Source of the DNA: Spirochaetota bacterium
GTDB lineage: Bacteria; Spirochaetota; Spirochaetia; Treponematales; UBA12059
Reading direction: 5' to 3'
Assembly: GCA_018262985.1 (NCBI GenBank)
Contig: JADFDI010000004.1
Coordinates: 1-64,000 of the forward strand
DNA: 64,000 nt
The position numbers were made by a program, and so were the translations under genes. How positions within the stretch are numbered: the first letter of the stretch is position 1; each line of letters opens with the position of its first letter. A model generated the notes under the pieces. That model was not told the DNA's origin. It saw nothing but the letters and a program-made list of their open reading frames with translations, and ran no database searches. Of the stretch, positions 1 through 64,000 are shown piece by piece.

Positions 1-118
1 GCCGGAACCGATCAAAAGGATCGCGTAAGGGACGCCGGCAGGGAGGTCCCTTTTACACCACTTGACGGGACACTACCGAATTGCCCCCCCGGCGACACTT
101 ACTTCCCCCCTCGGCGAT
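1..118. mobile_element. Possible insertion-sequence end
   Basis: No gene is visible here. The stretch around 45-80 (CCCTTTTACACC followed by ACTTGACGGGACAC) has the look of a bacterial IS terminus, and it directly abuts the IstB-like remnant. That is a resemblance by eye only. The partner inverted repeat is not in the window, so the family cannot be assigned from this sequence. Confidence 0.2.
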
Positions 119-736
119 TCAATTCTCGCTCTCGACGAGAGCCGGGTTCACGAAGCCGGATCGGCGTTTTTCCCGCGGACGGAAGCTCTCGCCGCGGATG
201 GTCGGCACGTGGCTGTGGTGGAGCAGACGGTCAAGGACCGCCGTAGCGATGACGGTGTCGCAGAATATTCCGCCCCGCTCGCCGATGCTCCGCTTCGTGG
301 TCAGCGGCATCGCGCCGCGTTCGTAACGGCGCGAAACGAGCTGGAAAAACAGATGAGGCCGGCTCCGCCCCGCCTCGGCATGGGCTTCGGCAAAACGCTC
401 CGACTCGGCGAAGCTGGCGAATCCCCGCCGTCCAGTGCCGCCCGGATTCCCTTGATGGCAACGGTCGCGAAACTGGACGTTCCGGAGCCTTCCATGAAGG
501 CGAGCGGATGGCCGTCGGCGTCGAGGCGACCGGCCTCGACGGAATCCTGGACGTCGGGGAAGGGAATGAACTTCCCGGCGTCCGTACCCGCGCCGCGACG
601 CTTCTTGAACTTCTTGCCCGATCCGCGGAGGCGCGGGTCGTTGCGTCCCGCTTCCATGCGCTCGGTATGCCGCTTGGCGAGCGTTCGGACCCAAACGCCC
701 CTCGGACGCCTTCCAGGCGGCCGAGGGGGTTTTCAT
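119..736 (-). pseudogene. Degenerate IS21-family IstB-like transposition helper remnant
   Basis: The last ~77 codons of this minus-strand reading frame (about 119-352) match the C-terminus of IstB-type ATP-binding proteins of IS21 elements. Recognisable pieces are LFFQLVSRRYERG, DTVIATAVLDRLLHHSHV and IRGESFRPREKRR. The upstream part of the same frame is arginine-rich nonsense with no Walker A motif, so the N-terminal ATPase domain is missing or frameshifted. No istA transposase is visible in the window. I read it as a dead insertion-sequence fragment. Whether 353-736 belongs to the same element is uncertain, since another minus-strand frame there (301-657) also stays open without resembling anything I know. 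Confidence 0.55.
698..728. terminator. Hairpin downstream of the C69 dipeptidase
   Basis: The arms CCCCTCGG and CCGAGGGG enclose an inner CGCC/GGCG stem and a TTCCA loop. On the plus side it is followed by GTTTTC and on the minus side by CGTTTGGG, so it could end transcription of the minus-strand dipeptidase gene whose stop is at 759. The T-tract is short in both directions. Confidence 0.45.
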
Positions 737-758
737 CCGTTCCGTCCGACGCGGCGCC

Positions 759-2015
759 TCAGCGAAGCGAGGAGAGGTAGGCTTCCCACTCGGCCATGGC
801 CGCGTCGACCTCGGCGCGGGCGGCGGCGAGCGTCGCGGTGTCGGACGGGGCCGCGGCCGCGCGGGCGGCGGCCGCTTCGAGCCGTGTCTGGATTCCGTCC
901 CGCCGGGCGACGAAAGCCGGATCGGCCGAGCGGCGCGCGCCCCCGAGCTTCCTCTGCAGGTCGCGGCGCTGCTTCCAGAACAGGTAGGCGCCGTCGGAAT
1001 CCGCGCCGTAGTCGTACCCGGTCCAAAGCGGCTCGAAACGGCCCTCCGCGAGCAGGACGGGGGCGTAGACCGAAAGGCAGGGATAGCTCGTGCCCGTGAA
1101 CCAGAGGGTCGCGCCGCCCGGCCGCCAGCTCGCGACCATCGAGGCGGTCGTGGAGGCGCGCACGGGAAAACCGGCCTCGTGCACGCAGGGAGCCCGCATC
1201 CCCGCCCGTCCGGGGGCGTCGCCGCCGTGGGACCGCAGGGCTTCGAGCATTGCGCCGAGCCCGAGGCGCGCGAGGTTCGAGCGGAGCGACGCGGCCGTGC
1301 AGGCCGCCCGTTCGTCGCCGCGCGTGAAGCGCAGGTGGAAGCGGCTTTCGACCTTGGCCCGCCAGGACTCCTTGCGGCCCACCCGTCCCGCCTCCTCCTC
1401 GTCGACGCAGGCCATGCGCTCGTTCACCGGCGCTATTTGCTTGCGCGTCAGGGCGTCGAGGCGCTTGAAGTCGTCCTCGATGGAATAGGCGTTGGAGATG
1501 GTAGCGACGCCCTCCGCCGCGCGCCAGGCCCAGCGGCGGCCCGCGGTCTCGACGACGAAGGCTTCGGCGCCGTCCGCCACGATGAAGGAGTTGGAATAGA
1601 CCAGCGAACCGCGGTAGGCGCCGTTGCCTCCCTGCCCGCGTTCCTCGATGAAGGCGCAGAGGAAGTCGCGCGCCTCCGCGGCGCTGGCGGAGGCCGAGAG
1701 GGCGGCCCGCAGGATGTCCATGCCGAGCGGCCCGTGCTTGTCGGCGGCCTCTTTCGCGAACACCGCCTCGTTGCCGATGGCGACGCCGGCCGCGTTGAGG
1801 CCCATCTCGCCGCCGGCCATCCACGAGGGTTTCGAGAGCGCCATGGCGAGGCCCCGGTCGGGCCTCGCGAACTCGACGGCGCCGACCCGGGTCGTCGGGG
1901 CGGGCGCGAGCGCGGGCAGCAGCTTCAGGGCCTGCGGCTCGTCGGGGTGCCGGTCGGAGTTCTTGCCGAACCAGGCGCCGCCCGCCTGGGTGGCGGCGAA
2001 AATCGTGTCGCACAT
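759..2015 (-). CDS. C69-family dipeptidase (secernin/PepD-like Ntn hydrolase)
   Basis: 418 aa. The protein begins Met-Cys-Asp-Thr, and in peptidase family C69 the Cys at position 2 becomes the N-terminal nucleophile after processing. The following GGAWFGKNSDRHPDE is the typical family segment (FGKNSDR-x-P-x-E), and NSFIVAD and ISNAYSI are also family-like. These enzymes hydrolyse dipeptides and related amides, usually in the cytoplasm; no signal peptide is visible here. The start is supported by GGGAGGC about 8 bases upstream of ATG 2015. It lies 94 bp behind the unknown gene ending at 2110 on the same strand and may be in its operon. Substrate cannot be predicted from the sequence. Confidence 0.85.
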   Translation of the reverse strand: MCDTIFAATQAGGAWFGKNSDRHPDEPQALKLLPALAPAPTTRVGAVEFARPDRGLAMALSKPSWMAGGEMGLNAAGVAIGNEAVFAKEAADKHGPLGMDILRAALSASASAAEARDFLCAFIEERGQGGNGAYRGSLVYSNSFIVADGAEAFVVETAGRRWAWRAAEGVATISNAYSIEDDFKRLDALTRKQIAPVNERMACVDEEEAGRVGRKESWRAKVESRFHLRFTRGDERAACTAASLRSNLARLGLGAMLEALRSHGGDAPGRAGMRAPCVHEAGFPVRASTTASMVASWRPGGATLWFTGTSYPCLSVYAPVLLAEGRFEPLWTGYDYGADSDGAYLFWKQRRDLQRKLGGARRSADPAFVARRDGIQTRLEAAAARAAAAPSDTATLAAARAEVDAAMAEWEAYLSSLR

Positions 2016-2109
2016 GTCGGAAGCCTCCCGCGCGACGCGTTCCGGCGCATCGCGCGGTAAGTCTAGCGGGCGCCCCCTCCCCCGGCAAGCGCCATCGTCC
2101 GGCGGGCGT

Positions 2110-3063
2110 TCAGCGGTAGCGGGTGCCGCGTTCCTCGCCGTAGGCGAACAGGAAATCGGCCAGCACGGCCTTCCAGTCGCCGCCGCGGCGCGCGCCCTCG
2201 GCCTCGAAGCGCTCCTCCAGGGCCTCGATGTACGCCACGACCTCGCCCCGGTCGCCTTCCAGCTCGCTCCAATGGAACATGCCGTCCAGGATGCCCTTCG
2301 CCTCGGCCCGTCCGAAGGCGGGATTGAGCGCGCGGGTGGCGTAGAAAGCCGCGGGGATGCAGTTGACCGAGTGCTGCTTCATGGCGACCACGGTGTCCGC
2401 GATCTCGACCGCGCGCGCGCGCACCGCCTCGATGGCCGCTGCCTCGCGCTCGGCGAGGCCGTGCTTCGCGAGGATGTCCCGCAGGCCCAGCCAGGCCGTG
2501 GTCACCACGATGACGTGGAGGCTCGGCAGGCAGAATAGGTGGGGGTCGAAGAGGTGGATGACCACGAACGAGGCGTTGGCGGGCTTCGACGGCCGCCGAG
2601 TCGTCGAGACGCAACGGCTGTAGACGCCGTAGGCTTCCTTGTAGCAGTCGCCGATCGAGAGGAGGAAGCGCGCGGCGTCCGGGTAGGCCTTCCGTCCCGT
2701 CCGGTCCAGGACGTAGGCCAAGGCCCGCACCCAGAAGCCGATGAAGTCGAAGTAGATCGGCGCCAGCTCGGGCCGGAAGCGTATGCGCTTGTCGAGCGGA
2801 TGGTCGACGCCCACGAGCGGCGCCTTGATGGCGCCGAGCTTCATGGCGAACTGGCCGACCATGAAATAGCGCATGATGGTGAAGAACATGCGCACGGCCG
2901 CGGAGAGCAGGGTCGGCGAGGAGGGCAGGCGGAGCAGGACGAGCGCCAGCATGCGCGAGCGCGTGAAGCGCGGCCTTTCCCCTCGCGCGTCGTCGAGCCA
3001 GAGGAGGCGCCGGAGCCGCTTGACGCGTCCGGCGCCGAACAGCCGGTTCGCGGGCGAGTCCAC
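2110..3063 (-). CDS. Unknown protein paired with the upstream radical SAM gene
   Basis: About 317 aa from a GTG start at 3063 that follows the radical SAM stop (3066-3068) by only two bases, so the two are almost certainly co-translated. I do not recognise the family. The sequence is moderately hydrophobic but has no clear signal peptide or strong membrane helices. It contains several histidine/cysteine patches: HLFDPHLFCLPSLHV in the middle and MKQHSVNCIPAAFYATRAL later. The PSLH piece recalls PAP2-type phosphatases, but the other PAP2 motifs are missing. The C-terminal ~70 residues are charged and look like a helical domain. Tight linkage suggests it is the substrate, partner or second enzyme of the radical SAM protein. 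Confidence 0.6.
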   Translation of the reverse strand: MDSPANRLFGAGRVKRLRRLLWLDDARGERPRFTRSRMLALVLLRLPSSPTLLSAAVRMFFTIMRYFMVGQFAMKLGAIKAPLVGVDHPLDKRIRFRPELAPIYFDFIGFWVRALAYVLDRTGRKAYPDAARFLLSIGDCYKEAYGVYSRCVSTTRRPSKPANASFVVIHLFDPHLFCLPSLHVIVVTTAWLGLRDILAKHGLAEREAAAIEAVRARAVEIADTVVAMKQHSVNCIPAAFYATRALNPAFGRAEAKGILDGMFHWSELEGDRGEVVAYIEALEERFEAEGARRGGDWKAVLADFLFAYGEERGTRYR

Positions 3064-3065
3064 GA

Positions 3066-4256
3066 TCAGAACCCCGGCAGGCGCTTGCCGCAGAGCATGG
3101 CCTGGTAGCAGCGCACGCAACCCGGGAAGAGGCCGTCCGGCCGCTCCTTGAGGGCCTTGCGGAATTCCCGCGCCTTCTCGCCGTTGTAGATCTCGAAGAA
3201 GGGCGTCTCGCGGATGTTGCCGATCACGTAGTCGTTGTAGTCGGCGCAGAAGTGCACGTCGCCGTCGTAGTCGACGTTCGCCTGTCCCCAGGGCACCGAG
3301 CATTCCTTGCGCACCGGCGTCTTGAGGTCGCCGTAGTAGATCTCGATCTTGTCCGGCTCGAGCGCCGGCACCGTGATGATGGGGTGGCCGAAATCGGCGC
3401 CGTGGATGCCCTTGAGGATGTCGTAGAGCAGCTGCCCGTCGATGCCCTCGTTGTAGCCCGTCGCGTAGGCCGGCAGGCACTCGATCTCGGTGGCCAGCCG
3501 CTCGCGCATGAAGGCGCGGTGCTCCTCCACGATCTCGGGATTCGTGTAGGTGCCCAGGTTGTAGATGTGCCAGGCCAGCTTGAAGCCGTCGGCCGCCTCG
3601 GCCAGGCGCCGCAGGTCCTTGTAGTTCCGGTTGCCGACCGTGGTCACGATGCCCATGTAGGGGTAGTGCGAACCCTGACGCTCCTTTTCGCGGTTGATGG
3701 CGGCGAAGCCGTCGACCACCTTGCGGTAGGACCCTTCGCCCCGGATGGCGTCGTTGGTCTCCTCGAAGCCGTCCAGCGAGACGAAGAGCGCGTGCCACTT
3801 GCGCTTGACGATCTCGGCGGCGTGCTTCTCGAGCAGGGTGCCGTTCGTGTTGACGGCCACGGTCAGGCCCGACTCCATCATGTAGTCGACGAGGGGGAAG
3901 AGGTCCGGGTAGAGGAAGGGCTCGCCGCCCCAGAGGTAGACCACGGGCTTCTTGTGCTTGATCTGGTCGACCAGCTTCTTGTAGTCCTCGAGCGGAACGA
4001 TCTTCTTCGCCTCGGCGGCCGCGAAGGCGCCCTTGAGCACGCCCTTGTCGCCGCGCTGGCCGCACATGACGCAGCGCAGGTTGCAGAGCGGGGTCAGGCG
4101 GAAGTACATGAGGTAGAGCTCGTTGGAGACGCCGTCCTTGCGGGGGCGGTCGAAGAGCAGGGCGCGCTGCTGCGAGAAAAGCGCGCGGCCGACGTTGAAC
4201 GCCAGGCGGGGGTCGCGCTTCATGAGGCGCGGGACGACGGAGAAGTTGGTCTTCAT
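3066..4256 (-). CDS. Radical SAM protein with SPASM-like C-terminal domain
   Basis: 396 aa. The radical SAM [4Fe-4S] motif CNLRCVMC (Cys58, Cys62, Cys65) sits in a typical context after FRLTPL. It is followed by the GGEPFLYPDL motif (SAM binding) and the VNTNGTLL strand. The C-terminal part carries further cysteines (CSVPWG, VHFCADYNDYVIGN, PGCVRCYQAMLCG), as in SPASM/twitch domains that bind auxiliary iron-sulfur clusters in peptide- and protein-modifying enzymes. ATG 4256 has GGAAGG upstream. It is followed by the 317-aa unknown gene. There is no small peptide gene next to it, so a peptide-maturase role is only one possibility; a heme- or cofactor-type role is equally open. Confidence 0.85.
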   Translation of the reverse strand: MKTNFSVVPRLMKRDPRLAFNVGRALFSQQRALLFDRPRKDGVSNELYLMYFRLTPLCNLRCVMCGQRGDKGVLKGAFAAAEAKKIVPLEDYKKLVDQIKHKKPVVYLWGGEPFLYPDLFPLVDYMMESGLTVAVNTNGTLLEKHAAEIVKRKWHALFVSLDGFEETNDAIRGEGSYRKVVDGFAAINREKERQGSHYPYMGIVTTVGNRNYKDLRRLAEAADGFKLAWHIYNLGTYTNPEIVEEHRAFMRERLATEIECLPAYATGYNEGIDGQLLYDILKGIHGADFGHPIITVPALEPDKIEIYYGDLKTPVRKECSVPWGQANVDYDGDVHFCADYNDYVIGNIRETPFFEIYNGEKAREFRKALKERPDGLFPGCVRCYQAMLCGKRLPGF

Positions 4257-4279
4257 GCTGCGGGTCCTTCCTCTGGAAG

Positions 4280-4405
4280 GCTGTTGAAAAGCCGCGAATG
4301 CGGGCTTTCAACAGCTACCTTGATGCTGCATTCGCGCACCGTTCCGCAAGGAACGGGAGCGAATGCGAAGGCAGTTGAAGAAGCAAGCGGCTTCTTCAAC
4401 TGCCT
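4280..4405 (-). repeat. Three-hairpin intergenic repeat, copy A
   Basis: Three consecutive hairpins fill the gap between the SDR gene and the radical SAM gene. Hairpin 1 (4280-4315) has GCTGTTGAAA/TTTCAACAGC arms plus CCGC/GCGG. Hairpin 2 (4328-4366) has GCATTCGC/GCGAATGC and CCGTTCC/GGAACGG around a GCAA loop. Hairpin 3 (4369-4405) has a perfect 16-bp stem, AGGCAGTTGAAGAAGC with its complement, and a 5-base loop. A homologous copy lies inverted at 63401-63526. In the direction of the SDR gene, the element starts one base after the TAG stop (4407-4409). No T-tract follows hairpin 1 in that direction, so it is not a plain intrinsic terminator. Confidence 0.85.
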
Positions 4406-4406
4406 G

Positions 4407-5261
4407 CTAGATCAGGCGCTCGAGCGCCGCGCGCATGATTCTGGGGGGAAACGAGCGCGGGAGCAAGGAAAAAAGCGCGGCCGCGAATCGGTTCCGGGCG
4501 CCGGCTATGGTCCAGGACTTCCCGCGCTCGAGGGCGCGGAGGCCGATCCGGGCCACGGTCGCGGCGTCGAGCGAGTTGGCCTCGGAGAATTTCAGGTAGG
4601 CCGGGCTTCCGATGCCGGCGTTGGCGTCGAAAGCGGTGCGCACGTAGCCAGGCAGCAGGCAACTGACGTTCACGCCGCTTCCCGCGAGCTCGGCTCGCAA
4701 GGCCAGGCTGTAGTCGAGCACGAAGGCCTTCGAGGCGGCGTACGCCGCGAAGTACGGCGTGGCCTGCAATCCCGCGAAGGAGCCCACGTTGAGGATGCGC
4801 CCGCGCCCGCGCGCTTTCATGTCGCGGCCGAAGAGCGCCGAGAGCGAGGCCAGGGCCTGCACGTTGAGGCGCAGCATGGCCTCGACCGCGGCGGGGTCAG
4901 AATCGACGGCGGCGCCGAAGACGCCGGAGCCCGCGTTGTTGACCAGGGTGTCGACGACGAGGCCGCGCGCGGCGCACTCGGCGTGGAGGCGCGAAGCGGC
5001 GCCCTGCTCCGAGAGGTCCATCGGGATGGCGAGGGACTCCGCCGCACGCGGGCCGCGGAGGGCGCCGAGGGTGGACTCGAGCCGCCCGCGGTTCCGGCCC
5101 GCGAGGATCAGGGCGTGCCCCGACGCGGCGAGTTGCAGCGCGAACTCCGCGCCGATGCCGCCCGAGGCGCCCGTCACGAGCGCGTGGCCAGAGCCGGCGC
5201 CGTCCTCGATTCCGCCGCGGCCGCCGCTCATCGTTCCGCTTCCTTTGCCCGAGGCCTTCAT
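4407..5261 (-). CDS. Short-chain dehydrogenase/reductase
   Basis: 284 aa, classical SDR fold. The NAD(P)-binding motif TGASGGIG is at residues 30-37, NNAG at 108-111, the catalytic Ser near 161 and the YxxxK pair at Tyr174 and Lys178, followed by LLPGYVRT. The C-terminus (after residue ~210) is extended and hydrophobic, ending RSFPPRIMRAALERLI, as in SDRs acting on lipid-type substrates. The start ATG at 5261 overlaps the stop of the activase gene as ATGA, so the two are translationally coupled; an internal ATG at 5231 is also possible. Coupling to a CoA-dehydratase activase hints at acyl-CoA or hydroxyacid metabolism, but the substrate is unknown. Confidence 0.85.
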   Translation of the reverse strand: MKASGKGSGTMSGGRGGIEDGAGSGHALVTGASGGIGAEFALQLAASGHALILAGRNRGRLESTLGALRGPRAAESLAIPMDLSEQGAASRLHAECAARGLVVDTLVNNAGSGVFGAAVDSDPAAVEAMLRLNVQALASLSALFGRDMKARGRGRILNVGSFAGLQATPYFAAYAASKAFVLDYSLALRAELAGSGVNVSCLLPGYVRTAFDANAGIGSPAYLKFSEANSLDAATVARIGLRALERGKSWTIAGARNRFAAALFSLLPRSFPPRIMRAALERLI

Positions 5262-8200
5262 GCGTCCACCTTTTCCGCCGCGAGCTCGCGGGCGGCCTTT
5301 ATCGCGGCCTCGGTCGCCGCGGCGACCTCGCCCGTCTCGACCACAAGGTCCGGACCGTGGTTCGCCGCCTCGACCAGGGCCGCGGCGTCGCCCTTCCCGC
5401 GGAAGCGGAGCACGTTCACCATGAAGATGGCCAGCTTGTTCACGGTGGCGGGCGGCAGCAGGTTGCCGTCCACCTCGACCGAGATGGTCGGGTAGTTCCG
5501 CTCGCGAGCCCAGGGCGCGAAGATGCCTTCGATGACGCGGCCGATCAGGCAGGCGAAGGGGCTGATGTTGACGATGCCCGAGTAGCCTTCCTCCATGGCC
5601 GTGGCCGCCACGCCGGACGAAACCGCGATCTCGGAGTTGAGCTCGAGGTCGAGGAAGTGGCGCTCGGTGTTGGCCATGATCTTCCTCATGTCGCGCGGCG
5701 CCTCGATGGTCAGGCCGGAGGGCGCGAGCGCCTTCTCCACCGAGTCCTCGACGTGGCGTTTCCAGAGTTCCTCGAGCTTGAGGCGGAGGAGCTTCTTCGC
5801 CTCCGCCGAGAAGGGCCGCTTCCACGCGGGCAGGAGCTTGAGGCGCTTCTTCAGGTCGTACTCGCGCACGAAGTCGAGGTAGTGGATCCACTCGCCGATG
5901 CCGGCGATCTTGGCCACGATGCCCTTGGCGGAGAAGAGCCCCACGAGCTCGTCCACCGCGAAGTCGTCGCGGCGCACGTAGATCTCGCCGACCACGAGCA
6001 CCTTCGGCGCTTCCTTCGGGTCGCGGGCCAGCGGGATCAGGGCCGCCTCGCGAGCGATGCGCCGCACGATGGGCAGGGCCTTCGAGACGTGCGCGCCGGC
6101 GGCTTCGATCAGGTCGTTCCAGCTGGAATCGAACCATTCGAGCGCCGCCTTCGGGTCGGCCGCGCAGGCGCGGAGCGCGTTCTGTACGTCCTTCATGGCG
6201 TCGCCGATGGCCAGGCTCCGCCATACGTCCTTCGAGAAATCGGGCCCGAACTCGTTGTAGGAATTGTCCGCGCTCATGGTGATGACCACCACGTTCTCGA
6301 GGCGGAGGTCGCGGAAGAGGTTCTCGAAGAAGACGAAGTACTGCCCCGTGCGGCAGGGCCCCGTGGTGATCGGCACGAAGAGCAGGTAGGTCTCGTCCTT
6401 GCGGTAGCGCTCCGAGAAGAAGAACTCGAGCGCCGAGCCGAGCACGATGTGGCTCGGCACGCACTCCTTGCCGGAGGCGTGGGCGCGCGCCATCTGGATG
6501 GTCTTCGCGGTGGCCACGGGCAGGGCCTCCGCCGCCACGCCCGAACCGCGCAGCACGGCGCCCATGAGCTTGGTGGAGAGGTCGCCCATGTTGGAAAGCA
6601 AGAGCTTCACCTTCGGGTTGCCGAAGAGCTCGCGGCGCTCGCCCGAGCGCGTGTCGAGCACGTGGAGCGGGGTCTTGCCGTCGTTGACGAAGCGGAGCCC
6701 GTTGTCCCAGCGCTCCTCGGAGAGCTCGCCGAGCTTGGAGCGGTAGCCGTCGATGATGTCGAGGAAGGCCTCGACGCGCGTGTCGATGCCCGCGTCCGCC
6801 GAGTGCGAGTCGAGCTCGAGCACCAGGAAGGGCTTCTGCCCCATGGTCCACTTCACGTAGTGGAGGATGAAGGAGTCCGGCGCGCAGCTGAAATTCGAGA
6901 CGAAGGCGACGAAGAGGTTCGGCTCGTCCTTGGCGAGGCGCGCGGCCTTGAGGTCCTGCTGGCCGTAGAACCAGTACATGTTCGGGAAGATGTCCTGGTC
7001 GCCGATGGGCAGGAAGTCGAAGGGCAGGATGGAATAGCCGCGCGTGCGGAACTTGAGCGGTATGCCCATGTTCGCCTCGGGCGTGAAGGCGTTGTAGGGG
7101 CGCCCGAGCAGGGCGATGACGGGCCGGGTGCCCGCGCGGATTTCCTCGAGCGCGCGCTTCCCGGTCTCCGCGGCCTTGCGGAGGTAATCCTCCTGCGCGG
7201 CCTGCGCGGCGTCGAAGGCGCGCTCGACCTCGTCCGCGCCGGCGCCGAGGCGCTCGCCGAGGGTCACGAAGTGCTCGAGCGCCTTTTTGCGGCCGAACTT
7301 GAACGACACGACGGTCGGCAGGAATTTCGACTCCGGCACGTCGGGGAAGGCCTTCTTGATGTAGTAGGGCAGCGCCTGCGTGATGGGGCAGAAGTTGGCG
7401 TGGACTTCTTCCTCGTAGCTCGGCATGTCGCGGAAGTGCGGCAGGAAGACGTAGTCCGCGCCCTTCTTGAGCGCGTCCTCGACGGCGCCGTGCGCGATCT
7501 CCGCGGGGAAGCAGTACGCGCTCTCCGCGCGCGCCACGCCGTCGTGGTCCACGGTGTCGGTCAGGAAGGTCCGCACGCCGAGCTCGTGGAAGAAGCGCGC
7601 GTAGAAGGGCCAGAGCGTGTGCACGCTGAAGGCGCGCGGGACGCCGACCGTGAAGTCGCGCTTCGCGACGAAACTGGCGGGGTCGGGCGCGCACTCGACG
7701 AACATGAGCCGTTCGCGCTCGGCCACCCAGTCGGTGGCGCCCGAGTCCGCCTTGCCCTTCCGCATGTTCGCGTACTTGGCGCAGCGGCCGCCGAACATGT
7801 ACTTCTTGCCGTCGACGTCGAGCACCTGGATGGGGCAGAGGTTCTCGCAGGCCTTGCACTGGAAGACGCGCTCGTAGCCGATCTCGCGGCCGATCAGGGA
7901 GTCCAGGTCGTACGAGCCGGATTCGAGCAGCCCCGCCCGGGCTTTCTGCCGCGCGAGCAGGGCGACGCCGAAGCAGCCCATGAGCTCGGGGGAGGGCGGC
8001 ACGAGCACGGGCTTCCCGAGCAGCGAGGCGAAGGCGAGCGGCACGGCCGGGTTCTTGGCGACGCCGCCCTGCAGGAAGACCTTGGCGCCGATGGTGCGGT
8101 TGCCCACCACGCGGTTCAGGTAGTTCGCGACGATGGAGTGCACGATGCCCGCCGTGATGTCCTCGCGGGTGGCGCCGTGTTGGACGGCCTTGCGGATGTC

Positions 8201-9625
8201 GGAGTTGATGAAGGCGCTGCAGTGCTCGCCGAACTTGAGCGGGGCCGCGGCGCGGATGGCGATGGGGCCGATGTCGGCGGCCTCGCGGATGTTGAGGTCG
8301 CCGGAGGCCGACTCCTCGAGGAAGGAGCCCGTGCCCGCCGAGCAGGCCTCGTTCATCGCGTAGTCGATCGGCACGCCGTTCTTGAGCAGCACGTACTTGG
8401 CGTCCTGGCCGCCGATCTCGAAGATCGTGTCGACGTCCTTCGCGAAGTGCGTGGTGCCGACCGAGTGCGCGATGATCTCGTTGTAGACGCCCTCGGTGCC
8501 GAGGAAGACGCCGAGGATCTCGCGCGAGCTGCCCGTGGTCGCGGCGTAGGGGATCTCGACGCGCTCGCTTCCGGTGTCGGCCTTGACCTTCGCCTTGATC
8601 TTCTCCAGGCAGAGCTTGAGCGCCTTGACCGGGTCGCCGTGCGTGCGGCCGTAGTGGCTGGCCACCACCTCGTCCGTCTCGAGGTCCACGAGGCAGGCCT
8701 TGGTGGTGGTCGAGCCGCCGTCGACGCCGAGCAGGTACTTCCGGCCCGCCACGACGGGGCCGGTCTTGCCTTCGAAATAGGTGACGAGGCGCTCCGCCTT
8801 CGAGAGGGGCTCGAGCGAGCCGAAGCCGACCGTGCCCTCGCGGAGCAGGGTCGAAGGCTCGGGGAAGGGGCTGCCCGAAGCCCGGGCGAGCAGGGCCGCT
8901 CCCCAGGCCTCGAAGTACGGCGCCTCGGGCGGCACCACGAACTCCACCTCGGGCAGCAGCTCGCGGAGGTAGCGGAGGATGTGCGGATTGCGCGTGGTGC
9001 CGCCCGCCAGGATGGCCCTTCCCTTCTCGACGCGCGCGCGCTTCAGGAAGTCCGCCACCTTGGTGGCCATGACGAGCGAGAGCGAAAGGACGATGTCGTC
9101 CTTGGTCGCCTCGCGCTTGTTGAGCCGGTGCGTGCAGTCGCTCTTCATGAAGACCGAGCAGCGGCTCGAGAGCGGCAGGGCCTTTGCCTCCGGCGACACG
9201 CGCGACACGTCGTCCAGCTCCATGTCCATGCGGGCCAGCTGCTGCTTGAAGAACTCGCCCGTGCCCGAGGCGCACTTGTTGCCGGAGAAGTTGGAGACGA
9301 TGACGCCGCGCTCGTCCACGGCGTAGACCACGAGGTCCTCGCCGCCCATCGACACGACCGCGTCGACTTTCTCGCCGGAAGCCCTGAGCGCGGCCTCCAC
9401 GCAGAGCGGCTCGATGAGGGCGGGCAGGGCGAAGAGCGAGCGGCCCTCGTTGCCGGTGACCAGGGCCTTTACGCCGAGGGGCGCGGGATGCGCTAGGAAG
9501 GCGCGGGCCAAGGCGGCCTTGAACTCGCCCTCGTGCGGCAGCACCGCGCTCCATTCGACGCGGCCGCCGTCCAGGAGGACCAGCTTGAGGCTCGCCGAGC
9601 CTATGTTGACGCCGAGACTTTTCAT
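5258..9625 (-). CDS. Giant acyl-CoA dehydratase activase (two ASKHA domains plus DUF2229)
   Basis: 1455 aa, the usual size of the large BcrAD/BadFG-type activases. The N-terminal ASKHA ATPase domain starts LGVNIGSASLK and has NKCASGTGEF at ~113. The second starts LGVDGGSTTTK at ~298 and has CSAGTGSF at ~425 and GGVAKNPAV. A DUF2229-type region with CKACENLCPI and many further cysteines follows, with HgdB-like segments to the C-terminus. In 2-hydroxyacyl-CoA dehydratases the activase uses ATP and a [4Fe-4S] cluster to inject a high-energy electron into the dehydratase; the large fused forms are widespread in anaerobes but mostly uncharacterised. No dehydratase alpha/beta subunit genes are beside it. 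The start is Met-Lys-Ser at 9625, chosen because upstream codons are unlike the family. Confidence 0.88.
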   Translation of the reverse strand: MKSLGVNIGSASLKLVLLDGGRVEWSAVLPHEGEFKAALARAFLAHPAPLGVKALVTGNEGRSLFALPALIEPLCVEAALRASGEKVDAVVSMGGEDLVVYAVDERGVIVSNFSGNKCASGTGEFFKQQLARMDMELDDVSRVSPEAKALPLSSRCSVFMKSDCTHRLNKREATKDDIVLSLSLVMATKVADFLKRARVEKGRAILAGGTTRNPHILRYLRELLPEVEFVVPPEAPYFEAWGAALLARASGSPFPEPSTLLREGTVGFGSLEPLSKAERLVTYFEGKTGPVVAGRKYLLGVDGGSTTTKACLVDLETDEVVASHYGRTHGDPVKALKLCLEKIKAKVKADTGSERVEIPYAATTGSSREILGVFLGTEGVYNEIIAHSVGTTHFAKDVDTIFEIGGQDAKYVLLKNGVPIDYAMNEACSAGTGSFLEESASGDLNIREAADIGPIAIRAAAPLKFGEHCSAFINSDIRKAVQHGATREDITAGIVHSIVANYLNRVVGNRTIGAKVFLQGGVAKNPAVPLAFASLLGKPVLVPPSPELMGCFGVALLARQKARAGLLESGSYDLDSLIGREIGYERVFQCKACENLCPIQVLDVDGKKYMFGGRCAKYANMRKGKADSGATDWVAERERLMFVECAPDPASFVAKRDFTVGVPRAFSVHTLWPFYARFFHELGVRTFLTDTVDHDGVARAESAYCFPAEIAHGAVEDALKKGADYVFLPHFRDMPSYEEEVHANFCPITQALPYYIKKAFPDVPESKFLPTVVSFKFGRKKALEHFVTLGERLGAGADEVERAFDAAQAAQEDYLRKAAETGKRALEEIRAGTRPVIALLGRPYNAFTPEANMGIPLKFRTRGYSILPFDFLPIGDQDIFPNMYWFYGQQDLKAARLAKDEPNLFVAFVSNFSCAPDSFILHYVKWTMGQKPFLVLELDSHSADAGIDTRVEAFLDIIDGYRSKLGELSEERWDNGLRFVNDGKTPLHVLDTRSGERRELFGNPKVKLLLSNMGDLSTKLMGAVLRGSGVAAEALPVATAKTIQMARAHASGKECVPSHIVLGSALEFFFSERYRKDETYLLFVPITTGPCRTGQYFVFFENLFRDLRLENVVVITMSADNSYNEFGPDFSKDVWRSLAIGDAMKDVQNALRACAADPKAALEWFDSSWNDLIEAAGAHVSKALPIVRRIAREAALIPLARDPKEAPKVLVVGEIYVRRDDFAVDELVGLFSAKGIVAKIAGIGEWIHYLDFVREYDLKKRLKLLPAWKRPFSAEAKKLLRLKLEELWKRHVEDSVEKALAPSGLTIEAPRDMRKIMANTERHFLDLELNSEIAVSSGVAATAMEEGYSGIVNISPFACLIGRVIEGIFAPWARERNYPTISVEVDGNLLPPATVNKLAIFMVNVLRFRGKGDAAALVEAANHGPDLVVETGEVAAATEAAIKAARELAAEKVDA

Positions 9626-9768
9626 GACGATGAACTCCCGTTCGCGGAAGCCGCGCCTATACGGCGCGATCAGGGCCGCAGATGGATGGCCCCGGGCCGC
9701 CGGGAACGGTGGGATTCCCGCTCGCGAACGCCAGGCCGGCTGTTTTGACGCGGCCGGGGCGCCGCCGG

Positions 9769-9797
9769 ATGCTAGCACCGCGCGATTTTACTGTAAA
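9769..9797 (-). promoter_or_regulatory. Candidate sigma70-type promoter of the activase-SDR operon
   Basis: On the minus strand TTTACA (9797-9792), a 17-base spacer and TAGCAT (9774-9769). It would give a 5' UTR of about 140 bases before ATG 9625. It lies in the 330-bp gap 9626-9956, which otherwise holds only the terminator of the precursor gene (9855-9898) and a small hairpin at 9908-9924. Confidence 0.5.
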
Positions 9798-9854
9798 GGG
9801 GAGCGGAATCCGCCCGAACGGCCCGGCCGTCGGCACGCCCCCAACGCCGCCAGC

Positions 9855-9898
9855 CAAAAACAAAGCCCGGACCGGCCCCGAAAGGCTCGATCCGGGCT
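9855..9898 (-). terminator. Rho-independent terminator of the RiPP precursor gene
   Basis: On the minus strand a perfect 8-bp stem (AGCCCGGA at 9898-9891 with TCCGGGCT at 9871-9864) is followed by TTTGTTTTT. It lies 58 bases after the precursor stop. A second small hairpin with GCGGGAA/TTCCCGC arms (9908-9924) sits between the stop codon and the terminator. Confidence 0.75.
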
Positions 9899-9956
9899 CC
9901 GGCCGCGCGCGGGAAGCTTTCCCGCGGCAAGCGCCGTGCTCTACCGGTGCTTCGCG

Positions 9957-10109
9957 CTAGACGCGCACGCTGATGCTGTAGCCCTTGGTCAGCTCGGCCA
10001 CGTCGCCGAGCCGCTCGAGCTCGGGTTTCTTCCACGCCTTCTTCGGCGCCGCTTCGGGCCCGGCCTCTGCGGCGGGTGTCAGATTCTTGTTCGCTTCGAT
10101 ATGGTCCAT
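9957..10109 (-). CDS. RiPP precursor peptide with lasso-type leader
   Basis: 50 aa. The leader contains WKKPELERLGDVAELT (residues 26-41), an exact fit to the lasso leader pattern Y/W-x-x-P-x-L-x3-G-x4-L-T recognised by PqqD-like B1 proteins. The conserved Thr41 would be position -2, so B2 cleavage after Lys42 would release Gly43-Tyr-Ser-Ile-Ser-Val-Arg-Val50. This core is only 8 residues and has no Asp or Glu at position 7-9, so the normal lasso macrolactam cannot form. Two serines (45, 47) and a tyrosine are possible tailoring sites. A GAGAGG ribosome site lies 5 bases before the ATG, inside the 14-bp gap after the RCC1 lipoprotein stop, so the two are one operon. B1, B2, kinase and nucleotidyltransferase genes are divergent at 12800-16971. 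The leader call is strong; the product is inference. Confidence 0.8.
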   Translation of the reverse strand: MDHIEANKNLTPAAEAGPEAAPKKAWKKPELERLGDVAELTKGYSISVRV

Positions 10110-10123
10110 GATTTCCTCTCTTG

Positions 10124-12670
10124 TTATGGCAGCGTGACGACGGTCGGGACGAGCACGTGGCCCGGCGCGGCGGTGGTCAGGTAGAAGCTGAGGTTGGTTC
10201 CGAAAGCCCAGAGCTCGCCGGATGCATCGAGCGCGAAGGAGAGGCTGTTCCCCGCGACCGTGTCGACCCAGTTGGTGCCGGTACCGATCCTCCCGAAGGT
10301 TCGGTGCTCGTATCCGAAAGCAGGGTCGCCGCTTTCTCCGTCCCGGTTGTTGCCGGCGGACCAGAGCGTGCCGTCCGAAAGCACGGTCAGGCTGTGGTAG
10401 TAACCGAACGAGAAGCGCGACACGGTCGACCCGCTCAGGAAGCGGATGGGCACGGGCTGGTTCGTCCAGTTGTTGAATCCGAACTGGCCGTAGTATCCGT
10501 AACCCCACCCGTACATCTCTCCGGCGGCGGTCCTGGCCCAGCCGCTCGCGAAATCGGCGCCGACGCTCGCCGGCTGCCAGGCCACTCCGTCGTGGATCCT
10601 CACGGGGGAAAACTGGTCGACTGGTTCTTCAGGATATGGCGGATCATCATCGTTACCAAGGCGGCAATAAGACGCCTCGCCCCAAGTCCAGATCTCGCCG
10701 ACGGAATTGAAAGCGACGCCATAATTCTCGCCAATGTCGACGCCGACCCAGTTCGTGGCGGTTCCGATTTGCGCGGGAGCGCTGACCGTTTCTGAGCTCG
10801 TTCCATTCCCGAGCTTGCCGGTCGCGTCGGCCGTGCCCCAGACCCAGAGCGTGCCGTCGGACTTGACGCCAGCGGAGTGGCTATAGCCGGCGGCGATGTC
10901 CAGCCAGGTATCGGTCCCGACGCGGATGAAGGTGCTGGAACTCGTCGTGGAACCATCGCCGAAGGTGCCGGCGCTATTGTTTCCGGCGACGTAGAGCGCT
11001 CCGTCGTTCCGGAGCAGGAAGGCGTGCGAGCCGGAATCCGACACCTGTATCCAGGACTCGCCGGCGCCGAGCAATCCGGCCGCGGTCACGACGGGTACCA
11101 CCCGGTTCACCGAATCGCCGAGGCCGAGCTGGCCGGAGCTGTTGGAACCCCAGGCCCGGAGCGTCGTGCCGGCCGCGTCGAGCACCCAGGTCCGCAGTCC
11201 TGACGAGAAGACCTTGGCGACGCCCGAGGCGATGTTCACGGGCGAAAGCACGTCGGTATTGTAACCGAGGCCGGACTGGTAACGGTCGTTGTTGCCCCAG
11301 AACCAGGTGGTGCCGCCGGATTCCACCGCGACGGAGAAATCATCGCCGGCGGCGATCCTCGACCAGTTCGTCCCCGAACCGACCCTGATCGGAGCGGTCC
11401 GCTTGACGAGGGTGCCGTCGCCGAGCTGGCCGTAGTCGTTCGTCCCGGTAGCCCAAAGGCTGCCGTCAGTTTTTATGAACAGGGAATGGTAGTCGCCTGC
11501 CGCGAGCGCGCTGACGGTATCGCCCGAAAGGAGGAGCGTAAAAGCATTGTACGAACCGCTGGCGAAGCCGAGTTGGCCGTCCGACGACGAGCCGGCGCCA
11601 TACACCGCGCCGCTCGTCTTGATTGCGAGCGCGTGCGAGTATCCGCAGGAAACGGACTCCCAGTCCGTATCGGCGCCGACGAGAGTCGGGACATAGTGGG
11701 TGGAATAGTCTCCGACTCCCAGCTTTCCGTATGAGTTGCTGCCCCAGGCGTAGAGCCTGCCCTGGTTCGTAAGGGCGAAGCTGAAATCGCGTCCGGCGGC
11801 CACGCGCTCGAAAACCTCGCCCGCCTGCAGGGTCACGTCGATGAAGGTCGGGACGGTTCGATTCGTCATGGTACCGTCACCTATCTGGTAGCTCGAATTC
11901 CAGCCCCAGGCCCAGAGCGTGCCGTCCGAGGCGACGGCCAGGGAGTGCAGGTCGCCGGCGGCGACGTCTATCCAGGTTCCCGCGATCCTCGTCGGTACCT
12001 GGGCGGTGGTCGTGGCGCCGAGTCCCAGCGTTCCGTAGCTCGATCCCCAGCCGGACACCCAGAGGCTGCCGTCGGCCTTGAGGCCGAGCGTGTGCTGGCT
12101 TCCGCCGACCATCTTGACGTACCCGTCGGTGCCGGAGAGGACCGGTACCTTCTGGTCGGTGTTCACGCCGATTCCGAATTTGTAGCTGGAATTATCTCCC
12201 CAGAGCGTGGCGCGGCCATTGCCGTCGAGAAGCATGCTGTGGTAGGTGCCAGCGTCCAGGCCCGGGCTCGGTGTGAAGGCCACCACCGGCACCGTCACGG
12301 TGGCGCTGCCGGAGATGAGCTGGTCGAAGGTGCCGAACCAGAGGAGCTGGCCCGAGGTGTCGTAGGCGTGGGCGACGAAGGTGTAGGTGCCGCCCGTCTC
12401 GGGGATGTCGAAGATGGCGCCCCAGTATGTGGGCCCCTTGGTCAGGGCGCCGCCGCCGACCTGGGCGCCCGTGGCGCTCAGGATCTCGACGCTTACCGCG
12501 GTGACGAGCGGGTCGCTCACCACGCTCCTCGCCCCGTCGGCCTGGCCGACCACGACCTCGACGGCGGCGGACGCCGGGCTGAGGTCGGCGGCCGGAATCA
12601 AGGGAGTCCCGCAGGACACGACGAAGGCCGCGAGCACCAGGGCACCCGCCATAAGGATGGTTTTGCGCAT
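10124..12670 (-). CDS. RCC1-repeat beta-propeller lipoprotein
   Basis: 848 aa. It starts MRKTILMAGALVLAAFVVSC, a type II signal peptide with lipobox VVSC (lipidated Cys20), so it is exported and membrane-anchored. Residues ~25-150 look like an Ig-like/beta-sandwich domain. The rest consists of about 14 RCC1-type repeats of ~50 residues with the core (A-A-G-x-x-H-S-L-x-L-x-x-D-G-x-L-W-x-W-G-x-N), a number that suits two seven-bladed propellers. Aromatic and Gly/Ser-rich surface loops suggest a binding role rather than catalysis. It is directly upstream of and co-transcribed with the RiPP precursor. ATG 12670 has no Shine-Dalgarno sequence and lies only 10 bases from a good -10 box. Partner and ligand unknown. 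Confidence 0.85.
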   Translation of the reverse strand: MRKTILMAGALVLAAFVVSCGTPLIPAADLSPASAAVEVVVGQADGARSVVSDPLVTAVSVEILSATGAQVGGGALTKGPTYWGAIFDIPETGGTYTFVAHAYDTSGQLLWFGTFDQLISGSATVTVPVVAFTPSPGLDAGTYHSMLLDGNGRATLWGDNSSYKFGIGVNTDQKVPVLSGTDGYVKMVGGSQHTLGLKADGSLWVSGWGSSYGTLGLGATTTAQVPTRIAGTWIDVAAGDLHSLAVASDGTLWAWGWNSSYQIGDGTMTNRTVPTFIDVTLQAGEVFERVAAGRDFSFALTNQGRLYAWGSNSYGKLGVGDYSTHYVPTLVGADTDWESVSCGYSHALAIKTSGAVYGAGSSSDGQLGFASGSYNAFTLLLSGDTVSALAAGDYHSLFIKTDGSLWATGTNDYGQLGDGTLVKRTAPIRVGSGTNWSRIAAGDDFSVAVESGGTTWFWGNNDRYQSGLGYNTDVLSPVNIASGVAKVFSSGLRTWVLDAAGTTLRAWGSNSSGQLGLGDSVNRVVPVVTAAGLLGAGESWIQVSDSGSHAFLLRNDGALYVAGNNSAGTFGDGSTTSSSTFIRVGTDTWLDIAAGYSHSAGVKSDGTLWVWGTADATGKLGNGTSSETVSAPAQIGTATNWVGVDIGENYGVAFNSVGEIWTWGEASYCRLGNDDDPPYPEEPVDQFSPVRIHDGVAWQPASVGADFASGWARTAAGEMYGWGYGYYGQFGFNNWTNQPVPIRFLSGSTVSRFSFGYYHSLTVLSDGTLWSAGNNRDGESGDPAFGYEHRTFGRIGTGTNWVDTVAGNSLSFALDASGELWAFGTNLSFYLTTAAPGHVLVPTVVTLP

Positions 12671-12680
12671 GATGGGCGTA

Positions 12681-12709
12681 CTTATATCATGGTAGGAATT
12701 GGATTTCAA
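12681..12709 (-). promoter_or_regulatory. Promoter of the RCC1-precursor operon, nearly leaderless
   Basis: On the minus strand TTGAAA (12709-12704), a 17-base spacer and TATAAG (12686-12681). The first in-frame ATG with a signal peptide (12670) starts 11 bases after the -10 box, so the transcript would carry a 5' UTR of only a few bases. No ribosome-binding site precedes that ATG, which fits a leaderless mRNA. Confidence 0.6.
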
Positions 12710-12799
12710 CGTCGGGCCGGAAAAAGCGCGGGCCGCTTCCGCTCGCGCCACCCGGCACGCGGCTTCACGCGAGGGGGAAAAACGGATAGGATGCGCGCG

Positions 12800-13990
12800 A
12801 TGCGTCCGGAATATGCCCTCCTCGGCCGCTGCGTCGCCCTGGCGCGCGGCCTTCCGCCACGGATTCCCGCGCCCGATCCGTCCGCGCTCGACGCGGGCGG
12901 GCTGCTAGACCTTGCGGGACGGCACAAGGCGCTTGGGGACGTCCTGGCAGGGGCGAGGCTCGAACCGGGCCTGGTTCCGGACGCGGCGCTCGGACGCCTC
13001 GAGCGGGCGCACCGGGCGGGACGCGCGGCGCGCTCCACCATGCTGGCCGAGGCCATCCGCGTCTCGGCCGCCTTCCGGGACGCCGGCATCCGGCTCGTCC
13101 TGGTGAAGGGCCCGGCGCTCTCGACGCTGCTCTACGGCGACCCGCTCGCGCGGGAATACCGCGACCTCGACTTCATCGCCCGCGAGCGCGACGGGGCGAA
13201 GGTGCTGGAGCTCGCGACGTCGCTCGGGTACCGCCCGGAGCATATGCCGGCTTCACTCGGGGCCGGCACGGCGCGCTTCGCCTGGGAACGCTCGCGGCAC
13301 CTGGCCTTCCGGCACCCCGAGCTGCCGGTCTTCCTGGAGATCCACTCCGCCCGCGGCCCCCGGCTCGACTACCCCTTCGAGCGCGGGGAGGCGGCCCGGG
13401 CGCCGCTCGCGGAGCTCGCCCTCGCGGGCGGGGCCCTGAGCGCGTTCGACGCGCCGACCCAGGCCGCCCACGCCCTCGGCCACGGCACCCGCCATGACTG
13501 GATGACCCTGCAATCCGTAGGCGACGCACTCAGCATCCTCCACGGCCCGGACCGAGCGCTCGCGGAAGCGACCCGGGCGCGCCTGCGCGCCGACGGCGCG
13601 CGCGCGATGCTCGAGGCGGCGGAGCTCGTATGCGAGCGCTTCAGCGCCGGCCACGAACCGGGCGCCAAGCGCGTCGCGCCGGGCTTCGCCGCCCGCCGTT
13701 CCGCGGCGCTCGCCCTCGCGGCCAACCGCGCGCTCGGGGGACGTAAGCCTTCATCCCTCGATACGCTCAGGCGCGCCTGGTTCGGCAGGGCGCCGCTCGA
13801 ACGGAGCGTGCGTGGATATTTCCGCACCGTCGCGGGCGTGTTCGCCGTCGAACCGCAGATCGGGCTCTGGACCCCGCCCCGTCCACTCCGCTCGGCCTAC
13901 CTGGCGCTGGCCCCGTTCTTCACCGTCTACCGCAAGCTGTCGCGCCTTCTCGGCCGCGATCCGGAAGGGAGGCGGAGCCATGCCGCATGA
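12800..13990 (+). CDS. Nucleotidyltransferase-family protein of the RiPP cluster
   Basis: About 396 aa. It contains LVLVKGPALSTLLYGDPLAREYRDLDFIA, whose spaced G-x-A-x4-LYGDP and DLD elements are the signature of the uncharacterised nucleotidyltransferase family (NTP_transf_5, Pol-beta superfold) often found in lasso peptide clusters. Related genes accompany kinase-containing clusters, where they are thought to modify the phosphorylated peptide further. A later segment has AHALGHGTRHDW, also family-like. ATG 12800 was chosen because GGATAGG precedes it by about 8 bases; ATG 12791 is in frame and also possible. It is the first gene of the plus-strand operon and overlaps the next gene by 11 bases. 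Specific substrate and transferred group are unknown. Confidence 0.78.
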   Translation: MRPEYALLGRCVALARGLPPRIPAPDPSALDAGGLLDLAGRHKALGDVLAGARLEPGLVPDAALGRLERAHRAGRAARSTMLAEAIRVSAAFRDAGIRLVLVKGPALSTLLYGDPLAREYRDLDFIARERDGAKVLELATSLGYRPEHMPASLGAGTARFAWERSRHLAFRHPELPVFLEIHSARGPRLDYPFERGEAARAPLAELALAGGALSAFDAPTQAAHALGHGTRHDWMTLQSVGDALSILHGPDRALAEATRARLRADGARAMLEAAELVCERFSAGHEPGAKRVAPGFAARRSAALALAANRALGGRKPSSLDTLRRAWFGRAPLERSVRGYFRTVAGVFAVEPQIGLWTPPRPLRSAYLALAPFFTVYRKLSRLLGRDPEGRRSHAA

Positions 13991-15335
13991 CGCCTTGAAA
14001 GCCGCGCGCAGGCGCTTCTCCGCGACGACGGTCATCCTGTTCGCCGCGTTCCTCGCCTCCTGCGGGCTCTTCGAACCGCCCGGCGTCCCCGCCGACTCGG
14101 GGCTCGTACTGTCCGGCGGTCGCGTCTACGTGCTCGGCGGCTCGGCGGCCTCGGGCGATCCGCTCGCGGCGGTCCGTTCCGCGCCGGTGCTGCCGGGCGG
14201 CGCGCTCGGCGCGTGGCGGGACGAGACGCCCCTGCCGGCCCCGCGCGCAGGCGCGGCCTGGATCGAGCTCGGCGGCATGGTCTACGGATTCGGTGGCCGC
14301 GATGCGGCCGGCCCGGTTGGCGAAACGCTCTTCGCCCCCGTGAACGCGGACGGCTCGCTGGGCTTCGTGGACATGGACGGCAAGGGCTTCTGGCAAATCG
14401 CGACGGGGCTTCCGTCCTCGGAGCGTCGCGCAGTCGCAATCGAGCGCTCCGGCCGCGTTTTCCTCGTCGGGGACGGCGTTCCGGCGGCGGAGCTCCGGAA
14501 CGCCGCCATCCTCTCCGACCGATCCGTCGGGCCCTGGTCATCGGGAGCGGCGTCCGCGCCCGACGCGCCGCGCGACCCGGATTCGCGCCCTTCCGTGACG
14601 CTGCTCGAAGGCGCCTGGTACCTCCACGACGCGGAGGACGATACGCCCCTGTATTTCGAGGCCTCTGCCCTCGAGGCCCTCCCCGCGCCCTCGGTCCGGC
14701 CGCCTGCGGGACCGGCCAGGTCGGGCGAGACCATCGGCGCGACCGCCTTGCCCGGAACGACGCTCCGCTACGAAGCAGGCTCGCTCCTCTCGCCGCCGGA
14801 CGATCCGACGGCACTATCGCCGGCCTTTCCCGCGGACGGGCTTCCGATGGACTTCGATACGGACGGCAGCCGTCTACTCAAGGTCCGGGCTTTCGCGCCG
14901 GGCCTCGCGGCCTCGCCGACCGCGGTCCGCGAATGGCGGAAATGGTCCGCCACCTTTCCGACGTATTCCGACCTGGCGCTCGACGGCGCGATGCACGCGC
15001 ACGCGCTGGCGGTGGACGATTCGGAAGGCTCGACCGCGACCGTCGACCGTTGGTTCCGCCTTTCTGCGTCCGTTCCTTCATCGATCCGGCTGGAGTGGCT
15101 GGATGCTTCCGACGATCCGAGTCCCTACACGGCGTCCATATTCCTCTCGGTCGTCCACGCCGACCTCCAGACCCCCGTGCCCGACTTGACGGGCGCTCCG
15201 GTCTTCCGGCTCGGCGCCGACGGAGGGCGTTCCGTCGAGTTCACATTGCCCTCGGGCATATTCTACGTGCGCGCCGAGAGCGCCGACGGCAGCGCCGGCG
15301 GAACCTTCGGCCTCGCAGCCGCGAGGTTGCCGTAA
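13980..15335 (+). CDS. Kelch-like lipoprotein of the RiPP cluster
   Basis: 451 aa. A type II signal peptide ends VILFAAFLASC, so the mature protein is a lipoprotein. The N-terminal half carries Kelch-like repeats, for example GGRVYVLGGSA, then GGMVYGFGGRDAAG, then SGRVFLVGDG, each followed by sentences typical of Kelch motifs such as PLPAPRAGAAW. The C-terminal half resembles beta-sandwich carbohydrate-type domains, but I do not recognise it. The start is supported by GGGAGGCGG before ATG 13980. It is embedded between the nucleotidyltransferase (11-base overlap) and the kinase (next codon after the stop). It is the second predicted beta-propeller lipoprotein in this locus, which is unusual for a RiPP cluster. 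Function unknown. Confidence 0.72.
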   Translation: MPHDALKAARRRFSATTVILFAAFLASCGLFEPPGVPADSGLVLSGGRVYVLGGSAASGDPLAAVRSAPVLPGGALGAWRDETPLPAPRAGAAWIELGGMVYGFGGRDAAGPVGETLFAPVNADGSLGFVDMDGKGFWQIATGLPSSERRAVAIERSGRVFLVGDGVPAAELRNAAILSDRSVGPWSSGAASAPDAPRDPDSRPSVTLLEGAWYLHDAEDDTPLYFEASALEALPAPSVRPPAGPARSGETIGATALPGTTLRYEAGSLLSPPDDPTALSPAFPADGLPMDFDTDGSRLLKVRAFAPGLAASPTAVREWRKWSATFPTYSDLALDGAMHAHALAVDDSEGSTATVDRWFRLSASVPSSIRLEWLDASDDPSPYTASIFLSVVHADLQTPVPDLTGAPVFRLGADGGRSVEFTLPSGIFYVRAESADGSAGGTFGLAAARLP

Positions 15336-16214
15336 GTGCCCGCCTATCTTGCCTTCGGCCGCCGTTTCGAGACCGAGCTGACCCTGCCCTGGCCTCCCGC
15401 CGCCCGGCTTGCGGACGCCCTCCCGCCCGTCCGCGTTTCGCGGGTCGACCTGGCGGACGCGGTTGCGCTCCCGTTCGCGCTCGGCGCCGTCCGCTACGGC
15501 AAGGTTAACGGCAGCCTCGTCGTCGACGTGCCATGGGCCGCGCGCTTCGAAATCGCGGATCAATCCTCGATCCGCTACACCCTCGCGGCGGACGCGGACG
15601 GGCGCGCGGCCGCCGAGTACTTCTCGGGTCTCGTGGCCGGTTTCTGGCTCAGGACCGTCGCGGAGGCGGTACTCCACGGCTCCGCGGTCGAGGGACCGGG
15701 CGGAGCGTGGATTATCGTCGGCGCTTCCGGCTCGGGGAAATCCTCCGGCGCCGCGGAGCTCGCGCGTCGCGGGCATGCCCTTATGTGCGACGACTCGGTC
15801 CCCCTCGCCGCTGGCCCTACCGTCCTGCCGGGCGTCGCCATGTCGCGGCTCGGTGCGGACGGACAGGATGGCGCGGCGGGATCGGACGGCGCGGACAAGG
15901 TCGCCGTCCCGCCCTCCGCCGCGCGCCACGAGCCGTGCCGCCTCGCGGGCATCGTGCGGCTCGCCGCCGTCGACGCCGATCGGCCGGAACTCCGTCCGGC
16001 GCGCGGCGCGGCCAGGCTCGCGCTCGTCGCGCCCTTCCTGCAGTTGCTCGAAGGCGTCGACGACCGGATCATGACGCTCGCGAAGCTCGCCGGGATGCTC
16101 CCGTCCGTCCCCGTGTACGCGCTCGACCGCCCCCTGGCGGACGATACGCGCGCGGAGTGCGCGGACCTCGTCGAACGGCTCATGGAAGCACCCGACCTGG
16201 AGGAGGAGCGATGA
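15336..16214 (+). CDS. HPr kinase/phosphorylase-like peptide kinase
   Basis: 292 aa from a GTG start immediately after the preceding stop. The P-loop GASGSGKS (129-136) follows LHGSAVEGPGGAWIIV, and CDDSVPL (151-157) follows the P-loop. This is the arrangement seen in the HPr-kinase-like proteins of RiPP clusters, such as the lasso kinases that phosphorylate a C-terminal serine of paeninodin-type peptides. It has the minimal catalytic domain plus an N-terminal extension and no DRTGG domain. The gene overlaps the PqqD-like gene as ATGA. A likely target is a serine in the precursor core (Ser45 or Ser47), which is an inference from position in the cluster. Confidence 0.78.
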   Translation: MPAYLAFGRRFETELTLPWPPAARLADALPPVRVSRVDLADAVALPFALGAVRYGKVNGSLVVDVPWAARFEIADQSSIRYTLAADADGRAAAEYFSGLVAGFWLRTVAEAVLHGSAVEGPGGAWIIVGASGSGKSSGAAELARRGHALMCDDSVPLAAGPTVLPGVAMSRLGADGQDGAAGSDGADKVAVPPSAARHEPCRLAGIVRLAAVDADRPELRPARGAARLALVAPFLQLLEGVDDRIMTLAKLAGMLPSVPVYALDRPLADDTRAECADLVERLMEAPDLEEER

Positions 16215-16474
16215 CGCGAGCTCCCGAATCGGTCGTCGTGTCGAGGCTGGACGACGAGCTCGCCCTGCTCGACCGCCGCACCGGCACCTACTACGGCCTC
16301 GACGCGAACGGCGCGAGGATCTTCGAACTGGCGTCGAAGGGATACGATCCCGGCCGCATCGCCCGGGAACTCGCCGCGGAATTCGACGCCCCGCCCCCGG
16401 AGATCGAGCGCGACGCGGCCGAGCTCGTGGCGAAGCTGCTTGAAGCGGGACTGCTCGTGGACGACGGCGCGTGA
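16211..16474 (+). CDS. PqqD-family leader-binding protein (lasso B1-like)
   Basis: 87 aa, the full length of a stand-alone PqqD-like RiPP recognition element. Characteristic pieces are LDDELALLDRRTGTYYGLDANGARIFEL, here as ALLDRRTGTYYGLDANG around residues 18-34, then a helical C-terminus with the LxxAGLL ending. B1 proteins bind the leader peptide (YxxP motif) through a beta-strand and deliver it to the B2 peptidase. A strong AGGAGGAG site precedes ATG 16211, which overlaps the kinase stop; its own stop overlaps the B2 start as GTGA. Confidence 0.85.
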   Translation: MTRAPESVVVSRLDDELALLDRRTGTYYGLDANGARIFELASKGYDPGRIARELAAEFDAPPPEIERDAAELVAKLLEAGLLVDDGA

Positions 16475-16971
16475 CGGCAATCCACGGATCCCTCGCGAAG
16501 CTCCGTCGCGCAGCGAGGCGGGCGCTCGCCGATCCGACCCTCGCGCTCGAGGCGCTCACGATGGCCGTCCTCATGGCGGCCTTCCACGCGGCGCTCCGAG
16601 CGCGATGGCGGCCCCGGCTCGAGCCGGACGGCGCCGCCGGCGGCCGGCCTCCGTCCCCGCGCGCCCTCGCGCTCGCCCGACGCCTCGCCGCGGCCTGCGC
16701 CGCCGCGACCGCCCTCGCGCCCGGATCCTTCACCTGCCTGCGGCGGGCCCTCGCGCTCCGGACCCGGCTCCGCGCCAAGGGGCTCGACGGGCGCCTCGTC
16801 CTCGGCGCGCGCCGCGGGGCCGGAACCGGCATCGAGGCGCACGCCTGGGTCGAGCTGGGCGGCGTCGCGCTCGACCCGGCCGCGGACGCGAACTTCGCCC
16901 CCTTCCTCCCCGCCCCCGTTGCCTCCCCCGCCCCCGGATCGCTATTTTCTCTTCGTCCCCGACACCCATAA
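16471..16971 (+). CDS. Lasso-type B2 leader peptidase (transglutaminase-like fold)
   Basis: 166 aa. The catalytic triad of lasso B2 cysteine proteases is visible: Cys89 in SFTCLRRALAL, His124 in EAHAWVEL and Asp135 in VALDP. Length and order match stand-alone B2 proteins, which cut the leader two residues after the conserved Thr. The N-terminal ~45 residues include a hydrophobic helix. The GTG start overlaps the B1 stop by four bases. The C-terminal tail beyond residue 140 is low-complexity (Pro/Ala), and the promoter of htpG lies inside it. The usual third partner, an asparagine-synthetase-like cyclase, does not follow; the next gene is htpG, 20 bp away. Confidence 0.82.
   Translation: MTAIHGSLAKLRRAARRALADPTLALEALTMAVLMAAFHAALRARWRPRLEPDGAAGGRPPSPRALALARRLAAACAAATALAPGSFTCLRRALALRTRLRAKGLDGRLVLGARRGAGTGIEAHAWVELGGVALDPAADANFAPFLPAPVASPAPGSLFSLRPRHP
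16919..16948 (+). promoter_or_regulatory. Candidate htpG promoter
   Basis: TTGCCT (16919-16924), an 18-base spacer and TATTTT (16943-16948), inside the 3' end of the B2 gene. ATG 16992 follows with GAGGAG as ribosome site. No CIRCE-type inverted repeat is visible. Confidence 0.4.
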
Positions 16972-16991
16972 CCATCACGAGGAGCGACCAC

Positions 16992-18845
16992 ATGGCCGTA
17001 CGCAAATTCAAGGCGGAAGTGAACCAGCTGCTCCGCCTCATCATCCACTCGCTCTATTCACACAAGGAGATCTTCCTCCGCGAGCTCGTCTCGAACGCGT
17101 CCGACGCCATCGACAAGCTGCGCTACCTGGCGGCCTCCGACGAGGCCTACAAGGGCGTTTCCTTCGAGCCGCGGGTCGAGATCGGCTTCGACGCGGAGAA
17201 AAAGACGCTCTACGTGGAGGATAACGGCATCGGCATGGACGAGGAGGACCTCGACGCCAACCTCGGCACCATCGCCCGCTCGGGCACCAAGCGCTTCCTC
17301 GAGGCCCTCTCCGGCGACGCCCGCAAGGAATCGAACCTGATCGGCCAGTTCGGAGTCGGCTTCTACGCCAGCTACATGGTCGCGTCGAAGGTCGAGGTGC
17401 TGAGCCGCAAGGCCGCCACCGACAAGGCCTTCAGGTGGACTTCGGACGGCGAGTCCGGCTACTCCATCGAAGCCGCGGAACGCGCGGGCCACGGCACCAC
17501 GGTCACGCTCCACCTGAACGACGAGGGCGCGGAATTCCTTTCGCGCTGGCGCCTCGAGGAGCTCGTCAAGCGCTACTCGAACCACGTCGCCTTCCCCATC
17601 TTCCTCCGCTACGAGCAGCCGGAATACGACGACAAGGGCAAGAAGAAGGGCTCGGAGGAGAAGGTCGAGCAGGTGAACTCGGCGGCCGCCCTCTGGCGCC
17701 GGCCGAAGTCCGAGCTCGCGGAGCAGGACTACAAGGACTTCTACAAGAATTTCGCCGACACCGACGAGGAGCCGCTCTTCTGGATCCACACCAAGGCCGA
17801 AGGCACCATCGAGTACACGACGCTCTTCTACGTGCCCTCGAAGGCTCCCTTCGACCTCTACCGCGCCGATTACAAGCCGGGCGTCAAGCTCTACGTCAAG
17901 CGCGTGTTCATCACCGACGACGAGAAGGAGCTCCTGCCGACCTGGCTCCGCTTCGTGCGCGGCGTCATCGACTCCGAGGACCTGCCCCTCAACGTCAGCC
18001 GCGAAATTCTCCAGCAGAACCGCGTCATGACGAACATCCGCTCGGCCTCGGTCAAGAAGGTGCTCTCCGAGCTCAAGGACCTGGCCGCGCGCGACCCGGT
18101 CCTCTACGGCAAATTCGTCGAGCAATTCAACCGCCCGCTCAAGGAGGGGCTCTACTCCGACTGGTCCCACCGCGAGGAGCTGCTCGAGCTGGTGCGCTTC
18201 AAGAGCACCGCGGTGGACGGCTGGACCAGCCTCGCCGACTACAAGACCCGCATGAAGGACGGCCAGAAATCCGTCTTCTTCCTCGCGGGCGACGAGGAGG
18301 AGCGCCTCCGCAAGAGCCCGCTCCTCGAGATGTACCGCAAGGAGGGCACCGAGGTGCTCATCTGCGGCGACGAGATCGACGAGATCGTCGTGCCCGCCAT
18401 CGGGCGCTTCGGCGAGCTCGAGCTCAAGGCCGTCAACCGCGCGGACGCCGCCAAGGATTTCGAGGGCAACAAGGACAAGGAAAAGGAGAAGGAGCTCGCG
18501 CCGGTCGTGGAACGCGTCAAGAAGGCGCTCGGCGATGCCGTCAAGGACGTGCGCCTGACCGGCCGCCTCGCGGAGAGCCCCTCGTGCGTGGTGGTCGACG
18601 AGGACGATCCGAGCCTCCGCCTCCAGCTGCTCATGAAGGCCATGGGCCAGGGCTCGGGCGTCGAGTCGAAGCCCATCCTCGAGCTGAACGGCTCCCACGC
18701 CCTCGTCTCCGGCCTCGCGGGCGCGGACGACGCGCGCGTCGAGGACGCGGCGAAGGTGCTGCTCGGCGAGGCCCTGCTCGTCGAGGGCGTCCCCCTCCAG
18801 GACCCCGCCGACTTCGTCGCGAGGATCAACCGCCTCTTGAAGTAA
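16992..18845 (+). CDS. htpG: Chaperone HtpG (Hsp90)
   Basis: 617 aa, near the family length of ~620. The GHKL ATP site is clear: LVSNASDAIDKLRY near residue 35, DNGIGM near 80, GTIARSGT near 95 and IGQFGVGFYASYMVA near 118. The middle domain has LPLNVSREILQQ with the catalytic-loop Arg/Gln region. The C-terminal dimerisation domain is complete. It acts as a cytosolic homodimeric ATP-dependent folding chaperone. It follows the RiPP operon by 20 bp on the same strand, so read-through is possible, but it has its own candidate promoter and GAGGAG site. A role of HtpG in the RiPP pathway is not implied by sequence. Confidence 0.97.
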   Translation: MAVRKFKAEVNQLLRLIIHSLYSHKEIFLRELVSNASDAIDKLRYLAASDEAYKGVSFEPRVEIGFDAEKKTLYVEDNGIGMDEEDLDANLGTIARSGTKRFLEALSGDARKESNLIGQFGVGFYASYMVASKVEVLSRKAATDKAFRWTSDGESGYSIEAAERAGHGTTVTLHLNDEGAEFLSRWRLEELVKRYSNHVAFPIFLRYEQPEYDDKGKKKGSEEKVEQVNSAAALWRRPKSELAEQDYKDFYKNFADTDEEPLFWIHTKAEGTIEYTTLFYVPSKAPFDLYRADYKPGVKLYVKRVFITDDEKELLPTWLRFVRGVIDSEDLPLNVSREILQQNRVMTNIRSASVKKVLSELKDLAARDPVLYGKFVEQFNRPLKEGLYSDWSHREELLELVRFKSTAVDGWTSLADYKTRMKDGQKSVFFLAGDEEERLRKSPLLEMYRKEGTEVLICGDEIDEIVVPAIGRFGELELKAVNRADAAKDFEGNKDKEKEKELAPVVERVKKALGDAVKDVRLTGRLAESPSCVVVDEDDPSLRLQLLMKAMGQGSGVESKPILELNGSHALVSGLAGADDARVEDAAKVLLGEALLVEGVPLQDPADFVARINRLLK

Positions 18846-18849
18846 TTCC

Positions 18850-18991
18850 ACCGCAGAGACGCAGAGACGCAGAGACGCAGAGACGCGGAGACGCGGAGAC
18901 GCGGAGAGGAGAACAAAAGGACTGGAGGTGGATTCAGAATCCCCTCCAGTCCCTTTCTACTTCTTCCTCAGCGCCTCTGCGTCTCTGCGGT
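18850..18991. repeat. Palindromic element built on an 8-bp tandem repeat
   Basis: The element lies between the convergent htpG and SpoIIE genes. Seven tandem copies of CGCAGAGA, drifting to CGCGGAGA, occupy about 18852-18908. The first 17 bases, from 18850, return as an exact inverted copy at 18975-18991. The centre is a long hairpin at 18919-18952 (GGACTGGAGG, GGATT, a CAG loop, then AATCC and CCTCCAGTCC). The whole 142 bp can therefore fold as one large palindrome and may act as a bidirectional terminator or be a mobile palindromic element. GCAGAGAC-type repeats of this kind are familiar in other bacterial genomes, but their function is not established as far as I know. Confidence 0.75.
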
Positions 18992-19028
18992 TCGTCTTCG
19001 CGACTGGAGCCTTCTCGACGGTTCTCTT

Positions 19029-21215
19029 CTACGCGCCGCTTTTCCGGCGGAGGACGATGGCGGTCAGGTCGTCGGTGACGCGGGTGCCGCTCGTGTGGAA
19101 GCGGCATTCCTGCATCACGTAGTCGAGGATCTGCTGGGCGTCGCCGTCCGCGGGCGCGGAGCCGAACGCGTCGAGCAGGCCCGCCGTGCGGAACGGCTCG
19201 CCCTCGAGGTTCCGCGCCTCGGAAAGTCCGTCCGTGCAGAGCAGGATGGCGTCGCCCGGACTCATGGCGAAGCGGATGGCCGTGTGCTGGGAGTTGAAAC
19301 CCTCGCGGCCGAGCGGCGCGCCCTTGTAGTCCGCGTCGCCCTTGGGCTTCAGCACGAGCGCGCGCGCCTTGCCCGCCGGCCGGAGCAGCGCGTCGGGCGC
19401 GGCGGCGTTGGCGTACTCCACCGTCCCTTCCCCGAGTCGGAGCAGGGAGCAGGACAGGTAGTTCTCGACCGAGGCGAGCTCGTTCGATAGCTCGGTGTCG
19501 ATCGATTCGAGCACCCGGCCCAGGCTGGCTTCGCGCATGGCCTGGACGTTGCGCTGGAAGACCGAGCGCGCCAGGACCGTGACGAGGCCGGAGGCGATGC
19601 CCCTGCCCGAAACGTCGCCCACGAGGACGCCCGTCAGCTTCCCTTTTTCCAGGTAGAAATCGTAGAAGTCGCCGGAGATGCCGGACGCCGGCAGATAGGT
19701 GAAGGCGAGGTCCCACAGCTCGGTCTCGGGCGCGTTCGCGGGAAAGAAGCCCTGCTGCACCTGGACCGCCATGCGGAGGTCCTTCTCGCCGATCTCCATG
19801 GTCGACTGCAGCTTGACGTTCGCCTCGGACAATTCGCGGCTCAGGGCCGACTGCCCTTCCATCGACCGTTCGAGCGCCTCGGCGCGGGCGCGGACCTTGC
19901 GGTCGAGCGAGGCGTTGATGGCCTCGATCTCCTTGAAGGTGCCCGTGAACTGTCCGGCCAGCACGCCCGCCGTGCCGAGGACCAGCACGAGGAAGGCGTA
20001 GCGGGAAACCTGCACCGGGCTCGAGAGGCTGACGAAGAACGTGTCGAAGACCAGCGCTGCCGCCACGGCCAGCACCGCGATAGAGAGCCTGCCGGCCTCG
20101 GTCTTGAGGAACACGTCCGCGACGGCGGCGAAGGCGCCGCTCGGTCCCCGCCGGCCTTCCTGCCTCCGGTAATGCCGGAAGGCGTGCCAGAAGGGTACGG
20201 CGAGATCCACCACCACCAGATGGACGATGGCGACGGCCGCGCCGAGCGTCCATAGGGAGAGCAGCGTGGTCCGGACGAAGAAGGGGGCGGCGGCCGCGAG
20301 GACGACGCTGAAGGCGAAGTAGACGCGCGCGAGCAGGCTGGTCCGGTGCCGCAGCACCAGGTCGAAGAACAACAGGAAGAAGGGCAGGATCAGGTAGAGG
20401 CTGCCCATCTCCGCGACGCGGATCAGGCGCGAATCGCGGATCAGGTCGTAGGCCAGGAAGCTGCGCGTGAAGAAGTAGAGGGCCACGAGCAAGGTGCCGA
20501 TTCCGAAGAAGATGTACGAACGGTTCCTCGGCCGGAACAGGAACATGAGTACGTGGTAGATGCCGAAGAACGCGTAGACGGCGATCAGGATGAGGTCGAG
20601 GTATTCGGTGCGCCGCGCCGACAGCTTTTCGTAGGCGCCGATGATGTAGGGCCCCCCCATGGAAAAGCCGGTGCGGTCGTCGGTGGGGTCGCCGACCAGG
20701 CGGAAGACCAGCAGGTTGGTTCCCGGCGCCAGGTAGCGGCGGTCGATGGAGAGCAGGGCTCCGCGCGTCGTGCGGTCGAGGCGGATCGAACCGTCGGGCC
20801 GGCGGTGGATGTCCGTGGCGAAGAGGGAGCCGTTCAGGTAAGCCTCGTAGTTCTGTCCCACCTGGGCCAGGTACAGGCCGATGCCGCCCTGAATGGCCAG
20901 GACCTCCTCGGGCACGGAGAAGGGAATGGCCACCGTGAATTCGACGGGATCGGCGGGCAGCAGGCGGAAGGGGCCGACCTCGGGCAAACCCTTGAAGCCG
21001 TAGCTGCGGAGCATGATCGGACGATCGCCGCGCTCCGCCGGAATGCGGTACCAGGCTTGGTCCGCCACCTCGGGACGGTTGTAGACCCACGCCATGTCGA
21101 AGCCAGGCCTGGCCCAGGCGTCGAAGGCCGTGAGGTCCACTTCCTGCGCGCCCGCGAACGCGGCCGCGACGAGGAGAAGGACGAGAAGGGCGCCTGCCCT
21201 CGGCTGTGAGCGCAT
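19029..21215 (-). CDS. 7TMR-DISM receptor with SpoIIE-type PP2C phosphatase
   Basis: 728 aa. There is a signal peptide (residues 1-23, ending AFAGAQ), then an extracytoplasmic beta-rich 7TMR-DISM sensing region to ~185. Seven membrane helices follow (~190-405), then a coiled-coil linker (~410-460) and a SpoIIE/PP2C phosphatase domain. The phosphatase shows SGISGDFYDFY, VGDVSGRGIASGL, LLCTDGLSEARN and RVTDDLTAIVLR, including the metal-binding aspartates. Such receptors sense an external ligand and dephosphorylate an anti-sigma-factor antagonist or similar serine-phosphoprotein in the cytoplasm. No STAS or anti-sigma partner gene is adjacent. This architecture is common in spirochaetes, which supports the taxonomic inference. 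Confidence 0.92.
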   Translation of the reverse strand: MRSQPRAGALLVLLLVAAAFAGAQEVDLTAFDAWARPGFDMAWVYNRPEVADQAWYRIPAERGDRPIMLRSYGFKGLPEVGPFRLLPADPVEFTVAIPFSVPEEVLAIQGGIGLYLAQVGQNYEAYLNGSLFATDIHRRPDGSIRLDRTTRGALLSIDRRYLAPGTNLLVFRLVGDPTDDRTGFSMGGPYIIGAYEKLSARRTEYLDLILIAVYAFFGIYHVLMFLFRPRNRSYIFFGIGTLLVALYFFTRSFLAYDLIRDSRLIRVAEMGSLYLILPFFLLFFDLVLRHRTSLLARVYFAFSVVLAAAAPFFVRTTLLSLWTLGAAVAIVHLVVVDLAVPFWHAFRHYRRQEGRRGPSGAFAAVADVFLKTEAGRLSIAVLAVAAALVFDTFFVSLSSPVQVSRYAFLVLVLGTAGVLAGQFTGTFKEIEAINASLDRKVRARAEALERSMEGQSALSRELSEANVKLQSTMEIGEKDLRMAVQVQQGFFPANAPETELWDLAFTYLPASGISGDFYDFYLEKGKLTGVLVGDVSGRGIASGLVTVLARSVFQRNVQAMREASLGRVLESIDTELSNELASVENYLSCSLLRLGEGTVEYANAAAPDALLRPAGKARALVLKPKGDADYKGAPLGREGFNSQHTAIRFAMSPGDAILLCTDGLSEARNLEGEPFRTAGLLDAFGSAPADGDAQQILDYVMQECRFHTSGTRVTDDLTAIVLRRKSGA

Positions 21216-21287
21216 CTATTCCTCCGCGTCCCGAGTGTATCCTGAACCGGGCGTTTCCGGTACGGTTTTCTTGTCCATCGGGGAATA

Positions 21288-21899
21288 TCAGGAACCGGCG
21301 CCGCCGTCGAGGTCGCGAAGCCGGTCCCGGAGCAGGGCCGCCCGCTCGTAATCCTCCTCGGCGATGGCCTCCTCGAGCTCGCTCCGGAGCTTCTCCCTCT
21401 CGCCTGGCCGCCCCGACGCGGGCGACGGCGGACCCGCGGTACGGGCGGGATCGAGCTCGATCATTCCGGAGGGGCCCCGATCCGACACCAGGTTGACCGA
21501 GATCCCGGCCTCGTCCACCACCGACTCCGCGATGTAGACCGGGCAGCCGGCCCGGACGGCCAGGGCGATGGCGTCGGAGGGCCGCGAGTCGACCAGGGAC
21601 TCGGCGCCCTCGCGGGAGACCACGAGGCGCGCGAAGAAGGTGCCTTCGCGGAGCTCGTTGATCTCAATGCGCGAGAGCGACGCGCCGAGGCTCACCAGGA
21701 GCGAAATGACGAGGTCGTGGGTCAGGGGCCTCGGCACTTCGACCCGGCCGAGACCGATCAGGATGCTCTGGGTCTCGAGCTGGCCGATGAAGATAGGCAC
21801 GGCGAGGTCCGAGCCTTTCGGGCGCACCAGAACCACGTTCCCCTGTTCCGTCTGTGCGACGGTCCATACCTCTGCTTCGACGAAGGTCGGTGACGACAT
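21288..21899 (-). CDS. Bifunctional nuclease (BFN/DUF151) domain protein with UVR motif
   Basis: 203 aa. Residues ~1-140 are a BFN/DUF151 domain, with the signatures VPIFIGQLETQSI, RPLTHDLVISLL and DSRPSDAIALAVRAGCPVY. After a Pro/Ser-rich linker, residues ~165-200 form a UvrB/UvrC-type helical hairpin (ELEEAIAEEDYERAALLRDRLRDL). The two-domain form is known in several phyla and is linked to nuclease or stress functions, not well defined. It faces rlmE divergently, with the 16-bp tandem repeat between them. The start ATG 21899 is preceded by CGGAGGAG. Confidence 0.9.
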   Translation of the reverse strand: MSSPTFVEAEVWTVAQTEQGNVVLVRPKGSDLAVPIFIGQLETQSILIGLGRVEVPRPLTHDLVISLLVSLGASLSRIEINELREGTFFARLVVSREGAESLVDSRPSDAIALAVRAGCPVYIAESVVDEAGISVNLVSDRGPSGMIELDPARTAGPPSPASGRPGEREKLRSELEEAIAEEDYERAALLRDRLRDLDGGAGS

Positions 21900-21994
21900 C
21901 GCTCCTCCGGGAATGAAGTATAGCGACGCGGCGGCGGCCTCGCCACGCCGAGCGGTCCCGGGACCGCGCCTGATGTTGGCGCGGTCACGCGCGC

Positions 21995-22055
21995 GGCGGC
22001 TTTCCCGACCGGCGGCTTTCCCGACCGGCCGCTTTCCCGACCGGCCGCTTTTCCC
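21995..22055. repeat. 16-bp tandem repeat upstream of rlmE
   Basis: Three full copies and one partial copy of a GGC(G/C)GCTTTCCCGACC unit (21995, 22011, 22027, 22043). The last copy runs into a possible rlmE promoter: TTCCCG, 17 bases, then TATAGT near 22057. Copy-number change here could alter that promoter's upstream region. Confidence 0.7.
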
Positions 22056-22117
22056 TTATAGTCGGACGGCGAGCCGTCGGGTCGGTTTCCCTTCGCGCTC
22101 CGCGAGGAGAACGCGCC

Positions 22118-22723
22118 ATGTCCGGCTACGAAAAACCCGACCACTGGACCCTGAAGGCCAAGAAGGAAGGCTACCCCGCGCGCTCGGTCTACAAGCTGGC
22201 CGAGCTCCAGGACAAATTCGGCCTGCTCAAGGCCGGCATGCGCGTCCTCGACGTCGGGGCCGCGCCCGGCTCGTGGAGCCTCTGGGTGCTCCGCTTCCTC
22301 AAAGGGTCGGGCTTCCTCTCCGCGGTGGACCTGCAGAAGCTCGCCATCACGGCGCCGACGCCGAATTTCTTCTTCATCCAGGGCGACCTCTACGACCCGG
22401 CGGTCAGGGCGGAGCTGGCCGCGCGCGGTCCCTACGACCTGGTGCTCTCCGACGCGGCGCCCTCGACCACCGGCAACAGCACCGTCGACACCGGGCGCTC
22501 CGAGTCCATCGTCGAGGCCGTGCTCGACATGGCCGACGAATTCCTCGCGCCGGGAGGCGCCGTGGTCGCGAAGCTCTTCATCGGCGGCGGCGAGCGGGAG
22601 CTTCTCGACCGCATGAAGACCGGCTACGCCGCGGCGAGGGGGTTCAAGCCGAAAACCTGCCGCTCCGAATCCTTCGAAACCTACCTGGTCGGCACGGGAA
22701 AGCGCCGGATCGCTCCCGCGTAA
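22118..22723 (+). CDS. rlmE: 23S rRNA 2'-O-methyltransferase RlmE (FtsJ/RrmJ)
   Basis: 201 aa, the standard RlmE length. It has an ARSVYKL segment (Lys26), the SAM-binding VLDVGAAPGSWSLW (residues 43-56), SDAAPSTTGN (Asp112), VAKLF (Lys152) and SFETYL (Glu187). These provide the K-D-K-E catalytic set that methylates the 2'-hydroxyl of U2552 in 23S rRNA. A GAGGAG site precedes ATG 22118. It appears monocistronic; the next gene starts 60 bp later. Confidence 0.95.
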   Translation: MSGYEKPDHWTLKAKKEGYPARSVYKLAELQDKFGLLKAGMRVLDVGAAPGSWSLWVLRFLKGSGFLSAVDLQKLAITAPTPNFFFIQGDLYDPAVRAELAARGPYDLVLSDAAPSTTGNSTVDTGRSESIVEAVLDMADEFLAPGGAVVAKLFIGGGERELLDRMKTGYAAARGFKPKTCRSESFETYLVGTGKRRIAPA

Positions 22724-22782
22724 GGCCGCCGTAAGCCTCGCGAAAGCGCGGCGCAAGCGATCCGGGTTAGCATCATTCCCGT

Positions 22783-24243
22783 ATGAAAACCAGAAAGCTC
22801 ATGGGGGCTTGCCTAGCGCTCGCCCTCGCCTGCGGATCCGCCCGGGCGCAAACCCTTCCCGGCGCCACGGCGCCCCGGATCTACGGCTCGATCGAGGCCA
22901 AGGCCTGGCTCGACGCGGCCCGAAACCGGAGCCGCGCGGTCGAATCCCGCCGTCTCGCCGTGGAGGTGGCCAGGACGACGCTCGAGGCGCTGGAGAATCC
23001 CGCCCTCTTCGCGTTCAAGGCGGATTCCGGTTCCGTCCGGCTCTCCTTCGGCGAGGACGGCGTTCCGTCCCTCCTTTCGGCCGTGCCGACGCTCGCCCTC
23101 GAGGCGGCGGACCCCTGGGGGACGACCGCGTCCTTGAGCGTGGCGACGGAAGCGGGCCTCGGTTCCGCCGCCGCCGAGCCAGTCCTCGAACCTTCGTTCT
23201 CGGTCAAGCAGCCGCTCGATCGCCTCCTCGACCCCGCGGAGAGCCTCGAGCTGCTCAAGGCCCGGGCCGCGCTCGCGGACGCCGAATCCGAGCTCGCCGC
23301 CGCCGAGGCCCGTTCCGACGCGGAGACCCTGAACCTGCTGATGGCATGGGTCCAGGCCAGCTTCGACGCCGAGTCGAAGCGCGCCGCCCTTTCGCAGGCG
23401 GAACGCGAGCTCTCCGAGGCGAAGACGCTCGGCACCTACTCGCCGGGCAGCGCCGGCCTGGCACGGCTCGAGCTCGGGGTGCGATCCGCCTCGATCGCGC
23501 TCGAGCGGTCGTCCCGGTCCCTCGCCCGCGCCGCGTACGCGGTCGAGGCCGCCACCGGCCTTTCCGACGCCCATCCCCCCGCCCCTCCCGCCGCGGCCGC
23601 CGTTCCTGTCGACTCGCTCATCCCGGACGCCGCGCGCGCGGTCGCCAAGGCCCGCAGGTCGCTCGCCCTGGAGGAACGCGGCTTCGCGGACGAGTGGGAA
23701 GCCGGCGCCTCGCTGAGCGCGGATTTCTCCGCGTCGAACCAGGCGGTCGCCGGCGCGGACCGTACGACCGCGCGGCTGGGCGCGGCCGCCGAGTGGGATT
23801 CCCTGACCCTTTCGGGCGGCGTCGGCTGGACGGGGGGCGCGGGGGGCGGAACCTTCCTGGATTTCTCGCTTTCCTGGCGCCCAGAGCCGAACGCCGCCCG
23901 CGACGCGCGGAGGATGGTCGACGAGCTCTCGCTCGAATCGGCCCGAGTCGCCTTCGCGTCGGCCCTCGAGGCCGCCGCCCTCGACCTGGCCGACCTGCAC
24001 GCCGACATCGCGGACCGCGAGCTCGAGGCCGGGCAGCTGGACGCCTCGCTCGAGATGGCCGCGCTCGAGGTGATCCAGCTGCGCGCCGAGGCCGCCGCCG
24101 GGTTCGCCGCCGGCTCCGAGGTGGACGAGGCCGTCAAGCTCTGGATACAGGCCGCCGCGGCCGCCGAAAAGGCGGCCTGGCAGCGGGCTGCGGCGGACGC
24201 GCTCGTCGCCGCGGATTTCACCACCACGGAGGTTTCCGAATGA
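22783..24243 (+). CDS. TolC-family outer membrane efflux protein
   Basis: 486 aa. The signal peptide ends CGSARAQT (~residue 24). The mature part is dominated by long Ala/Glu/Leu-rich heptad helices (about 130-260 and 370-480) separated by beta segments, including SLSGGVGWTGGAGGGTFLDFSLSW, the expected pattern of TolC-like channel proteins with two half-repeats. It forms a trimeric outer-membrane duct for the MacAB-type pump encoded next. Its stop overlaps the adaptor gene start as ATGA, which begins a chain of four such overlaps and close spacings through to the response regulator. Confidence 0.82.
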   Translation: MKTRKLMGACLALALACGSARAQTLPGATAPRIYGSIEAKAWLDAARNRSRAVESRRLAVEVARTTLEALENPALFAFKADSGSVRLSFGEDGVPSLLSAVPTLALEAADPWGTTASLSVATEAGLGSAAAEPVLEPSFSVKQPLDRLLDPAESLELLKARAALADAESELAAAEARSDAETLNLLMAWVQASFDAESKRAALSQAERELSEAKTLGTYSPGSAGLARLELGVRSASIALERSSRSLARAAYAVEAATGLSDAHPPAPPAAAAVPVDSLIPDAARAVAKARRSLALEERGFADEWEAGASLSADFSASNQAVAGADRTTARLGAAAEWDSLTLSGGVGWTGGAGGGTFLDFSLSWRPEPNAARDARRMVDELSLESARVAFASALEAAALDLADLHADIADRELEAGQLDASLEMAALEVIQLRAEAAAGFAAGSEVDEAVKLWIQAAAAAEKAAWQRAAADALVAADFTTTEVSE

Positions 24244-25592
24244 ACGGGAAGCGAAAATTGCCGCGCGCCGCGATCGCGGGCGTCGCCATAGCCCTCGTCG
24301 CCCTATCCGTCGCGCTCGCGTTCATCGTGCCGAAGCTCGGTGCCTCCGCCGCGGCCGACGGCTACGCCAAGGTCCGCGTCGCCGAACTCGTCGACCAGAC
24401 GGTCATCGAGGCTTCGGGGAACATCGAGGCCGCGCGCGCCAGCGACCTTTCCTTCAACGGCTCCGGCCGCATCGAGAGCGTCCTCGCGACGGAAGGCCTC
24501 GTCGTGGCGAAGGGGCGGGTGCTGGCCATGCTCGACGACACCAGCGAGGCTTACGACCTGGCGAACGCCACCTACAAGCTCGAGCAGGCTCGCCTGACCG
24601 GCAACGCGCGCACCGCCGAGCTCGCGGCGCTGGAGGTCGAGCTCAAGCGGGCCAAGTACGAGCTCACCAAGCTGAGCGCGCCGTTCGCGGGCGTCGTCAC
24701 CGACGTCGCGGTCGAGCCGGGCGAGTACGCGTCGACGGGCACGGTGATCATGTCGCTGATCGACCGCACGAGCCTCAAGGCCGTGCTCCAGATCGACGAG
24801 ATCGACCTGCCGAAGGTGCGCGTCGGCCAGACCGTGGAGTTCGAGTTCGACGCGCTGCCGAACCTGAGCTACCGCGGATCCGTATCCCGCATCCCTCCGG
24901 TCGGCCGCGTGACGAGCCAGGGACTCGCGGTGTTCGACGTGGAAGCCACCATCGCGAACCCGCCCGACGAGCTCCTGCCCGGCTACTCCTTCTCCGCCGC
25001 CATCCTGGCCAGCGAGGCGCGCTCCGTCCTGACCGTCCCGGCGGCCGCCGTGTTCCCGGCGCCGCGCGACGCGGCGGGCGCGGGCGCGGAAAGCCCCGCG
25101 TCGGAAGCCGCCGCCTCCCCGGGGGACGAGCCGGCGCGAACCGCGGCGGCCTCGGCGACGGGGCTTCCGGCGGATCCGTCGGCCCGCCGCGCCGCCTTCG
25201 CCTCGATGACGGAGGAACAGCGCGCGGCGCTCCGAGCCCAGTTCGCCGCCTCCGGAACGCCGGGAAGCGGCGCCGGCCTCCGCGGCGCCGCGGTCGCGAC
25301 CGACGCGACCCTCGCCCCGGCCGCGGCCGCGCTGGCGGTCTACGTGCCCGGCGAGAACGACGAGCCCGTGTTGCGCCTCGTCTCGGGCGTCCCGCGCTCC
25401 GACGGCACGGTCGAGATCGTCTCCGGCCTCGCGGCCGGAGAGTGGGTGCTCGTGCCGAAATCCGGTTCTACGGGCACGTCCGGTTCGACCGCCGCTACCG
25501 GCTCGAATTCCCTGCTTCCGAACATGCGCTTCATCACGGGCGGTGGCGGACCCGCGCCCTCGGGCGCGCCCCCGGCGGGAGTCCGGCCATGA
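24240..25592 (+). CDS. Periplasmic adaptor (membrane fusion protein, MacA/RND-type)
   Basis: 450 aa. One N-terminal membrane anchor (residues ~8-32), then the lipoyl-like half-motif ASGNIEAARASDLSFNGSG and its return LSAPFAGVVTDVAVEPGEYASTG. The alpha-hairpin between them is short, and the beta-barrel has the DEIDLPKVRVGQ signature. Residues ~275-365 are an Ala/Pro-rich insertion that looks disordered and is unusual for the family. It links the TolC-like channel to the inner-membrane ABC pump. It overlaps both neighbours by four bases (ATGA). Confidence 0.87.
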   Translation: MNGKRKLPRAAIAGVAIALVALSVALAFIVPKLGASAAADGYAKVRVAELVDQTVIEASGNIEAARASDLSFNGSGRIESVLATEGLVVAKGRVLAMLDDTSEAYDLANATYKLEQARLTGNARTAELAALEVELKRAKYELTKLSAPFAGVVTDVAVEPGEYASTGTVIMSLIDRTSLKAVLQIDEIDLPKVRVGQTVEFEFDALPNLSYRGSVSRIPPVGRVTSQGLAVFDVEATIANPPDELLPGYSFSAAILASEARSVLTVPAAAVFPAPRDAAGAGAESPASEAAASPGDEPARTAAASATGLPADPSARRAAFASMTEEQRAALRAQFAASGTPGSGAGLRGAAVATDATLAPAAAALAVYVPGENDEPVLRLVSGVPRSDGTVEIVSGLAAGEWVLVPKSGSTGTSGSTAATGSNSLLPNMRFITGGGGPAPSGAPPAGVRP

Positions 25593-26362
25593 GCGGCCCG
25601 AGGAACCGCCCCGTCCCCTCCGACGCGGCGGGAGCGTCGAGTCCCGCGGCGCGCGCGGGGGCTCCGGATCTTGCCCCGCCCGCCGGCGGCCTCGTCGTGG
25701 CCGCCCGAGGCATCCACCGCGTCTACGAGGTCGGGGAGGAGAAGGTCCACGCCCTGCGCGGCGTCGACCTCGACATCCGCCGCGGCGAGTACCTGGCCAT
25801 CATCGGGCCCTCGGGTTCCGGCAAGTCGACCTTGATGCACATCATCGGCTGCCTCGACAGCCCCACGGAGGGCACCGTCGCCATCGACGGCGTCCAGGTG
25901 GCCGACATGGACGAGACGCGCCTGGCCCGCATCCGCAACGAGCGCATCGGCTTCGTGTTCCAGGCCTTCAACCTGCTCGCCCGCGAATCCATCCTCGAGA
26001 ACGTCGCCCTGCCGCTGCAGTACGCCGGCGTGAACCGGCGCGAGCGCATCGAGCGGGCGCAGGCCGAACTCGAATCGGTCGGGCTCGGCGACCGCCTCGG
26101 ACACCGGCCGAGCCAGCTCTCCGGCGGCCAGCGCCAGAGGGCCGCCATCGCGCGCGCCCTGGTCACCCGTCCGGCCATCCTCCTCGCGGACGAGCCCACG
26201 GGCGCCCTCGACACCAAGACCGGCGACGCGGTGCTCGCGCTCTTCGAGGAAATCCACGGGCGCGGCACCACCATCATCGTCGTCACCCACGACCCCGACG
26301 TGGCCGCCCGCTGCCGCCGCACGGTGCGCATCCGCGACGGCCTCGTCGAGGAGGTGGCATGA
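25589..26362 (+). CDS. MacB/LolD-type ABC transporter ATPase
   Basis: 257 aa. After a ~35-residue disordered N-terminus it shows Walker A GPSGSGKS (73-80), a Q-loop, the signature LSGGQRQR, Walker B ILLADEPTGALD and the H-loop VTHD. VYEVGEEKVHALRGVDL is typical of the MacB/LolD/FtsE branch. It powers the mechanotransmission-type permease encoded next. ATGA overlaps on both sides show strict operon coupling. Confidence 0.95.
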   Translation: MSGPRNRPVPSDAAGASSPAARAGAPDLAPPAGGLVVAARGIHRVYEVGEEKVHALRGVDLDIRRGEYLAIIGPSGSGKSTLMHIIGCLDSPTEGTVAIDGVQVADMDETRLARIRNERIGFVFQAFNLLARESILENVALPLQYAGVNRRERIERAQAELESVGLGDRLGHRPSQLSGGQRQRAAIARALVTRPAILLADEPTGALDTKTGDAVLALFEEIHGRGTTIIVVTHDPDVAARCRRTVRIRDGLVEEVA

Positions 26363-27549
26363 TACTCGAGCACATGCGTTCCGCGACGCGGAGCCTCTGG
26401 GGAAACAAGCTCCGCACCTTCCTCTCCATGATCGGCATCGTCATCGGCGTCGGGTCCGTGGTCGCCATCACCGCGCTCGGCGAAAGCGCGCGCGCTTCCA
26501 TCACGAGCCAGATCGCGCAGGCGGGGCTCGAGACAGTCACGGTCAACGTCGGCCGCCGCCCCGGCGCCGCCGTCGAGCGCCTCTTCACCGAGGAGCTCGT
26601 CGATAAGTTCACGGAGTTCGAGGGCATCAAGGCGGCTGCGGCGGTCAACCGCTCGAACGCCCAGCTCAAGGCGGGCGAAGAGTCCGCTTCCGAACAGATC
26701 ACGAGCGCGACGCCCGCCTACCTCGACATCTTCTCGCTCGAGATGAGGGAAGGACGCTTCGTCACCGAGGCCGACATGCTCGAACGTTCCGCCGTCGTGG
26801 TGCTCGGCTCGGAGCTCGCCGACACGCTCTTCCCGGACGGCGGCGCCGTCGGTTCGTCGGTCCGCGTGCTCGGCTCCTCGCCGAAGCAGCTCCGGGTCGT
26901 CGGAGTGCTGGAAACCCGCAGCGACACCTTCGGCTTCAGCTTCGACTCCGGCGCCTTCGTGCCGCGCACGAGCTACCTGGTGCGCATCGCCAAGCCCGAC
27001 CGCCCCGACTCCTTCGTGCTCTGGGCCGATCCGGACGCGCGCGACGTGGTCGAGACGGCGGCCGAACTCCAGGCCTGGTTCGACGCGGAAACCGGCTCGG
27101 AGAACGCCGTCCGCGTCCAGTCGCCCTCGACCATCGCGGAGACCATGTCCGGCGTCACGGACACGCTTTCGGGCTTCCTGGCCGGCATCGCGGCCATCAG
27201 CCTGGTGGTCGGCGGCATAGGCATCATGAACATCATGCTGGTGTCGGTGACGGAGCGCACCCGCGAAATCGGCATCCGCAAGGCCCTCGGGGCCACGCCG
27301 GCGGCCATCCGCGTGCAGTTCCTGGTCGAGGCCATCTACATCACGCTCGCCGGCGGCCTCGCGGGCCTGGCCCTCGGCATGGGCATCAGCAAGGTCGCCT
27401 CCGGCTTCCTCGGCTGGGACTTCATCCTCTCGCCGAGCTCGATGGCGGTCGCGGTCGCCTTCAGCGCCGCGACGGGCATCTTCTTCGGCCTCTACCCGGC
27501 CGCCCGCGCCGCCCGGCTCGACCCCGTGGTCGCGCTGAGCTACGAGTAA
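26359..27549 (+). CDS. MacB-type ABC permease (FtsX-like)
   Basis: 396 aa. One N-terminal helix (~22-45, within LRTFLSMIGIVIGVGSVVAI) is followed by a large MacB periplasmic core domain and then three C-terminal helices (FtsX fold) around the conserved ERTREIGIRKALGATP loop, ending in YPAARAARLDPVVAL. This is the standard MacB architecture without the fused ATPase, which is the preceding gene. With the TolC and MacA-like proteins it forms a tripartite pump, likely for peptides, lipids or antibiotics. The substrate is not visible. Confidence 0.95.
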   Translation: MILEHMRSATRSLWGNKLRTFLSMIGIVIGVGSVVAITALGESARASITSQIAQAGLETVTVNVGRRPGAAVERLFTEELVDKFTEFEGIKAAAAVNRSNAQLKAGEESASEQITSATPAYLDIFSLEMREGRFVTEADMLERSAVVVLGSELADTLFPDGGAVGSSVRVLGSSPKQLRVVGVLETRSDTFGFSFDSGAFVPRTSYLVRIAKPDRPDSFVLWADPDARDVVETAAELQAWFDAETGSENAVRVQSPSTIAETMSGVTDTLSGFLAGIAAISLVVGGIGIMNIMLVSVTERTREIGIRKALGATPAAIRVQFLVEAIYITLAGGLAGLALGMGISKVASGFLGWDFILSPSSMAVAVAFSAATGIFFGLYPAARAARLDPVVALSYE

Positions 27550-27553
27550 ACCC

Positions 27554-29113
27554 ATGGCCAGGCGTCGTTCGATAGTCCGGACCGCGGCGCTAGCGTCCGC
27601 TTTCACCATCCTGCTGCCGGTGGCGGCGCTGGTCGCCTTCGAATCCGCGGTCTCCGACTACTACCGGGGCGAGACGAACGCGCTCACCCGGCTGCTCAAG
27701 CCAGCCCTGCCCTACGTGCGCGTCTTCCGCAGCTCGGAGAGCGTCTCGCGCCGGGTCAACCTGGCCATCGTCGAGGACGCCGCCAAGCTGCGCGATTCGG
27801 AGTACCTGCGCAGCCTGGTCCGCCCCGAGGACAGCCTCGCCCTCGTGGTGCGCGTCGAGGGCGAACCCCTGCGGGTCATCGGGGCGCTCGAGGCGAAATT
27901 CCTCGAAGCCCTGCCGGCCTACGGCTCCCACACCGATCCGGACGCGCCGCCGCCGCCGCCGGAATCCGAGGAACCCTGGGTGGTCGACCAGACCGACTTC
28001 CGCACCCAGGACGGACGCGCGGCCAGCGTCTTCCTCATACGCTCGCCCGAGCCGCGCCCGCCTCGCACGACCTTCTACCCGAAGGCGACCACCTTCAGCC
28101 GCCTGCTCGGCTTCTACCTGATCATCGCCCTGCTCGCCCTGAACGGCGGCGCCGGGCTCTTCGCCATCTTCCGGCTCATCAAGCCCTTGCGCACGCTCGA
28201 ATCGGCGGCGCACCGGCTCGGCTCCGGCGACCTGGCGAATCCCGTGGAAATTCCGCCCGTGCGGGAACTCGAACCCGTGTTCAAAGCCTTCGACGGCATG
28301 CGGGTCAAGCTGCAGGCCTCCATAGAGCGGGAGCGGGCCGACGAGCGCTCGCGGCGAGAACTGATAGCCAACCTCAGCCATGACGTCCGCACCCCGCTGA
28401 CCGCCATCCGCGGCTACCTCGAAGGCTTGTCCGACGGCACGGCCGCCACGCCGGAAAAGCGCGAGCGCTACCTTTCGGTGCTCCGCGAGCAGGCCGGCCG
28501 CCTCGAGCGCATGATCGACGGCATCTTCCTCCTCTCCACCCTCGAGTCGGGCGAGGACCGCCCCGAGCTCCGCGACGTCGACCTCGCCGCTTTCCTCGCC
28601 TCCGGCGCCGAGGAACTCTCGCTCGTACATCAAGGGAAGCTCGCGGTTTCGTTCGAGGCGAGGCTGCCGGAAGGCTCGACGGCCAGCGTGCGCGCCGATC
28701 CGTTCCGCCTGCGCCGCCTGGTCGAGAACCTCGCGGCGAACGTCGTGGCGCATTCGGGCCGCGCTTCCGCCACCTTATCGGTACGCCTCGACGTCGCCGA
28801 CGGCGGCCGCTCGGCGGTCGTCGAATTCGTCGATAACGGCCGCGGCTTCCCGGAGGGGCTCGCCGAAAGGGCCTTCGAGCGCTTCCGCCGCGGCGACGAG
28901 GCGCGCTCCGGCGAAGGCGCCGGTCTCGGCCTCTCCATCGTGCGCGAGATCGTCCTTTCCCTGGGAGGCTCGGTGAAGGCGGAGAACGGCGACGCGCCCG
29001 CGCCCTGGCCGGGCGCCCGCGTCGTGGTCGCTCTTCCCCTCGCTCCGTTCCCCGATTCGGTCGGAGCGCTTCCGGATGCGCCGGAAAGCGCTAGGCAAGG
29101 AGGTTCCGCATGA
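27554..29113 (+). CDS. Sensor histidine kinase of the efflux operon
   Basis: 519 aa. A first membrane helix (~10-32), a ~150-residue periplasmic sensor region with a Pro-rich stretch (PPPPPESEEP), a second helix (~185-207) and a HAMP-like linker. The HisKA box is ANLSHDVRTPLTAIRGY with phospho-acceptor His276. The HATPase_c domain has NLAANVV (N box), DNGRGFPEGL (G1) and GEGAGLGLSIVREIV (G2). It starts 4 bp after the permease stop and overlaps the response regulator gene as ATGA. The location implies that it senses envelope stress or the pump substrate and controls this operon. Confidence 0.95.
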   Translation: MARRRSIVRTAALASAFTILLPVAALVAFESAVSDYYRGETNALTRLLKPALPYVRVFRSSESVSRRVNLAIVEDAAKLRDSEYLRSLVRPEDSLALVVRVEGEPLRVIGALEAKFLEALPAYGSHTDPDAPPPPPESEEPWVVDQTDFRTQDGRAASVFLIRSPEPRPPRTTFYPKATTFSRLLGFYLIIALLALNGGAGLFAIFRLIKPLRTLESAAHRLGSGDLANPVEIPPVRELEPVFKAFDGMRVKLQASIERERADERSRRELIANLSHDVRTPLTAIRGYLEGLSDGTAATPEKRERYLSVLREQAGRLERMIDGIFLLSTLESGEDRPELRDVDLAAFLASGAEELSLVHQGKLAVSFEARLPEGSTASVRADPFRLRRLVENLAANVVAHSGRASATLSVRLDVADGGRSAVVEFVDNGRGFPEGLAERAFERFRRGDEARSGEGAGLGLSIVREIVLSLGGSVKAENGDAPAPWPGARVVVALPLAPFPDSVGALPDAPESARQGGSA

Positions 29114-29796
29114 AGCGCGCCCTCATCGTCGAGGACGACAGCGCCATAGCCGAGCTCGAGCGCGACTACCTGGAAGCGGCCGGCTTCGCCGTCGAGCTCG
29201 CGGCCGACGGCACGTCCGGCATCGCGCGCCTCGCGGAAGGCGGCTGGGCGCTCGCGATCGTCGACCTGATGCTGCCGGGCGCCGACGGCTTCGCGGTCTG
29301 CCGAGAGGCGCGCCGTCTCGGCGAGACCCCGCTCATGGTGGTATCCGCCCGGAGCGCCGACCTCGACAAGGTGCGCGCGCTCGGCCTCGGCGCCGACGAC
29401 TACCTGGTCAAACCCTTCAGCCCCGCGGAGCTCGTGGCGCGCGCCAAGGCCCACGTGGAGCGCTACGAGCGGCTTCGCGGCGGCGGCCCTGCGGACCGCA
29501 TCGTCGTGTCCGGCGGACTTTCGATCGACCTCGGCCGCAAGCTCGTCAAGCGCGGCGACTCCGAGATCCCGCTGACCGCCACGGAGTGGTCGTTGCTGTC
29601 CTACCTGGCGGAGGAACCCGGCCGCGTGCGCTCGCGCGACGAGATCTTCGCGCGGCTCCGCGGCGAAGGCACCTACGGCGACCAGAACGCGGTCGCCGTC
29701 CACGTCCGCCGTCTCCGCGAGAAGATCGAGCTCGACCCCTCGGACCCCGCCGTCGTCGAGACGGTGTGGGGCATGGGCTACCGGCTCAGGGGCTGA
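29110..29796 (+). CDS. OmpR/PhoB-family response regulator
   Basis: 228 aa. Receiver domain with the acidic pair Glu8/Asp9/Asp10, phospho-acceptor Asp52 in AIVDLMLPGADGF and Lys near 102 in DYLVKPF. The C-terminal winged-helix DNA-binding domain (~130-228) ends RLREKIELDPSDPAVVETV and WGMGYRL. It is the last gene of the six-gene operon and converges on the PTS EIIA gene. Confidence 0.96.
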   Translation: MKRALIVEDDSAIAELERDYLEAAGFAVELAADGTSGIARLAEGGWALAIVDLMLPGADGFAVCREARRLGETPLMVVSARSADLDKVRALGLGADDYLVKPFSPAELVARAKAHVERYERLRGGGPADRIVVSGGLSIDLGRKLVKRGDSEIPLTATEWSLLSYLAEEPGRVRSRDEIFARLRGEGTYGDQNAVAVHVRRLREKIELDPSDPAVVETVWGMGYRLRG

Positions 29797-29840
29797 AGCG
29801 GGCTTGTCGAACCGCTCGCCGCGGGCTCGCGCGACGAAGT

Positions 29841-30344
29841 CTACCGAGCGTCCGCCTCCGCTTTCCCGTTCGCCCCGCCCCACGCCGCCTCGGCCTTCCG
29901 CACGAAGGCGAGGATCTCGTCCTTGCCGGCGCGCTTCTCGACGAGGGCGCGGAAGGCGCGGTCCTTGGCCAGGTGGCCGAGCCGCGCGAGCAGGGGCAGG
30001 TGGGTGCGCGTGCCCGAGCTGAGCACGAGGAAGACGGCGTGGACGTCGCGACCGTCGAGGGCGCCCCAGGGCACCGGCTTCCGGAGGTAGCAGAGGGCGA
30101 CGAGCTCGGCCGCCTCGTCGCCGACGAAGGGCACGCGCGGGTGCGGCAGGGCCAGGCCGTCCCCGATGCCCGTCGACATGAGAGCCTCGCGTTCGATCGC
30201 CGCCTTGGCCAGCGCGGCCTTGTCGAGCCCCGGGCCGAGGCGCAACGCCCCGATGGCATCCTTGAGAACCTCGGCGGGTGTTTCCCCCGCGATGCCGAAC
30301 CACACCCCGCCGCGCGCGAGCTTTTCCGCGAGTTTCGCGGTCAT
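29841..30344 (-). CDS. PTS EIIA-type (PtsN-like) domain protein
   Basis: 167 aa. A PTS_EIIA_2 (mannitol/fructose/nitrogen-type) domain with active-site His68 in GLALPHPRVP, followed by the fold-typical VFLVLSSGTRTHLPLLARLGHL. Alone and with no EIIB/EIIC beside it, it is more likely a regulatory EIIA (PtsN type) than part of a sugar transporter. GGAGGC precedes ATG 30344. Confidence 0.88.
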   Translation of the reverse strand: MTAKLAEKLARGGVWFGIAGETPAEVLKDAIGALRLGPGLDKAALAKAAIEREALMSTGIGDGLALPHPRVPFVGDEAAELVALCYLRKPVPWGALDGRDVHAVFLVLSSGTRTHLPLLARLGHLAKDRAFRALVEKRAGKDEILAFVRKAEAAWGGANGKAEADAR

Positions 30345-30458
30345 GGAACCGCCTCCGTATGGGTGCCGAATTCACCCTTCATGCTTCCGATTCTAGGCCC
30401 GTATCGACCGGACGGGCAAGCCGCCCCGCCCCCCGCCCCTCGGACCATGGCCGCGCGG

Positions 30459-30493
30459 ACAAAAAGAGGGCGCCCCTCGAAAGGGGCGCCCTC
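30459..30493 (-). terminator. Terminator of the porin gene
   Basis: A perfect 12-bp stem, GAGGGCGCCCCT at 30466-30477 with its complement at 30482-30493, and a CGAA-type loop. Minus-strand reading continues into TTTTT (30465-30461). It lies 29 bases after the porin stop. Confidence 0.9.
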
Positions 30494-30521
30494 AGGTTCA
30501 CCAGGAACCGGTCAGATCGCC

Positions 30522-31712
30522 TTAGAGGGTGATCTTCGCGGCGAAGGTGATGTCGCCCTTGTCGTTGGTAACGACAGCGTCGGTCGAGGTCAGGTCGCCA
30601 GAAACGTACTTCGCGGTGAAGACGGTGTTGGCGATCACGAAGGCGTCCACGCCCACGGTGAGGGTGACGAGGTCGGCGCTGTTGAGCGTGCCGGAAGCGT
30701 AGGGCTTCACGTAGTAGGTGTCGTCAAGCATCGCCTTGTAGGACAGGCTCCACGAAGCCTTCCAGTCCGCGGCGGCGCCGTTGATCAGGTTGTACATCTC
30801 GAAGGCGCCGCTGGCGGCGAGGTAGGGGACGAAGCCGCCAACCTCAGCCTCGGAGAAGCTGACCTTGAGCTCGAGGTCGTCATCGCTGTCGCTGTAGTAC
30901 ACCACGAGGCCGACGTTCGACTGAGCGGACTTCGCATCCTTCTCGGTGAGCTTGAGGGACACGTCGACGCGGGCATCGTAGAGGGCGGCGGCGCCGGAGG
31001 TGAGGTTGAGGTCGAAGGCCGGGGTGATGGTCAGGCCGTTGACGACGTCAGCGAGGGTGACGGGGAGGGTCACGTAGGCGCCCATGCCCTTCGAGGCGTC
31101 GAGCATGTCGTAGGCGAAACCGGCGTTGATCTTGAGCAGGTCGGCGATGGCGACGAAGGTCGCGTTGAGGCCGATGGCGTACTCGTTCTGGGCGTTGGCG
31201 GTCCAGTCACCCTTCGAGTTGATCACGAGGCCGAGGCTCAGGGTGTCGTTCGAGAAGCCGAGCTCGGTGCCGGCCAGGTTCGCGTCGATGAGCGCGCTGA
31301 GGTCGACATCGCCGTCCTTGAGGTCGGCGGCCTTGTTGAAGCCGAGTTCGGTGAAGTTGTAGACCATCATGTAGAACGGGCCGCTGATGATCTTCGCCTC
31401 GAGCGTGGCGGGGTAGCCGTCGGCATCAGTATCATTGAAGCCGAGGGTGGCGGCGCCCGTGGTCGGGTCGTTGAAGAGCTCGAACGTGATGCCGGAGAGG
31501 GAGATGTAGCCGTAGGTGCCTTCACCGGTGGCTTCGGCGTCCGCGACGGCGAACGGGATGGTCACATCGGCGGTGTAGGCATTCTTGAAGCCGTGGACGT
31601 CGGTGTCGAGGTCGTAACCCCAGGTGAGCGTGGCGTCAGCCGAAACCGAAGGGGTCTGAGCGAACGCGGCGACCGCGACGAGAGCAAGAACGAGGGCAAA
31701 AGCCTTCTTCAT
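30522..31712 (-). CDS. Outer-membrane porin, spirochaete major-surface-protein-like
   Basis: 396 aa. The signal peptide MKKAFALVLALVAVAAFAQ is cleaved near residue 19. The remainder is rich in alternating beta-strands and acidic or small residues (DATLTWGYDLDTD, ATFVAIADLLKINAGFAYDML), ends in a strand (DITFAAKITL) and has almost no Cys. This matches the beta-barrel major outer-membrane proteins of Treponema and relatives in style, though I cannot establish homology by eye. Codon use is strikingly uniform, consistent with high expression. GGAGGATAGCA precedes ATG 31712. It has a strong terminator and a candidate promoter about 235 bp upstream. Confidence 0.75.
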   Translation of the reverse strand: MKKAFALVLALVAVAAFAQTPSVSADATLTWGYDLDTDVHGFKNAYTADVTIPFAVADAEATGEGTYGYISLSGITFELFNDPTTGAATLGFNDTDADGYPATLEAKIISGPFYMMVYNFTELGFNKAADLKDGDVDLSALIDANLAGTELGFSNDTLSLGLVINSKGDWTANAQNEYAIGLNATFVAIADLLKINAGFAYDMLDASKGMGAYVTLPVTLADVVNGLTITPAFDLNLTSGAAALYDARVDVSLKLTEKDAKSAQSNVGLVVYYSDSDDDLELKVSFSEAEVGGFVPYLAASGAFEMYNLINGAAADWKASWSLSYKAMLDDTYYVKPYASGTLNSADLVTLTVGVDAFVIANTVFTAKYVSGDLTSTDAVVTNDKGDITFAAKITL

Positions 31713-31944
31713 TGCTATCCTCCTTAACAATTTGAACGGGGACGAACCTACGGTTCGCTTGATCCCCTTCCGCTTTGCGGGCGAGTGTAGCCCTCGCAAA
31801 AACGGGTGTCAAGTTTTTTTTCGGTTCACGGCGACCGGCTCTCCACGCGATTGCGCGCAAAAAGCGGCTTTTTTCCGGCCTTTCAGCCCGCCGCGATCGC
31901 GGCGTGCATTCCAGACGGATCCGCGTCCCGAGCTTGACGTGGCG

Positions 31945-31974
31945 AATGTATTACACATCGACTATTACTGTCAA
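31945..31974 (-). promoter_or_regulatory. Candidate porin promoter in a 406-bp gene-free gap
   Basis: On the minus strand TTGACA (31974-31969), an 18-base spacer and TACATT (31950-31945). It would give a 5' UTR of over 200 bases, long enough for post-transcriptional control. The gap 31713-32118 contains this promoter, an AAAAAAAACTTGACACC-like minus-strand tract near 31810-31823 and the terminator of the next outer-membrane gene. I see no further gene in it. Confidence 0.45.
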
Positions 31975-32058
31975 TCTGATTCCTTGCTTGACCGACCCAC
32001 CGGAAAAGCGACCGATCCACGAAATCCCCTTGGTTTCGTTCAGGGCAGGCGATGCCAG

Positions 32059-32094
32059 AAAACGCGGGGCCCGGCCGTCATGGCCGAGCCCCGC
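32059..32094 (-). terminator. Terminator of the 614-aa outer-membrane protein gene
   Basis: Arms GCGGGGC (32064-32070) and GCCCCGC (32088-32094) with an inner GGCC/GGCC stem, followed on the minus strand by GTTTTC. It lies just after the stop at 32119. Confidence 0.65.
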
Positions 32095-32118
32095 TAGTGA
32101 CATCAGCAGTCAGGACGC

Positions 32119-33963
32119 TCAGAACTCGAGCGTCACCCCCGCGGTTAGGATCCAGGGGCTGGTGGCGCCGGTGCCATAGGGTCCTTCATCGATGTAGATG
32201 TCCTTGGCGGTCGCGTAGACGCCCATTCCGTCGGTGTAGCCGAGATCCGCCGCCGAGGGGATGCCGATGGGGAATTCCCAGCCGAAGCCGAGGCTGAAGA
32301 CCGCCTTGCCCTCCGTGAAGCTGACGCCGAGTTCCAGCGCGTCGACCGAGTAGAAACCGACGGGGGGGGTGACGGCGCTCGCGTAGTATGTGGCGCCGCC
32401 GTCGAGGTACCGGGCGTTGAGCAGGAACTGGTTGACCAGCTTGAAGCTCCAGGCGTCGCTCAGCTGCCAGAGGCCCGCAAGGTACGCGACGAACGGGGCG
32501 TTGCCGTCGTACTCGCCGTTCTCGTTGAGCCAGGCCTGTTCGCTCAGGCTGCCCATGCGCGCGAAGTTGGCCGTCGGATAGTTGGCGTCCAGGTACTGCG
32601 CGAAGGTCTCCGCGGCGGCGGAATCCACTTGGTCGAAGGTTTTGCCGCCGTTGAAAGCCAGGTAGAGGCCGCCTTCGACCGCGAGCCCGTCGAGCAGCGA
32701 ATGGAGGCCGTATTTTGCCTCGACGCCGACGTTCGCCGCGAAGGCGGTGCCGTAGGTCCAGACGAAGGGATCGACGATGGTGCCGGCGCCCGAGGTTTTG
32801 TCGAGGTCCTGGAAGCCGAAGAGCCTCAGGTCGAAGCCGGCCAGCAGCTCGAGCCCCTCGACCAGGTCGAGGTCGGCGTCGAGCCAGAACCGGTTGTCGC
32901 CCAAGAACTTGTAGTCTTTGTACCGAACGGCGGCGATGGTCCAGTAGTCGCGCGTGTACCCGAGTCCGACATCCCAGCCCGCGTCGAAGGTGCCGAGACC
33001 CTCGACGGCGTAGCGCGCGCCGACGAGGATATTGTTGCCTCGCACCCATTCCTGAAGGGTGGTCGCGCCTCCGAAGGGCACGCTCATGGCTTTATAGACG
33101 CTCAAGGACCCGAATTCCGCGCTGGCCGAGATGGCGGTTTCGGTCGTGGACATGAGCCAAGGGTTGATCGGGCCGCCCACGCGCACCTGGAGCAGGCCCC
33201 GCGTGCGATCCTGCGAGGCGAAGACCGGCTTGGTGATGAGCGGCATCAACTCGGAGAAGGCGGCGGTCGGATCCTCGTCGAAGAAGAGCGAGCGCATGCG
33301 CAGGTAGCGGGCATCGACGCCGCCGATCCGGAGGTCCACAAGGCCGCCCACGTCCTCGGCGGCCATCCAGGCGTCGGCGATCTGGTGGCCGTTGAAGCTG
33401 CCGGTGAAGAACAGGAAGGGATTGGTGTCGTCGTAGGTGGCGAAAGTCCGGAAGCCCGCGGAAATTTTGCCGGACTCGAAGGAGGCGCCGAAATCCTCGT
33501 AGTAGCCCGGGACGTAGGGGTCGAATAGCAGGCGCTCGGTGAGCGCCAACGGGCCGAGGTCGATCGAGAAGGCGCTCTCGATGACGTAGTCCCCGGACCA
33601 GATGAGGTTTGTTCCTCCGAGTTCGGGCAGGGTTTCCGCCAATTGGTTCTGGTCGTACGAGAAGCGCGTGGTCATTTGCAGTCCGCCCCACTGCAGCCCG
33701 ATCCAGGGCGCGGCCGCGAAGGCTGTGCCCGCCTTCATCATGGGGTCGTAGACGATACGGTCGTAGGCCGAATCCCACCCGAGGGCGCGGTTGCTCGAAA
33801 CGGCCGAGCCGTACTCGCCTTCGAAGCCGACCGTGACGGTCGGGGCCTTGGTGAAGAAATCGCCGAGCGCGAAGGGCGCAGGGGTTTGGGCGCCCAGAGG
33901 CGCGAGGAGTAGGAGCGCCAGGGCCAGCGCGAGGGCCGGGGCGCGGAAAGCGCGACGATTCAT
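32119..33963 (-). CDS. Putative outer-membrane beta-barrel protein
   Basis: 614 aa. It has a signal peptide (RAPALALALALLLLAPLGAQT, here residues ~6-26) and no lipobox. The mature part has repeated amphipathic strand patterns with aromatic girdles and acidic loops. It ends WILTAGVTLEF, with the C-terminal Phe typical of barrel proteins recognised by the BAM machinery. No known family is recognisable. The start is ATG 33963 with GGAGCG upstream. It lies beside the other porin on the same strand, but each has its own terminator, so they are separate units. Transport or adhesin roles are both possible. Confidence 0.65.
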   Translation of the reverse strand: MNRRAFRAPALALALALLLLAPLGAQTPAPFALGDFFTKAPTVTVGFEGEYGSAVSSNRALGWDSAYDRIVYDPMMKAGTAFAAAPWIGLQWGGLQMTTRFSYDQNQLAETLPELGGTNLIWSGDYVIESAFSIDLGPLALTERLLFDPYVPGYYEDFGASFESGKISAGFRTFATYDDTNPFLFFTGSFNGHQIADAWMAAEDVGGLVDLRIGGVDARYLRMRSLFFDEDPTAAFSELMPLITKPVFASQDRTRGLLQVRVGGPINPWLMSTTETAISASAEFGSLSVYKAMSVPFGGATTLQEWVRGNNILVGARYAVEGLGTFDAGWDVGLGYTRDYWTIAAVRYKDYKFLGDNRFWLDADLDLVEGLELLAGFDLRLFGFQDLDKTSGAGTIVDPFVWTYGTAFAANVGVEAKYGLHSLLDGLAVEGGLYLAFNGGKTFDQVDSAAAETFAQYLDANYPTANFARMGSLSEQAWLNENGEYDGNAPFVAYLAGLWQLSDAWSFKLVNQFLLNARYLDGGATYYASAVTPPVGFYSVDALELGVSFTEGKAVFSLGFGWEFPIGIPSAADLGYTDGMGVYATAKDIYIDEGPYGTGATSPWILTAGVTLEF

Positions 33964-34187
33964 GGATCGCTCCTTTTTTTTGTAGCCGCGGGGCGGCGGA
34001 GCGCCGACGGCGCCTTGGTGCCGCTTCCACCGGAAAGTATAGACCCGGCCCCTTGATTTGTCCCGCGGCCGGGAAAAAGCGCGAAGAACCTGAAAATGCG
34101 GACTGAGGAAAGCAAGCATGCCGTCGAGGGGTGGCGGCGCGGAGCGGAGGATCCCGGCCCGAGGATTTCCGCTGATCGCGGCTCCCC

Positions 34188-35453
34188 CTATTCCCGCCAC
34201 TTCCCCAAGGCCGCCTTCAGCTCAGGCGCGACGCCCCGGATCAGGGCTTCGTCGACGGCGTAGCTCAAGCGCGCCCAGCCCGGCATGCCGAAGCCCGAAC
34301 CCGGCACCAGAAGAATCCGGTAATCCTTGAGGAACATCGCGAACGCCACGTCGGGGCTTTCCGCCGCCGCCGCGCCGCCCGTCGCGGCTCCGGATGCCGC
34401 GGCTCGCGCGGCATCCGCCGCCCTTCCCTTCGGGCCGCGCGGCGGCACCTCGCAGAAGAGGTAGAAGGCGCCCTCGGGCGGCGCGAAGGCGAGCCCGGCG
34501 CTCCGGACGGCTTCCAGCAGCAGCGCCCGGCGTCGCGCGTACGAGGCGATGTCCGCCTTCTCGTCCGCGACGCGCGCCACGGCCCGCTGCATCAGGGCCG
34601 GGGCGTTTACGAAGCCGAGCGTGCGCATGCCCATGGCCAGCGCGTCCATCAACAGGGACTTGTCGGCGCAGCGGCTCGACACGGCCAGGTAGCCGATGCG
34701 CTCGCCGGGCACGGAAAGGCTCTTCGAGAAGCTCGAGCAGACCACCGTCTCCGGATAGGCGTCCATGACGGGCGGAACCACCGCGCCTTCGTACGCGAGG
34801 TCGCGGTAGGGTTCGTCGACGATGAGCAGCGGGGACGTTCCGGTCGCCTCGCCGTGGGCGAGGAGGACGGCGGACAGCGCCTCGACGTCGGAGCGCGGAT
34901 AGATCCGGCCCGTGGGGTTGTTCGGGCTGTTGAGGATGAGCGCCTTCGTCCGCGGCCCGAGAGCACGGCGGATGGCGTCGACGTCGAGCGCGAAGCCAGG
35001 TCCCGTGCCAGCCTCGACCATCCGGCCGCCGTGCTTATTAATGTAGAATCGGTATTCGGCGAACCAGGGGCGGACGACGACGACTTCGTCGCCTGAGTCC
35101 AGAATGGCGTGGAGGAGGACGTTGAGGCCGCCCGCGGCGCCGACGGTCATGACCACGTCGGAGAAGGCGACGGGAAAGGCGTGCTCGCGCGACACCTTGC
35201 GGGCGATGGCCTCGCGGGTCTCGCGGTAGCCGACGTTCGGCATATAGGCGTGCGTGCCCTTCGCGGTATCGGCGACCAGTTCCCTCAGGGCGCGGAGCAG
35301 GGCTTCCGGCGGCTCGAGATCGGGGTTGCCGAGGCTGAAGTCGTAGACCGGCAGGGAGGGGTCGGCCTCGCGGAGGCGGCGGCCCTCCTCGAACATGCGG
35401 CGGATCCACGAAGCGCGCTCCAGGTCGGCGCGGACTGCTTTGGCGACGGGCAC
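34188..35453 (-). CDS. PLP-dependent class I/II aminotransferase
   Basis: 421 aa. Fold-type I aminotransferase features: YDFSLGNPDLEPP at the N-terminus, YMPNVGYRETREAIA, LNSPNNPTGRIY (the conserved NPTG), the DEPYRDLAY segment and the PLP lysine in SSFSKSLSVPGERIGY. The C-terminal domain carries a ~25-residue Ala/Gly-rich insertion (RAADAARAAASGAATGG) absent from typical aspartate or alanine aminotransferases. The GTG start at 35453 was chosen because GAGGAGGT precedes it; longer starts lack a ribosome site. It probably converts an amino acid with 2-oxoglutarate; exact specificity is unknown. Confidence 0.9.
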   Translation of the reverse strand: MPVAKAVRADLERASWIRRMFEEGRRLREADPSLPVYDFSLGNPDLEPPEALLRALRELVADTAKGTHAYMPNVGYRETREAIARKVSREHAFPVAFSDVVMTVGAAGGLNVLLHAILDSGDEVVVVRPWFAEYRFYINKHGGRMVEAGTGPGFALDVDAIRRALGPRTKALILNSPNNPTGRIYPRSDVEALSAVLLAHGEATGTSPLLIVDEPYRDLAYEGAVVPPVMDAYPETVVCSSFSKSLSVPGERIGYLAVSSRCADKSLLMDALAMGMRTLGFVNAPALMQRAVARVADEKADIASYARRRALLLEAVRSAGLAFAPPEGAFYLFCEVPPRGPKGRAADAARAAASGAATGGAAAAESPDVAFAMFLKDYRILLVPGSGFGMPGWARLSYAVDEALIRGVAPELKAALGKWRE

Positions 35454-35559
35454 GGAACGGACCTCCTCAGGGTTCCCGAAAGGGGGGACGTTCAGGATAG
35501 CACGGGTTCCCGGAACGGTCATGGGTGGGCGCACCCGCACGAACAGGCGGGGAGGTCGC

Positions 35560-35793
35560 TCATCCTTCGCCGAAGAAAGAGCGAGCGTCGTCGACGGAAG
35601 AATCGAGGTCCTCGAGGATTTTCCTGAATAGCACCGGTGAGATGTCCCTGCCTGAGTGAAAGGGAATGACAGTGGCGCGTCCCTCGGCGTTGCGGTACTT
35701 GCGGTGCGAGCCGCGCTGGCTGACGAAGGAAAATCCGCGGGACAGGACGAAGCGCTCGATTTCCCTTGGGCTACGAACCGGCACGAAGCCCAT
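35560..35793 (-). CDS. hicA: HicA-type mRNA interferase toxin
   Basis: 77 aa. A compact dsRBD-like HicA protein with the catalytic histidine region QRGSHRKYRN and the FSFVS and ATVIPFHSGRDI strands, followed by a C-terminal helix (FRKILEDL). HicA toxins cleave mRNA and are neutralised by HicB. Its start lies inside the 3' end of hicB (23-bp overlap), giving tight coupling. Confidence 0.92.
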   Translation of the reverse strand: MGFVPVRSPREIERFVLSRGFSFVSQRGSHRKYRNAEGRATVIPFHSGRDISPVLFRKILEDLDSSVDDARSFFGEG

Positions 35794-36007
35794 GATCGTC
35801 CAGCGTCACGGTCCGTATCCCGACGAATTCGACAGGTTCTTCCTCGAGGCCGTCCTCAGCCAGCAACTCGAGGGTTTCGCGCAGGTTATCGACCAGTTCT
35901 TCCACCGTCGCACCCTGGCTATGGGCTCCATCGATTCCCGGCACATGGCCGACATAGAGCCCAGTAACGGTGCATCGCTCGATGACGATCGGGAAACTTC
36001 GCTCCAT
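35771..36007 (-). CDS. hicB: HicB-family antitoxin
   Basis: 78 aa from ATG 36007. The partly degraded RNase H fold typical of HicB is visible: ERSFPIVIERC, then TGLYVGHVPGIDGAHSQGATVEELVDNL and LRETLELLAEDG, quoted here in parts. It lacks the C-terminal HTH or ribbon-helix-helix seen in longer HicB proteins, so autoregulatory DNA binding may be weak or done by the complex. It precedes and overlaps hicA on the minus strand. The 296-bp region upstream (36008-36303) holds no other gene. Confidence 0.9.
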   Translation of the reverse strand: MERSFPIVIERCTVTGLYVGHVPGIDGAHSQGATVEELVDNLRETLELLAEDGLEEEPVEFVGIRTVTLDDHGLRAGS

Positions 36008-36303
36008 GCCTTGAGAATACCCTCGCCGGTGACGCCCGGCAAGCGCCCCGGCACTCCCCTGATGTATGTTGTTGGCCTTCATGCCATATCACCGCCCAAA
36101 CTCAAGACCGCGCTTGCGGATACGGCGGCGAAACATCAGGAATCCCGCCCCTCGCGCGCGAGGTAGGCCACCCCGGCCTCGGCGATGAAGCCGGAGCGGG
36201 TGCCGCCGTGCCGTGGTACAATGCGCTCGGCGCCGGTCCGCGGGCGGCGCCGTTCCCGCGATCGCGCGGATTCCCGAGATTTCCGCTACCTCAGGAGCTT
36301 CGC

Positions 36304-36831
36304 ATGCAGTGGTACCTCGATTGGGTCAGGAGCAACGTCCTTCTGTCGGCCTTCGTCCAGTTCGCCGTCCTCGGCACCCTCGGCGAGCTCGCCGGCGTGC
36401 TCGCCGCCAAGCGCAAGCCCTCGGCGCGAGTCCTCGAATGGCTCCTCAAGGCGCTGGTCTGGGGACTCATCGGCATCGTGGTGAAGTACGCCTTCACGGG
36501 CTTCGGCGGCTTCGTCGAGGCGCTGGCCCACAAGGGCTTCCTGCCCGAGGCGGTTCTGGAAGTCCCCATCCTCTTCGCGTTCGCCAAGAGCTTCGCCACC
36601 AACGCCCAGTTCGGCTTCCTGCTCATGCTCCTGCACCGCACGACTGACAATTGGATCGCGGGCACCAAGGGCTACGCGGGCATCGGGAAAAGCTTCGCGA
36701 CGCTCGCCTGGTTCTGGATCCCGGCGCACACGCTCACCTTCGCCTTGCCCGCCGACTGGCAGATCGGCCTGGCGGCGCTCTGGTCCGTGGCGCTCGGGCT
36801 CATCATGGGCTTCACCAAACGGGCGAAGTAG
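36304..36831 (+). CDS. Small integral membrane protein, possibly Mpv17-like
   Basis: 175 aa with about four hydrophobic helices (residues ~12-35, 45-65, 80-110, 145-170). The C-terminal segment FWIPAHTLTFALPADWQ followed by ALWSVALGLIMGF resembles the W-x2-P-x4-NF-x3-P pattern of Mpv17/PMP22 proteins, but this is a weak match. CAGGAG lies before ATG 36304. It stands alone between the HicBA pair and the lipoprotein gene. Confidence 0.65.
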   Translation: MQWYLDWVRSNVLLSAFVQFAVLGTLGELAGVLAAKRKPSARVLEWLLKALVWGLIGIVVKYAFTGFGGFVEALAHKGFLPEAVLEVPILFAFAKSFATNAQFGFLLMLLHRTTDNWIAGTKGYAGIGKSFATLAWFWIPAHTLTFALPADWQIGLAALWSVALGLIMGFTKRAK

Positions 36832-36904
36832 ACGGGCCGGCCTCGGATCCGCGCATCCGCGAAACCGAGGCGCGAAGATCGTCGGCTCGAGAAGGGATAG
36901 CAGC

Positions 36905-37414
36905 CTACAGGACGATGGACGAGGGCGGCTCGATCCGTCGGCGATTGGCGTTCCACTCGGCGGCGACGGCCTCGAGGAGGCCGGGCGGAACCTCGCCCGG
37001 AGCCGCGTAGAAGGCCACTTCGAGGGCGTGGCCGCTCCGTACCCGCGAGAGGAGGCGCCGCCAGGCGACCCCGTCGCGCTGCAAGGCGCCCAGGTCGGGC
37101 AGGGGCGGATCGCGGTACAGCGCCGCGAACGACTTCGCCTCGGCGGCGTCGCGGATGACGGACACCACGAGGAGCTGGCCGTTCGCCTCGACCTTCCAGG
37201 CCTCGACCGTCGAGGCTTTCCACGAGAACTGCGGGAAAGCCTCGCGCAGCGCGGCGAGCAGGGCGGCCGGCTCCTCGCCCGCGTGCACGAGCCGGGCTTC
37301 GGGGCGCGGCGCGACAGGGTTCGAGGCGCAGGACTGCAGGGAGGCAACGACGACCAGCAGGGTCCCCATGACGAGGACGCCGGTCACGAACCGGAGAGCG
37401 ACGGATCGTTTCAT
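36905..37414 (-). CDS. Putative lipoprotein of unknown function
   Basis: 169 aa with a type II signal peptide; the lipobox is LQSC (Cys29). The mature part is a small mixed alpha/beta domain (FSWKASTVEAWKVEANGQL, LVVSVIRDAAEAKSF). The start ATG 37414 has AAAGGATAATT in front. It lies next to one of the few AT-rich stretches in the window (37411-37462), which probably holds its promoter and part of the divergent rnf promoter region. I do not recognise the family. Confidence 0.7.
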   Translation of the reverse strand: MKRSVALRFVTGVLVMGTLLVVVASLQSCASNPVAPRPEARLVHAGEEPAALLAALREAFPQFSWKASTVEAWKVEANGQLLVVSVIRDAAEAKSFAALYRDPPLPDLGALQRDGVAWRRLLSRVRSGHALEVAFYAAPGEVPPGLLEAVAAEWNANRRRIEPPSSIVL

Positions 37415-37538
37415 AATTATCCTTTGCTATATAAAGCTTTCAAATAATGTTTAGTATTGATTAACCCATCGCGCGGGCTCTGTCAAGACCGAACGCGTAA
37501 ATCGCCGCGACGCTCGTTCGATCTTCCTCGGGCGCGAC

Positions 37539-37567
37539 GACCGTGAAATCATGAGCGTTTCTATAAT
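37539..37567 (+). promoter_or_regulatory. Candidate promoter of the rnf/nqr operon
   Basis: A perfect TATAAT -10 box (37562-37567) with a weak -35 (GACCGT) 17 bases upstream. It lies about 90 bases before the GTG start of rnfD, whose ribosome site is AAGGAG. Confidence 0.5.
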
Positions 37568-37655
37568 TTTTTACCCGCCCCGTTGCCCAGGCGCGCGGGA
37601 CGCCTATACTTTTGTCAGCGATATGGGAGGCTCCCTTTCCCAAGGAGATGGAAAC

Positions 37656-38603
37656 GTGTTCCAGAAACAACCGTTGATGCGGAAGGTGCTCTGGGCCCTG
37701 GCGCCGATCGGGCTGTACTCGATCTGGGCCTACGGGCTCCGGGCGCTCGCGGTGGCCGCCGTGACCTTCGCGGTCGGCGTCGGCGTCGAATGGCTCTTCG
37801 AACGCAAGAAAGGCGGAAAGACGAGCGAGGCCGTCCTCGTGAGCTGCGCCCTCTACGCCCTGTCCATGCCCCCCGCGGTGCCGCTGTGGATCGTCGCGCT
37901 CGGCATCGCCTTCGGCGTGTTCATGGCCAAGGAAGTCTATGGCGGCTTCGGGCGGAACGTGTTCAACGTGGCCATAGCCGGGCGCCTCTTCGTCTACATC
38001 TCGTTCGCGGGAGCGCTCGGCGCCTCGTGGCTGCCGCACGGCGGCTTCGGCATGGGGGCGGGAAACCTGTTCGGCCCGGTCGACGCGTACTCGGGCGCCA
38101 CGCCGCTCGAGCTCATGCGGACCGGCGGGAGCGTGCCGATCCTCGACCTCTTGCTCGGCCTCAGGGACGGCACCCTCGGCGAGGCTCCGATCGTCCTCAT
38201 CCTGGCCGCCGCCGTCTACATGGCGGCGACCAAGACGGCGAACTGGAAGCTCATGGTCGCGACGGCGGCCGGCGGCCTGGCCGCGGCGGGCGGCCTGCTC
38301 CTCGCGGGCGTCGCCAAGGCCCTGCCCCTCGAGAGCCTGCTCGCGGGCAGCTTCCTCTTCGTGGCGGTCTTCATGGCGACCGACCCGGTTACCGCCCCGA
38401 AGAAGGCCCCGGCCCAGTGGGCCTACGGCCTCCTCATCGGCGCGGTCGCGGTGGTCATCCGCACCTTCAGCCTTTTCCCCGAGGGCACCAGCTTCGCAAT
38501 CCTGATCGGCAACTCCTTCGCGAGCCTCTTCGACCGCATGGCGGCCGACGCGGCCGCCCGGAAGAAGGCGCGGGCCGCCACGGCCGCGGGAGGCGCGGCA
38601 TGA
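37656..38603 (+). CDS. rnfD: Rnf/Nqr-type subunit D/B (flavinylated membrane subunit)
   Basis: 315 aa, closer to RnfD (~320-350) than NqrB (~400). Six to ten membrane helices are visible. The covalent FMN attachment motif is DAYSGATPLE with Thr149 as the phosphoester site. The conserved VFNVAIAGRLFVY-type and FMATDPVTAPK segments are also present. It forms part of the membrane path for electrons and ions in Rnf/Na+-NQR complexes. The GTG start was chosen for its AAGGAG site. First gene of a five- to six-gene operon; overlaps rnfG as ATGA. Confidence 0.9.
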   Translation: MFQKQPLMRKVLWALAPIGLYSIWAYGLRALAVAAVTFAVGVGVEWLFERKKGGKTSEAVLVSCALYALSMPPAVPLWIVALGIAFGVFMAKEVYGGFGRNVFNVAIAGRLFVYISFAGALGASWLPHGGFGMGAGNLFGPVDAYSGATPLELMRTGGSVPILDLLLGLRDGTLGEAPIVLILAAAVYMAATKTANWKLMVATAAGGLAAAGGLLLAGVAKALPLESLLAGSFLFVAVFMATDPVTAPKKAPAQWAYGLLIGAVAVVIRTFSLFPEGTSFAILIGNSFASLFDRMAADAAARKKARAATAAGGAA

Positions 38604-39232
38604 AGAAGAAATTCGACCGCGAGAACATCGTCTACGTAGTCGTCTTCTCGTTCGTCGTCTGCGCGGTCTTCGTGGCGGGGCTCGCGGCCGCCAACGAAGC
38701 CACCGCCCCGAAGGTCCGCGCCAACCGCGAATTCGCGAGCCAGGCCGCGGTGCTCGACGCGCTCGGCATCGCCTATTCCGACCCGGCCGAGGCCGCGAGC
38801 CTCTACGCGAGCGCGGTCCGCCCGATCGAGGGCGCCGTGCCGCGGGCCTACGTCGCGGAACGCCCGGACGGCCTCCACTACGCCGTCGAGGTGACGGGCG
38901 CGGGACTCTGGGGCGCCATCACCATCGTGGCGGCGGCGGGCGAGTCGCTCGAGCGCCTCGACGGCATCCAGGTCCTCGCGCAGAACGAGACGCCCGGCTT
39001 GGGCGGGCGCATCGACGAGCCCTGGTTCAAGGAGCAGTTCCGCGGCGAGCGCGTCGCGGGCGGGCGCGTCCGGATATCCGCGGGCGCCGAAGCCGGCGGC
39101 TCCGGCGCGAACGACCCGGAGGACGGCCTCGTGGACGGCGTCTCCGGCGCGACGCGCACCAGCCAGGCCATGGAACAGATAATCGCCGCGGCGATAGCGC
39201 GGCTCGCGGAAGTCGCGGGAGGCGGGAAATGA
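38600..39232 (+). CDS. rnfG: Rnf/Nqr-type subunit G/C (flavoprotein)
   Basis: 210 aa. One N-terminal membrane helix (~9-32) and an extracytoplasmic FMN-binding domain with VSGATRTSQAM, in which Thr185 is the covalent FMN site, and ETPGLGGRIDEPWFKEQF. Flavinylation requires an ApbE/Ftp flavin transferase, which is not in this window. Overlaps both neighbours by four bases. Confidence 0.92.
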   Translation: MKKKFDRENIVYVVVFSFVVCAVFVAGLAAANEATAPKVRANREFASQAAVLDALGIAYSDPAEAASLYASAVRPIEGAVPRAYVAERPDGLHYAVEVTGAGLWGAITIVAAAGESLERLDGIQVLAQNETPGLGGRIDEPWFKEQFRGERVAGGRVRISAGAEAGGSGANDPEDGLVDGVSGATRTSQAMEQIIAAAIARLAEVAGGGK

Positions 39233-39891
39233 GCGCGAAACCCGGCAAGATCCTCGTGGACAACCTCTGGTTCAACAACCCCGTGCTCATCCAGGTGCTC
39301 GGCATCTGCTCGACGCTGGCGGTGACGAACAACGTCCGCAACACCCTGGTCATGACGGTGGGCGTGAGCCTCGCCACGGCCTTCTCGAGCTGGACCCTCT
39401 CGCTCATGAAGGACCTGATCCCGCGCAAGGTGCGCATGATCGTCCAGGTGCTGGTCATCAGCTTCTACGTCATCATCATCGACATCCTGCTCCGCGCGTA
39501 CCTGCCGGACGCGTCGAGGCAGCTCGGGCCCTACGTCGGCCTCATCATCACCAACTGCATCATCATGGGACGCGCCGAGGCCTTCGCGGCGGCCAACAAG
39601 CCGCTCGTCTCGTTCTGGGACGGCCTGACGAGCGGCATCGGGTACATGGCCGTGCTCGTGGCCATCGCGCTCGTCCGCGAGCTGCTCGGCTTCGGCTCCG
39701 TGCTCGGATTCAGGATCATGCCGGACGGCTTCGTGCCCTGGACCATCATGATCACGGCGCCGAGCGCCTTCTTCCTGGTGGCCATGGTCATGTGGCTCGC
39801 GAGGAACCTGCAGGCGCGGCGCGAGGCCGCGGCCAAGGCGGCCAAGGCGTCGCCGAAGCCCGCCGCCGGGCCGAGCCCGGCGAAAGCGTAA
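39229..39891 (+). CDS. rnfE: Rnf/Nqr-type subunit E/D
   Basis: 220 aa membrane protein with six helices. The signature LIITNCIIMGRAEAFAA carries the conserved Cys that, with its RnfA/NqrE counterpart, binds the intramembrane iron centre. A short Ala/Lys-rich tail follows. RnfE and RnfA form an inverted-topology pair in the membrane. ATGA overlap with rnfG; 11 bp before rnfA. Confidence 0.93.
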   Translation: MSAKPGKILVDNLWFNNPVLIQVLGICSTLAVTNNVRNTLVMTVGVSLATAFSSWTLSLMKDLIPRKVRMIVQVLVISFYVIIIDILLRAYLPDASRQLGPYVGLIITNCIIMGRAEAFAAANKPLVSFWDGLTSGIGYMAVLVAIALVRELLGFGSVLGFRIMPDGFVPWTIMITAPSAFFLVAMVMWLARNLQARREAAAKAAKASPKPAAGPSPAKA

Positions 39892-39902
39892 GGAGGAAGG
39901 GC

Positions 39903-40505
39903 GTGGACTTCGAATTCTTCACGATGAACCCGATCGCGCTCTTCTTCGCGTCGATCTTCACGAGCAACATCCTTATGTCCAACTTCCTCGGCATGTGCTC
40001 GTTCATCTCCGTGTCCAAGGATTACAAAAGCTCCTTCGGGCTCGGGCTCGCGGTGACGGTGGTCATGACCATCACCGCGGCGGTCTCGTGGGTGGTGCTG
40101 TACTACGTCCTGGTGCCGCTCGGCCTCGAGTACCTCTCGTTCATCGTCTTCATCATCGTCATCGCGGCGGTGGTGCAGATCCTCGAGATGGTGATCGACC
40201 GCGCCAGCCCGGCGCTCTACCTCTCGCTCGGCATCTTCCTGCCCTTGATCACGGTGAACTGCGCCATCCTCGGCGCCATCCTGTTCATGCAGATCAGGCA
40301 GTACGGCTTCATCGAGTCCGTGGTGTTCGCCGCGGGCTCGGGACTCGGCTGGTGGCTGGCCATCATGCTGCTCGCGGCCATACGGGGCCGCGTCGAGAAC
40401 AACCCGGTGCCGGCGGGCCTCAAGGGCGCGGGCATCACGATGATCACCATCGGCTTCATGGCCATGGGCTTCATCGGGTTCTCGGGCATGATCGCGGTGC
40501 AGTGA
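39903..40505 (+). CDS. rnfA: Rnf/Nqr-type subunit A/E
   Basis: 200 aa, GTG start after AAGGAGGAAGG. Six membrane helices; NFLGMCSFISVSK and TVNCAILGAILF carry the conserved cysteines of the intramembrane iron site. Homologue and structural mirror of the preceding subunit. The downstream gene follows after 10 bp. Confidence 0.94.
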   Translation: MDFEFFTMNPIALFFASIFTSNILMSNFLGMCSFISVSKDYKSSFGLGLAVTVVMTITAAVSWVVLYYVLVPLGLEYLSFIVFIIVIAAVVQILEMVIDRASPALYLSLGIFLPLITVNCAILGAILFMQIRQYGFIESVVFAAGSGLGWWLAIMLLAAIRGRVENNPVPAGLKGAGITMITIGFMAMGFIGFSGMIAVQ

Positions 40506-40515
40506 GGAGGACGCC

Positions 40516-41637
40516 ATGAACCCCTACCTGCTCGGGCCGCTCGTCGTTTCCGGCATCACGGCCTTCCTGGCCCTGCTCATCGCGCTGACCGACCGCGTGG
40601 TCAACGACTACGGCACCGTGGTCATCGACATCAACAAGGGCAAGAAGCGCTTCGAGGTGAAGGGCGGCGCCCCCCTGCTCGGGACGCTCGCCTCGCAGAA
40701 GATCTTCGTGCCCAGCGCCTGCGGCGGTCGCGGCTCCTGCGGGGCCTGCAAGTGCAGGGTCACGAGCGAGGTCGGCCCCGTGCTGCCGACCGAGCTGCCC
40801 TACCTCTCGAAGGAGGAGCTCGCGGACGGCACGCGCCTGGCCTGCCAGATCAAGCTCAAGAAGGACATCGCCATCGAGGTGCCCGAGGAGCTCTTCTCGG
40901 TCAAGCGCTTCGAGGCCGCCGTGAGCTCCATCCGCGACCTCACCTACGACATCAAGGAAGTCACCTACGCGCTCGAGGATCCGAACGAGATCGAGTTCAT
41001 CCCGGGCCAGTACGTGCAGATCGTCGTGCCGCCCTACGGCGACCTCGACGAGGAAGTGCAGCGCGCCTACTCGATGTCGTCGAAGCCCGGCGACCGGAAC
41101 AAGGTCGAGCTGCTCATCCGCCTGGTGCCCGGCGGCATCGCCACCACCTGGGTGCACAAGCACCTCAAGCAGGGGCAGAAGGCCCGCCTCGTGGGTCCCT
41201 TCGGCGAATTCCGCGTCCACGACACCCCCGCCACCATGCTCTGCGTGGCCGGCGGCTCGGGCATGGCGCCCTTCTGGTCCATGCTCCGTCACATGGAGGC
41301 GGAGAACGCGCACCCGGACAAGGACGTCTGGTACTTCTTCGGCGCCCGCGGCCTCAAGGACATGTTCTACCTCGACGAGCTCCGCGCCCTCGAGAAGCGC
41401 ATGCCGCGCTTCCACTTCGTGCCGGCGCTGTCGGAGCCCGCCCCCGAGGACAATTGGACCGGCGAGACGGGCCTCGTCACCGACGTGCTCGACCGCTTCA
41501 TCAAGGAGCGCATCCCGAAGGAGAAGGGTTTCGAGGGCTACCTCTGCGGCAGCCCGGGCATGATCAACGCGTGCATCGCGGTCATGACGAAGAACGGCGT
41601 CGCGGAGAAGGACATCTTCTTCGACAAATTCGCGTGA
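40516..41637 (+). CDS. nqrF: NqrF-like NADH oxidoreductase (2Fe-2S and FAD domains)
   Basis: 373 aa. One N-terminal membrane helix (~8-27), a ferredoxin-type 2Fe-2S domain with Cys69, Cys75, Cys78 and Cys110, then an FAD-binding domain (RAYSMSS) and an NAD-binding domain (VAGGSGMAPFWSML; LCGSPGMINACI). This is the NADH-input subunit of Na+-NQR, not found in Rnf, where RnfB/RnfC do the job. It sits as the fifth gene after subunits sized like RnfD, G, E and A. No nqrA or rnfC is present, so the complex appears to be NADH-driven and minimal. Confidence 0.93.
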   Translation: MNPYLLGPLVVSGITAFLALLIALTDRVVNDYGTVVIDINKGKKRFEVKGGAPLLGTLASQKIFVPSACGGRGSCGACKCRVTSEVGPVLPTELPYLSKEELADGTRLACQIKLKKDIAIEVPEELFSVKRFEAAVSSIRDLTYDIKEVTYALEDPNEIEFIPGQYVQIVVPPYGDLDEEVQRAYSMSSKPGDRNKVELLIRLVPGGIATTWVHKHLKQGQKARLVGPFGEFRVHDTPATMLCVAGGSGMAPFWSMLRHMEAENAHPDKDVWYFFGARGLKDMFYLDELRALEKRMPRFHFVPALSEPAPEDNWTGETGLVTDVLDRFIKERIPKEKGFEGYLCGSPGMINACIAVMTKNGVAEKDIFFDKFA

Positions 41638-41647
41638 GGTGAAGGCC

Positions 41648-42088
41648 ATGAAGGAAACGGAAGGATTCAAGGAAGCGCACGAGCGCATGCGCCCCGGCCA
41701 TATCACCGCCCAGGGCTTCCTCGGCGCCGACGGGCGGCCGCTCGCCGACATCGTCGCGCGCGACGAGGGCGAGTTCCGCCGCCTGGGCCTGACCTTCGAG
41801 GGCGTCGCGGCCGAGCTGCGCCGCCTCCGCGACGAGGGCCGCCGCGGCCTCGGCGAGCCCATCACCGTCGGCGGCGCCGTGGTGACGGTCGGCGACGCGC
41901 GGGGGCTACTGCCCTGCCCCTGGGACGACGGCACCTTCCACAAGGATTCCGTCGCAGTCGAGCGCGGCGGGACCCGGATCGTCTACTCGGACCTCTCGAT
42001 CCACATGCTGGAAAGGCACCATTTCTGCCAGGGCGAGGGCTCCGCGTTCCGGCTCGACCCCGGCGCGCTGAAACGGGTCGTCGGATAG
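41648..42088 (+). CDS. Unknown protein at the end of the rnf/nqr operon
   Basis: 146 aa from ATG 41648 (GAGGTGA upstream; a GTG at 41639 is also possible). It is soluble, with no signal or membrane segment. Conserved-looking features are LPCPWDDGTFHKD and a C-terminal SIHMLERHHFCQGEGSAFR containing three His and a Cys, which could bind metal. I do not recognise the family. It is 10 bp behind nqrF and followed by the operon terminator, so it likely serves the same complex, perhaps as an assembly or regulatory factor. Confidence 0.7.
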   Translation: MKETEGFKEAHERMRPGHITAQGFLGADGRPLADIVARDEGEFRRLGLTFEGVAAELRRLRDEGRRGLGEPITVGGAVVTVGDARGLLPCPWDDGTFHKDSVAVERGGTRIVYSDLSIHMLERHHFCQGEGSAFRLDPGALKRVVG

Positions 42089-42122
42089 GAACGGCAGCCG
42101 GGTCTCCCCCGCCGGAACCGAG

Positions 42123-42161
42123 CGGCCTGAAGGGACGCGCCGCGTCCTTTTAGGCCGTTTT
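42123..42161 (+). terminator. Terminator of the rnf/nqr operon
   Basis: Arms CGGCCT/AGGCCG and GGACGCG/CGCGTCC form a two-part stem, followed by TTTTCATTT. It lies about 35 bases after the stop at 42088. Confidence 0.85.
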
Positions 42162-42181
42162 CATTTCCATCGACGCGGCCG

Positions 42182-43645
42182 ATGATTGAAAGGATGGACT
42201 CCCGCAAGCAACCCTTCCGACTGGCCGCCCAGGGCCTCGCCATAGCCATCGAGCGCTTCGGCAAGCGCGAGCTCGCGAACCACGCCGCGGCCGGCGCCTA
42301 CGGCTTCCTGCTCTCGGCCGCGCCCGCGGTGCTCGTCGTCTTCTGGCTGACCACGCTCTTCCTGCCGGACCCCGGAGAGCTCGCCAGCCGCTTCGCCGCG
42401 CTCGCCGCCCCCTTCCTGGGCGGCGCCGACCCGACCACGGTCATCCGCGCCCTTTACAGCCAGCGCCTCGGCTACGCGACGGGCTTCGTCGCCATACTCT
42501 CGCTGCTGTGGACGGGCCGCGTCTTCGTGCTGTCCATCCAGCGCGGTTTGCGCGTCGTGCACGGCACGGGCGAAGGAGCCGACCCGGTCCGCGAGAACGT
42601 CTGGACCTTCGGCGGCGAGATCGTGGTCATCGTGGTGGTGGTGGCGGTGCTCCTCGCCTCGTCCGCCTTCGAGGCGGTCGCGCGCTTCCTCGCAAGGGAA
42701 CTGGGCGCGGGCGCCCCGGGAGTCCTGACCCGCGCCGCCTTCGACCTTTCGTCGACCCTCATCCTCTTCATCGTCATCATGACGACCTACGGCTTCCTCC
42801 CCGCGCGCAAGGCGGTCTGGAGGCGGCAGGCCGCCATGGCCGCCCTCTGCGTCGCCACCTTCGAGGTCGGATCGGCCGTCCTCCGCTTCACCATCGACGT
42901 CTCGCGCGTGGGCCTGCTCTACGGCGTCATCGGAAACCTGGTCATAGCCCTCCTCAACGTGTACCTGTTCTTCTCGCTCTACTACTTCTTCGCGGAACTG
43001 GATTCGGTGCTCGCGGACTTCGACGCGCTCGTGTTCACCCGCTACCAGCACGCCTCGCGCGGCGCCAAGGGACTCGAGCGCTGGCTCTACGGCGCGCCGC
43101 CCCGCCTCATGGCGCGCTACGGCCGCGCGCTGGCCCCGGGTGAGGTCCTCTTCCGCGAGGGCGACGAGGACCCGACGGCCTGGTTCCTCTCGGAGGGCTC
43201 GGTCGGCATCTACCTCGGAAAGACCCCCGACCCGTCTCGCCTGACCGCGCTGATCAAGCCCGGCGAACTCTTCGGCGAGATGGCCTTCCTGCTCGGCGAG
43301 AAGCGCAGCGCCACCGCGGCCGCCCTCGCCCCGTCGACCCTGGTCGCCCTGCCGCCCGCCGTCTTCGAACGCGTGATAGCCGGCGACGCCCGCGCCTCGC
43401 GGCGCGTGGTGGCCGCGCTGGCCAACCGCCTCCGCGACGCCGACCGCAAGATGGCCGCCGACGCGGTCGACCTCGACGGCCTGGAGGAGGTCCCCGGGCC
43501 CGGGCCGGAGGGCGGGCCTGAAGCGCCGGACGCTCCGGCCCCCGCGCCGGCCTTCGCGCGGACCACCGAACCGGTCCCGGAACCGGCGCAGCCCGCCGGG
43601 CCCGACGCCGCATCCGGCGCCGGAGGGACGGACCCGCGGACATGA
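42182..43645 (+). CDS. YihY/BrkB-family membrane protein fused to a cyclic-nucleotide-binding domain
   Basis: 487 aa. Residues ~1-290 are a YihY (BrkB) domain: about six helices, with the N-terminal HAAAGAYGFLLSAAPAVLVVF and the later LLYGVIGNLVIALLNVYLFF. Residues ~320-430 are a CRP/cNMP-type jelly roll with LAPGEVLFREGDEDPTAWF, LIKPGELFGEMAFLLGEKRSATAAA (the phosphate-binding cassette, in parts) and VFERVIAGD. The last 60 residues are Pro/Ala-rich and likely disordered. The fusion suggests a membrane process gated by cAMP, c-di-GMP or another ligand. It overlaps the phosphodiesterase gene that follows by four bases. Confidence 0.88.
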   Translation: MIERMDSRKQPFRLAAQGLAIAIERFGKRELANHAAAGAYGFLLSAAPAVLVVFWLTTLFLPDPGELASRFAALAAPFLGGADPTTVIRALYSQRLGYATGFVAILSLLWTGRVFVLSIQRGLRVVHGTGEGADPVRENVWTFGGEIVVIVVVVAVLLASSAFEAVARFLARELGAGAPGVLTRAAFDLSSTLILFIVIMTTYGFLPARKAVWRRQAAMAALCVATFEVGSAVLRFTIDVSRVGLLYGVIGNLVIALLNVYLFFSLYYFFAELDSVLADFDALVFTRYQHASRGAKGLERWLYGAPPRLMARYGRALAPGEVLFREGDEDPTAWFLSEGSVGIYLGKTPDPSRLTALIKPGELFGEMAFLLGEKRSATAAALAPSTLVALPPAVFERVIAGDARASRRVVAALANRLRDADRKMAADAVDLDGLEEVPGPGPEGGPEAPDAPAPAPAFARTTEPVPEPAQPAGPDAASGAGGTDPRT

Positions 43646-44181
43646 GGATACTCGTCGTTTCGGACACGCACGGCGAGATCGGCGCCCTCGCCTTCGTCCT
43701 CTCGAAGCTCGGCGGTCGGGCCGACCTGCTGGTGCATTGCGGCGACGGCGCCGAGGACGCGGAACGGGCGCGGTCGCTCGGCCTGCCCTGCCCGCCCGTC
43801 GTGGCGGTGCGCGGCAACGTTGACCTCGACCGCAGGCTGCCGGCGTCCCGCTCGCTCGCGGTGGACGGAATTCCGATACTGGCCCTGCACGGCAACGCCT
43901 GGCTCGACGGGGCCGGATCCCTGCTGCCGCTCGCGCTCCACGGGGCCGAGAAGGGCGCCGCGGTGCTGCTCTTCGGCCACACCCACCACCCGGCGCTCGC
44001 GGACGCTGGAGGCCTCGTCCTCGTGAACCCGGGCAGCCTCTCCCGGCCCCGCGGCGGCCGCGGAAAAAGCTTCGTCCTGCTCCGCGTCGACCCGGGCCCC
44101 GGACCGGCCCGCGACCGCGTCGAAGCCCTCTTCTACGAGGTGGCGGGGAAATCGCTCAGGAGCTTCGACCCCCGCGTTTGA
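43642..44181 (+). CDS. YfcE/MJ0936-family metallophosphoesterase
   Basis: 179 aa. Metal-binding motifs: SDTHGE (9-14 region), HCGDGAEDA, VRGNVD, LHGNAW and FGHTHHP, followed by VNPGSLSRPRGG. Members hydrolyse phosphodiesters such as model substrates and possibly cyclic nucleotides or small phosphoesters in the cytoplasm. Coupling (ATGA overlap) to a gene with a cyclic-nucleotide-binding domain makes a nucleotide-signalling role worth considering, though that is inference. Confidence 0.93.
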   Translation: MRILVVSDTHGEIGALAFVLSKLGGRADLLVHCGDGAEDAERARSLGLPCPPVVAVRGNVDLDRRLPASRSLAVDGIPILALHGNAWLDGAGSLLPLALHGAEKGAAVLLFGHTHHPALADAGGLVLVNPGSLSRPRGGRGKSFVLLRVDPGPGPARDRVEALFYEVAGKSLRSFDPRV

Positions 44182-44205
44182 TATCCGCGCCCGCCCGCCT
44201 ATAGT
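44178..44205 (+). promoter_or_regulatory. Sigma70-type promoter of the 345-aa membrane protein gene
   Basis: TTGATA (44178-44183), a 16-base spacer and TATAGT (44200-44205). The -35 box overlaps the stop codon of the upstream phosphoesterase gene. The ATG at 44226 follows with GGAGGG as ribosome site. Confidence 0.65.
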
Positions 44206-44225
44206 TGGTGTCGCGGAGGGCAATC

Positions 44226-45263
44226 ATGGTCGACACGAAAACGGACGGCGGATTCAGGCTCGGAACGGTGACGGCGATTTCGGTGGCGGCGTCGCTCGCG
44301 CTGACGGCCTTGATCGCGGCGCTCTCGCCCCTCCTCGCGCGCTGGCGGCCCCTGATCGGCCCCGACCTCGGCGCCGCCCATTACTACTGGCAGCTCGCGA
44401 AGCCGACGCTCTCGGGCGGCCTCTCGGCCTGGGCGCTCTACGCCGTCCACCAGGCCGGCCTCTTCTACCTGGTCTGGAAGCTCTCGAAAGAGAAGGCCCA
44501 CCCGGACGCGGCCAGCCGCCTCAACGTCGCCGCCCTCGCCTGGAACGGCGCCTTCGTCCTCGTCCACGTCCTGCAGACCCACCTGTTTTACGACGGCCTC
44601 GCGCAGTACGTGCCGGTCTGGTCGAGCCAGTACTCCGTCATCGGCATGTTGGTCATCATCCTCTACTCGGCCGCCCCGAGGCGCGGCCTCATTCTCGGCA
44701 AATTCGGCAAATGGGACTCGAAAGCCCGCGCCTGGGTGCTCTCCTGGCACGGCTACTACATAGCCTGGGCGCTCTGCTACACCTTCTGGTTCCACCCGAC
44801 CGAGGGCGACTACGGCCTCCTCACGGGCTTCTTCTACATGTTCCTGCTCTTCGTCCAACTTTCGCTGCCGAACACGAAGCTCCACCTTGCCCTCGGCTGG
44901 GTGGCCCTGCTCGAGGTCCTGGTCGGCGTCCACGGACCGGCCATCGCCATCCAGAAGGCCGTCTCGGGCATCTCGGGCGAGCGCGACGTCGCCGGCCCCG
45001 GCATCTGGATCATGTTCGCCTCGGGCTTCCTCTTCATGTTCGCCTTCACGGGCCAGTACGGGCTCAAGCTCAAGGGTCGGGGACGCGCCCTCGTGCTCGC
45101 GCTCTACGCGGCGCTGATCGCGGGCCTCTTCGCGTGGCGCGGCTACGACCGGCTCTTCGAGGTGGCCTTCATCCCGACCGCCCTCTACGGCGGCGCCATC
45201 GCGCTCGCGGTTTTCGCGCGAGCGGCGACGTTCCGGCGCAAGGCGGCGGCGCCCGCGGTCTGA
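44226..45263 (+). CDS. Polytopic membrane protein of unknown function
   Basis: 345 aa with about nine hydrophobic segments and no signal peptide. Notable in-membrane polar groups are HYYWQLAKP (loop 1), HVLQTHLFYDG and LSWHGYYIAW, and a HGPAIAIQ loop; these repeated His and Tyr residues suggest an active site or ligand site rather than a plain transporter. The last loop is basic (FRRKAAAPAV). I do not recognise the family. It is followed by the hexapeptide acyltransferase gene about 100 bp later on the same strand. Confidence 0.7.
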   Translation: MVDTKTDGGFRLGTVTAISVAASLALTALIAALSPLLARWRPLIGPDLGAAHYYWQLAKPTLSGGLSAWALYAVHQAGLFYLVWKLSKEKAHPDAASRLNVAALAWNGAFVLVHVLQTHLFYDGLAQYVPVWSSQYSVIGMLVIILYSAAPRRGLILGKFGKWDSKARAWVLSWHGYYIAWALCYTFWFHPTEGDYGLLTGFFYMFLLFVQLSLPNTKLHLALGWVALLEVLVGVHGPAIAIQKAVSGISGERDVAGPGIWIMFASGFLFMFAFTGQYGLKLKGRGRALVLALYAALIAGLFAWRGYDRLFEVAFIPTALYGGAIALAVFARAATFRRKAAAPAV

Positions 45264-45363
45264 GGAACGCGCGCGCCCGCCCGGCGGCCCGGCCGGCGAT
45301 GGCGTTTTTTTCGTGGCGCCTTTCGCGATTCGCCTTTATCATGAGCGCCCTTCCGGAGGCAGC

Positions 45364-46206
45364 ATGAAGAAGAACGTCCTGGTCGCCCTCTACGAATCGT
45401 CGCCGGCGCAGATCCTCATCGCCCTCCTCGTCAACGCCTTCTACGCCGCCGTGCTCGGCCTCTCGCTCGCGCCCTCGGCCTGGATAGTCTGGGCGAGCGC
45501 CGCGCGCGTCTTCGGCTTCGGTCCCGGCTCCGGAAGCGCGGCCCGCGGCCTCGCGGGGCTGCTCGGCGGCGCCGCGAAAAGCGCGCCCGGCTTCGGCTCC
45601 TTCGTCCTCCTCGGCCTCGCGGGCGGCGCCGCGGTGTTCACCTACTTCCTCTGGGGCGCCATCTTCCAGGCGACGCTCGTGCGCCTCCTTTCGGTCGGCA
45701 TCAAGCCCGGCCGCTACCCCAAGGTCAGCTCGGTCACCCTGCGCTGGCTCGTCTACTCGGGCATCTACAACATCTCGACGCGCACCGTCCTGCCCTTCAT
45801 CCCGGTCTCGTGGTTCATCACCGCGTACTTCCGCATAATCGGCGCGAAGATCGGCCGCAACGTCTTCATCAACACGCCCTGGCTCAACGACGCCTACCTC
45901 CTCACGCTCGAGGACGGCGTCATCCTCGGCGGCAACGCGGAAATCTCCTGCCACCTCTACGAGCGCGACTGGCTCCACCTCGAGCGCATCCGCATCGGCA
46001 AGGACAGCCTGGTCGGCACGGGCGCCTACGTCCCGCCCGGCACCGACATCGGCGAGCGCTGCGTGGTCGGCGCGCGCTGCTACCTCCGCAAGGGCACGAA
46101 CCTCCCCGACGGCTCGGTCTACACCGTCATCGCGGGCCTGCCCGCGCGCCGCGCCTTCGGCATCGAGAAAGGCCGCGCCCCGCTCCGGGAAGGACGGGGG
46201 GAATAG
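45364..46206 (+). CDS. Membrane-anchored hexapeptide-repeat (LbetaH) acyltransferase-like protein
   Basis: 280 aa. Two or three N-terminal membrane segments (~15-40, ~75-105 and a weaker one near 140-165) are followed from ~155 by a left-handed beta-helix: GAKIGRNVFINTP, LEDGVILGGNAEISCHL, IRIGKDSLVGTGAYVPPGTDIGERCVVGA in pieces, then CYLRKGTNLPDG. Such proteins transfer acetyl or other acyl groups from CoA to sugars or amino acids, often on surface polymers. GGAGGCAGC precedes ATG 45364. Confidence 0.82.
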   Translation: MKKNVLVALYESSPAQILIALLVNAFYAAVLGLSLAPSAWIVWASAARVFGFGPGSGSAARGLAGLLGGAAKSAPGFGSFVLLGLAGGAAVFTYFLWGAIFQATLVRLLSVGIKPGRYPKVSSVTLRWLVYSGIYNISTRTVLPFIPVSWFITAYFRIIGAKIGRNVFINTPWLNDAYLLTLEDGVILGGNAEISCHLYERDWLHLERIRIGKDSLVGTGAYVPPGTDIGERCVVGARCYLRKGTNLPDGSVYTVIAGLPARRAFGIEKGRAPLREGRGE

Positions 46207-46319
46207 GCGCCGGGGCTCCTAGCTCGCTTCGCGTCGACCCGAGGCGGCGGGTCGCGTTTTCAGCGAGAGGCGGCGGGCTTCGCCGCGCGCGAAGGCATCG
46301 AAAAGGCGTCGCCCCCAGA

Positions 46320-46353
46320 AAACTGAACGGCCGCCCCGGAATGGGGCGGCCGT
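46320..46353 (-). terminator. Terminator downstream of the glycerate kinase gene
   Basis: Perfect 11-bp arms ACGGCCGCCCC (46327-46337) and GGGGCGGCCGT (46343-46353). On the minus strand it is followed by TCAGTTTTCT. It could also end the plus-strand acyltransferase transcript. Confidence 0.7.
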
Positions 46354-46413
46354 CTGCATTCAAGGTACGCGTCGCTACTTCGCGAGCTTCGCCTCGAAGA
46401 GCGGCTTGCCGGA

Positions 46414-47832
46414 TCAGCGCACCAGCACGAGCTGCAGGTCGCAGACGTTGGTGCCGGTGGGGCCGGTCCTGAGGAGGCCGCCGACCCGGTCGAAGAAATG
46501 CCAGGAGTCGTTGCGCGCGAGGAAGGCGCGGGGGTCGAGCCCGGCCGCGCGCGAGCGCTCGAGGATCTCGAGGTCGGCGAAGGCGCCCGCGGCGTCGGTG
46601 GGGCCGTCGTTGCCGTCGGTGCCCGCGGACAGGAAGCAGAGCCGCGACGCCCATTCCGGCGAGCTTTCCGAGAGCCCGACGAGGAAGGCGAGCGCCGCCT
46701 CCTGGTTGCGGCCGCCTAAGCCTTCGCCCCGGATGGTCACCGTGGTCTCGCCGCCGCCGATGATGCAGCCCGGGGCCCCGACGGGCGCGCCGCGGCTCGC
46801 CGCCTCGACGCCCATGCCGAGCCAGGCGCGCGCGAGCTCGCGGGCCTCGCCCTCGAAGCGCGAGCCGAGGTAGAGGCTCCCGTAGCCGCGCGCGCGCGCC
46901 TCGTCCAGCGCCGCGAGCGCGGCCACGCGGTTCGAGCCGATGACGAAGTTGCGCACCTTTTCGAACGCCGGGTCGCCGGGCTTCGGCGTGTCGGCCAGCA
47001 TGCCGCCCGCGCCGTTCCGGAGCAGGGCCGGCACGGCGGGCGGCACCTTGTCGACGATCCGGTAGCGCTCGAGGATGCCGAGCGCGTCCTGCCAGGTGCT
47101 CGCGTCGGGGACGGTCGGTCCCGAGGCTATCGACGAAAGCTCGTCGCCGATGACGTCCGAGAGGATCAGCGTGATCGAGCTCGCGGGCGAGAGCGCCGCC
47201 GCGAGCCGTCCGCCCTTCACCGACGAAAGGTGCCGTCGCACCGTGTTGATCTCGCGGATGTCGGCGCCGCAGGCGAGGAGCTCGCGCGTGGCGGCCTGCT
47301 TGTCGGCCAGCGTGATGCCGCCGAGCAGGTCGCTCCACGGCGCGGCCAGCAGCGCCGAGCCGCCGCCCGACACGAGCACGAGCGCGAGGTCGCGCGGCCC
47401 GGCCTCGCGGGCCAGCTTGAGCAGGGCCCGGGCGGCCTCCACGCTCGACTCGTCCGGCACCGGATGCGCGGCCTCCATGACGCGGATCCGCCCGAGCGGC
47501 TCGGCGAAGCCCTTCTTGACGGCCGCTACGCCGCCCGAGAGGCGATCGCCCAGCACGTCCTCGACGCCCGCCGCCATCCGGCACGCCGCCTTTCCGAAGG
47601 CCAGCACCAGCACGCGGTCGAAGCCGTCCAGGTCGTAGACGGCCCCGGCGCCTTCGCCCCCCGGGCCCGCGGTAGTGCCGGCCGGGGGACGGACGACGAG
47701 CCGCGCCCCGTCGATGGACAGGGTCGAGCGGACGAGGGCGCGAGGGTCGACCTTAGCCACCGCCGCGCGGAAAATCGCCTCGGCGTCCGCGCGCGTCGCG
47801 GCGTAGTCTTTCGTTCCCTCGCGCCCTTCCAT
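46414..47832 (-). CDS. Glycerate 2-kinase (MOFRL family)
   Basis: 472 aa. The N-terminal DUF4147 domain has VLVLAFGKAACRMA, LVLVSGGGSALLAAP and INTVRRHLSSVKGGRLA. The C-terminal MOFRL domain has GGGETTVTIRGEGLGGRNQEAALA in pieces, SAGTDGNDGPTDAAGA and ends GLLRTGPTGTNVCDLQLVLV. It phosphorylates D-glycerate to 2-phosphoglycerate. Nine bases separate it from the GntP permease gene upstream on the same strand, so uptake and phosphorylation of glycerate (or a related acid) are probably coupled. After its TGA stop the frame remains open for 12 more codons (see findings). Confidence 0.93.
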   Translation of the reverse strand: MEGREGTKDYAATRADAEAIFRAAVAKVDPRALVRSTLSIDGARLVVRPPAGTTAGPGGEGAGAVYDLDGFDRVLVLAFGKAACRMAAGVEDVLGDRLSGGVAAVKKGFAEPLGRIRVMEAAHPVPDESSVEAARALLKLAREAGPRDLALVLVSGGGSALLAAPWSDLLGGITLADKQAATRELLACGADIREINTVRRHLSSVKGGRLAAALSPASSITLILSDVIGDELSSIASGPTVPDASTWQDALGILERYRIVDKVPPAVPALLRNGAGGMLADTPKPGDPAFEKVRNFVIGSNRVAALAALDEARARGYGSLYLGSRFEGEARELARAWLGMGVEAASRGAPVGAPGCIIGGGETTVTIRGEGLGGRNQEAALAFLVGLSESSPEWASRLCFLSAGTDGNDGPTDAAGAFADLEILERSRAAGLDPRAFLARNDSWHFFDRVGGLLRTGPTGTNVCDLQLVLVR

Positions 47833-47841
47833 TTCGTTCCC

Positions 47842-49173
47842 TTACATGAAGACCGACATGACGGCCACGACGAGCGCGGCCGTGATGCCCTCGACCGCCG
47901 TGGCGGACGAGTACGCCTTGTAGGCGGTGTTCACCGGCATGCCGGAGAACTGCGAGACCACCCAGAAGTAGCTGTCGTTGGCGTGCGACACGACCATGGA
48001 GCCAGCGCCGATGGCGATGACCGTCAGCGCCGGGTCGAGGCCGAGCTGCGCCAGCATCGGCGCCATGATGTTCGCGGTGGTGATGATGGCCACGGTCGAG
48101 GAGCCCTGCGCCGTCTTGAGCGCCGCGGCGATCAGGAAGGGCAGGAAGATGCCGAGCGAAAGGTTGGCCATGCCGCCCTTGATGAACTCGACGATGGGGC
48201 TGGCCGCGATGATGGCGCCGAAGGAGCCGCCCGCCGCGGTCACGACGAGGATGACGGCCGAGTCCTTGATGCCCTGGCCCATCCAGCCGTCGATGGCGTT
48301 CTTGAGCTCGCCCTTCTTCACGAGGAGGAGCGAGCAGAGCACGCCGAGCAGAAGCGCGGTGACCGGGTCGCCGATGAAGCGGATGAAGGTCTGGAAGCCC
48401 GCCTCGCCGAAGGGCTTCGAGGGGAATTCCGCGACGCTCTTGAGGAGGATGAGGGCGATCGGCAGCACGATCGGCAGGAAGGAGAGGAAGGTGTTCGGGA
48501 GCTTCCCGTACTTCTTCACGATGTCGGAATAGGACTCGTGGACGTCCGCCGGGATCTCGTACTTCTTCGCCACCTTGGTGGCCCAGAAGAGGCCCATGAG
48601 GCTGGCGGGAATGGCGGCGACGAGCCCGAGCAGGATGACGCGGCCGAGGTCGGCGCCGAGGGCGCCCGCGGCGGCGATGGGGCCCGGGGTGGGCGGCACC
48701 ATGGTGTGCGTCGCGTAGAGGCCCGTGGCCAGCGCGACCGCCATGACGGCCATCGAGGTTCCCGTCTCCTTGGCCAGCGCCTTGTTGAGCGGGTTGAGGA
48801 TCACGAAGCCCGAGTCGCAGAAGACCGGCACCGAGACGACGTAGCCGGCGGCGTTCATCGCGAGCGGCGCACGCTTCTTCCCCACCAGCTTGAGGATGGC
48901 CTGCGTCATCGAGAGGGCGGCGCCCGTCTTCTCGAGGATGGTGCCCATGATGGTGCCGGCCACGATGACGATGCCGATGTTCGTCAGCGTGCCGCCGAAG
49001 CCGGTCTTGATCTTGCCGACCACGTCGAGCGCGGGCAGGCCGATCGAGAGGCCGAACGCGAACGCGACGCCGATCAGCACGAGGAACGCGTTGACCTTGA
49101 ACTTGCCCGTCATGACCACGATGACGGCCACGGCCGCCACGAGCAGGACGAGGGCCAGAGTACCCGATACCAT
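47842..49173 (-). CDS. GntP-family organic acid permease
   Basis: 443 aa with about 12 membrane helices. GntP-family signatures are present: TKIGFGGTLTNIGIVIVAG-like TGFGGTLTNIGIVIVAGT near residue 55, CDSGFVILNPL, HTMVPPTPGPIAAA and SHANDSYFWVVSQFSG near the C-terminus. It is a proton symporter for gluconate-type or small hydroxy acids. AAGGAGGT lies 8 bases before ATG 49173. The operon with a glycerate kinase suggests glycerate as substrate. Confidence 0.95.
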   Translation of the reverse strand: MVSGTLALVLLVAAVAVIVVMTGKFKVNAFLVLIGVAFAFGLSIGLPALDVVGKIKTGFGGTLTNIGIVIVAGTIMGTILEKTGAALSMTQAILKLVGKKRAPLAMNAAGYVVSVPVFCDSGFVILNPLNKALAKETGTSMAVMAVALATGLYATHTMVPPTPGPIAAAGALGADLGRVILLGLVAAIPASLMGLFWATKVAKKYEIPADVHESYSDIVKKYGKLPNTFLSFLPIVLPIALILLKSVAEFPSKPFGEAGFQTFIRFIGDPVTALLLGVLCSLLLVKKGELKNAIDGWMGQGIKDSAVILVVTAAGGSFGAIIAASPIVEFIKGGMANLSLGIFLPFLIAAALKTAQGSSTVAIITTANIMAPMLAQLGLDPALTVIAIGAGSMVVSHANDSYFWVVSQFSGMPVNTAYKAYSSATAVEGITAALVVAVMSVFM

Positions 49174-49306
49174 GCGATACCTCCTTGGGGATATGAATAC
49201 CCGAATACTCTAGGGCCGGAAGCTTGATCGCGCCAGCGGCAAAAATCGCCCGGGTCCCCGGGGCGGGCCTTCCGTCCCGGCCCGCTCCCGGTCCATGATG
49301 GTCGCC

Positions 49307-50002
49307 ATGAGGATAGTGCTGCTTTCGGGGGATCGCGGCGCCGGCAAGACCACGGCGCTCGCCCGGTTCGCGGACGCCGCGCGCGACGCGGGGCTGCGCC
49401 CTGGCGGCGTCCTCCAGCCCGGCGTCTTCGCCGCCGACGGCTCGAAGTCGGGCTCGACCTGGCTCGACCCGGCCTCCGGCGCCTCCGGCGAGTTCGGGTC
49501 CAACGCGCGCGAGCTCGGCGGCCCTTCCTGGATGGCCTGGTCCTTCTCGGCATCGGGTCTGGAGGCCGCCAACCGCGCCGTCCTCGACGCGCTCGGGCGC
49601 GGCGCCGACCCGGTCCTGGTCGACGAGATCGGCCCCCTCGAGCTCCGCGCCGGCTCGGGCCTCTCCCCCGCGCTCCGCGCCCTCGAAGCGGGGGCGTGGG
49701 CGCGCGCGGGGACAGACCTCGAATCGCCAAAGGGGACAGACCTCGAATCGCCAAAGGGGACAGACCTCGAATCGCCAAAGGGGACAGACCTCGAGTCGTC
49801 AAAGGGGACAGACCCCGGCCGCCCCCTCGCCGTCGTCGCCGTCCGGTCCGCCCTGGCGGCCGAGCTCGCGGAGCGGCTCAAGGCGGAACGAACCATACCC
49901 ATCGACCCGTCGCGCCGCGAGGCGGCCTACGCGGAGCTGGCGGCGCTGCTCGCTCCCCGCCCGTCCGGACCCGGGCGGAGCGGCGAAAGCGAAGCTTCGT
50001 GA
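49307..50002 (+). CDS. P-loop NTPase (THEP1/NTPase-like) interrupted by an in-frame repeat
   Basis: About 231 aa. It begins MRIVLLSGDRGAGKTTALARF, with Walker A GDRGAGKT, then PGGVLQPGVF, and Walker B-like DPVLVDEIGPLEL, the layout of NTPase_1 (THEP1-like nucleoside triphosphatases). Residues ~134-170 are replaced by a tandem repeat of GTDLESPK (four and a half copies) encoded by a 24-bp DNA repeat, after which the normal ending (LAVVAVRSALAAELAERL) resumes. ATG 49307 was chosen; in-frame ATGs at 49295 and 49298 are possible. It is upstream of alr and probably unrelated to it. Confidence 0.75.
   Translation: MRIVLLSGDRGAGKTTALARFADAARDAGLRPGGVLQPGVFAADGSKSGSTWLDPASGASGEFGSNARELGGPSWMAWSFSASGLEAANRAVLDALGRGADPVLVDEIGPLELRAGSGLSPALRALEAGAWARAGTDLESPKGTDLESPKGTDLESPKGTDLESSKGTDPGRPLAVVAVRSALAAELAERLKAERTIPIDPSRREAAYAELAALLAPRPSGPGRSGESEAS
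49708..49815 (+). repeat. 24-bp in-frame tandem repeat
   Basis: Units start at 49708, 49732, 49756 and 49780, with a partial fifth at 49804. The unit begins GGGGACAGACCTCGAATCG and ends CCAAA. The first three copies are identical; the fourth has a few substitutions. Because 24 is divisible by three, copy-number change adds or removes eight residues without a frameshift. It lies inside the NTPase gene. Confidence 0.95.
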
Positions 50003-50052
50003 CACCGCGCACCACTTGAGTCCGGGGGCCCGGGCGGCTACAGTCTCAGGCC

Positions 50053-51186
50053 GTGGACACCATCTATCCCCTCGACGACGAACGGCCGACCCGGGCGGAG
50101 ATCCGCCTCGGCGCGCTCAGGCGCAACTTCGCGCGCGCGAAGGCGCTCGCGGGAGCGGGCGTCAAGGTCATGGCCGTGGTCAAGGCCAACGCCTACGGCC
50201 ACGGCCTCGAGCGCGTGGCGCGCGAATTCCTCGCCGCGGGCGCAGACTCGCTCGGCGTCGCCTTCCTCGAGGAGGGCGATTTCCTCCGCCGCGCCGGAAT
50301 CGACGCGCCCATCCTGGTGCTCGGCCCCGCCGCCACGCCCCAAATCCCGCGTTTCATCGAGCTCGGCCTCGAGGCCACCGTGCCTTCCATCGAGAAGGCC
50401 AGCGCCTTTTCCGACGCGGCGCTCGCCATGGGCAGGAAGGCGCGGGTCCACCTCAAGTTCGACACGGGCATGGAGCGCATCGGCGTGCACTGGTACTCGG
50501 CCGCGCCCTTCGTCGACGCGGCGCTCGGCATGGAGGGCCTGGAGCTGGCCGGCGCCTTCACCCACTTCGCCACGGCCGACGACGACCTCGATTTCGCCAA
50601 AGTCCAGCTGGATCGCTTCCACGAGGTGATCCGCCTGCTGGAATCGCGCGGCGCCCGCCCGCCCCTGCTTCACGCGGCCAACTCGGCCGCGCTCGTCGCC
50701 CTGCCCGAAGCCCGCCTCGACCTGGTCAGGCCCGGACTCATGCTCTACGGCTACGAGCCCGTGCCGGGAAAGCCCGTCGGCCTCGAGCCGGTCATGCGCC
50801 TCATGTCGCGGGTTTCCTATTTCAAGGTCGCGCGCGCCGGGGCCGCCCTGGGCTACGGCTCGACGTATCGCCTCGAACGCGACTCGCGCGTCGCCACGGT
50901 GCCCGCGGGCTACGGCGACGGCTACTCCCGCCTGCTCTCCAACCGCGGCCGCGCCATCGTCCGCGGCCGCTCGTACCCGGTCGCGGGGCGCGTCTGCATG
51001 GACCAGTTCATGCTGGACCTCGGCACCGACGGCGAGGCGTACAACGGCGACGAGGTGCTGCTCTTCGGCGAGAAGAACGGCGACCGCGTCCCCCTCGAAG
51101 AGCTCTGCGCCCTCATGGGCACCATCCCCTACGAGGCCACCTGCATGATCGCCTCGCGCGTGCCGCGGATCTACGTCGAGGATTGA
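50053..51186 (+). CDS. alr: Alanine racemase
   Basis: 377 aa, GTG start. Fold-type III PLP enzyme with the cofactor lysine Lys44 in VVKANAYGHG, substrate-binding KFDTGMERIG, HAANSAAL, the catalytic-tyrosine region ALGYGSTYRL and the C-terminal PVAGRVCMDQFMLDLG (family RVCMDQ). It interconverts L- and D-alanine for peptidoglycan. No clear Shine-Dalgarno sequence precedes the GTG. A hairpin follows the gene at 51191. Confidence 0.96.
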   Translation: MDTIYPLDDERPTRAEIRLGALRRNFARAKALAGAGVKVMAVVKANAYGHGLERVAREFLAAGADSLGVAFLEEGDFLRRAGIDAPILVLGPAATPQIPRFIELGLEATVPSIEKASAFSDAALAMGRKARVHLKFDTGMERIGVHWYSAAPFVDAALGMEGLELAGAFTHFATADDDLDFAKVQLDRFHEVIRLLESRGARPPLLHAANSAALVALPEARLDLVRPGLMLYGYEPVPGKPVGLEPVMRLMSRVSYFKVARAGAALGYGSTYRLERDSRVATVPAGYGDGYSRLLSNRGRAIVRGRSYPVAGRVCMDQFMLDLGTDGEAYNGDEVLLFGEKNGDRVPLEELCALMGTIPYEATCMIASRVPRIYVED

Positions 51187-51190
51187 CCAA

Positions 51191-51225
51191 GAGGGAAACC
51201 CCTTTCGCTGAAAGGGGTTTCCCTC
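51191..51225. terminator. Hairpin between alr and the hemolysin III gene
   Basis: Perfect 15-bp arms, GAGGGAAACCCCTTT and its complement, with a CGCTG loop. It lies between convergent genes and may end both transcripts, but neither side has a T-tract. Confidence 0.6.
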
Positions 51226-51269
51226 CCGGGCCCTCCCATCCCCAAAGGCCCCGCCCTCGGGTCGGGAGC

Positions 51270-51944
51270 TTACGCCGGCGGGAGGGCCGCCAGGGCGGAA
51301 AAGACGTGGCAGGCGGCGCCGCCGAGCACGAAGAGGTGCCAGACGGAATGGAGGTAGGGCACCTTCTTGCCGATCGCGTAGATCAGGGCGCCGAGGGTAT
51401 AGGTGACGCCGCCCGCGATCAGCAGGTCGACCGCCAGCTTCGGGGCGGCGGCCTTGAGCGGCTCGAAGGCGAAGACGATGATCCAGCCCATGCCCACGTA
51501 GGCCAGCACCGAGAGCAGCCTGGCGCGGTCGAAGAAGACCGCCTTGAACGTGACGCCCGCCGCCGCGATGCCCCAGACCAGGCCGAAGATGGTCCAGCCG
51601 AGCGCGCCCGGCAGCAGGGTCAGCGTGAAGGCCGTATAAGTCCCCGCGATCAGCACGAAGATGGCCGAGTGGTCCAGGACCTCGAAGACGCGCTTGGCGC
51701 GCGGCGCGGCCAGCGCGTGGTAGATGGTGGAGCTGATGTACGACAGGAACAGGGTCGACCCGAAGACCGCGTAGCCGACCACGTGGCGGGCGTCGCCGCG
51801 GCGGGCGGCCTGGACGACCATGACGACCAGGGCCGCTATGGCCAAGGCCGCGCCGATGCCGTGCGTGACCGCGTTGGCGATCTCCTCGCCGACGGAGTAG
51901 CGGTTCTCGTGGACGGTTTCGTAGGAAAGCTTGCGTTCGCTCAA
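51270..51944 (-). CDS. Hemolysin III family membrane protein (PAQR-like)
   Basis: 224 aa from a TTG start with GGAG 8 bases upstream; an ATG at 52037 would add 31 low-complexity residues and seems less likely. Seven membrane helices and the family motifs EEIANAVTHGIGAAL (near the N-terminus), FLSYISSTIYHAL, LDHSAIFVLIAGTYTAF and HSVWHLFVLGGAACH. The conserved His residues match the metal site of PAQR/HlyIII proteins. Despite the name, these are not established cytolysins; roles in lipid or membrane homeostasis are likely. Confidence 0.92.
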   Translation of the reverse strand: MSERKLSYETVHENRYSVGEEIANAVTHGIGAALAIAALVVMVVQAARRGDARHVVGYAVFGSTLFLSYISSTIYHALAAPRAKRVFEVLDHSAIFVLIAGTYTAFTLTLLPGALGWTIFGLVWGIAAAGVTFKAVFFDRARLLSVLAYVGMGWIIVFAFEPLKAAAPKLAVDLLIAGGVTYTLGALIYAIGKKVPYLHSVWHLFVLGGAACHVFSALAALPPA

Positions 51945-52109
51945 ATGTTGTCTCCGCGCCTTCGGGGCGCCTGTTTCAGGATGCGCGCGGTTCTTGTCGG
52001 CCTCTCGCGGACCTTCGCCGCGCCGCGCGCTCGCCATATTGGACGCGAGGCGGGGCCCCAGGTTGCGGCGCCGGCGCGGGAAGGCCCGGCGCCCCGGTTC
52101 CCACCCGGC

Positions 52110-52589
52110 TCAGCCCTTCCGCGCGCCGAACAGGCCGGCGAAGCGGCCGTAGCCTTCCTTCTCCAGCTCGGCGGCCGGCACGAAGCGCAGGCTCGCCGAG
52201 TTGATGCACCAGCGTTCGCCCCGCGGGCCGGGGCCGTCGTCGAACACGTGCCCGAGGTGCCCGCCCGAGGAGGCCGAGCGGACCTCGGTCCGCGTCATGC
52301 CGTGGCTCCGGTCCTCGAGCAGCTCGACGCCGTCCGGCTCGACCGGGGCGGTGAAGCTCGGCCAGCCGCAGCCGGAGTCGAACTTGTCCAGGCTCGTGAA
52401 GAGCGGCGTCCCGTCGATGGCGTCGACGTAGAGGCCCTCGCCCTTTTCGTCCCAGTAGGCGTTGCGGAAGGGCGGCTCGGTGCCGCCCTCGACCAGGACG
52501 CGGTAGCGCTCCGGTCCGAGCCGACGCGCCAGTTCCTCGAGGGGCCGCGCGAATCGCGGCTTGCCGCCCGACTTCGGATCCATTCCCAT
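52110..52589 (-). CDS. msrB: Peptide methionine (R)-S-oxide reductase MsrB
   Basis: 159 aa from ATG 52589 (GGAGGAAG upstream). MsrB signatures [39 protein letters not shown] and the catalytic-Cys motif [11 protein letters not shown] (Cys128). Cys74 is the only other cysteine, so the CxxC pairs that bind zinc in many MsrB enzymes are missing, and Cys74 may be the resolving residue. It reduces methionine-R-sulfoxide in oxidised proteins. Stand-alone gene, no signal peptide. Confidence 0.96.
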
Positions 52590-52690
52590 CGCGCTTCCTC
52601 CCGTCGGCCCTCGCCCTCCTCGCGGATGTGAGGATTCGTCGGCCCGGCGCCCAATCCTGACCAAGAAAATGTTATTCCGTTCAACGCTTT

Positions 52691-52718
52691 TTTGTTGGAG
52701 TTCTGGAGTTATTATACT
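52691..52718 (+). promoter_or_regulatory. Candidate promoter of the TetR gene
   Basis: TTGTTG (52692-52697) or TTTGTT (52691-52696) is followed after 15-16 bases by TATACT (52713-52718), within an AT-rich island in otherwise GC-rich DNA. The ATG at 52733 is only 14 bases beyond the -10 box and lacks a ribosome site, so the leader would be very short. Confidence 0.55.
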
Positions 52719-52732
52719 AAAATACGATCCCC

Positions 52733-53350
52733 ATGAGCGACTATGCCCCCATGCTTCCCGCCTGGCCTTATACCAAGGCCAAAACCGCGCTCATCAGGGC
52801 AGCCGCCTTGGTGATGAGTGAACTGGGTCCCCGCGCGGCCACCCTCAAGAACGTAGCCACGCGAGCCGGCGTGACCGAGCCCGCGATCTTCCGCCACTTC
52901 CCCGGCGTGGACGGCATCTTCGCCGCCCTCTGCGACACCCTCGAGCTGTTCCACGACCGTTTCGACGAGCTCCTCGCGGAAACGCCTTCCGGCCTTCGGC
53001 GCTTCGAGCACGGGATCCGCGGCGCCTTCGCGATCCTGGCCGCCAGCCCGGATTACGCGTACCTGGTCCTGCACGCCGATAGCGTATTCCGCGAGTATCC
53101 CGAGCTCATGCGCCGGGTGGCCGCCCGGCGCGGACGCGTCCTGGAGGCCGTCGAAGCGGCGTTCGAGGAAGCCCGCGCCTCCGGCGAGCTGAAGGAAGGT
53201 ATCGAAAGCGCGCACGCCGCCCACCTTGCGTGCGGAAGCTTCGCCTTCGCCGCCCTGCGCTGGCTGGATCACGCCCCCTCGGGCGACCCGCTCGCCTCCG
53301 CCGACGCGGTCTGGACCACGCTCCGGAAACTGCTTTCAAGAAAGCGATGA
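52733..53350 (+). CDS. TetR/AcrR-family transcriptional regulator
   Basis: 205 aa. The N-terminal HTH (residues ~22-68) reads [22 protein letters not shown] followed by [21 protein letters not shown], quoted here in two parts, the classic TetR pattern. The C-terminal ligand-binding domain is helical and unassigned. It has a predicted almost leaderless transcript. No transporter or enzyme gene is directly divergent; msrB is upstream on the opposite strand and could be a target. Confidence 0.93.
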
Positions 53351-53459
53351 GTCCCGCGCGCCCTGGGCGGGGCGGACCGGATCCGCGCCGACGGGTCCGG
53401 CTTGCGCCCGCGCGAGCCGAAGGCTAGAGTGTAGGCATCCACCCACGCGGAGGCCGTTC

Positions 53460-55175
53460 TTGAACGACGCCCGTTCGGACGATACCCGCCGGCTCTTGCG
53501 CGAGCTCACCGCAGTCGAACGCGTGGCCTCGGTCGCCTCGCGATACCTGGACGCCAGCAAGCTCTGCGAAGTGGTCGGAGACGAGCTCCGCGACATCTTC
53601 AACACCGGCATCGTCTACGTCGCGCTCTACGATCCCGTCACCGATCTCGTCAGCATCCCCTACTTCATGAGCTCCACCGGCCGGACCGAGGTCAAGCCCT
53701 ACCGCCTCGGCAGGGGCCTGACCTCGGTGGTCATCATGCGCAAGGAGCCCTTGCTCCTGCAGCGCGACGCCGAGCGCCGCATGGCGGAGCTCGGGGCTTT
53801 CACCATACACGCCGGGAACACCAAGAGCTGGCTCGGCGTGCCGATCTTCGCGGCCGACCAGGTGGTCGGCGTCGTCTCGGTGCAGAACCTCGAGCGCGAG
53901 GACTTCTTCGGCGACGACGACGTGCGCCTGCTGGAGACCATCGCCGGCATCGTCGGAGCCGCGGTGCACAACGCGAGGCTCTACGAGACCGCCCGCCGGC
54001 GGGCCGACGAAACGGCCGCGCTCGTGGAGCTCGGCAGGGAGCTCGCCTCGTCCCTCGAGCTGCCCGAAGTGCTCGAGCTGATCGTGGAACGGGCTCGCGC
54101 CCTCCTCACCCGCAACGCCGCCGCCATCTACCTGCTCGACGAGGAAGACCGCGTGCTCAAGGCCATCATCGCGCGCGGCCCCGACGCCGAGGCCATCGAG
54201 AACGACGCCATCGAGCCCGGAGCCGGCATCATCGGCGCGGTGGCCAGGACGGGCAAGGCGGAGATCGTGGACGACGTCGTCGTCGACGACCGCTCGGTCC
54301 ACGTCCCCGGATCCGGCGACGACGAGCTCGAGGAAAAGCTGATGGCCGCGCCGCTCGTGGTCAAGGACCGCACCATCGGCGTCATGGCGGTGTGGCGCGG
54401 CCCGGACGAACTCCGCTTCACCGGCATCGACCTGGAATTCCTGGAGGGCCTCGCCCGGCAAGCCGCCGCGGCCATCCACGGCGCCCGGCTCTACGGCAGA
54501 ACGCGCGAAGCGCTGGCCGAGGCGGAGCGGGCCAGCCGCGTCAAAAGCGGCTTCCTCGCGGCCCTCGCCCGGGAAATCCGCGCGCCGATCGCCGCCAGCC
54601 ACGAACTGGCCGCCCGGATCTCGGCCGACCGCGACGCGGACGCGGATAGCCTTCGCGGCACGATCTCCAAGCTCGCGGCCGACAGCGCGCGACTCCTCGA
54701 CATCGCCGACGCCTCGGTCGACCTGGCCGCGCTCGAGGCGGGCAGGCTCGAGCTGGAGATAGAGGTCCTGGACGGCAGGGCCGCGCTCCGCGAAGCCCTC
54801 GACGCCTGCGCGCCGCTCGCGGCCCGCCACGCCCGGCTGCTCGTCGCCCGCGACGACGGAGCGGAGGCGCCGGTCATCGCCGACAGGCGACGCCTGGTGC
54901 GCATCCTGCGCGAGCTGATCGGGGCCGCCATCGAGGGCGGCGCCCGCAGGATCGAGTGCGCGTGCGTCGAAGGCGAGAGGGAGACGGTCTTCCGCGTCGA
55001 TTCGGACGGAGGCGCCCGCGATCCGGAGAGCGGCGCCGCCGCGGGTTCGGAAAGCCTCGGCGCCGCCCTGGCCGCGCGGCTTCTCGAACTGCAGGGCGGC
55101 GCGCTATCCTCCGGCATGGGCGGCTCCTTCTCGTTCACCCTACCCTCGGGATCCTTCCCGCCCCTCGATTCCTGA
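53460..55175 (+). CDS. Tandem-GAF sensor with degenerate histidine-kinase module
   Basis: 571 aa from a TTG start with GGAGG upstream. Two GAF domains: residues ~15-175, ending ETIAGIVGAAVHNARLY, and ~190-345, ending LARQAAAAIHGARLY. Then comes a HisKA/HATPase-like module. The phospho-acceptor His is replaced by Arg371 in FLAALAREIRAP, where family members read FLANMSHEIRTP. The Mg-binding N-box Asn is Ala489, and the G1 motif (DNGxG) is only VDSDGGA. It is therefore probably a pseudokinase that binds ligands through GAF and acts by protein contact. No response regulator gene is adjacent; hslO follows 23 bp later. Confidence 0.85.
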   Translation: MNDARSDDTRRLLRELTAVERVASVASRYLDASKLCEVVGDELRDIFNTGIVYVALYDPVTDLVSIPYFMSSTGRTEVKPYRLGRGLTSVVIMRKEPLLLQRDAERRMAELGAFTIHAGNTKSWLGVPIFAADQVVGVVSVQNLEREDFFGDDDVRLLETIAGIVGAAVHNARLYETARRRADETAALVELGRELASSLELPEVLELIVERARALLTRNAAAIYLLDEEDRVLKAIIARGPDAEAIENDAIEPGAGIIGAVARTGKAEIVDDVVVDDRSVHVPGSGDDELEEKLMAAPLVVKDRTIGVMAVWRGPDELRFTGIDLEFLEGLARQAAAAIHGARLYGRTREALAEAERASRVKSGFLAALAREIRAPIAASHELAARISADRDADADSLRGTISKLAADSARLLDIADASVDLAALEAGRLELEIEVLDGRAALREALDACAPLAARHARLLVARDDGAEAPVIADRRRLVRILRELIGAAIEGGARRIECACVEGERETVFRVDSDGGARDPESGAAAGSESLGAALAARLLELQGGALSSGMGGSFSFTLPSGSFPPLDS

Positions 55176-55198
55176 GCGCGCCGCCCGGAGGATATCCC

Positions 55199-56119
55199 AT
55201 GAACCCCGTTACCCTCGACGACGACGAACTCGAGGCGCGACTCGACGCGCTGCCCCCCGACGCGCTCGTCCTCCACTCGCTGCTCGGCGGCACGATACGG
55301 TTGGCCGTCGCGCAGGGCACCAGGGCGGTCGCGCTCGCGCGGGCCGCGCATCGGGCCGACCCTTTCATCGCCACCGCCCTCGGCCACGCGTTGGTGCTGG
55401 CCGGCCTCTACGCCTCCACGCTCAAGGGCGCGGACCGCGTCTCGCTCGTGCTGGAATCGGACGGTCCCTTGGCCGGATTTTCGGTGGAAGGCGGCGCCGA
55501 CGGCACCGTGCGCGGCACCGCGAGCGCGGGCGGCGTCGCCCCGGCTTCGCTCGATCCGGCCTCCTGGATAGGCCGCGGCACGCTGTCGGTCTCGCGCTTC
55601 ATCGCGCTCGCGCCGCGGCCCTTCGTCGGGCAGGTCGCGCTCGTGGCCGGCGGACCGGCCCGGAACCTGGCCGAGCTCCTCCTCCGCTCGGAGCAGACGA
55701 GGAGCGCGGTCGCGGTCGGCGTGCAGCCCGACCGGCTCGGACGCCCCGAAGGCGCCGGGGGCGTCCTGCTCCAGGCGATGCCGGGAGCCGACGACATAGC
55801 CATGGAACGCGCGGAGAAGGCCTTCGGCCGCCTGCCCCCGATCGGGGAATGGTTCGCCCGGGGCGGCGACGCCGACGCGTTGGTGGAACGCGCCTTCGGC
55901 GAGCTGAGTCCCGTCCGGCTCGGATCGCGCCCCTTCCGTTTCGACTGCCCTTGCTCGAAGGAGCGCTTCGCCTCGTCCATGGAAGCGCTCGGTGATGGCC
56001 TCCGCGACCTGGCGGAAAACGGTCCCTGGCCGGTGGAGACCGTCTGCAAGGCCTGCGGTTCGAGCTACCTGTTCGAGCGCGATGAGCTCGCGGCCATGCT
56101 CGCCTCGAAGCGCAGCTGA
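55199..56119 (+). CDS. hslO: Redox-regulated chaperone Hsp33
   Basis: 306 aa. The zinc/redox switch cysteines are present: Cys250 and Cys252 in FDCPCSKERF, and Cys283 and Cys286 in TVCKACGSSY. The N-terminal Hsp33 core has LAVAQGTRAV and ALVLAGLYASTLKG. Under oxidation the zinc is released and the protein becomes an ATP-independent holdase. It follows the GAF protein gene closely and is probably in its operon, fitting a stress-response setting. GGAGGATATCCC lies before ATG 55199. Confidence 0.93.
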   Translation: MNPVTLDDDELEARLDALPPDALVLHSLLGGTIRLAVAQGTRAVALARAAHRADPFIATALGHALVLAGLYASTLKGADRVSLVLESDGPLAGFSVEGGADGTVRGTASAGGVAPASLDPASWIGRGTLSVSRFIALAPRPFVGQVALVAGGPARNLAELLLRSEQTRSAVAVGVQPDRLGRPEGAGGVLLQAMPGADDIAMERAEKAFGRLPPIGEWFARGGDADALVERAFGELSPVRLGSRPFRFDCPCSKERFASSMEALGDGLRDLAENGPWPVETVCKACGSSYLFERDELAAMLASKRS

Positions 56120-56184
56120 GCGGAGCCGCGTCCGGAGCCGGGACAGCGCTTCCGCGAGCGGGCACCGGGCGCCGCCTCCGGGAT

Positions 56185-56673
56185 CTAGTCGCGGGGCGAA
56201 CGGAGGCCCGGCACGCCCATGTTCCTGATCTGCGCCGCGTGGTAGGTGTCGTGCGTGGCGAGCCACGCGATGGCGGCGCGGTAGGGAATCTTCCACTCGG
56301 GCATGGTCGAATCGAGTCGCGCGTCGTCCAGGCCGGCGATCGCCGTCCAGACGGCGTTATGGACTCGCCGATGGTAGGCGTCGAGCTGCTTCCAGGCTTC
56401 GACGTCCGCCCCTTCGACCCGGACGAAGCTTTCCTGTTCGTAGGGGTACGGCTCCACGGGTCCGGCCGCGCCGAGGCTGCGGGCGATGAAGTACTTGAAG
56501 TACAGGCAATGGATCGCGGTTTCCCAGGCGGAGTAGCCCTCGAACGTATCGTGCGAGGCGGCCGCTTCCGGGCTGAGCTTTTCGAGCGTCGCCATCAGCG
56601 ATGGCCCGTTGAACGATTCCCCGTCGAACTCGGCATCGGCGAGCTCGACCAGCATGGCCAAATCTGTGCGCAT
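56185..56673 (-). CDS. DinB-family protein
   Basis: 162 aa from ATG 56673. DinB-type four-helix bundle with a likely metal-binding triad: His near 51 (WETAIHCLYFKY), and His132 and His136-type residues in WLATHDTYHAAQIRNMG. DinB-like proteins include thiol-dependent S-transferases, but most are uncharacterised. No strong ribosome site is visible. It lies behind the HisKA_2 kinase gene on the same strand. Confidence 0.85.
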   Translation of the reverse strand: MRTDLAMLVELADAEFDGESFNGPSLMATLEKLSPEAAASHDTFEGYSAWETAIHCLYFKYFIARSLGAAGPVEPYPYEQESFVRVEGADVEAWKQLDAYHRRVHNAVWTAIAGLDDARLDSTMPEWKIPYRAAIAWLATHDTYHAAQIRNMGVPGLRSPRD

Positions 56674-56723
56674 GGAAAGAGCATAGGCTCCATCGCGCGC
56701 GGGCGCAAGCGCCGCCGACGGGC

Positions 56724-57659
56724 TCAGGATACCGGCCCGGCCTCCCCGCCGATCCGGGGCGTCCCGCCTTCCCCGTCCGCGCCCCGCCGCGCGATCCAAA
56801 ACTCGATGCGCGCGCCGTCCTCGTTCGCGAAGGAGACCGGACCGCCTAGCTGCCGAGCGAGGCTTTCCACCAACGCGAGCCCCATCGAGCCATCGCCGAC
56901 CGGGGCGGCCTGCGGAAAGCCCGGTCCGTCATCCCGCGCGATCACCCGGATGCGTCCGCCCTCCTCGACGGCCTCGACGCTGAAGACCGCCTTCGGTCCC
57001 GCATGGGCGATGGCGTTGAGCGCGAGCTCGGTCAAAAGGAGGCCGAAGGGAACGGCGTCGTCGAGGCTCAAGCGGAGTCCGCCGCAACGGATTTCGTAGC
57101 TCCCCGCCGAGGAGCTCCAGAGGTTCGACAGCAGGGACTCGACGTATTCGCCCATCGCCACGTGGTCGAGATCCCCGGAACGGAACAGCTGGTCGTGCAC
57201 GAGGCTCATGGCGCGGATCCGGGCGCGGAGCCCGTCGAAGCCGGCGAGGTTCCTCTCGCCCTGGACCCGGTGCCGCTCGAGGTTCATGAGGCTGTCCATG
57301 ACCTGCAGATTGTTGCGCACGCGATGGTGAACCTCGGCCAGGAGGCTTTCGCGCTCGGCCAGCGCCTTGCGGAGCAAGTCTTCCTGCCGGTCCCGTTCGG
57401 CGTCGGCGGCCTTCCGCAGCGCCTGCCGGACGGCCAGCTCGCGGTAGACGAGTCCGTACAGCAGGGCCGCGGTGACGCCGATGAAGAACCAGCCCTTCAG
57501 GGTCTGCAGAAGCTCCTGCAGGCGCGGGTCGGGGACGGCCATGGCGAGCAGCCGGTCAGAGAGGAGTATCCAGGCGGCGCCGAAAGCCGCGTAGCGCAGC
57601 ACGACGGCGAGCGCCGGCCGGTGGACTTCGTCCAGCTTGTTCCTTCCGTTTCCGGGCAT
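56724..57659 (-). CDS. HisKA_2-family histidine kinase
   Basis: 311 aa. Two N-terminal membrane helices (~15-35 and ~45-65), a short coiled coil, then the HisKA_2 motif LLAEVHHRVRNNLQVMDSLM with its phospho-acceptor His. The HATPase domain has LLLTELALNAIAHAG (N box), RDDGPGFP (G1) and SMGLALVESLARQLGG (G2). There is no periplasmic sensor of any size, so it probably senses within the membrane or through partner proteins. No response regulator is adjacent; HisKA_2 kinases usually pair with stand-alone regulators. Confidence 0.92.
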   Translation of the reverse strand: MPGNGRNKLDEVHRPALAVVLRYAAFGAAWILLSDRLLAMAVPDPRLQELLQTLKGWFFIGVTAALLYGLVYRELAVRQALRKAADAERDRQEDLLRKALAERESLLAEVHHRVRNNLQVMDSLMNLERHRVQGERNLAGFDGLRARIRAMSLVHDQLFRSGDLDHVAMGEYVESLLSNLWSSSAGSYEIRCGGLRLSLDDAVPFGLLLTELALNAIAHAGPKAVFSVEAVEEGGRIRVIARDDGPGFPQAAPVGDGSMGLALVESLARQLGGPVSFANEDGARIEFWIARRGADGEGGTPRIGGEAGPVS

Positions 57660-57700
57660 GCGTCAATGATCGCGGCTCAGGGCCGCGCAGTCAAACGGCC

Positions 57701-58513
57701 TCAGCCCTTCACCGCCCCCATGGTCAGCCCGCGGATGACGTACTTCTGGAAGAACATGGTCAGCACAATGGCGGGCGCGATGATGACGACCGCCGCGGCC
57801 ATGACCGCTCCCCAGTCGATCTCGGCGTACGACACGAAGTTGTAGACCGCGATCGGCAGGGTGCGGGTTCGTTCCATCGACAGCACCTGCGAGAACATGA
57901 AGTTGTTCCACGAGAAAAGGAACGAGAGGGTCGTGGCGGTGACGACGCCCGGGCTCGAGATCGGCAGCACGATCTCGAGGAAAGTGCGCTGCCGCGTGGC
58001 GCCGTCGACGCGCGCCGACTCCTCGATTTCGAGCGGCACCTGCTCGAAGAAGCTCGACATGATCCACACCACGAGCGGCAGCCCGATGATGACGTGCGCC
58101 ATGACGAGCGCCGCGTACGAATCGATGAGGCCGAGCCGCGAGAAGATCAGGAACCAGGGCAGGAGCAGCGCGATGCCCGGCATGATGCGCGCGACGAGGA
58201 TGAGCAGGTTGAGCTTGGTCTGCTTGAAGCGCGCGATCGACCAGGCCGCCGGCAGCCCGAGCGCCAGCGAGACCAGGGTGGCCGAGACGCCGACTATGGT
58301 GGAATTGATGAAGAATTTGAGGAAGTCCTGCTCGCGGAAGACCTTCTCGTAATTCTGCAAGGTCGGCTCGAAGAGCCAGCGCGGCGGCGACGCCGTGATG
58401 TCGACCTGGGTCTTGAAGCTGGACAGGAGGATCCAAATCAGCGGGAAGGCGACGGGAATGACGACGAAGAGGACGAGCAGCGCGAAGACCAGCTTTCCGG
58501 CGATTTTCTTCAC
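57701..58513 (-). CDS. Carbohydrate ABC transporter permease (MalG/UgpE type)
   Basis: 270 aa with six membrane helices and the EAA motif EIEESARVDGATRQRTFLEIVLP (in pieces: ESARVDGA, then LEIVLPISSPG). The last cytoplasmic loop contacts the ATPase, which is not encoded here. It follows the other permease gene by 9 bp. Part of the binding protein-permease-permease set 57701-60866, which lacks its own ATPase, so a shared MsiK/MalK-like ATPase is expected. Confidence 0.95.
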   Translation of the reverse strand: MKKIAGKLVFALLVLFVVIPVAFPLIWILLSSFKTQVDITASPPRWLFEPTLQNYEKVFREQDFLKFFINSTIVGVSATLVSLALGLPAAWSIARFKQTKLNLLILVARIMPGIALLLPWFLIFSRLGLIDSYAALVMAHVIIGLPLVVWIMSSFFEQVPLEIEESARVDGATRQRTFLEIVLPISSPGVVTATTLSFLFSWNNFMFSQVLSMERTRTLPIAVYNFVSYAEIDWGAVMAAAVVIIAPAIVLTMFFQKYVIRGLTMGAVKG

Positions 58514-58522
58514 GGCGTCCTC

Positions 58523-59401
58523 CTAGAGTCCCAGCCGGCGGCGGAGTCGGGCCACCAGGGCGCTGAACGAAAGCACCAAGGCGAACAGGAACACGAGCGA
58601 GGCGGCCGCCTGCCCGAGCCTGAAGTAGTTGAAGCTGAGGTTGTACGAGTAGATGTTGAGCGTCTCCGACGCGAAGCCAGGTCCGCCCTGGGTGGTGGAG
58701 TAGATGATGTCGAAGGTCTTGAGCGCGTCGATGGACCTGAGCAGCACCGCGGTCAGCACCGCGGGCGCCACCATCGGCAGCGTGATGTGCCAGAAAATCT
58801 GCCAGGCGTTCGCGCCGTCGACGCGGGCCGACTCGTAGGGTTCCTGCGAAAGGCCCGCGAGCCCCGCCAGGGTGATGAGCGCGATCAGGGGCGTCCATTG
58901 CCACACGTCGATGATGGCCAGGGCGGGCAGGACGAAATCCGGGTCGGCTATCCAGCGCGAGCCCTGGAGCCCGAAGAGCCTGAGCGCCCAGTTGGCGATG
59001 CCGATGGTGGGTTCGTAGAACAGGGTCCACGCGATGCCGATGGCCACGGGCGTGGCGACGAGGGGCAGGAGCATCATGGCCTTGATGGTCCGCTTCCCGA
59101 CGAACTCGCGGTTCAGGACCAGCGCCCAGACCACGCCGAGCACCGTCTCCGCGGCGACGGCGATGCCCGTGAAGTAGAGCGTGCGCACGAAGGCGCCCCA
59201 GAAGCGGGGCTCCGCGAACACGGTCGCGTAGCTCTTGAACCAGACGAAGCGGGGAGGCAGGCCCGAGGCGAGGTTCCAGTTCGTGAAGCTGACCCACAGG
59301 GTGTAGAGGACGGGGAAGACCATCAGGGCCAGGGTGAACAGGACCGCCGGCAAGGGGAACAGGACCTTGGCGTGCCGGTCGAGGAATTTGCCGTCGAGCA
59401 T
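58523..59401 (-). CDS. Carbohydrate ABC transporter permease (MalF/UgpA type)
   Basis: 292 aa from ATG 59401 with GGAGGT in front. Six helices; EAA motif YESARVDGANAWQIFWHITLP, quoted as ESARVDGA and FWHITLPMVAP. It forms the heterodimeric channel with the next gene product. A hairpin at 59484-59522 separates it from the binding-protein gene upstream. Confidence 0.95.
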   Translation of the reverse strand: MLDGKFLDRHAKVLFPLPAVLFTLALMVFPVLYTLWVSFTNWNLASGLPPRFVWFKSYATVFAEPRFWGAFVRTLYFTGIAVAAETVLGVVWALVLNREFVGKRTIKAMMLLPLVATPVAIGIAWTLFYEPTIGIANWALRLFGLQGSRWIADPDFVLPALAIIDVWQWTPLIALITLAGLAGLSQEPYESARVDGANAWQIFWHITLPMVAPAVLTAVLLRSIDALKTFDIIYSTTQGGPGFASETLNIYSYNLSFNYFRLGQAAASLVFLFALVLSFSALVARLRRRLGL

Positions 59402-59483
59402 GCCCGACCTCCGTGCGAAAGGATTCCTTGGGAAAGCATAGGCCGAGCCGTCCCGGAAAGGGAGGGGCGCGACGATCGAAATC

Positions 59484-59522
59484 GGGCCGTGCCGAAAGGC
59501 TTTCGCGCTTCCGGCACGGCCC
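59484..59522 (-). terminator. Intra-operon hairpin after the binding-protein gene
   Basis: Perfect 11-bp arms GGGCCGTGCCG (59484-59494) and CGGCACGGCCC (59512-59522) between the binding-protein stop (59586) and the first permease. No T-tract follows, so it is more likely an mRNA-stabilising or attenuating hairpin that keeps binding-protein levels above permease levels. Confidence 0.55.
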
Positions 59523-59585
59523 CGGCGAGCCGGGGAGCGCCTGGCGTTCCCCTTGCCCGCCACGCGGAATACCGCGCGGGTCGGC

Positions 59586-60866
59586 TTACTTGCCGAGCTC
59601 GCCGGCCGCGTCGAGCAGCTCGTTCACCTTCTTGACCGCGGCCTTCGCCTGCGCGCTCAGGTCGGTGGTCCCGCCGGCCTCGATCGCGGCCACGATCACG
59701 TCGCCGATGGCGTCGCGGGCCTCGCCGACCGCCGTCATGAGGGGGCGGTCGTAGCCGGTGGCGAGCGGAATGGTCGCGGTGGCGGTGGCGGCCAGCTGCT
59801 TGTCGAAGAGGGCGAGCACGGCCGGATCCTGCCAGGGCGAGTTGCGCGCGACGGTCAGGCCCTTGTCGACCATGGCCTTCTTGAGGACCGCCTTGCTGGT
59901 CGCCCAGGTCAGGAACTTGTAGGCGACGTCCTTGTTGCGGGACTGCTTGGCGATGGCCATGGCCCACGAGGTGACGAAGTAGGGCTTGTTGGCCTTGGGT
60001 CCGGCGGGGAACGCGGCCACGCCGACCTTGTCGGCCACCACGGACTTGGACGGATCGCGGGCCTGGCCGAGGAAGACCGAGGCGTCGGTCCACATGGCCA
60101 CCTTGCCGGCCTGGAAGAGCGCGAGGCCCTGGGCCCAGCTCATGCCGGTGACTCCGGGCGGTCCGTAGTTCTTGAGCAGGCGGCCGTAGTACTTGAACGC
60201 CTCGAGGGCCTCGGGGCTGTCGAATACGGCCTTTCCGCCTTTCAGGAAGTCGCCGCCGAAAGCGTAGAGGTAGCTCGAGAACTGGGTGACGTTGGCGCCG
60301 CGCTGGCCGCGCGAAACGATGCCGTACTGTTCCTTGGACGGATCGGTCAGCTTCTTCGCGGCGGCTTCCAGCTCGGCGAGCGTGGTCGGCGGCTTGAGGC
60401 CGGCGGCGGCGAAGAGGTCGGTGCGGTAGTACAGCACCTCCCACTCGGTGACGAGGGGGATGGCGTACTGGTTCTTGGCATAGGTGGAAGCGCCGACGGC
60501 CGACTGCGCGAAATCGGCGAAGTCGAAGTCCTTGGGCGTCTTCTTCGAGTCCTTGAGGTAGGGGCTCAGGTTCTCGTACCAGCCGTTCAGGTACATGAGC
60601 TTCCCTTCCTGCAGGGGGCGCGTCATGAAGACGTCGACCGTCGACATGCGCGTCGCGAACTCGGTCATGAGCTTGGCGCTCAGCTGGTTCTCGTCGTAGC
60701 TCTCGACGTTCACCTTGACGCCGTAGGTCTTCTCGAACTCGGGCACGAGGGTCTTGAGGACGTCCGCGTACGGATGGTTGGCGAGCAGCACGCGGACCGC
60801 GCCCTGGGCGCCGACCATGGATACCGCGACCGCGACGAGCAGGGCCGCGACCAGAATCTTCTTCAT
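59586..60866 (-). CDS. Extracellular sugar-binding protein (ABC importer)
   Basis: 426 aa. The signal peptide MKKILVAALLVAVAVSMVGAQ is cleaved after GAQ near residue 21 (no lipobox Cys, unusual for a Gram-positive but normal for a periplasmic protein). Family 1 solute-binding features: VPEFEKTYGVKVNVESYDENQL, LVTEWEVLYYRTDLF and SRNKDVAYKFLTWATS, quoted in part. It delivers a carbohydrate to the permeases at 57701-59401. Its promoter and that of rpiR are back to back. Confidence 0.92.
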   Translation of the reverse strand: MKKILVAALLVAVAVSMVGAQGAVRVLLANHPYADVLKTLVPEFEKTYGVKVNVESYDENQLSAKLMTEFATRMSTVDVFMTRPLQEGKLMYLNGWYENLSPYLKDSKKTPKDFDFADFAQSAVGASTYAKNQYAIPLVTEWEVLYYRTDLFAAAGLKPPTTLAELEAAAKKLTDPSKEQYGIVSRGQRGANVTQFSSYLYAFGGDFLKGGKAVFDSPEALEAFKYYGRLLKNYGPPGVTGMSWAQGLALFQAGKVAMWTDASVFLGQARDPSKSVVADKVGVAAFPAGPKANKPYFVTSWAMAIAKQSRNKDVAYKFLTWATSKAVLKKAMVDKGLTVARNSPWQDPAVLALFDKQLAATATATIPLATGYDRPLMTAVGEARDAIGDVIVAAIEAGGTTDLSAQAKAAVKKVNELLDAAGELGK

Positions 60867-60908
60867 TCGTAGCCTCCTAAAGGTGGCGCGAGCTGCGCCT
60901 AGTAATGG

Positions 60909-60937
60909 AGTATCAGCCTCCTTGGGCGCGCGGTCAA
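60909..60937 (-). promoter_or_regulatory. Promoter of the ABC importer operon
   Basis: On the minus strand TTGACC (60937-60932), a 17-base spacer and GATACT (60914-60909). The binding-protein ATG is 43 bases further, preceded by TAGGAGGC. An imperfect palindrome, CAAGAAAAA then TTTTTG, lies just upstream at about 60935-60956 and could hold a regulator. Confidence 0.6.
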
Positions 60938-60960
60938 GAAAAAAAGAATGTTTTTGCCAA

Positions 60961-60989
60961 TTGATAGAAAATTACTTTCAGGCTATCCT
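60961..60989 (+). promoter_or_regulatory. rpiR promoter with palindromic operator in its spacer
   Basis: TTGATA (60961-60966), a 17-base spacer and TATCCT (60984-60989). The spacer opens with GAAAATTACTTTC (60967-60979), an interrupted palindrome of the GAAA-N5-TTTC type seen at RpiR/MurR-like operators. Binding there would block this promoter directly, so autorepression is likely. Confidence 0.6.
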
Positions 60990-61006
60990 TCACGCCGAGG
61001 TGGGAC

Positions 61007-61867
61007 ATGCCCAGAAGAAGCTGCCTGTACGAGATCCACGCGCGGCTCGAGTCGTTCACCGGAAAGGAACGGCAGGTGGCGGACCACGTGCTGGCGAATC
61101 CCGCCGCCGCCGTCGATCCGAGCATCGAGGAGCTGGCCGAGCGCATCGGCGTCTCGGAGTCCACCCTCTTCCGCTTCGTGCGGAAGCTCGGCTACGACGG
61201 CTACCAGCAGTTCCGCATCGCGCTGGCCACCGAGACCGTCGAGCCGCGCCGCATGGTCTATGAGGCGGCGCTGCCCGAAGGTTCCGCCGACGCGGGCGCG
61301 CAGGACGGCGCGGACCTCGTCTTCAGGACCAACATCGAAGCCCTCGAGCGGACCCTCCGCCACCTGGACCGCCAGGCGCTCGAACGCGCCGTGCGGATCG
61401 TGGCGGAAAAGCGGAGCGTGCTGCTCTTCGGCCTCGGCGGCTCGGCGGTCGTCGCGCTCGACGCGTTCCACAAGCTGCTGCGCTCCGGCCTCCAGTGCCG
61501 CTTCGCGGAGGACTACCATCTCCAGCTGATGCTGGCCAGCCAGGCCCGCGAGGGAGACGTCGCCCTGCTCGTCTCCCACACGGGCGCCAACAAGGACGCG
61601 CTCGCGCTGGCGGAGGAGCTCAGGCGCGAGGGCGCCGACCTCATCGTCCTGACCAGCTACCCGCGATCGCCCCTGGCGAGGATGGCCGACGTGCTCCTCC
61701 TGTCCTCGGCCCCCGTCTCCACGGTCGCCTCCGAGGCCTTTTCGGCGCGCATAGCGCAACTATCCATTATAGACGCCCTCTACGTCGGCGTGATGGAGCG
61801 CCTCGGCGGCGAGGGCATCGACAAGCTCGAACGCATGCGCGGCGCCATAGCCCGTCGCAGGACCTGA
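61007..61867 (+). CDS. RpiR-family transcriptional regulator with SIS domain
   Basis: 286 aa. The N-terminal HTH_6 domain (1-77) has SFTGKERQVADHVLANP and IEELAERIGVSESTLFRFVRKLGYDGYQQFR, here shortened to AERIGVSESTLFRFVRKLGY. The C-terminal SIS domain (~120-260) binds a phosphosugar: LLFGLGGSAVVALDAFHKLLR, LLVSHTGANKDAL and VLTSYPRSPLA. It faces the sugar importer divergently and is followed by gnd, so it probably controls both in response to a phosphorylated sugar acid such as 6-phosphogluconate or a related sugar phosphate. Confidence 0.95.
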   Translation: MPRRSCLYEIHARLESFTGKERQVADHVLANPAAAVDPSIEELAERIGVSESTLFRFVRKLGYDGYQQFRIALATETVEPRRMVYEAALPEGSADAGAQDGADLVFRTNIEALERTLRHLDRQALERAVRIVAEKRSVLLFGLGGSAVVALDAFHKLLRSGLQCRFAEDYHLQLMLASQAREGDVALLVSHTGANKDALALAEELRREGADLIVLTSYPRSPLARMADVLLLSSAPVSTVASEAFSARIAQLSIIDALYVGVMERLGGEGIDKLERMRGAIARRRT

Positions 61868-61950
61868 AAGACCCGGGAGGAGCGGTTCCGCGTCGCCGCC
61901 CCTCCCCTCAAAAGATCCGCTGCCCGCGGAACGGCGCGAAGGAGCTCAGC

Positions 61951-63399
61951 ATGGCAAGCCAGATAGCGGTGTTCGGCCTCGGAGTCATGGGCCGCAACCT
62001 GATCCTCAACATGGCGGACAAAGGCGTCCGCGTCATGGCCTACGACCGCACCGCGGCCAAGACCCGGGCCTTCGTCGAGGGCGAGGCCGGACGCCCGAAC
62101 CTCGCGGCGGCCTACGACCTCGCGGGCCTCGTCGCGGGCCTCGAGCGGCCGCGCCGCATCCTCCTCCTCATCAAGGCCGGCGCCCCGGTGGACGAGCAGA
62201 TCGCGAACCTCGCGCCCCTGCTCGAACCGGGCGACATCGTCATCGACGGCGGCAACTCGCTCTGGGCCGACTCCGAGCGGCGCGCCGCGGCGCTGAAGGA
62301 AAAAGGCCTCATCTTCGTCGGCATGGGCGTCTCCGGCGGCGAGGAAGGCGCGCGCTTCGGTCCCTCGCTGATGCCCGGCGGCGAAAGCGCCGCCTGGGAA
62401 AGCCTCAAGCCCGTCCTCGAGGCCATCGCCGCGAAGGCGCCGGACGGCAGCCCCTGCGTGGACTGGATGGGTCCCGGCGGCGCCGGGCACTTCGTCAAGA
62501 TGGTGCACAACGGCATCGAGTACGGCGACATGCAGCTCATCGGCGAGTCCTACCACCTGATGCGCGCCGCCTTCGGGTGGAGCGCCGCCGAGGCCGGCCA
62601 GGCCTTCGCCGCCTGGAACCGCACCGAGCTCGAGAGCTACCTGGTCGAGATCACCGCGCGCATCCTGCCTTTCAAGGCCGCCGACGGCGCGCCCCTGGTG
62701 GAGAAGATCGTCGACGCGGCCGGCCAGAAGGGCACCGGCAAATGGACCGTGCAGGCCGCGCTCGAATCGGGCATCCCGCTGACCCTGATCACCGAGGCGG
62801 TGTTCTCGCGCTTCCTCTCCGCGCTACGCGACGACCGCGCCGCCGCGGCGAAGGTCCTGCCCGGACCGGCGCCAAAACCAGCCCGGCCCACCGACGCGGA
62901 GGTCGAGGACCTGCGCCTCGCCCTGCTCGCCGCGAAGATCATGTCGTACGCGCAGGGCTACCTCCTCATCCGCGCCGCCGACTCCGAGCGCGGCTGGGGC
63001 ATCCGCCCCGCGGCCACCGCGCGCATCTGGCGCGGCGGCTGCATCATCCGCTCGGTGTTCCTCGACCGCATCCGCGAAGCCTTCGAGGCGGAGCCCGGCA
63101 TCCGCTCGATCCTCCTCGCGCCCTGGTTCCGGAAGACCCTCGAGCGGAGCGAAGGCGCCCTCCGCCGCGTCGTGGCGAAAGCGGCGCTCGCGGGCATCCC
63201 CGCGCCGGCGCACGCGGCGGCGCTGTCCTTCTACGACGGCTACCGCTCGGCGCGCCTGCCCGCCGACCTCCTCCAGGCCCAGCGCGACTTCTTCGGCAGC
63301 CACGGCTACGAGCGGGTCGACGCGAAGGCCGGCGAGGTCTTCCACACCGACTGGACCGGCTCGGGCGCCGAGACGCGCACGAGCACCTACAACGCCTGA
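61951..63399 (+). CDS. gnd: 6-Phosphogluconate dehydrogenase, decarboxylating
   Basis: 482 aa, the long (NADP-type) form. The Rossmann motif [14 protein letters not shown] near the N-terminus, the substrate motifs [21 protein letters not shown] (in parts: [11 protein letters not shown], then PSLMPGG) and [20 protein letters not shown] with the catalytic Lys and Asn, and the C-terminal [29 protein letters not shown] region, all typical. It converts 6-phosphogluconate to ribulose 5-phosphate and CO2. GAAGGAG lies before ATG 61951. The three-hairpin repeat begins two bases after its stop. Confidence 0.97.
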   Translation: [482 protein letters not shown]

Positions 63400-63400
63400 C

Positions 63401-63526
63401 AGGGTGTTGAAGAAGTCGCTTGCTTCTTCAACACCCTCCGCATTCTCTCCCGTTCCTTGCGGAACGGTGCGCGAATGCCGCAAAATGGTAGCTGTTGAAA
63501 GCCCGCATTCGCGGCTTTTCAACAGC
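63401..63526 (+). repeat. Three-hairpin intergenic repeat, copy B
   Basis: Same three hairpins as copy A, in the opposite orientation in the window: hairpin 3 (63401-63437) with 15-bp arms AGGGTGTTGAAGAAG and complement, hairpin 2 (63440-63478) with CCGTTCC/GGAACGG, hairpin 1 (63491-63526) with GCTGTTGAAA/TTTCAACAGC. The lower part of the hairpin 3 stem differs from copy A on both arms, so pairing is preserved by compensatory changes. As with copy A, it begins immediately after the stop codon of the upstream gene, here gnd. Confidence 0.85.
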
Positions 63527-63542
63527 TTGGAAGCAATCGGGC

Positions 63543-63585
63543 GCGGCCGCCCCGGACCGAAGCCTCCCGGGGCGGCCGCTCCTTT
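63543..63585 (+). terminator. Intrinsic terminator downstream of gnd
   Basis: Perfect 13-bp arms GCGGCCGCCCCGG (63543-63555) and CCGGGGCGGCCGC (63567-63579), then TCCTTTTCC. It separates the gnd-repeat transcript from the alcohol dehydrogenase gene. Confidence 0.75.
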
Positions 63586-63605
63586 TCCACCCGAAGGAGC
63601 CGGAC

Positions 63606-64000
63606 ATGAAAGCCCTCGTCCTCGAGGAATACGGAAAGTTCGCCTACCGCGACGCGCCCGACCCGAAGCCTTACGCGCCGGACGAAGTCCTGGTGCGGGT
63701 CAGGGCGGTCGGCATCTGCGGCTCCGACGTGCACGGCATGGACGGCTCGACCGGCCGCCGGCAGCCGCCCCTCATCATGGGCCACGAGGCCGCGGGCGAG
63801 ATCGCCGCGCTCGGCCCCGCCGCCCGCGCCGCCGGCTGGAAGGAGGGCGACCGCGTCACCTTCGACTCGACCGTGTGGTGCGGCGAGTGCGTCGCCTGCC
63901 GCTCGGGCGACGTCAACCTCTGCGACAACCGCAAGGTGCTCGGCGTCTCCTGCGACGAGTACAAGCTCGACGGGGCCTTCGCCGAATACGTGGTCGTCCC
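63606..64000 (+). CDS. Zinc-dependent medium-chain alcohol/polyol dehydrogenase (partial)
   Basis: The first 131 residues are present; the gene runs off the window. Catalytic zinc ligands Cys38 (VGICGSDVHG) and His60-Glu61 (MGHEAAGE), and structural zinc ligands Cys92, Cys95, Cys98 and Cys106 (WCGECVACRSGDVNLC). This is the sorbitol/threonine dehydrogenase branch of the MDR superfamily. GAAGGAG precedes ATG 63606. Its place beside gnd and an importer suggests oxidation of a sugar alcohol or sugar acid. Confidence 0.92.
   Translation, partial: MKALVLEEYGKFAYRDAPDPKPYAPDEVLVRVRAVGICGSDVHGMDGSTGRRQPPLIMGHEAAGEIAALGPAARAAGWKEGDRVTFDSTVWCGECVACRSGDVNLCDNRKVLGVSCDEYKLDGAFAEYVVV

Follow-up and report, generated by a model that had tools for sequence, protein, structure and literature searches.

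Linear polyphosphorylated peptides (LPPs), published in May 2026, are made by a cyclase-free system in which the kinase LppK polyphosphorylates a core Ser (Popov et al. 2026, PMC13381572). They have been reported only from Bacillota, with the leader motif YxxPxVLxHQxIxFETxxS and the SpI-like leader peptidase LppS, and the one characterised LPP has a 45-aa core; what paeninodins and LPPs do biologically was stated to be unknown (PMC13381572). In another described system, PsmK and PsmN phosphorylate Ser and add hexoses (review PMC9266682).

The gene system described here, found in a 64,000-nt stretch of DNA (the window), resembles that of LPPs in its discrete RRE, HprK-like kinase, NTP transferase, lack of a macrolactam cyclase and [Y/W]xxP leader, as well as in an exporter (here in relatives) and a presumed linear phosphorylated product. 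It differs in having B2 instead of an SpI-like LppS (0 of the seven genes in the two window operons encoded an SpI-like protein), in aligned precursors that do not match the LPP leader motif, in predicted cores of 7-11 aa compared with 45 aa in the characterised LPP, in the Kelch lipoprotein and the lipoprotein gene beside every precursor gene, and in its phylum, which is apparently not Bacillota. With paeninodin/pseudomycoidin lasso clusters (A-B1-B2-C-K-N) it shares the same kinds of B1, B2, kinase and nucleotidyltransferase and a [YW]xxP leader with penultimate Thr, but it has no C protein, no Gly1 with Asp/Glu7-9 and no C-terminal Ser phosphoacceptor in the window core, and lipoprotein partners are present. 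The NCBIfam pair HprK-rel-A/PqqD_rel_X (TIGR04352/TIGR04353) likewise joins an HprK-like kinase to a PqqD-like chaperone, but the window kinase reached 21 bits against a cut-off of 200 and B1 27.4 against 35. Literature searches for lasso-like loci that lack a cyclase and come with lipoproteins or Kelch proteins, or that occur in Spirochaetes, found nothing relevant. A first-pass annotation of the window had proposed a new class of product; a cyclase-free RiPP family with kinase and nucleotidyltransferase is, however, already precedented by LPPs (PMC13381572).

Gene content of the locus

Profile searches assigned all seven genes of the locus, which form two tight divergent operons with the following features:

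9856..9899, minus strand: intrinsic terminator 3' of the precursor gene (stem plus T run)
9957..10109, minus strand: precursor peptide, 50 aa (NF033521 match and alignment with relatives)
10124..12670, minus strand: RCC1-repeat lipoprotein, 848 aa, lipobox VVSC (PF00415), with 14 nt between it and the precursor gene downstream
12278..12571, minus strand: N-terminal domain (N-domain) within the RCC1 lipoprotein, a beta-sandwich of seven strands by prediction (alignment, profile and AF2)
12791..13990, plus strand: NTP_transf_5 nucleotidyltransferase, the same kind of gene as PsmN/LppN (PF14907)
13980..15335, plus strand: Kelch-family lipoprotein, 451 aa, lipobox LASC (family profile), overlapping the nucleotidyltransferase stop
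15336..16214, plus strand: HprK-like kinase (PF07475 weak; family profile to HPr kinase structures)
16211..16474, plus strand: B1, PqqD-like RiPP recognition element (PF05402, NF033530)
16471..16971, plus strand: B2, transglutaminase-like leader peptidase with intact Cys-His-Asp triad (NF033537)

The minus-strand operon consists of the RCC1 lipoprotein gene followed by the precursor gene, and the plus-strand operon runs from the nucleotidyltransferase through Kelch lipoprotein, kinase and B1 to B2, with neighbours abutting or overlapping by 4-11 nt. The terminator region, a 76-nt stretch, folded at -47.7 kcal/mol (z -3.4), and no shuffle was as stable. Given the overlapping or abutting plus-strand genes and the strong terminator after the precursor, both operons are real. 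All parts named in the first-pass annotation (precursor, B1, B2, kinase, nucleotidyltransferase and two lipoproteins) were present at the locus, with one lipoprotein per operon, RCC1 on the minus and Kelch-family on the plus strand.

B2 matched NF033537 with 51.4 bits (cut-off 33), and its Cys89/His124/Asp135 were kept in 5/5 aligned sequences. B1 scored 55 bits against PF05402 (cut-off 23.4) and 53.6 bits against NF033530, under the cut-off of 70 for the latter. The nucleotidyltransferase reached 95 bits against PF14907 (cut-off 31.2), with the motifs KGP, R..DLD and HG..H.W conserved across five loci. The match of the kinase to PF07475 was weak (31.5 bits, slightly below the 33.3 cut-off), but its HGSA, P-loop GKS (Lys) and CDD (Asp-Asp) were invariant in five aligned sequences, and its profile matched HPr kinase structures at 1e-8. 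Catalytic residues of B2, kinase and nucleotidyltransferase were invariant in five aligned sequences each. HPr kinase was the only informative result of a PDB sequence search with the N-domain, nucleotidyltransferase and kinase profiles.

The RCC1 propeller lipoprotein is certain (PF00415, 12 repeats, 256 bits, over the curated cut-off). The Kelch assignment is firm for the protein family, whose profile matched Kelch structures at 1e-13, but weakly for the window protein alone (19.4 bits against a cut-off of 25.3). The protein shares 26-31% identity with four orthologues along its length; it is about 70-130 aa shorter than the relatives' copies, so that a complete propeller is not assured in the window. 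A single-sequence AF2 model (pLDDT 36) was discarded as unusable. The Kelch lipoprotein gene goes with the biosynthetic enzymes and not with the precursors.

Precursors and their partner lipoproteins

The window precursor (MDHIEANKNLTPAAEAGPEAAPKKAWKKPELERLGDVAELTKGYSISVRV), with the ribosome-binding site AGAGGAAATC preceding its ATG, carries the leader motif W-K-K-P-E-L...G....T and, after T-K, the predicted core GYSISVRV. It matched NF033521 lasso_leader_L3 with 24.4 bits (cut-off 19) and was the sole match in its genome (runner-up 11.2 bits), which bears out the canonical lasso leader noted earlier; the lasso-type leader (YxxPxL...G....T-x) occurs together with B1 and B2. Across the system we found 17 precursors with predicted cores of 7-11 aa, 14 of them distinct. 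A lasso acceptor Asp/Glu at core positions 7-9 was present in 0/14 distinct cores (0/17 precursors). The motif [FWY]-x-[VILN]-[ST]-[VLT], which was picked post hoc with the data already seen, occurred in 15/17 cores and in 12/14 distinct cores (0.35 expected; maximum of 4 in 5000 shuffles), and is a candidate phosphosite; the two cores breaking it are from genomes G406 and G612. The window core ends in Val, and a C-terminal Ser was found among the 17 cores only in two YTVSVQAS copies of G393, which encodes five nearly identical peptides, YTVSV[TQ]A[QSN].

A lipoprotein gene adjoined 17/17 precursor genes. The precursor was immediately upstream of it in 16 cases and immediately downstream in the window. 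The otherwise rare N-domain was recognised in 15 of the 17 paired lipoproteins; two paired lipoproteins (L042 and L076) missed the N-domain profile when their own genome was left out. The C-termini behind the shared N-domain are interchangeable, comprising RCC1, Lcl_C, FGE and alpha-amylase, and RCC1 lipoproteins partner two precursors in the relative G375 as well. The link between peptide and lipoproteins was therefore stronger than first claimed, but only the N-domain lipoprotein (RCC1 in the window), and not both lipoproteins, pairs with precursors. No precursor accompanies 3/7 N-domain lipoproteins in G375 and 1/5 in G242, so the lipoprotein can occur where it has no peptide of its own.

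The window N-domain scored 94 bits against the family profile (A7) and 49.6 bits with its own genome left out. Its AF2 model without alignment had a pLDDT of 75. A Foldseek search with the N-domain model returned nothing under E 0.001, and VIA-align placed CBM20 starch-binding domains at the top with Z 8-10 (1cqy: Z 9.4, 86 aa, 2.3 A). This ranking is suggestive of a sugar-binding-like sandwich, the likeness to CBM20 being no proof of it.

Distribution and absence of a lasso cyclase

The gene system is real and occurs in 10 related bacterial genera, which span 7 or more families within the phylum. The whole cassette was found in four genomes (G000, G375, G393 and, twice, G242) and parts of it in six more; in six genomes it was split or cut by contig ends. 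The relatives keep B2. In the phylum genome sample, the genomes with precursor matches were precisely the four whose B2 exceeded its cut-off, and N-domain matches occurred in genomes of this kind plus G068, where a 29-bit fragment on a contig without the system was rejected. B2-like matches in G163 and G396, below cut-off, stop-interrupted and without a surrounding cassette, were also rejected. Within its own family the system is patchy, being present in 1/23 genomes.

The lack of a cyclase, first noted for the 64 kb, extends to the whole 99.8%-complete genome, in which the sole match to PF00733 (Asn-synthase) is GMP synthase. None of the relatives' genomes had a lasso cyclase on the cassette contig, and the linear-peptide reading withstood the check set beforehand, related loci in nine other genera also lacking one. 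G242, G612, G620 and G640 encode only ordinary AsnB, on other contigs (750-890 bits to PRK09431; 115-128 bits to the lasso cyclase NF033535, cut-off 525). G375, G393, G406 and G535 have only weak Asn-synthase fragments, those read being PP-loop enzymes by sequence, and G434 one short unclassified fragment. A single scan of genome contigs with B2 yielded nothing but an ordinary Chloroflexota lasso locus, which, with its cyclase of 806 bits, served as a positive control.

Predicted pathway and alternative readings

Beyond the directly observed gene content, conserved motifs, lasso-cyclase absence, precursor-lipoprotein pairing and co-occurrence, we infer a pathway in which each chemical step, the linearity, the export and the peptide-lipoprotein contact are predictions. 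We consider it moderately probable that the product of the two operons is a short linear phosphorylated, perhaps glycosylated, RiPP destined for the partner lipoprotein. B1 would bind the leader through [YW]xxPx[LIVA], and the HprK-like kinase would phosphorylate the conserved core Ser/Thr, the best candidate in GYSISVRV being the second Ser within Y-S-I-S-V. Extension or capping of the phosphate would fall to the NTP_transf_5 enzyme, which may use a sugar in the manner of PsmN, and B2 would cleave after Thr-Lys. With no cyclase present, the 7-11 residue product would remain linear, and the lack of a lasso cyclase in related loci of nine other genera lends partial support to the linear phosphorylated, perhaps further modified, peptide proposed at first. 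Export would be by a transporter encoded beside the genes in relatives and unlinked here. Scans of the two operons and further window ORFs agreed with the earlier statement that there is no ABC exporter, but this lack is particular to the locus and relatives do carry exporters: in G242 an ABC exporter gene adjoins B1, in G375 one lies near the cassette, and in G393 a MATE gene overlaps B2. In the envelope the peptide would meet the neighbour-encoded lipoprotein, most likely at the shared N-terminal beta-sandwich, behind which the interchangeable C-terminus may be glycan-binding or enzymatic (in the window, RCC1). The Kelch lipoprotein, whose gene is in the operon of the enzymes, could be a general assembly or attachment factor. 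Capture or display of the peptide by lipoproteins is suggested by gene pairing.

The adjacency of precursor and lipoprotein genes suggests a peptide-protein partnership of a kind not described so far. Tentatively, and with rather low confidence, each modified peptide might serve its partner lipoprotein as a dedicated component, structural or chemical in role, held on the N-terminal beta-sandwich at the cell surface either by one-to-one binding or by a covalent bond. Separately, the idea of strand-like cores fitting the partner N-domain by donor-strand pairing found no support (1/16 at p<0.05 against own shuffles).

It is unlikely that the linear phosphorylated peptide instead acts after secretion as a signal (pheromone), in which case the lipoproteins would be its receptors or operon cargo that has nothing to do with it. 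A peptide predicted to be short and linear, the exporters encoded in relatives and a paired envelope protein would fit this, and nearly identical peptides within a genome, such as the five in G393, could be one signal from several loci; however, a signal would not require that 4-5 lipoproteins of one genome, which differ in structure, each have their own precursor next to them, and the conserved cassette holds no regulator or sensor kinase. An antimicrobial peptide with lipoproteins as immunity partners is quite improbable: a RiPP with exporter and dedicated lipoprotein and a patchy distribution would be expected of it, but one genome pairs near-identical cores with unrelated lipoprotein C-terminal domains, and large multi-domain lipoproteins (amylase, FGE, RCC1) are unlike known immunity proteins. 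We give still less credence to the enzymes modifying the lipoproteins themselves, with the small peptide merely recruiting or licensing them as a leader-in-trans adaptor; tight one-to-one gene pairing and very short cores agree with this, but the cores keep a conserved motif and contain Ser/Thr, which would be expected of a substrate, and the leader peptidase B2 is conserved. Least probable, and already contradicted, is a degenerate lasso cluster with its cyclase lost or borrowed from elsewhere and a lasso or nothing as product: leader, B1, B2, kinase and nucleotidyltransferase are indeed paeninodin-like cluster parts, but the lasso cyclase is missing across all ten genera, the genomes hold only GMP synthase, other PP-loop enzymes and ordinary AsnB, save the G434 fragment, the acceptor residue is missing from the cores, and the active sites are intact and the genes tightly coupled, therefore showing no sign of decay.

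A linear phosphorylated RiPP made for a partner lipoprotein would extend cyclase-free lasso-derived RiPP biosynthesis past Bacillota and to another type of leader peptidase. Further systems can be sought with the N-domain profile and the set of 17 precursors. One lipoprotein gene per precursor gene is a clear hint at what such peptides may do, and a role in the cell envelope thereby becomes open to direct tests (pull-down, mass spectrometry). If the peptide is indeed a dedicated part of its partner, the system would be a means of fitting a set of surface lipoproteins with an oligopeptide of ribosomal origin, phosphorylated or glycosylated.

The locus in the window and its relatives

The RiPP genes lie in two operons on opposite strands, in a window that opens a contig of 381 kb and spans its initial 64 kb; the genome measures 3.4 Mb and is 99.8% complete:

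9957-10109, minus strand, precursor gene (50 aa), 14 nt after the RCC1 lipoprotein gene
10124-12670, minus strand, RCC1 lipoprotein gene, first gene of the two-gene operon
12791-16971, plus strand, five-gene operon encoding an NTP_transf_5 nucleotidyltransferase (NT), a Kelch lipoprotein, an HprK-like kinase (K), a PqqD-like RRE (B1) and a transglutaminase-like leader peptidase (B2)

A strong intrinsic terminator follows the precursor gene, and downstream of it lies a 1506-aa ORF (5258-9778), apparently a fused 2-hydroxyacyl-CoA dehydratase activase/dehydratase. Neighbouring genes of the plus-strand operon either abut or share 4-11 nt. The next gene, htpG (16972-18845), begins directly after B2 on the same strand and may be co-transcribed; in relatives the neighbours differ. 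The Cys-His-Asp triad of B2 is intact, and the kinase, while matching curated models weakly, has the His, P-loop Lys and Asp-Asp described as the motif of lasso-tailoring kinases (PMC9266682). Elsewhere in the window an apparent Rnf electron-transport cluster was found (37551-42088, with 37551-38600 matching RnfD/NQR2).

Of 23 genomes from the same family one had B2 above the cut-off, as did 4 of 393 drawn across the phylum, which gene content suggests to be Spirochaetota. The cassette is conserved across related genera: besides the window's own genome these four are G375, G242 (with two copies) and G393, where B2 is surrounded by the same NT, Kelch lipoprotein, kinase and B1. G242 encodes an ABC exporter without peptidase domain just past B1, G375 an ABC exporter near the cassette, and G393 a MATE gene overlapping B2. 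With a Kelch-family profile, six more genera were found to have all or some of the cassette genes.

Cassette genes in genomes found with the Kelch-family profile
G434: B2-Kelch-K
G406: lipoprotein-NT-Kelch
G640: NT-K-B1-B2 beside Kelch
G612: precursor-lipoprotein-Kelch-K in a single run
G620, G535: Kelch plus N-domain (see below) or similar lipoprotein

Precursors and the lack of a lasso cyclase

A search of small ORFs, followed by a precursor profile, yielded 17 precursors (one each in the window, G434, G406 and G612, four each in G375 and G242, five in G393). Profile matches in the phylum draw were confined to exactly the four genomes with B2 over the cut-off. The precursors share the leader motif [YW]xxPx[LIVA]...G, with Trp in the window and Tyr in most relatives. 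Predicted cores comprise 7-11 residues (e.g. GYSISVRV, DWDVSLG, YTVSVTAQ, TSSFDLSTGV); all 14 distinct ones contain Ser or Thr and none the lasso acceptor residue. The motif [FWY]-x-[VILN]-[ST]-[VLT], picked post hoc from the same data, occurs in 12 of them versus a mean of 0.35 in shuffles.

That the locus has no cyclase, as first annotated, held for the whole genome, whose sole PF00733 match is GMP synthase. The identical search in nine other genomes with the system or pieces of it likewise found no lasso cyclase, leaving one fragment unclassified. Ordinary AsnB is encoded in G242, G612, G620 and G640 on contigs apart from the locus, scoring 115-128 bits as lasso cyclase against a cut-off of 525. 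The unclassified fragment, a short Asn-synthase stretch in G434, also lies on a contig other than that of the locus. Remaining relatives gave weak fragments only; by sequence, those read are PP-loop enzymes, among them GuaA and NAD synthetase. As a positive control, a Chloroflexota locus retrieved via B2 proved to be an ordinary lasso locus whose cyclase scored 806 bits, and the search is therefore able to detect a cyclase where present.

Partner lipoproteins and their N-terminal domain

Each of the 17 precursor genes has a lipoprotein gene as its same-strand neighbour (the gene start in G612 is uncertain), directly downstream in 16 cases and directly upstream in the window. These lipoproteins share an N-terminal domain (N-domain) of about 100 aa, recognised in 15 of 17 by leave-one-genome-out profiles; the window RCC1 protein scored 49.6 bits with a model built without any sequence from its genome. 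Their C-termini vary, with RCC1 (window and two in G375), Lcl_C, FGE-sulfatase, alpha-amylase and unassigned types. Among 374 phylum-draw genomes the N-domain was restricted to those with the RiPP system, one 29-bit fragment excepted.

Certain N-domain lipoproteins have no precursor. One, an 881-aa protein on a G375 stretch (L110:1885-4530) with no precursor in front, fuses the N-domain to a Kelch-family region, a link between the system's two types of lipoprotein. G393 encodes another protein with the N-domain near a precursor-lipoprotein pair (L074:146-1375), itself lacking a clear precursor, and a second Kelch-family lipoprotein beside such a pair, next to apparent Kdp potassium-transport operon genes (L042:3224-8732).

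An AlphaFold2 model of the N-domain (window 12251-12610), computed without alignment, predicted a seven-stranded beta-sandwich (pLDDT 75) with closest arrangements in CBM20 starch-binding (Z up to 9.8) and other Ig-like domains. The model weakly hints at sugar binding, and a glycan link is possible given the CBM20 likeness and the alpha-amylase domain of one G393 partner.

Possible function and relation to known systems

The sequences establish gene content, motifs, the pairing in 17 of 17 and the lack of a lasso cyclase, whereas we infer chemistry, export and binding. By established family functions, B1 would present the leader, the kinase would phosphorylate core Ser/Thr, the NTP_transf_5 enzyme would add to the phosphate and B2 would cut off the leader. 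In pseudomycoidin, PsmN adds hexoses (PMC9266682). Because there is no cyclase the product would be linear, by analogy with linear polyphosphorylated peptides (LPPs, PMC13381572). In the reading that we prefer, the peptide would be delivered in the envelope to the N-domain of its lipoprotein, and the Kelch lipoprotein would be a general factor made together with the enzymes. The peptide might instead be a toxin or a broadcast signal; however, as many as five precursors whose cores are almost identical occur in a single genome, each beside a different lipoprotein, and a peptide supplied with its lipoprotein explains this more easily than either.

Unlike lasso peptide loci, this one lacks two defining features, cyclase and acceptor residue. 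With LPPs it shares an RRE, a kinase and an NTP transferase without cyclase, whereas the SpI-like peptidase and the LPP leader motif, both tested, are absent, and B2, the Kelch lipoprotein and the paired lipoproteins are additional. We met no earlier description of the system in the openly licensed literature. Compared with earlier cyclase-free systems, the new element is the lipoprotein partner.
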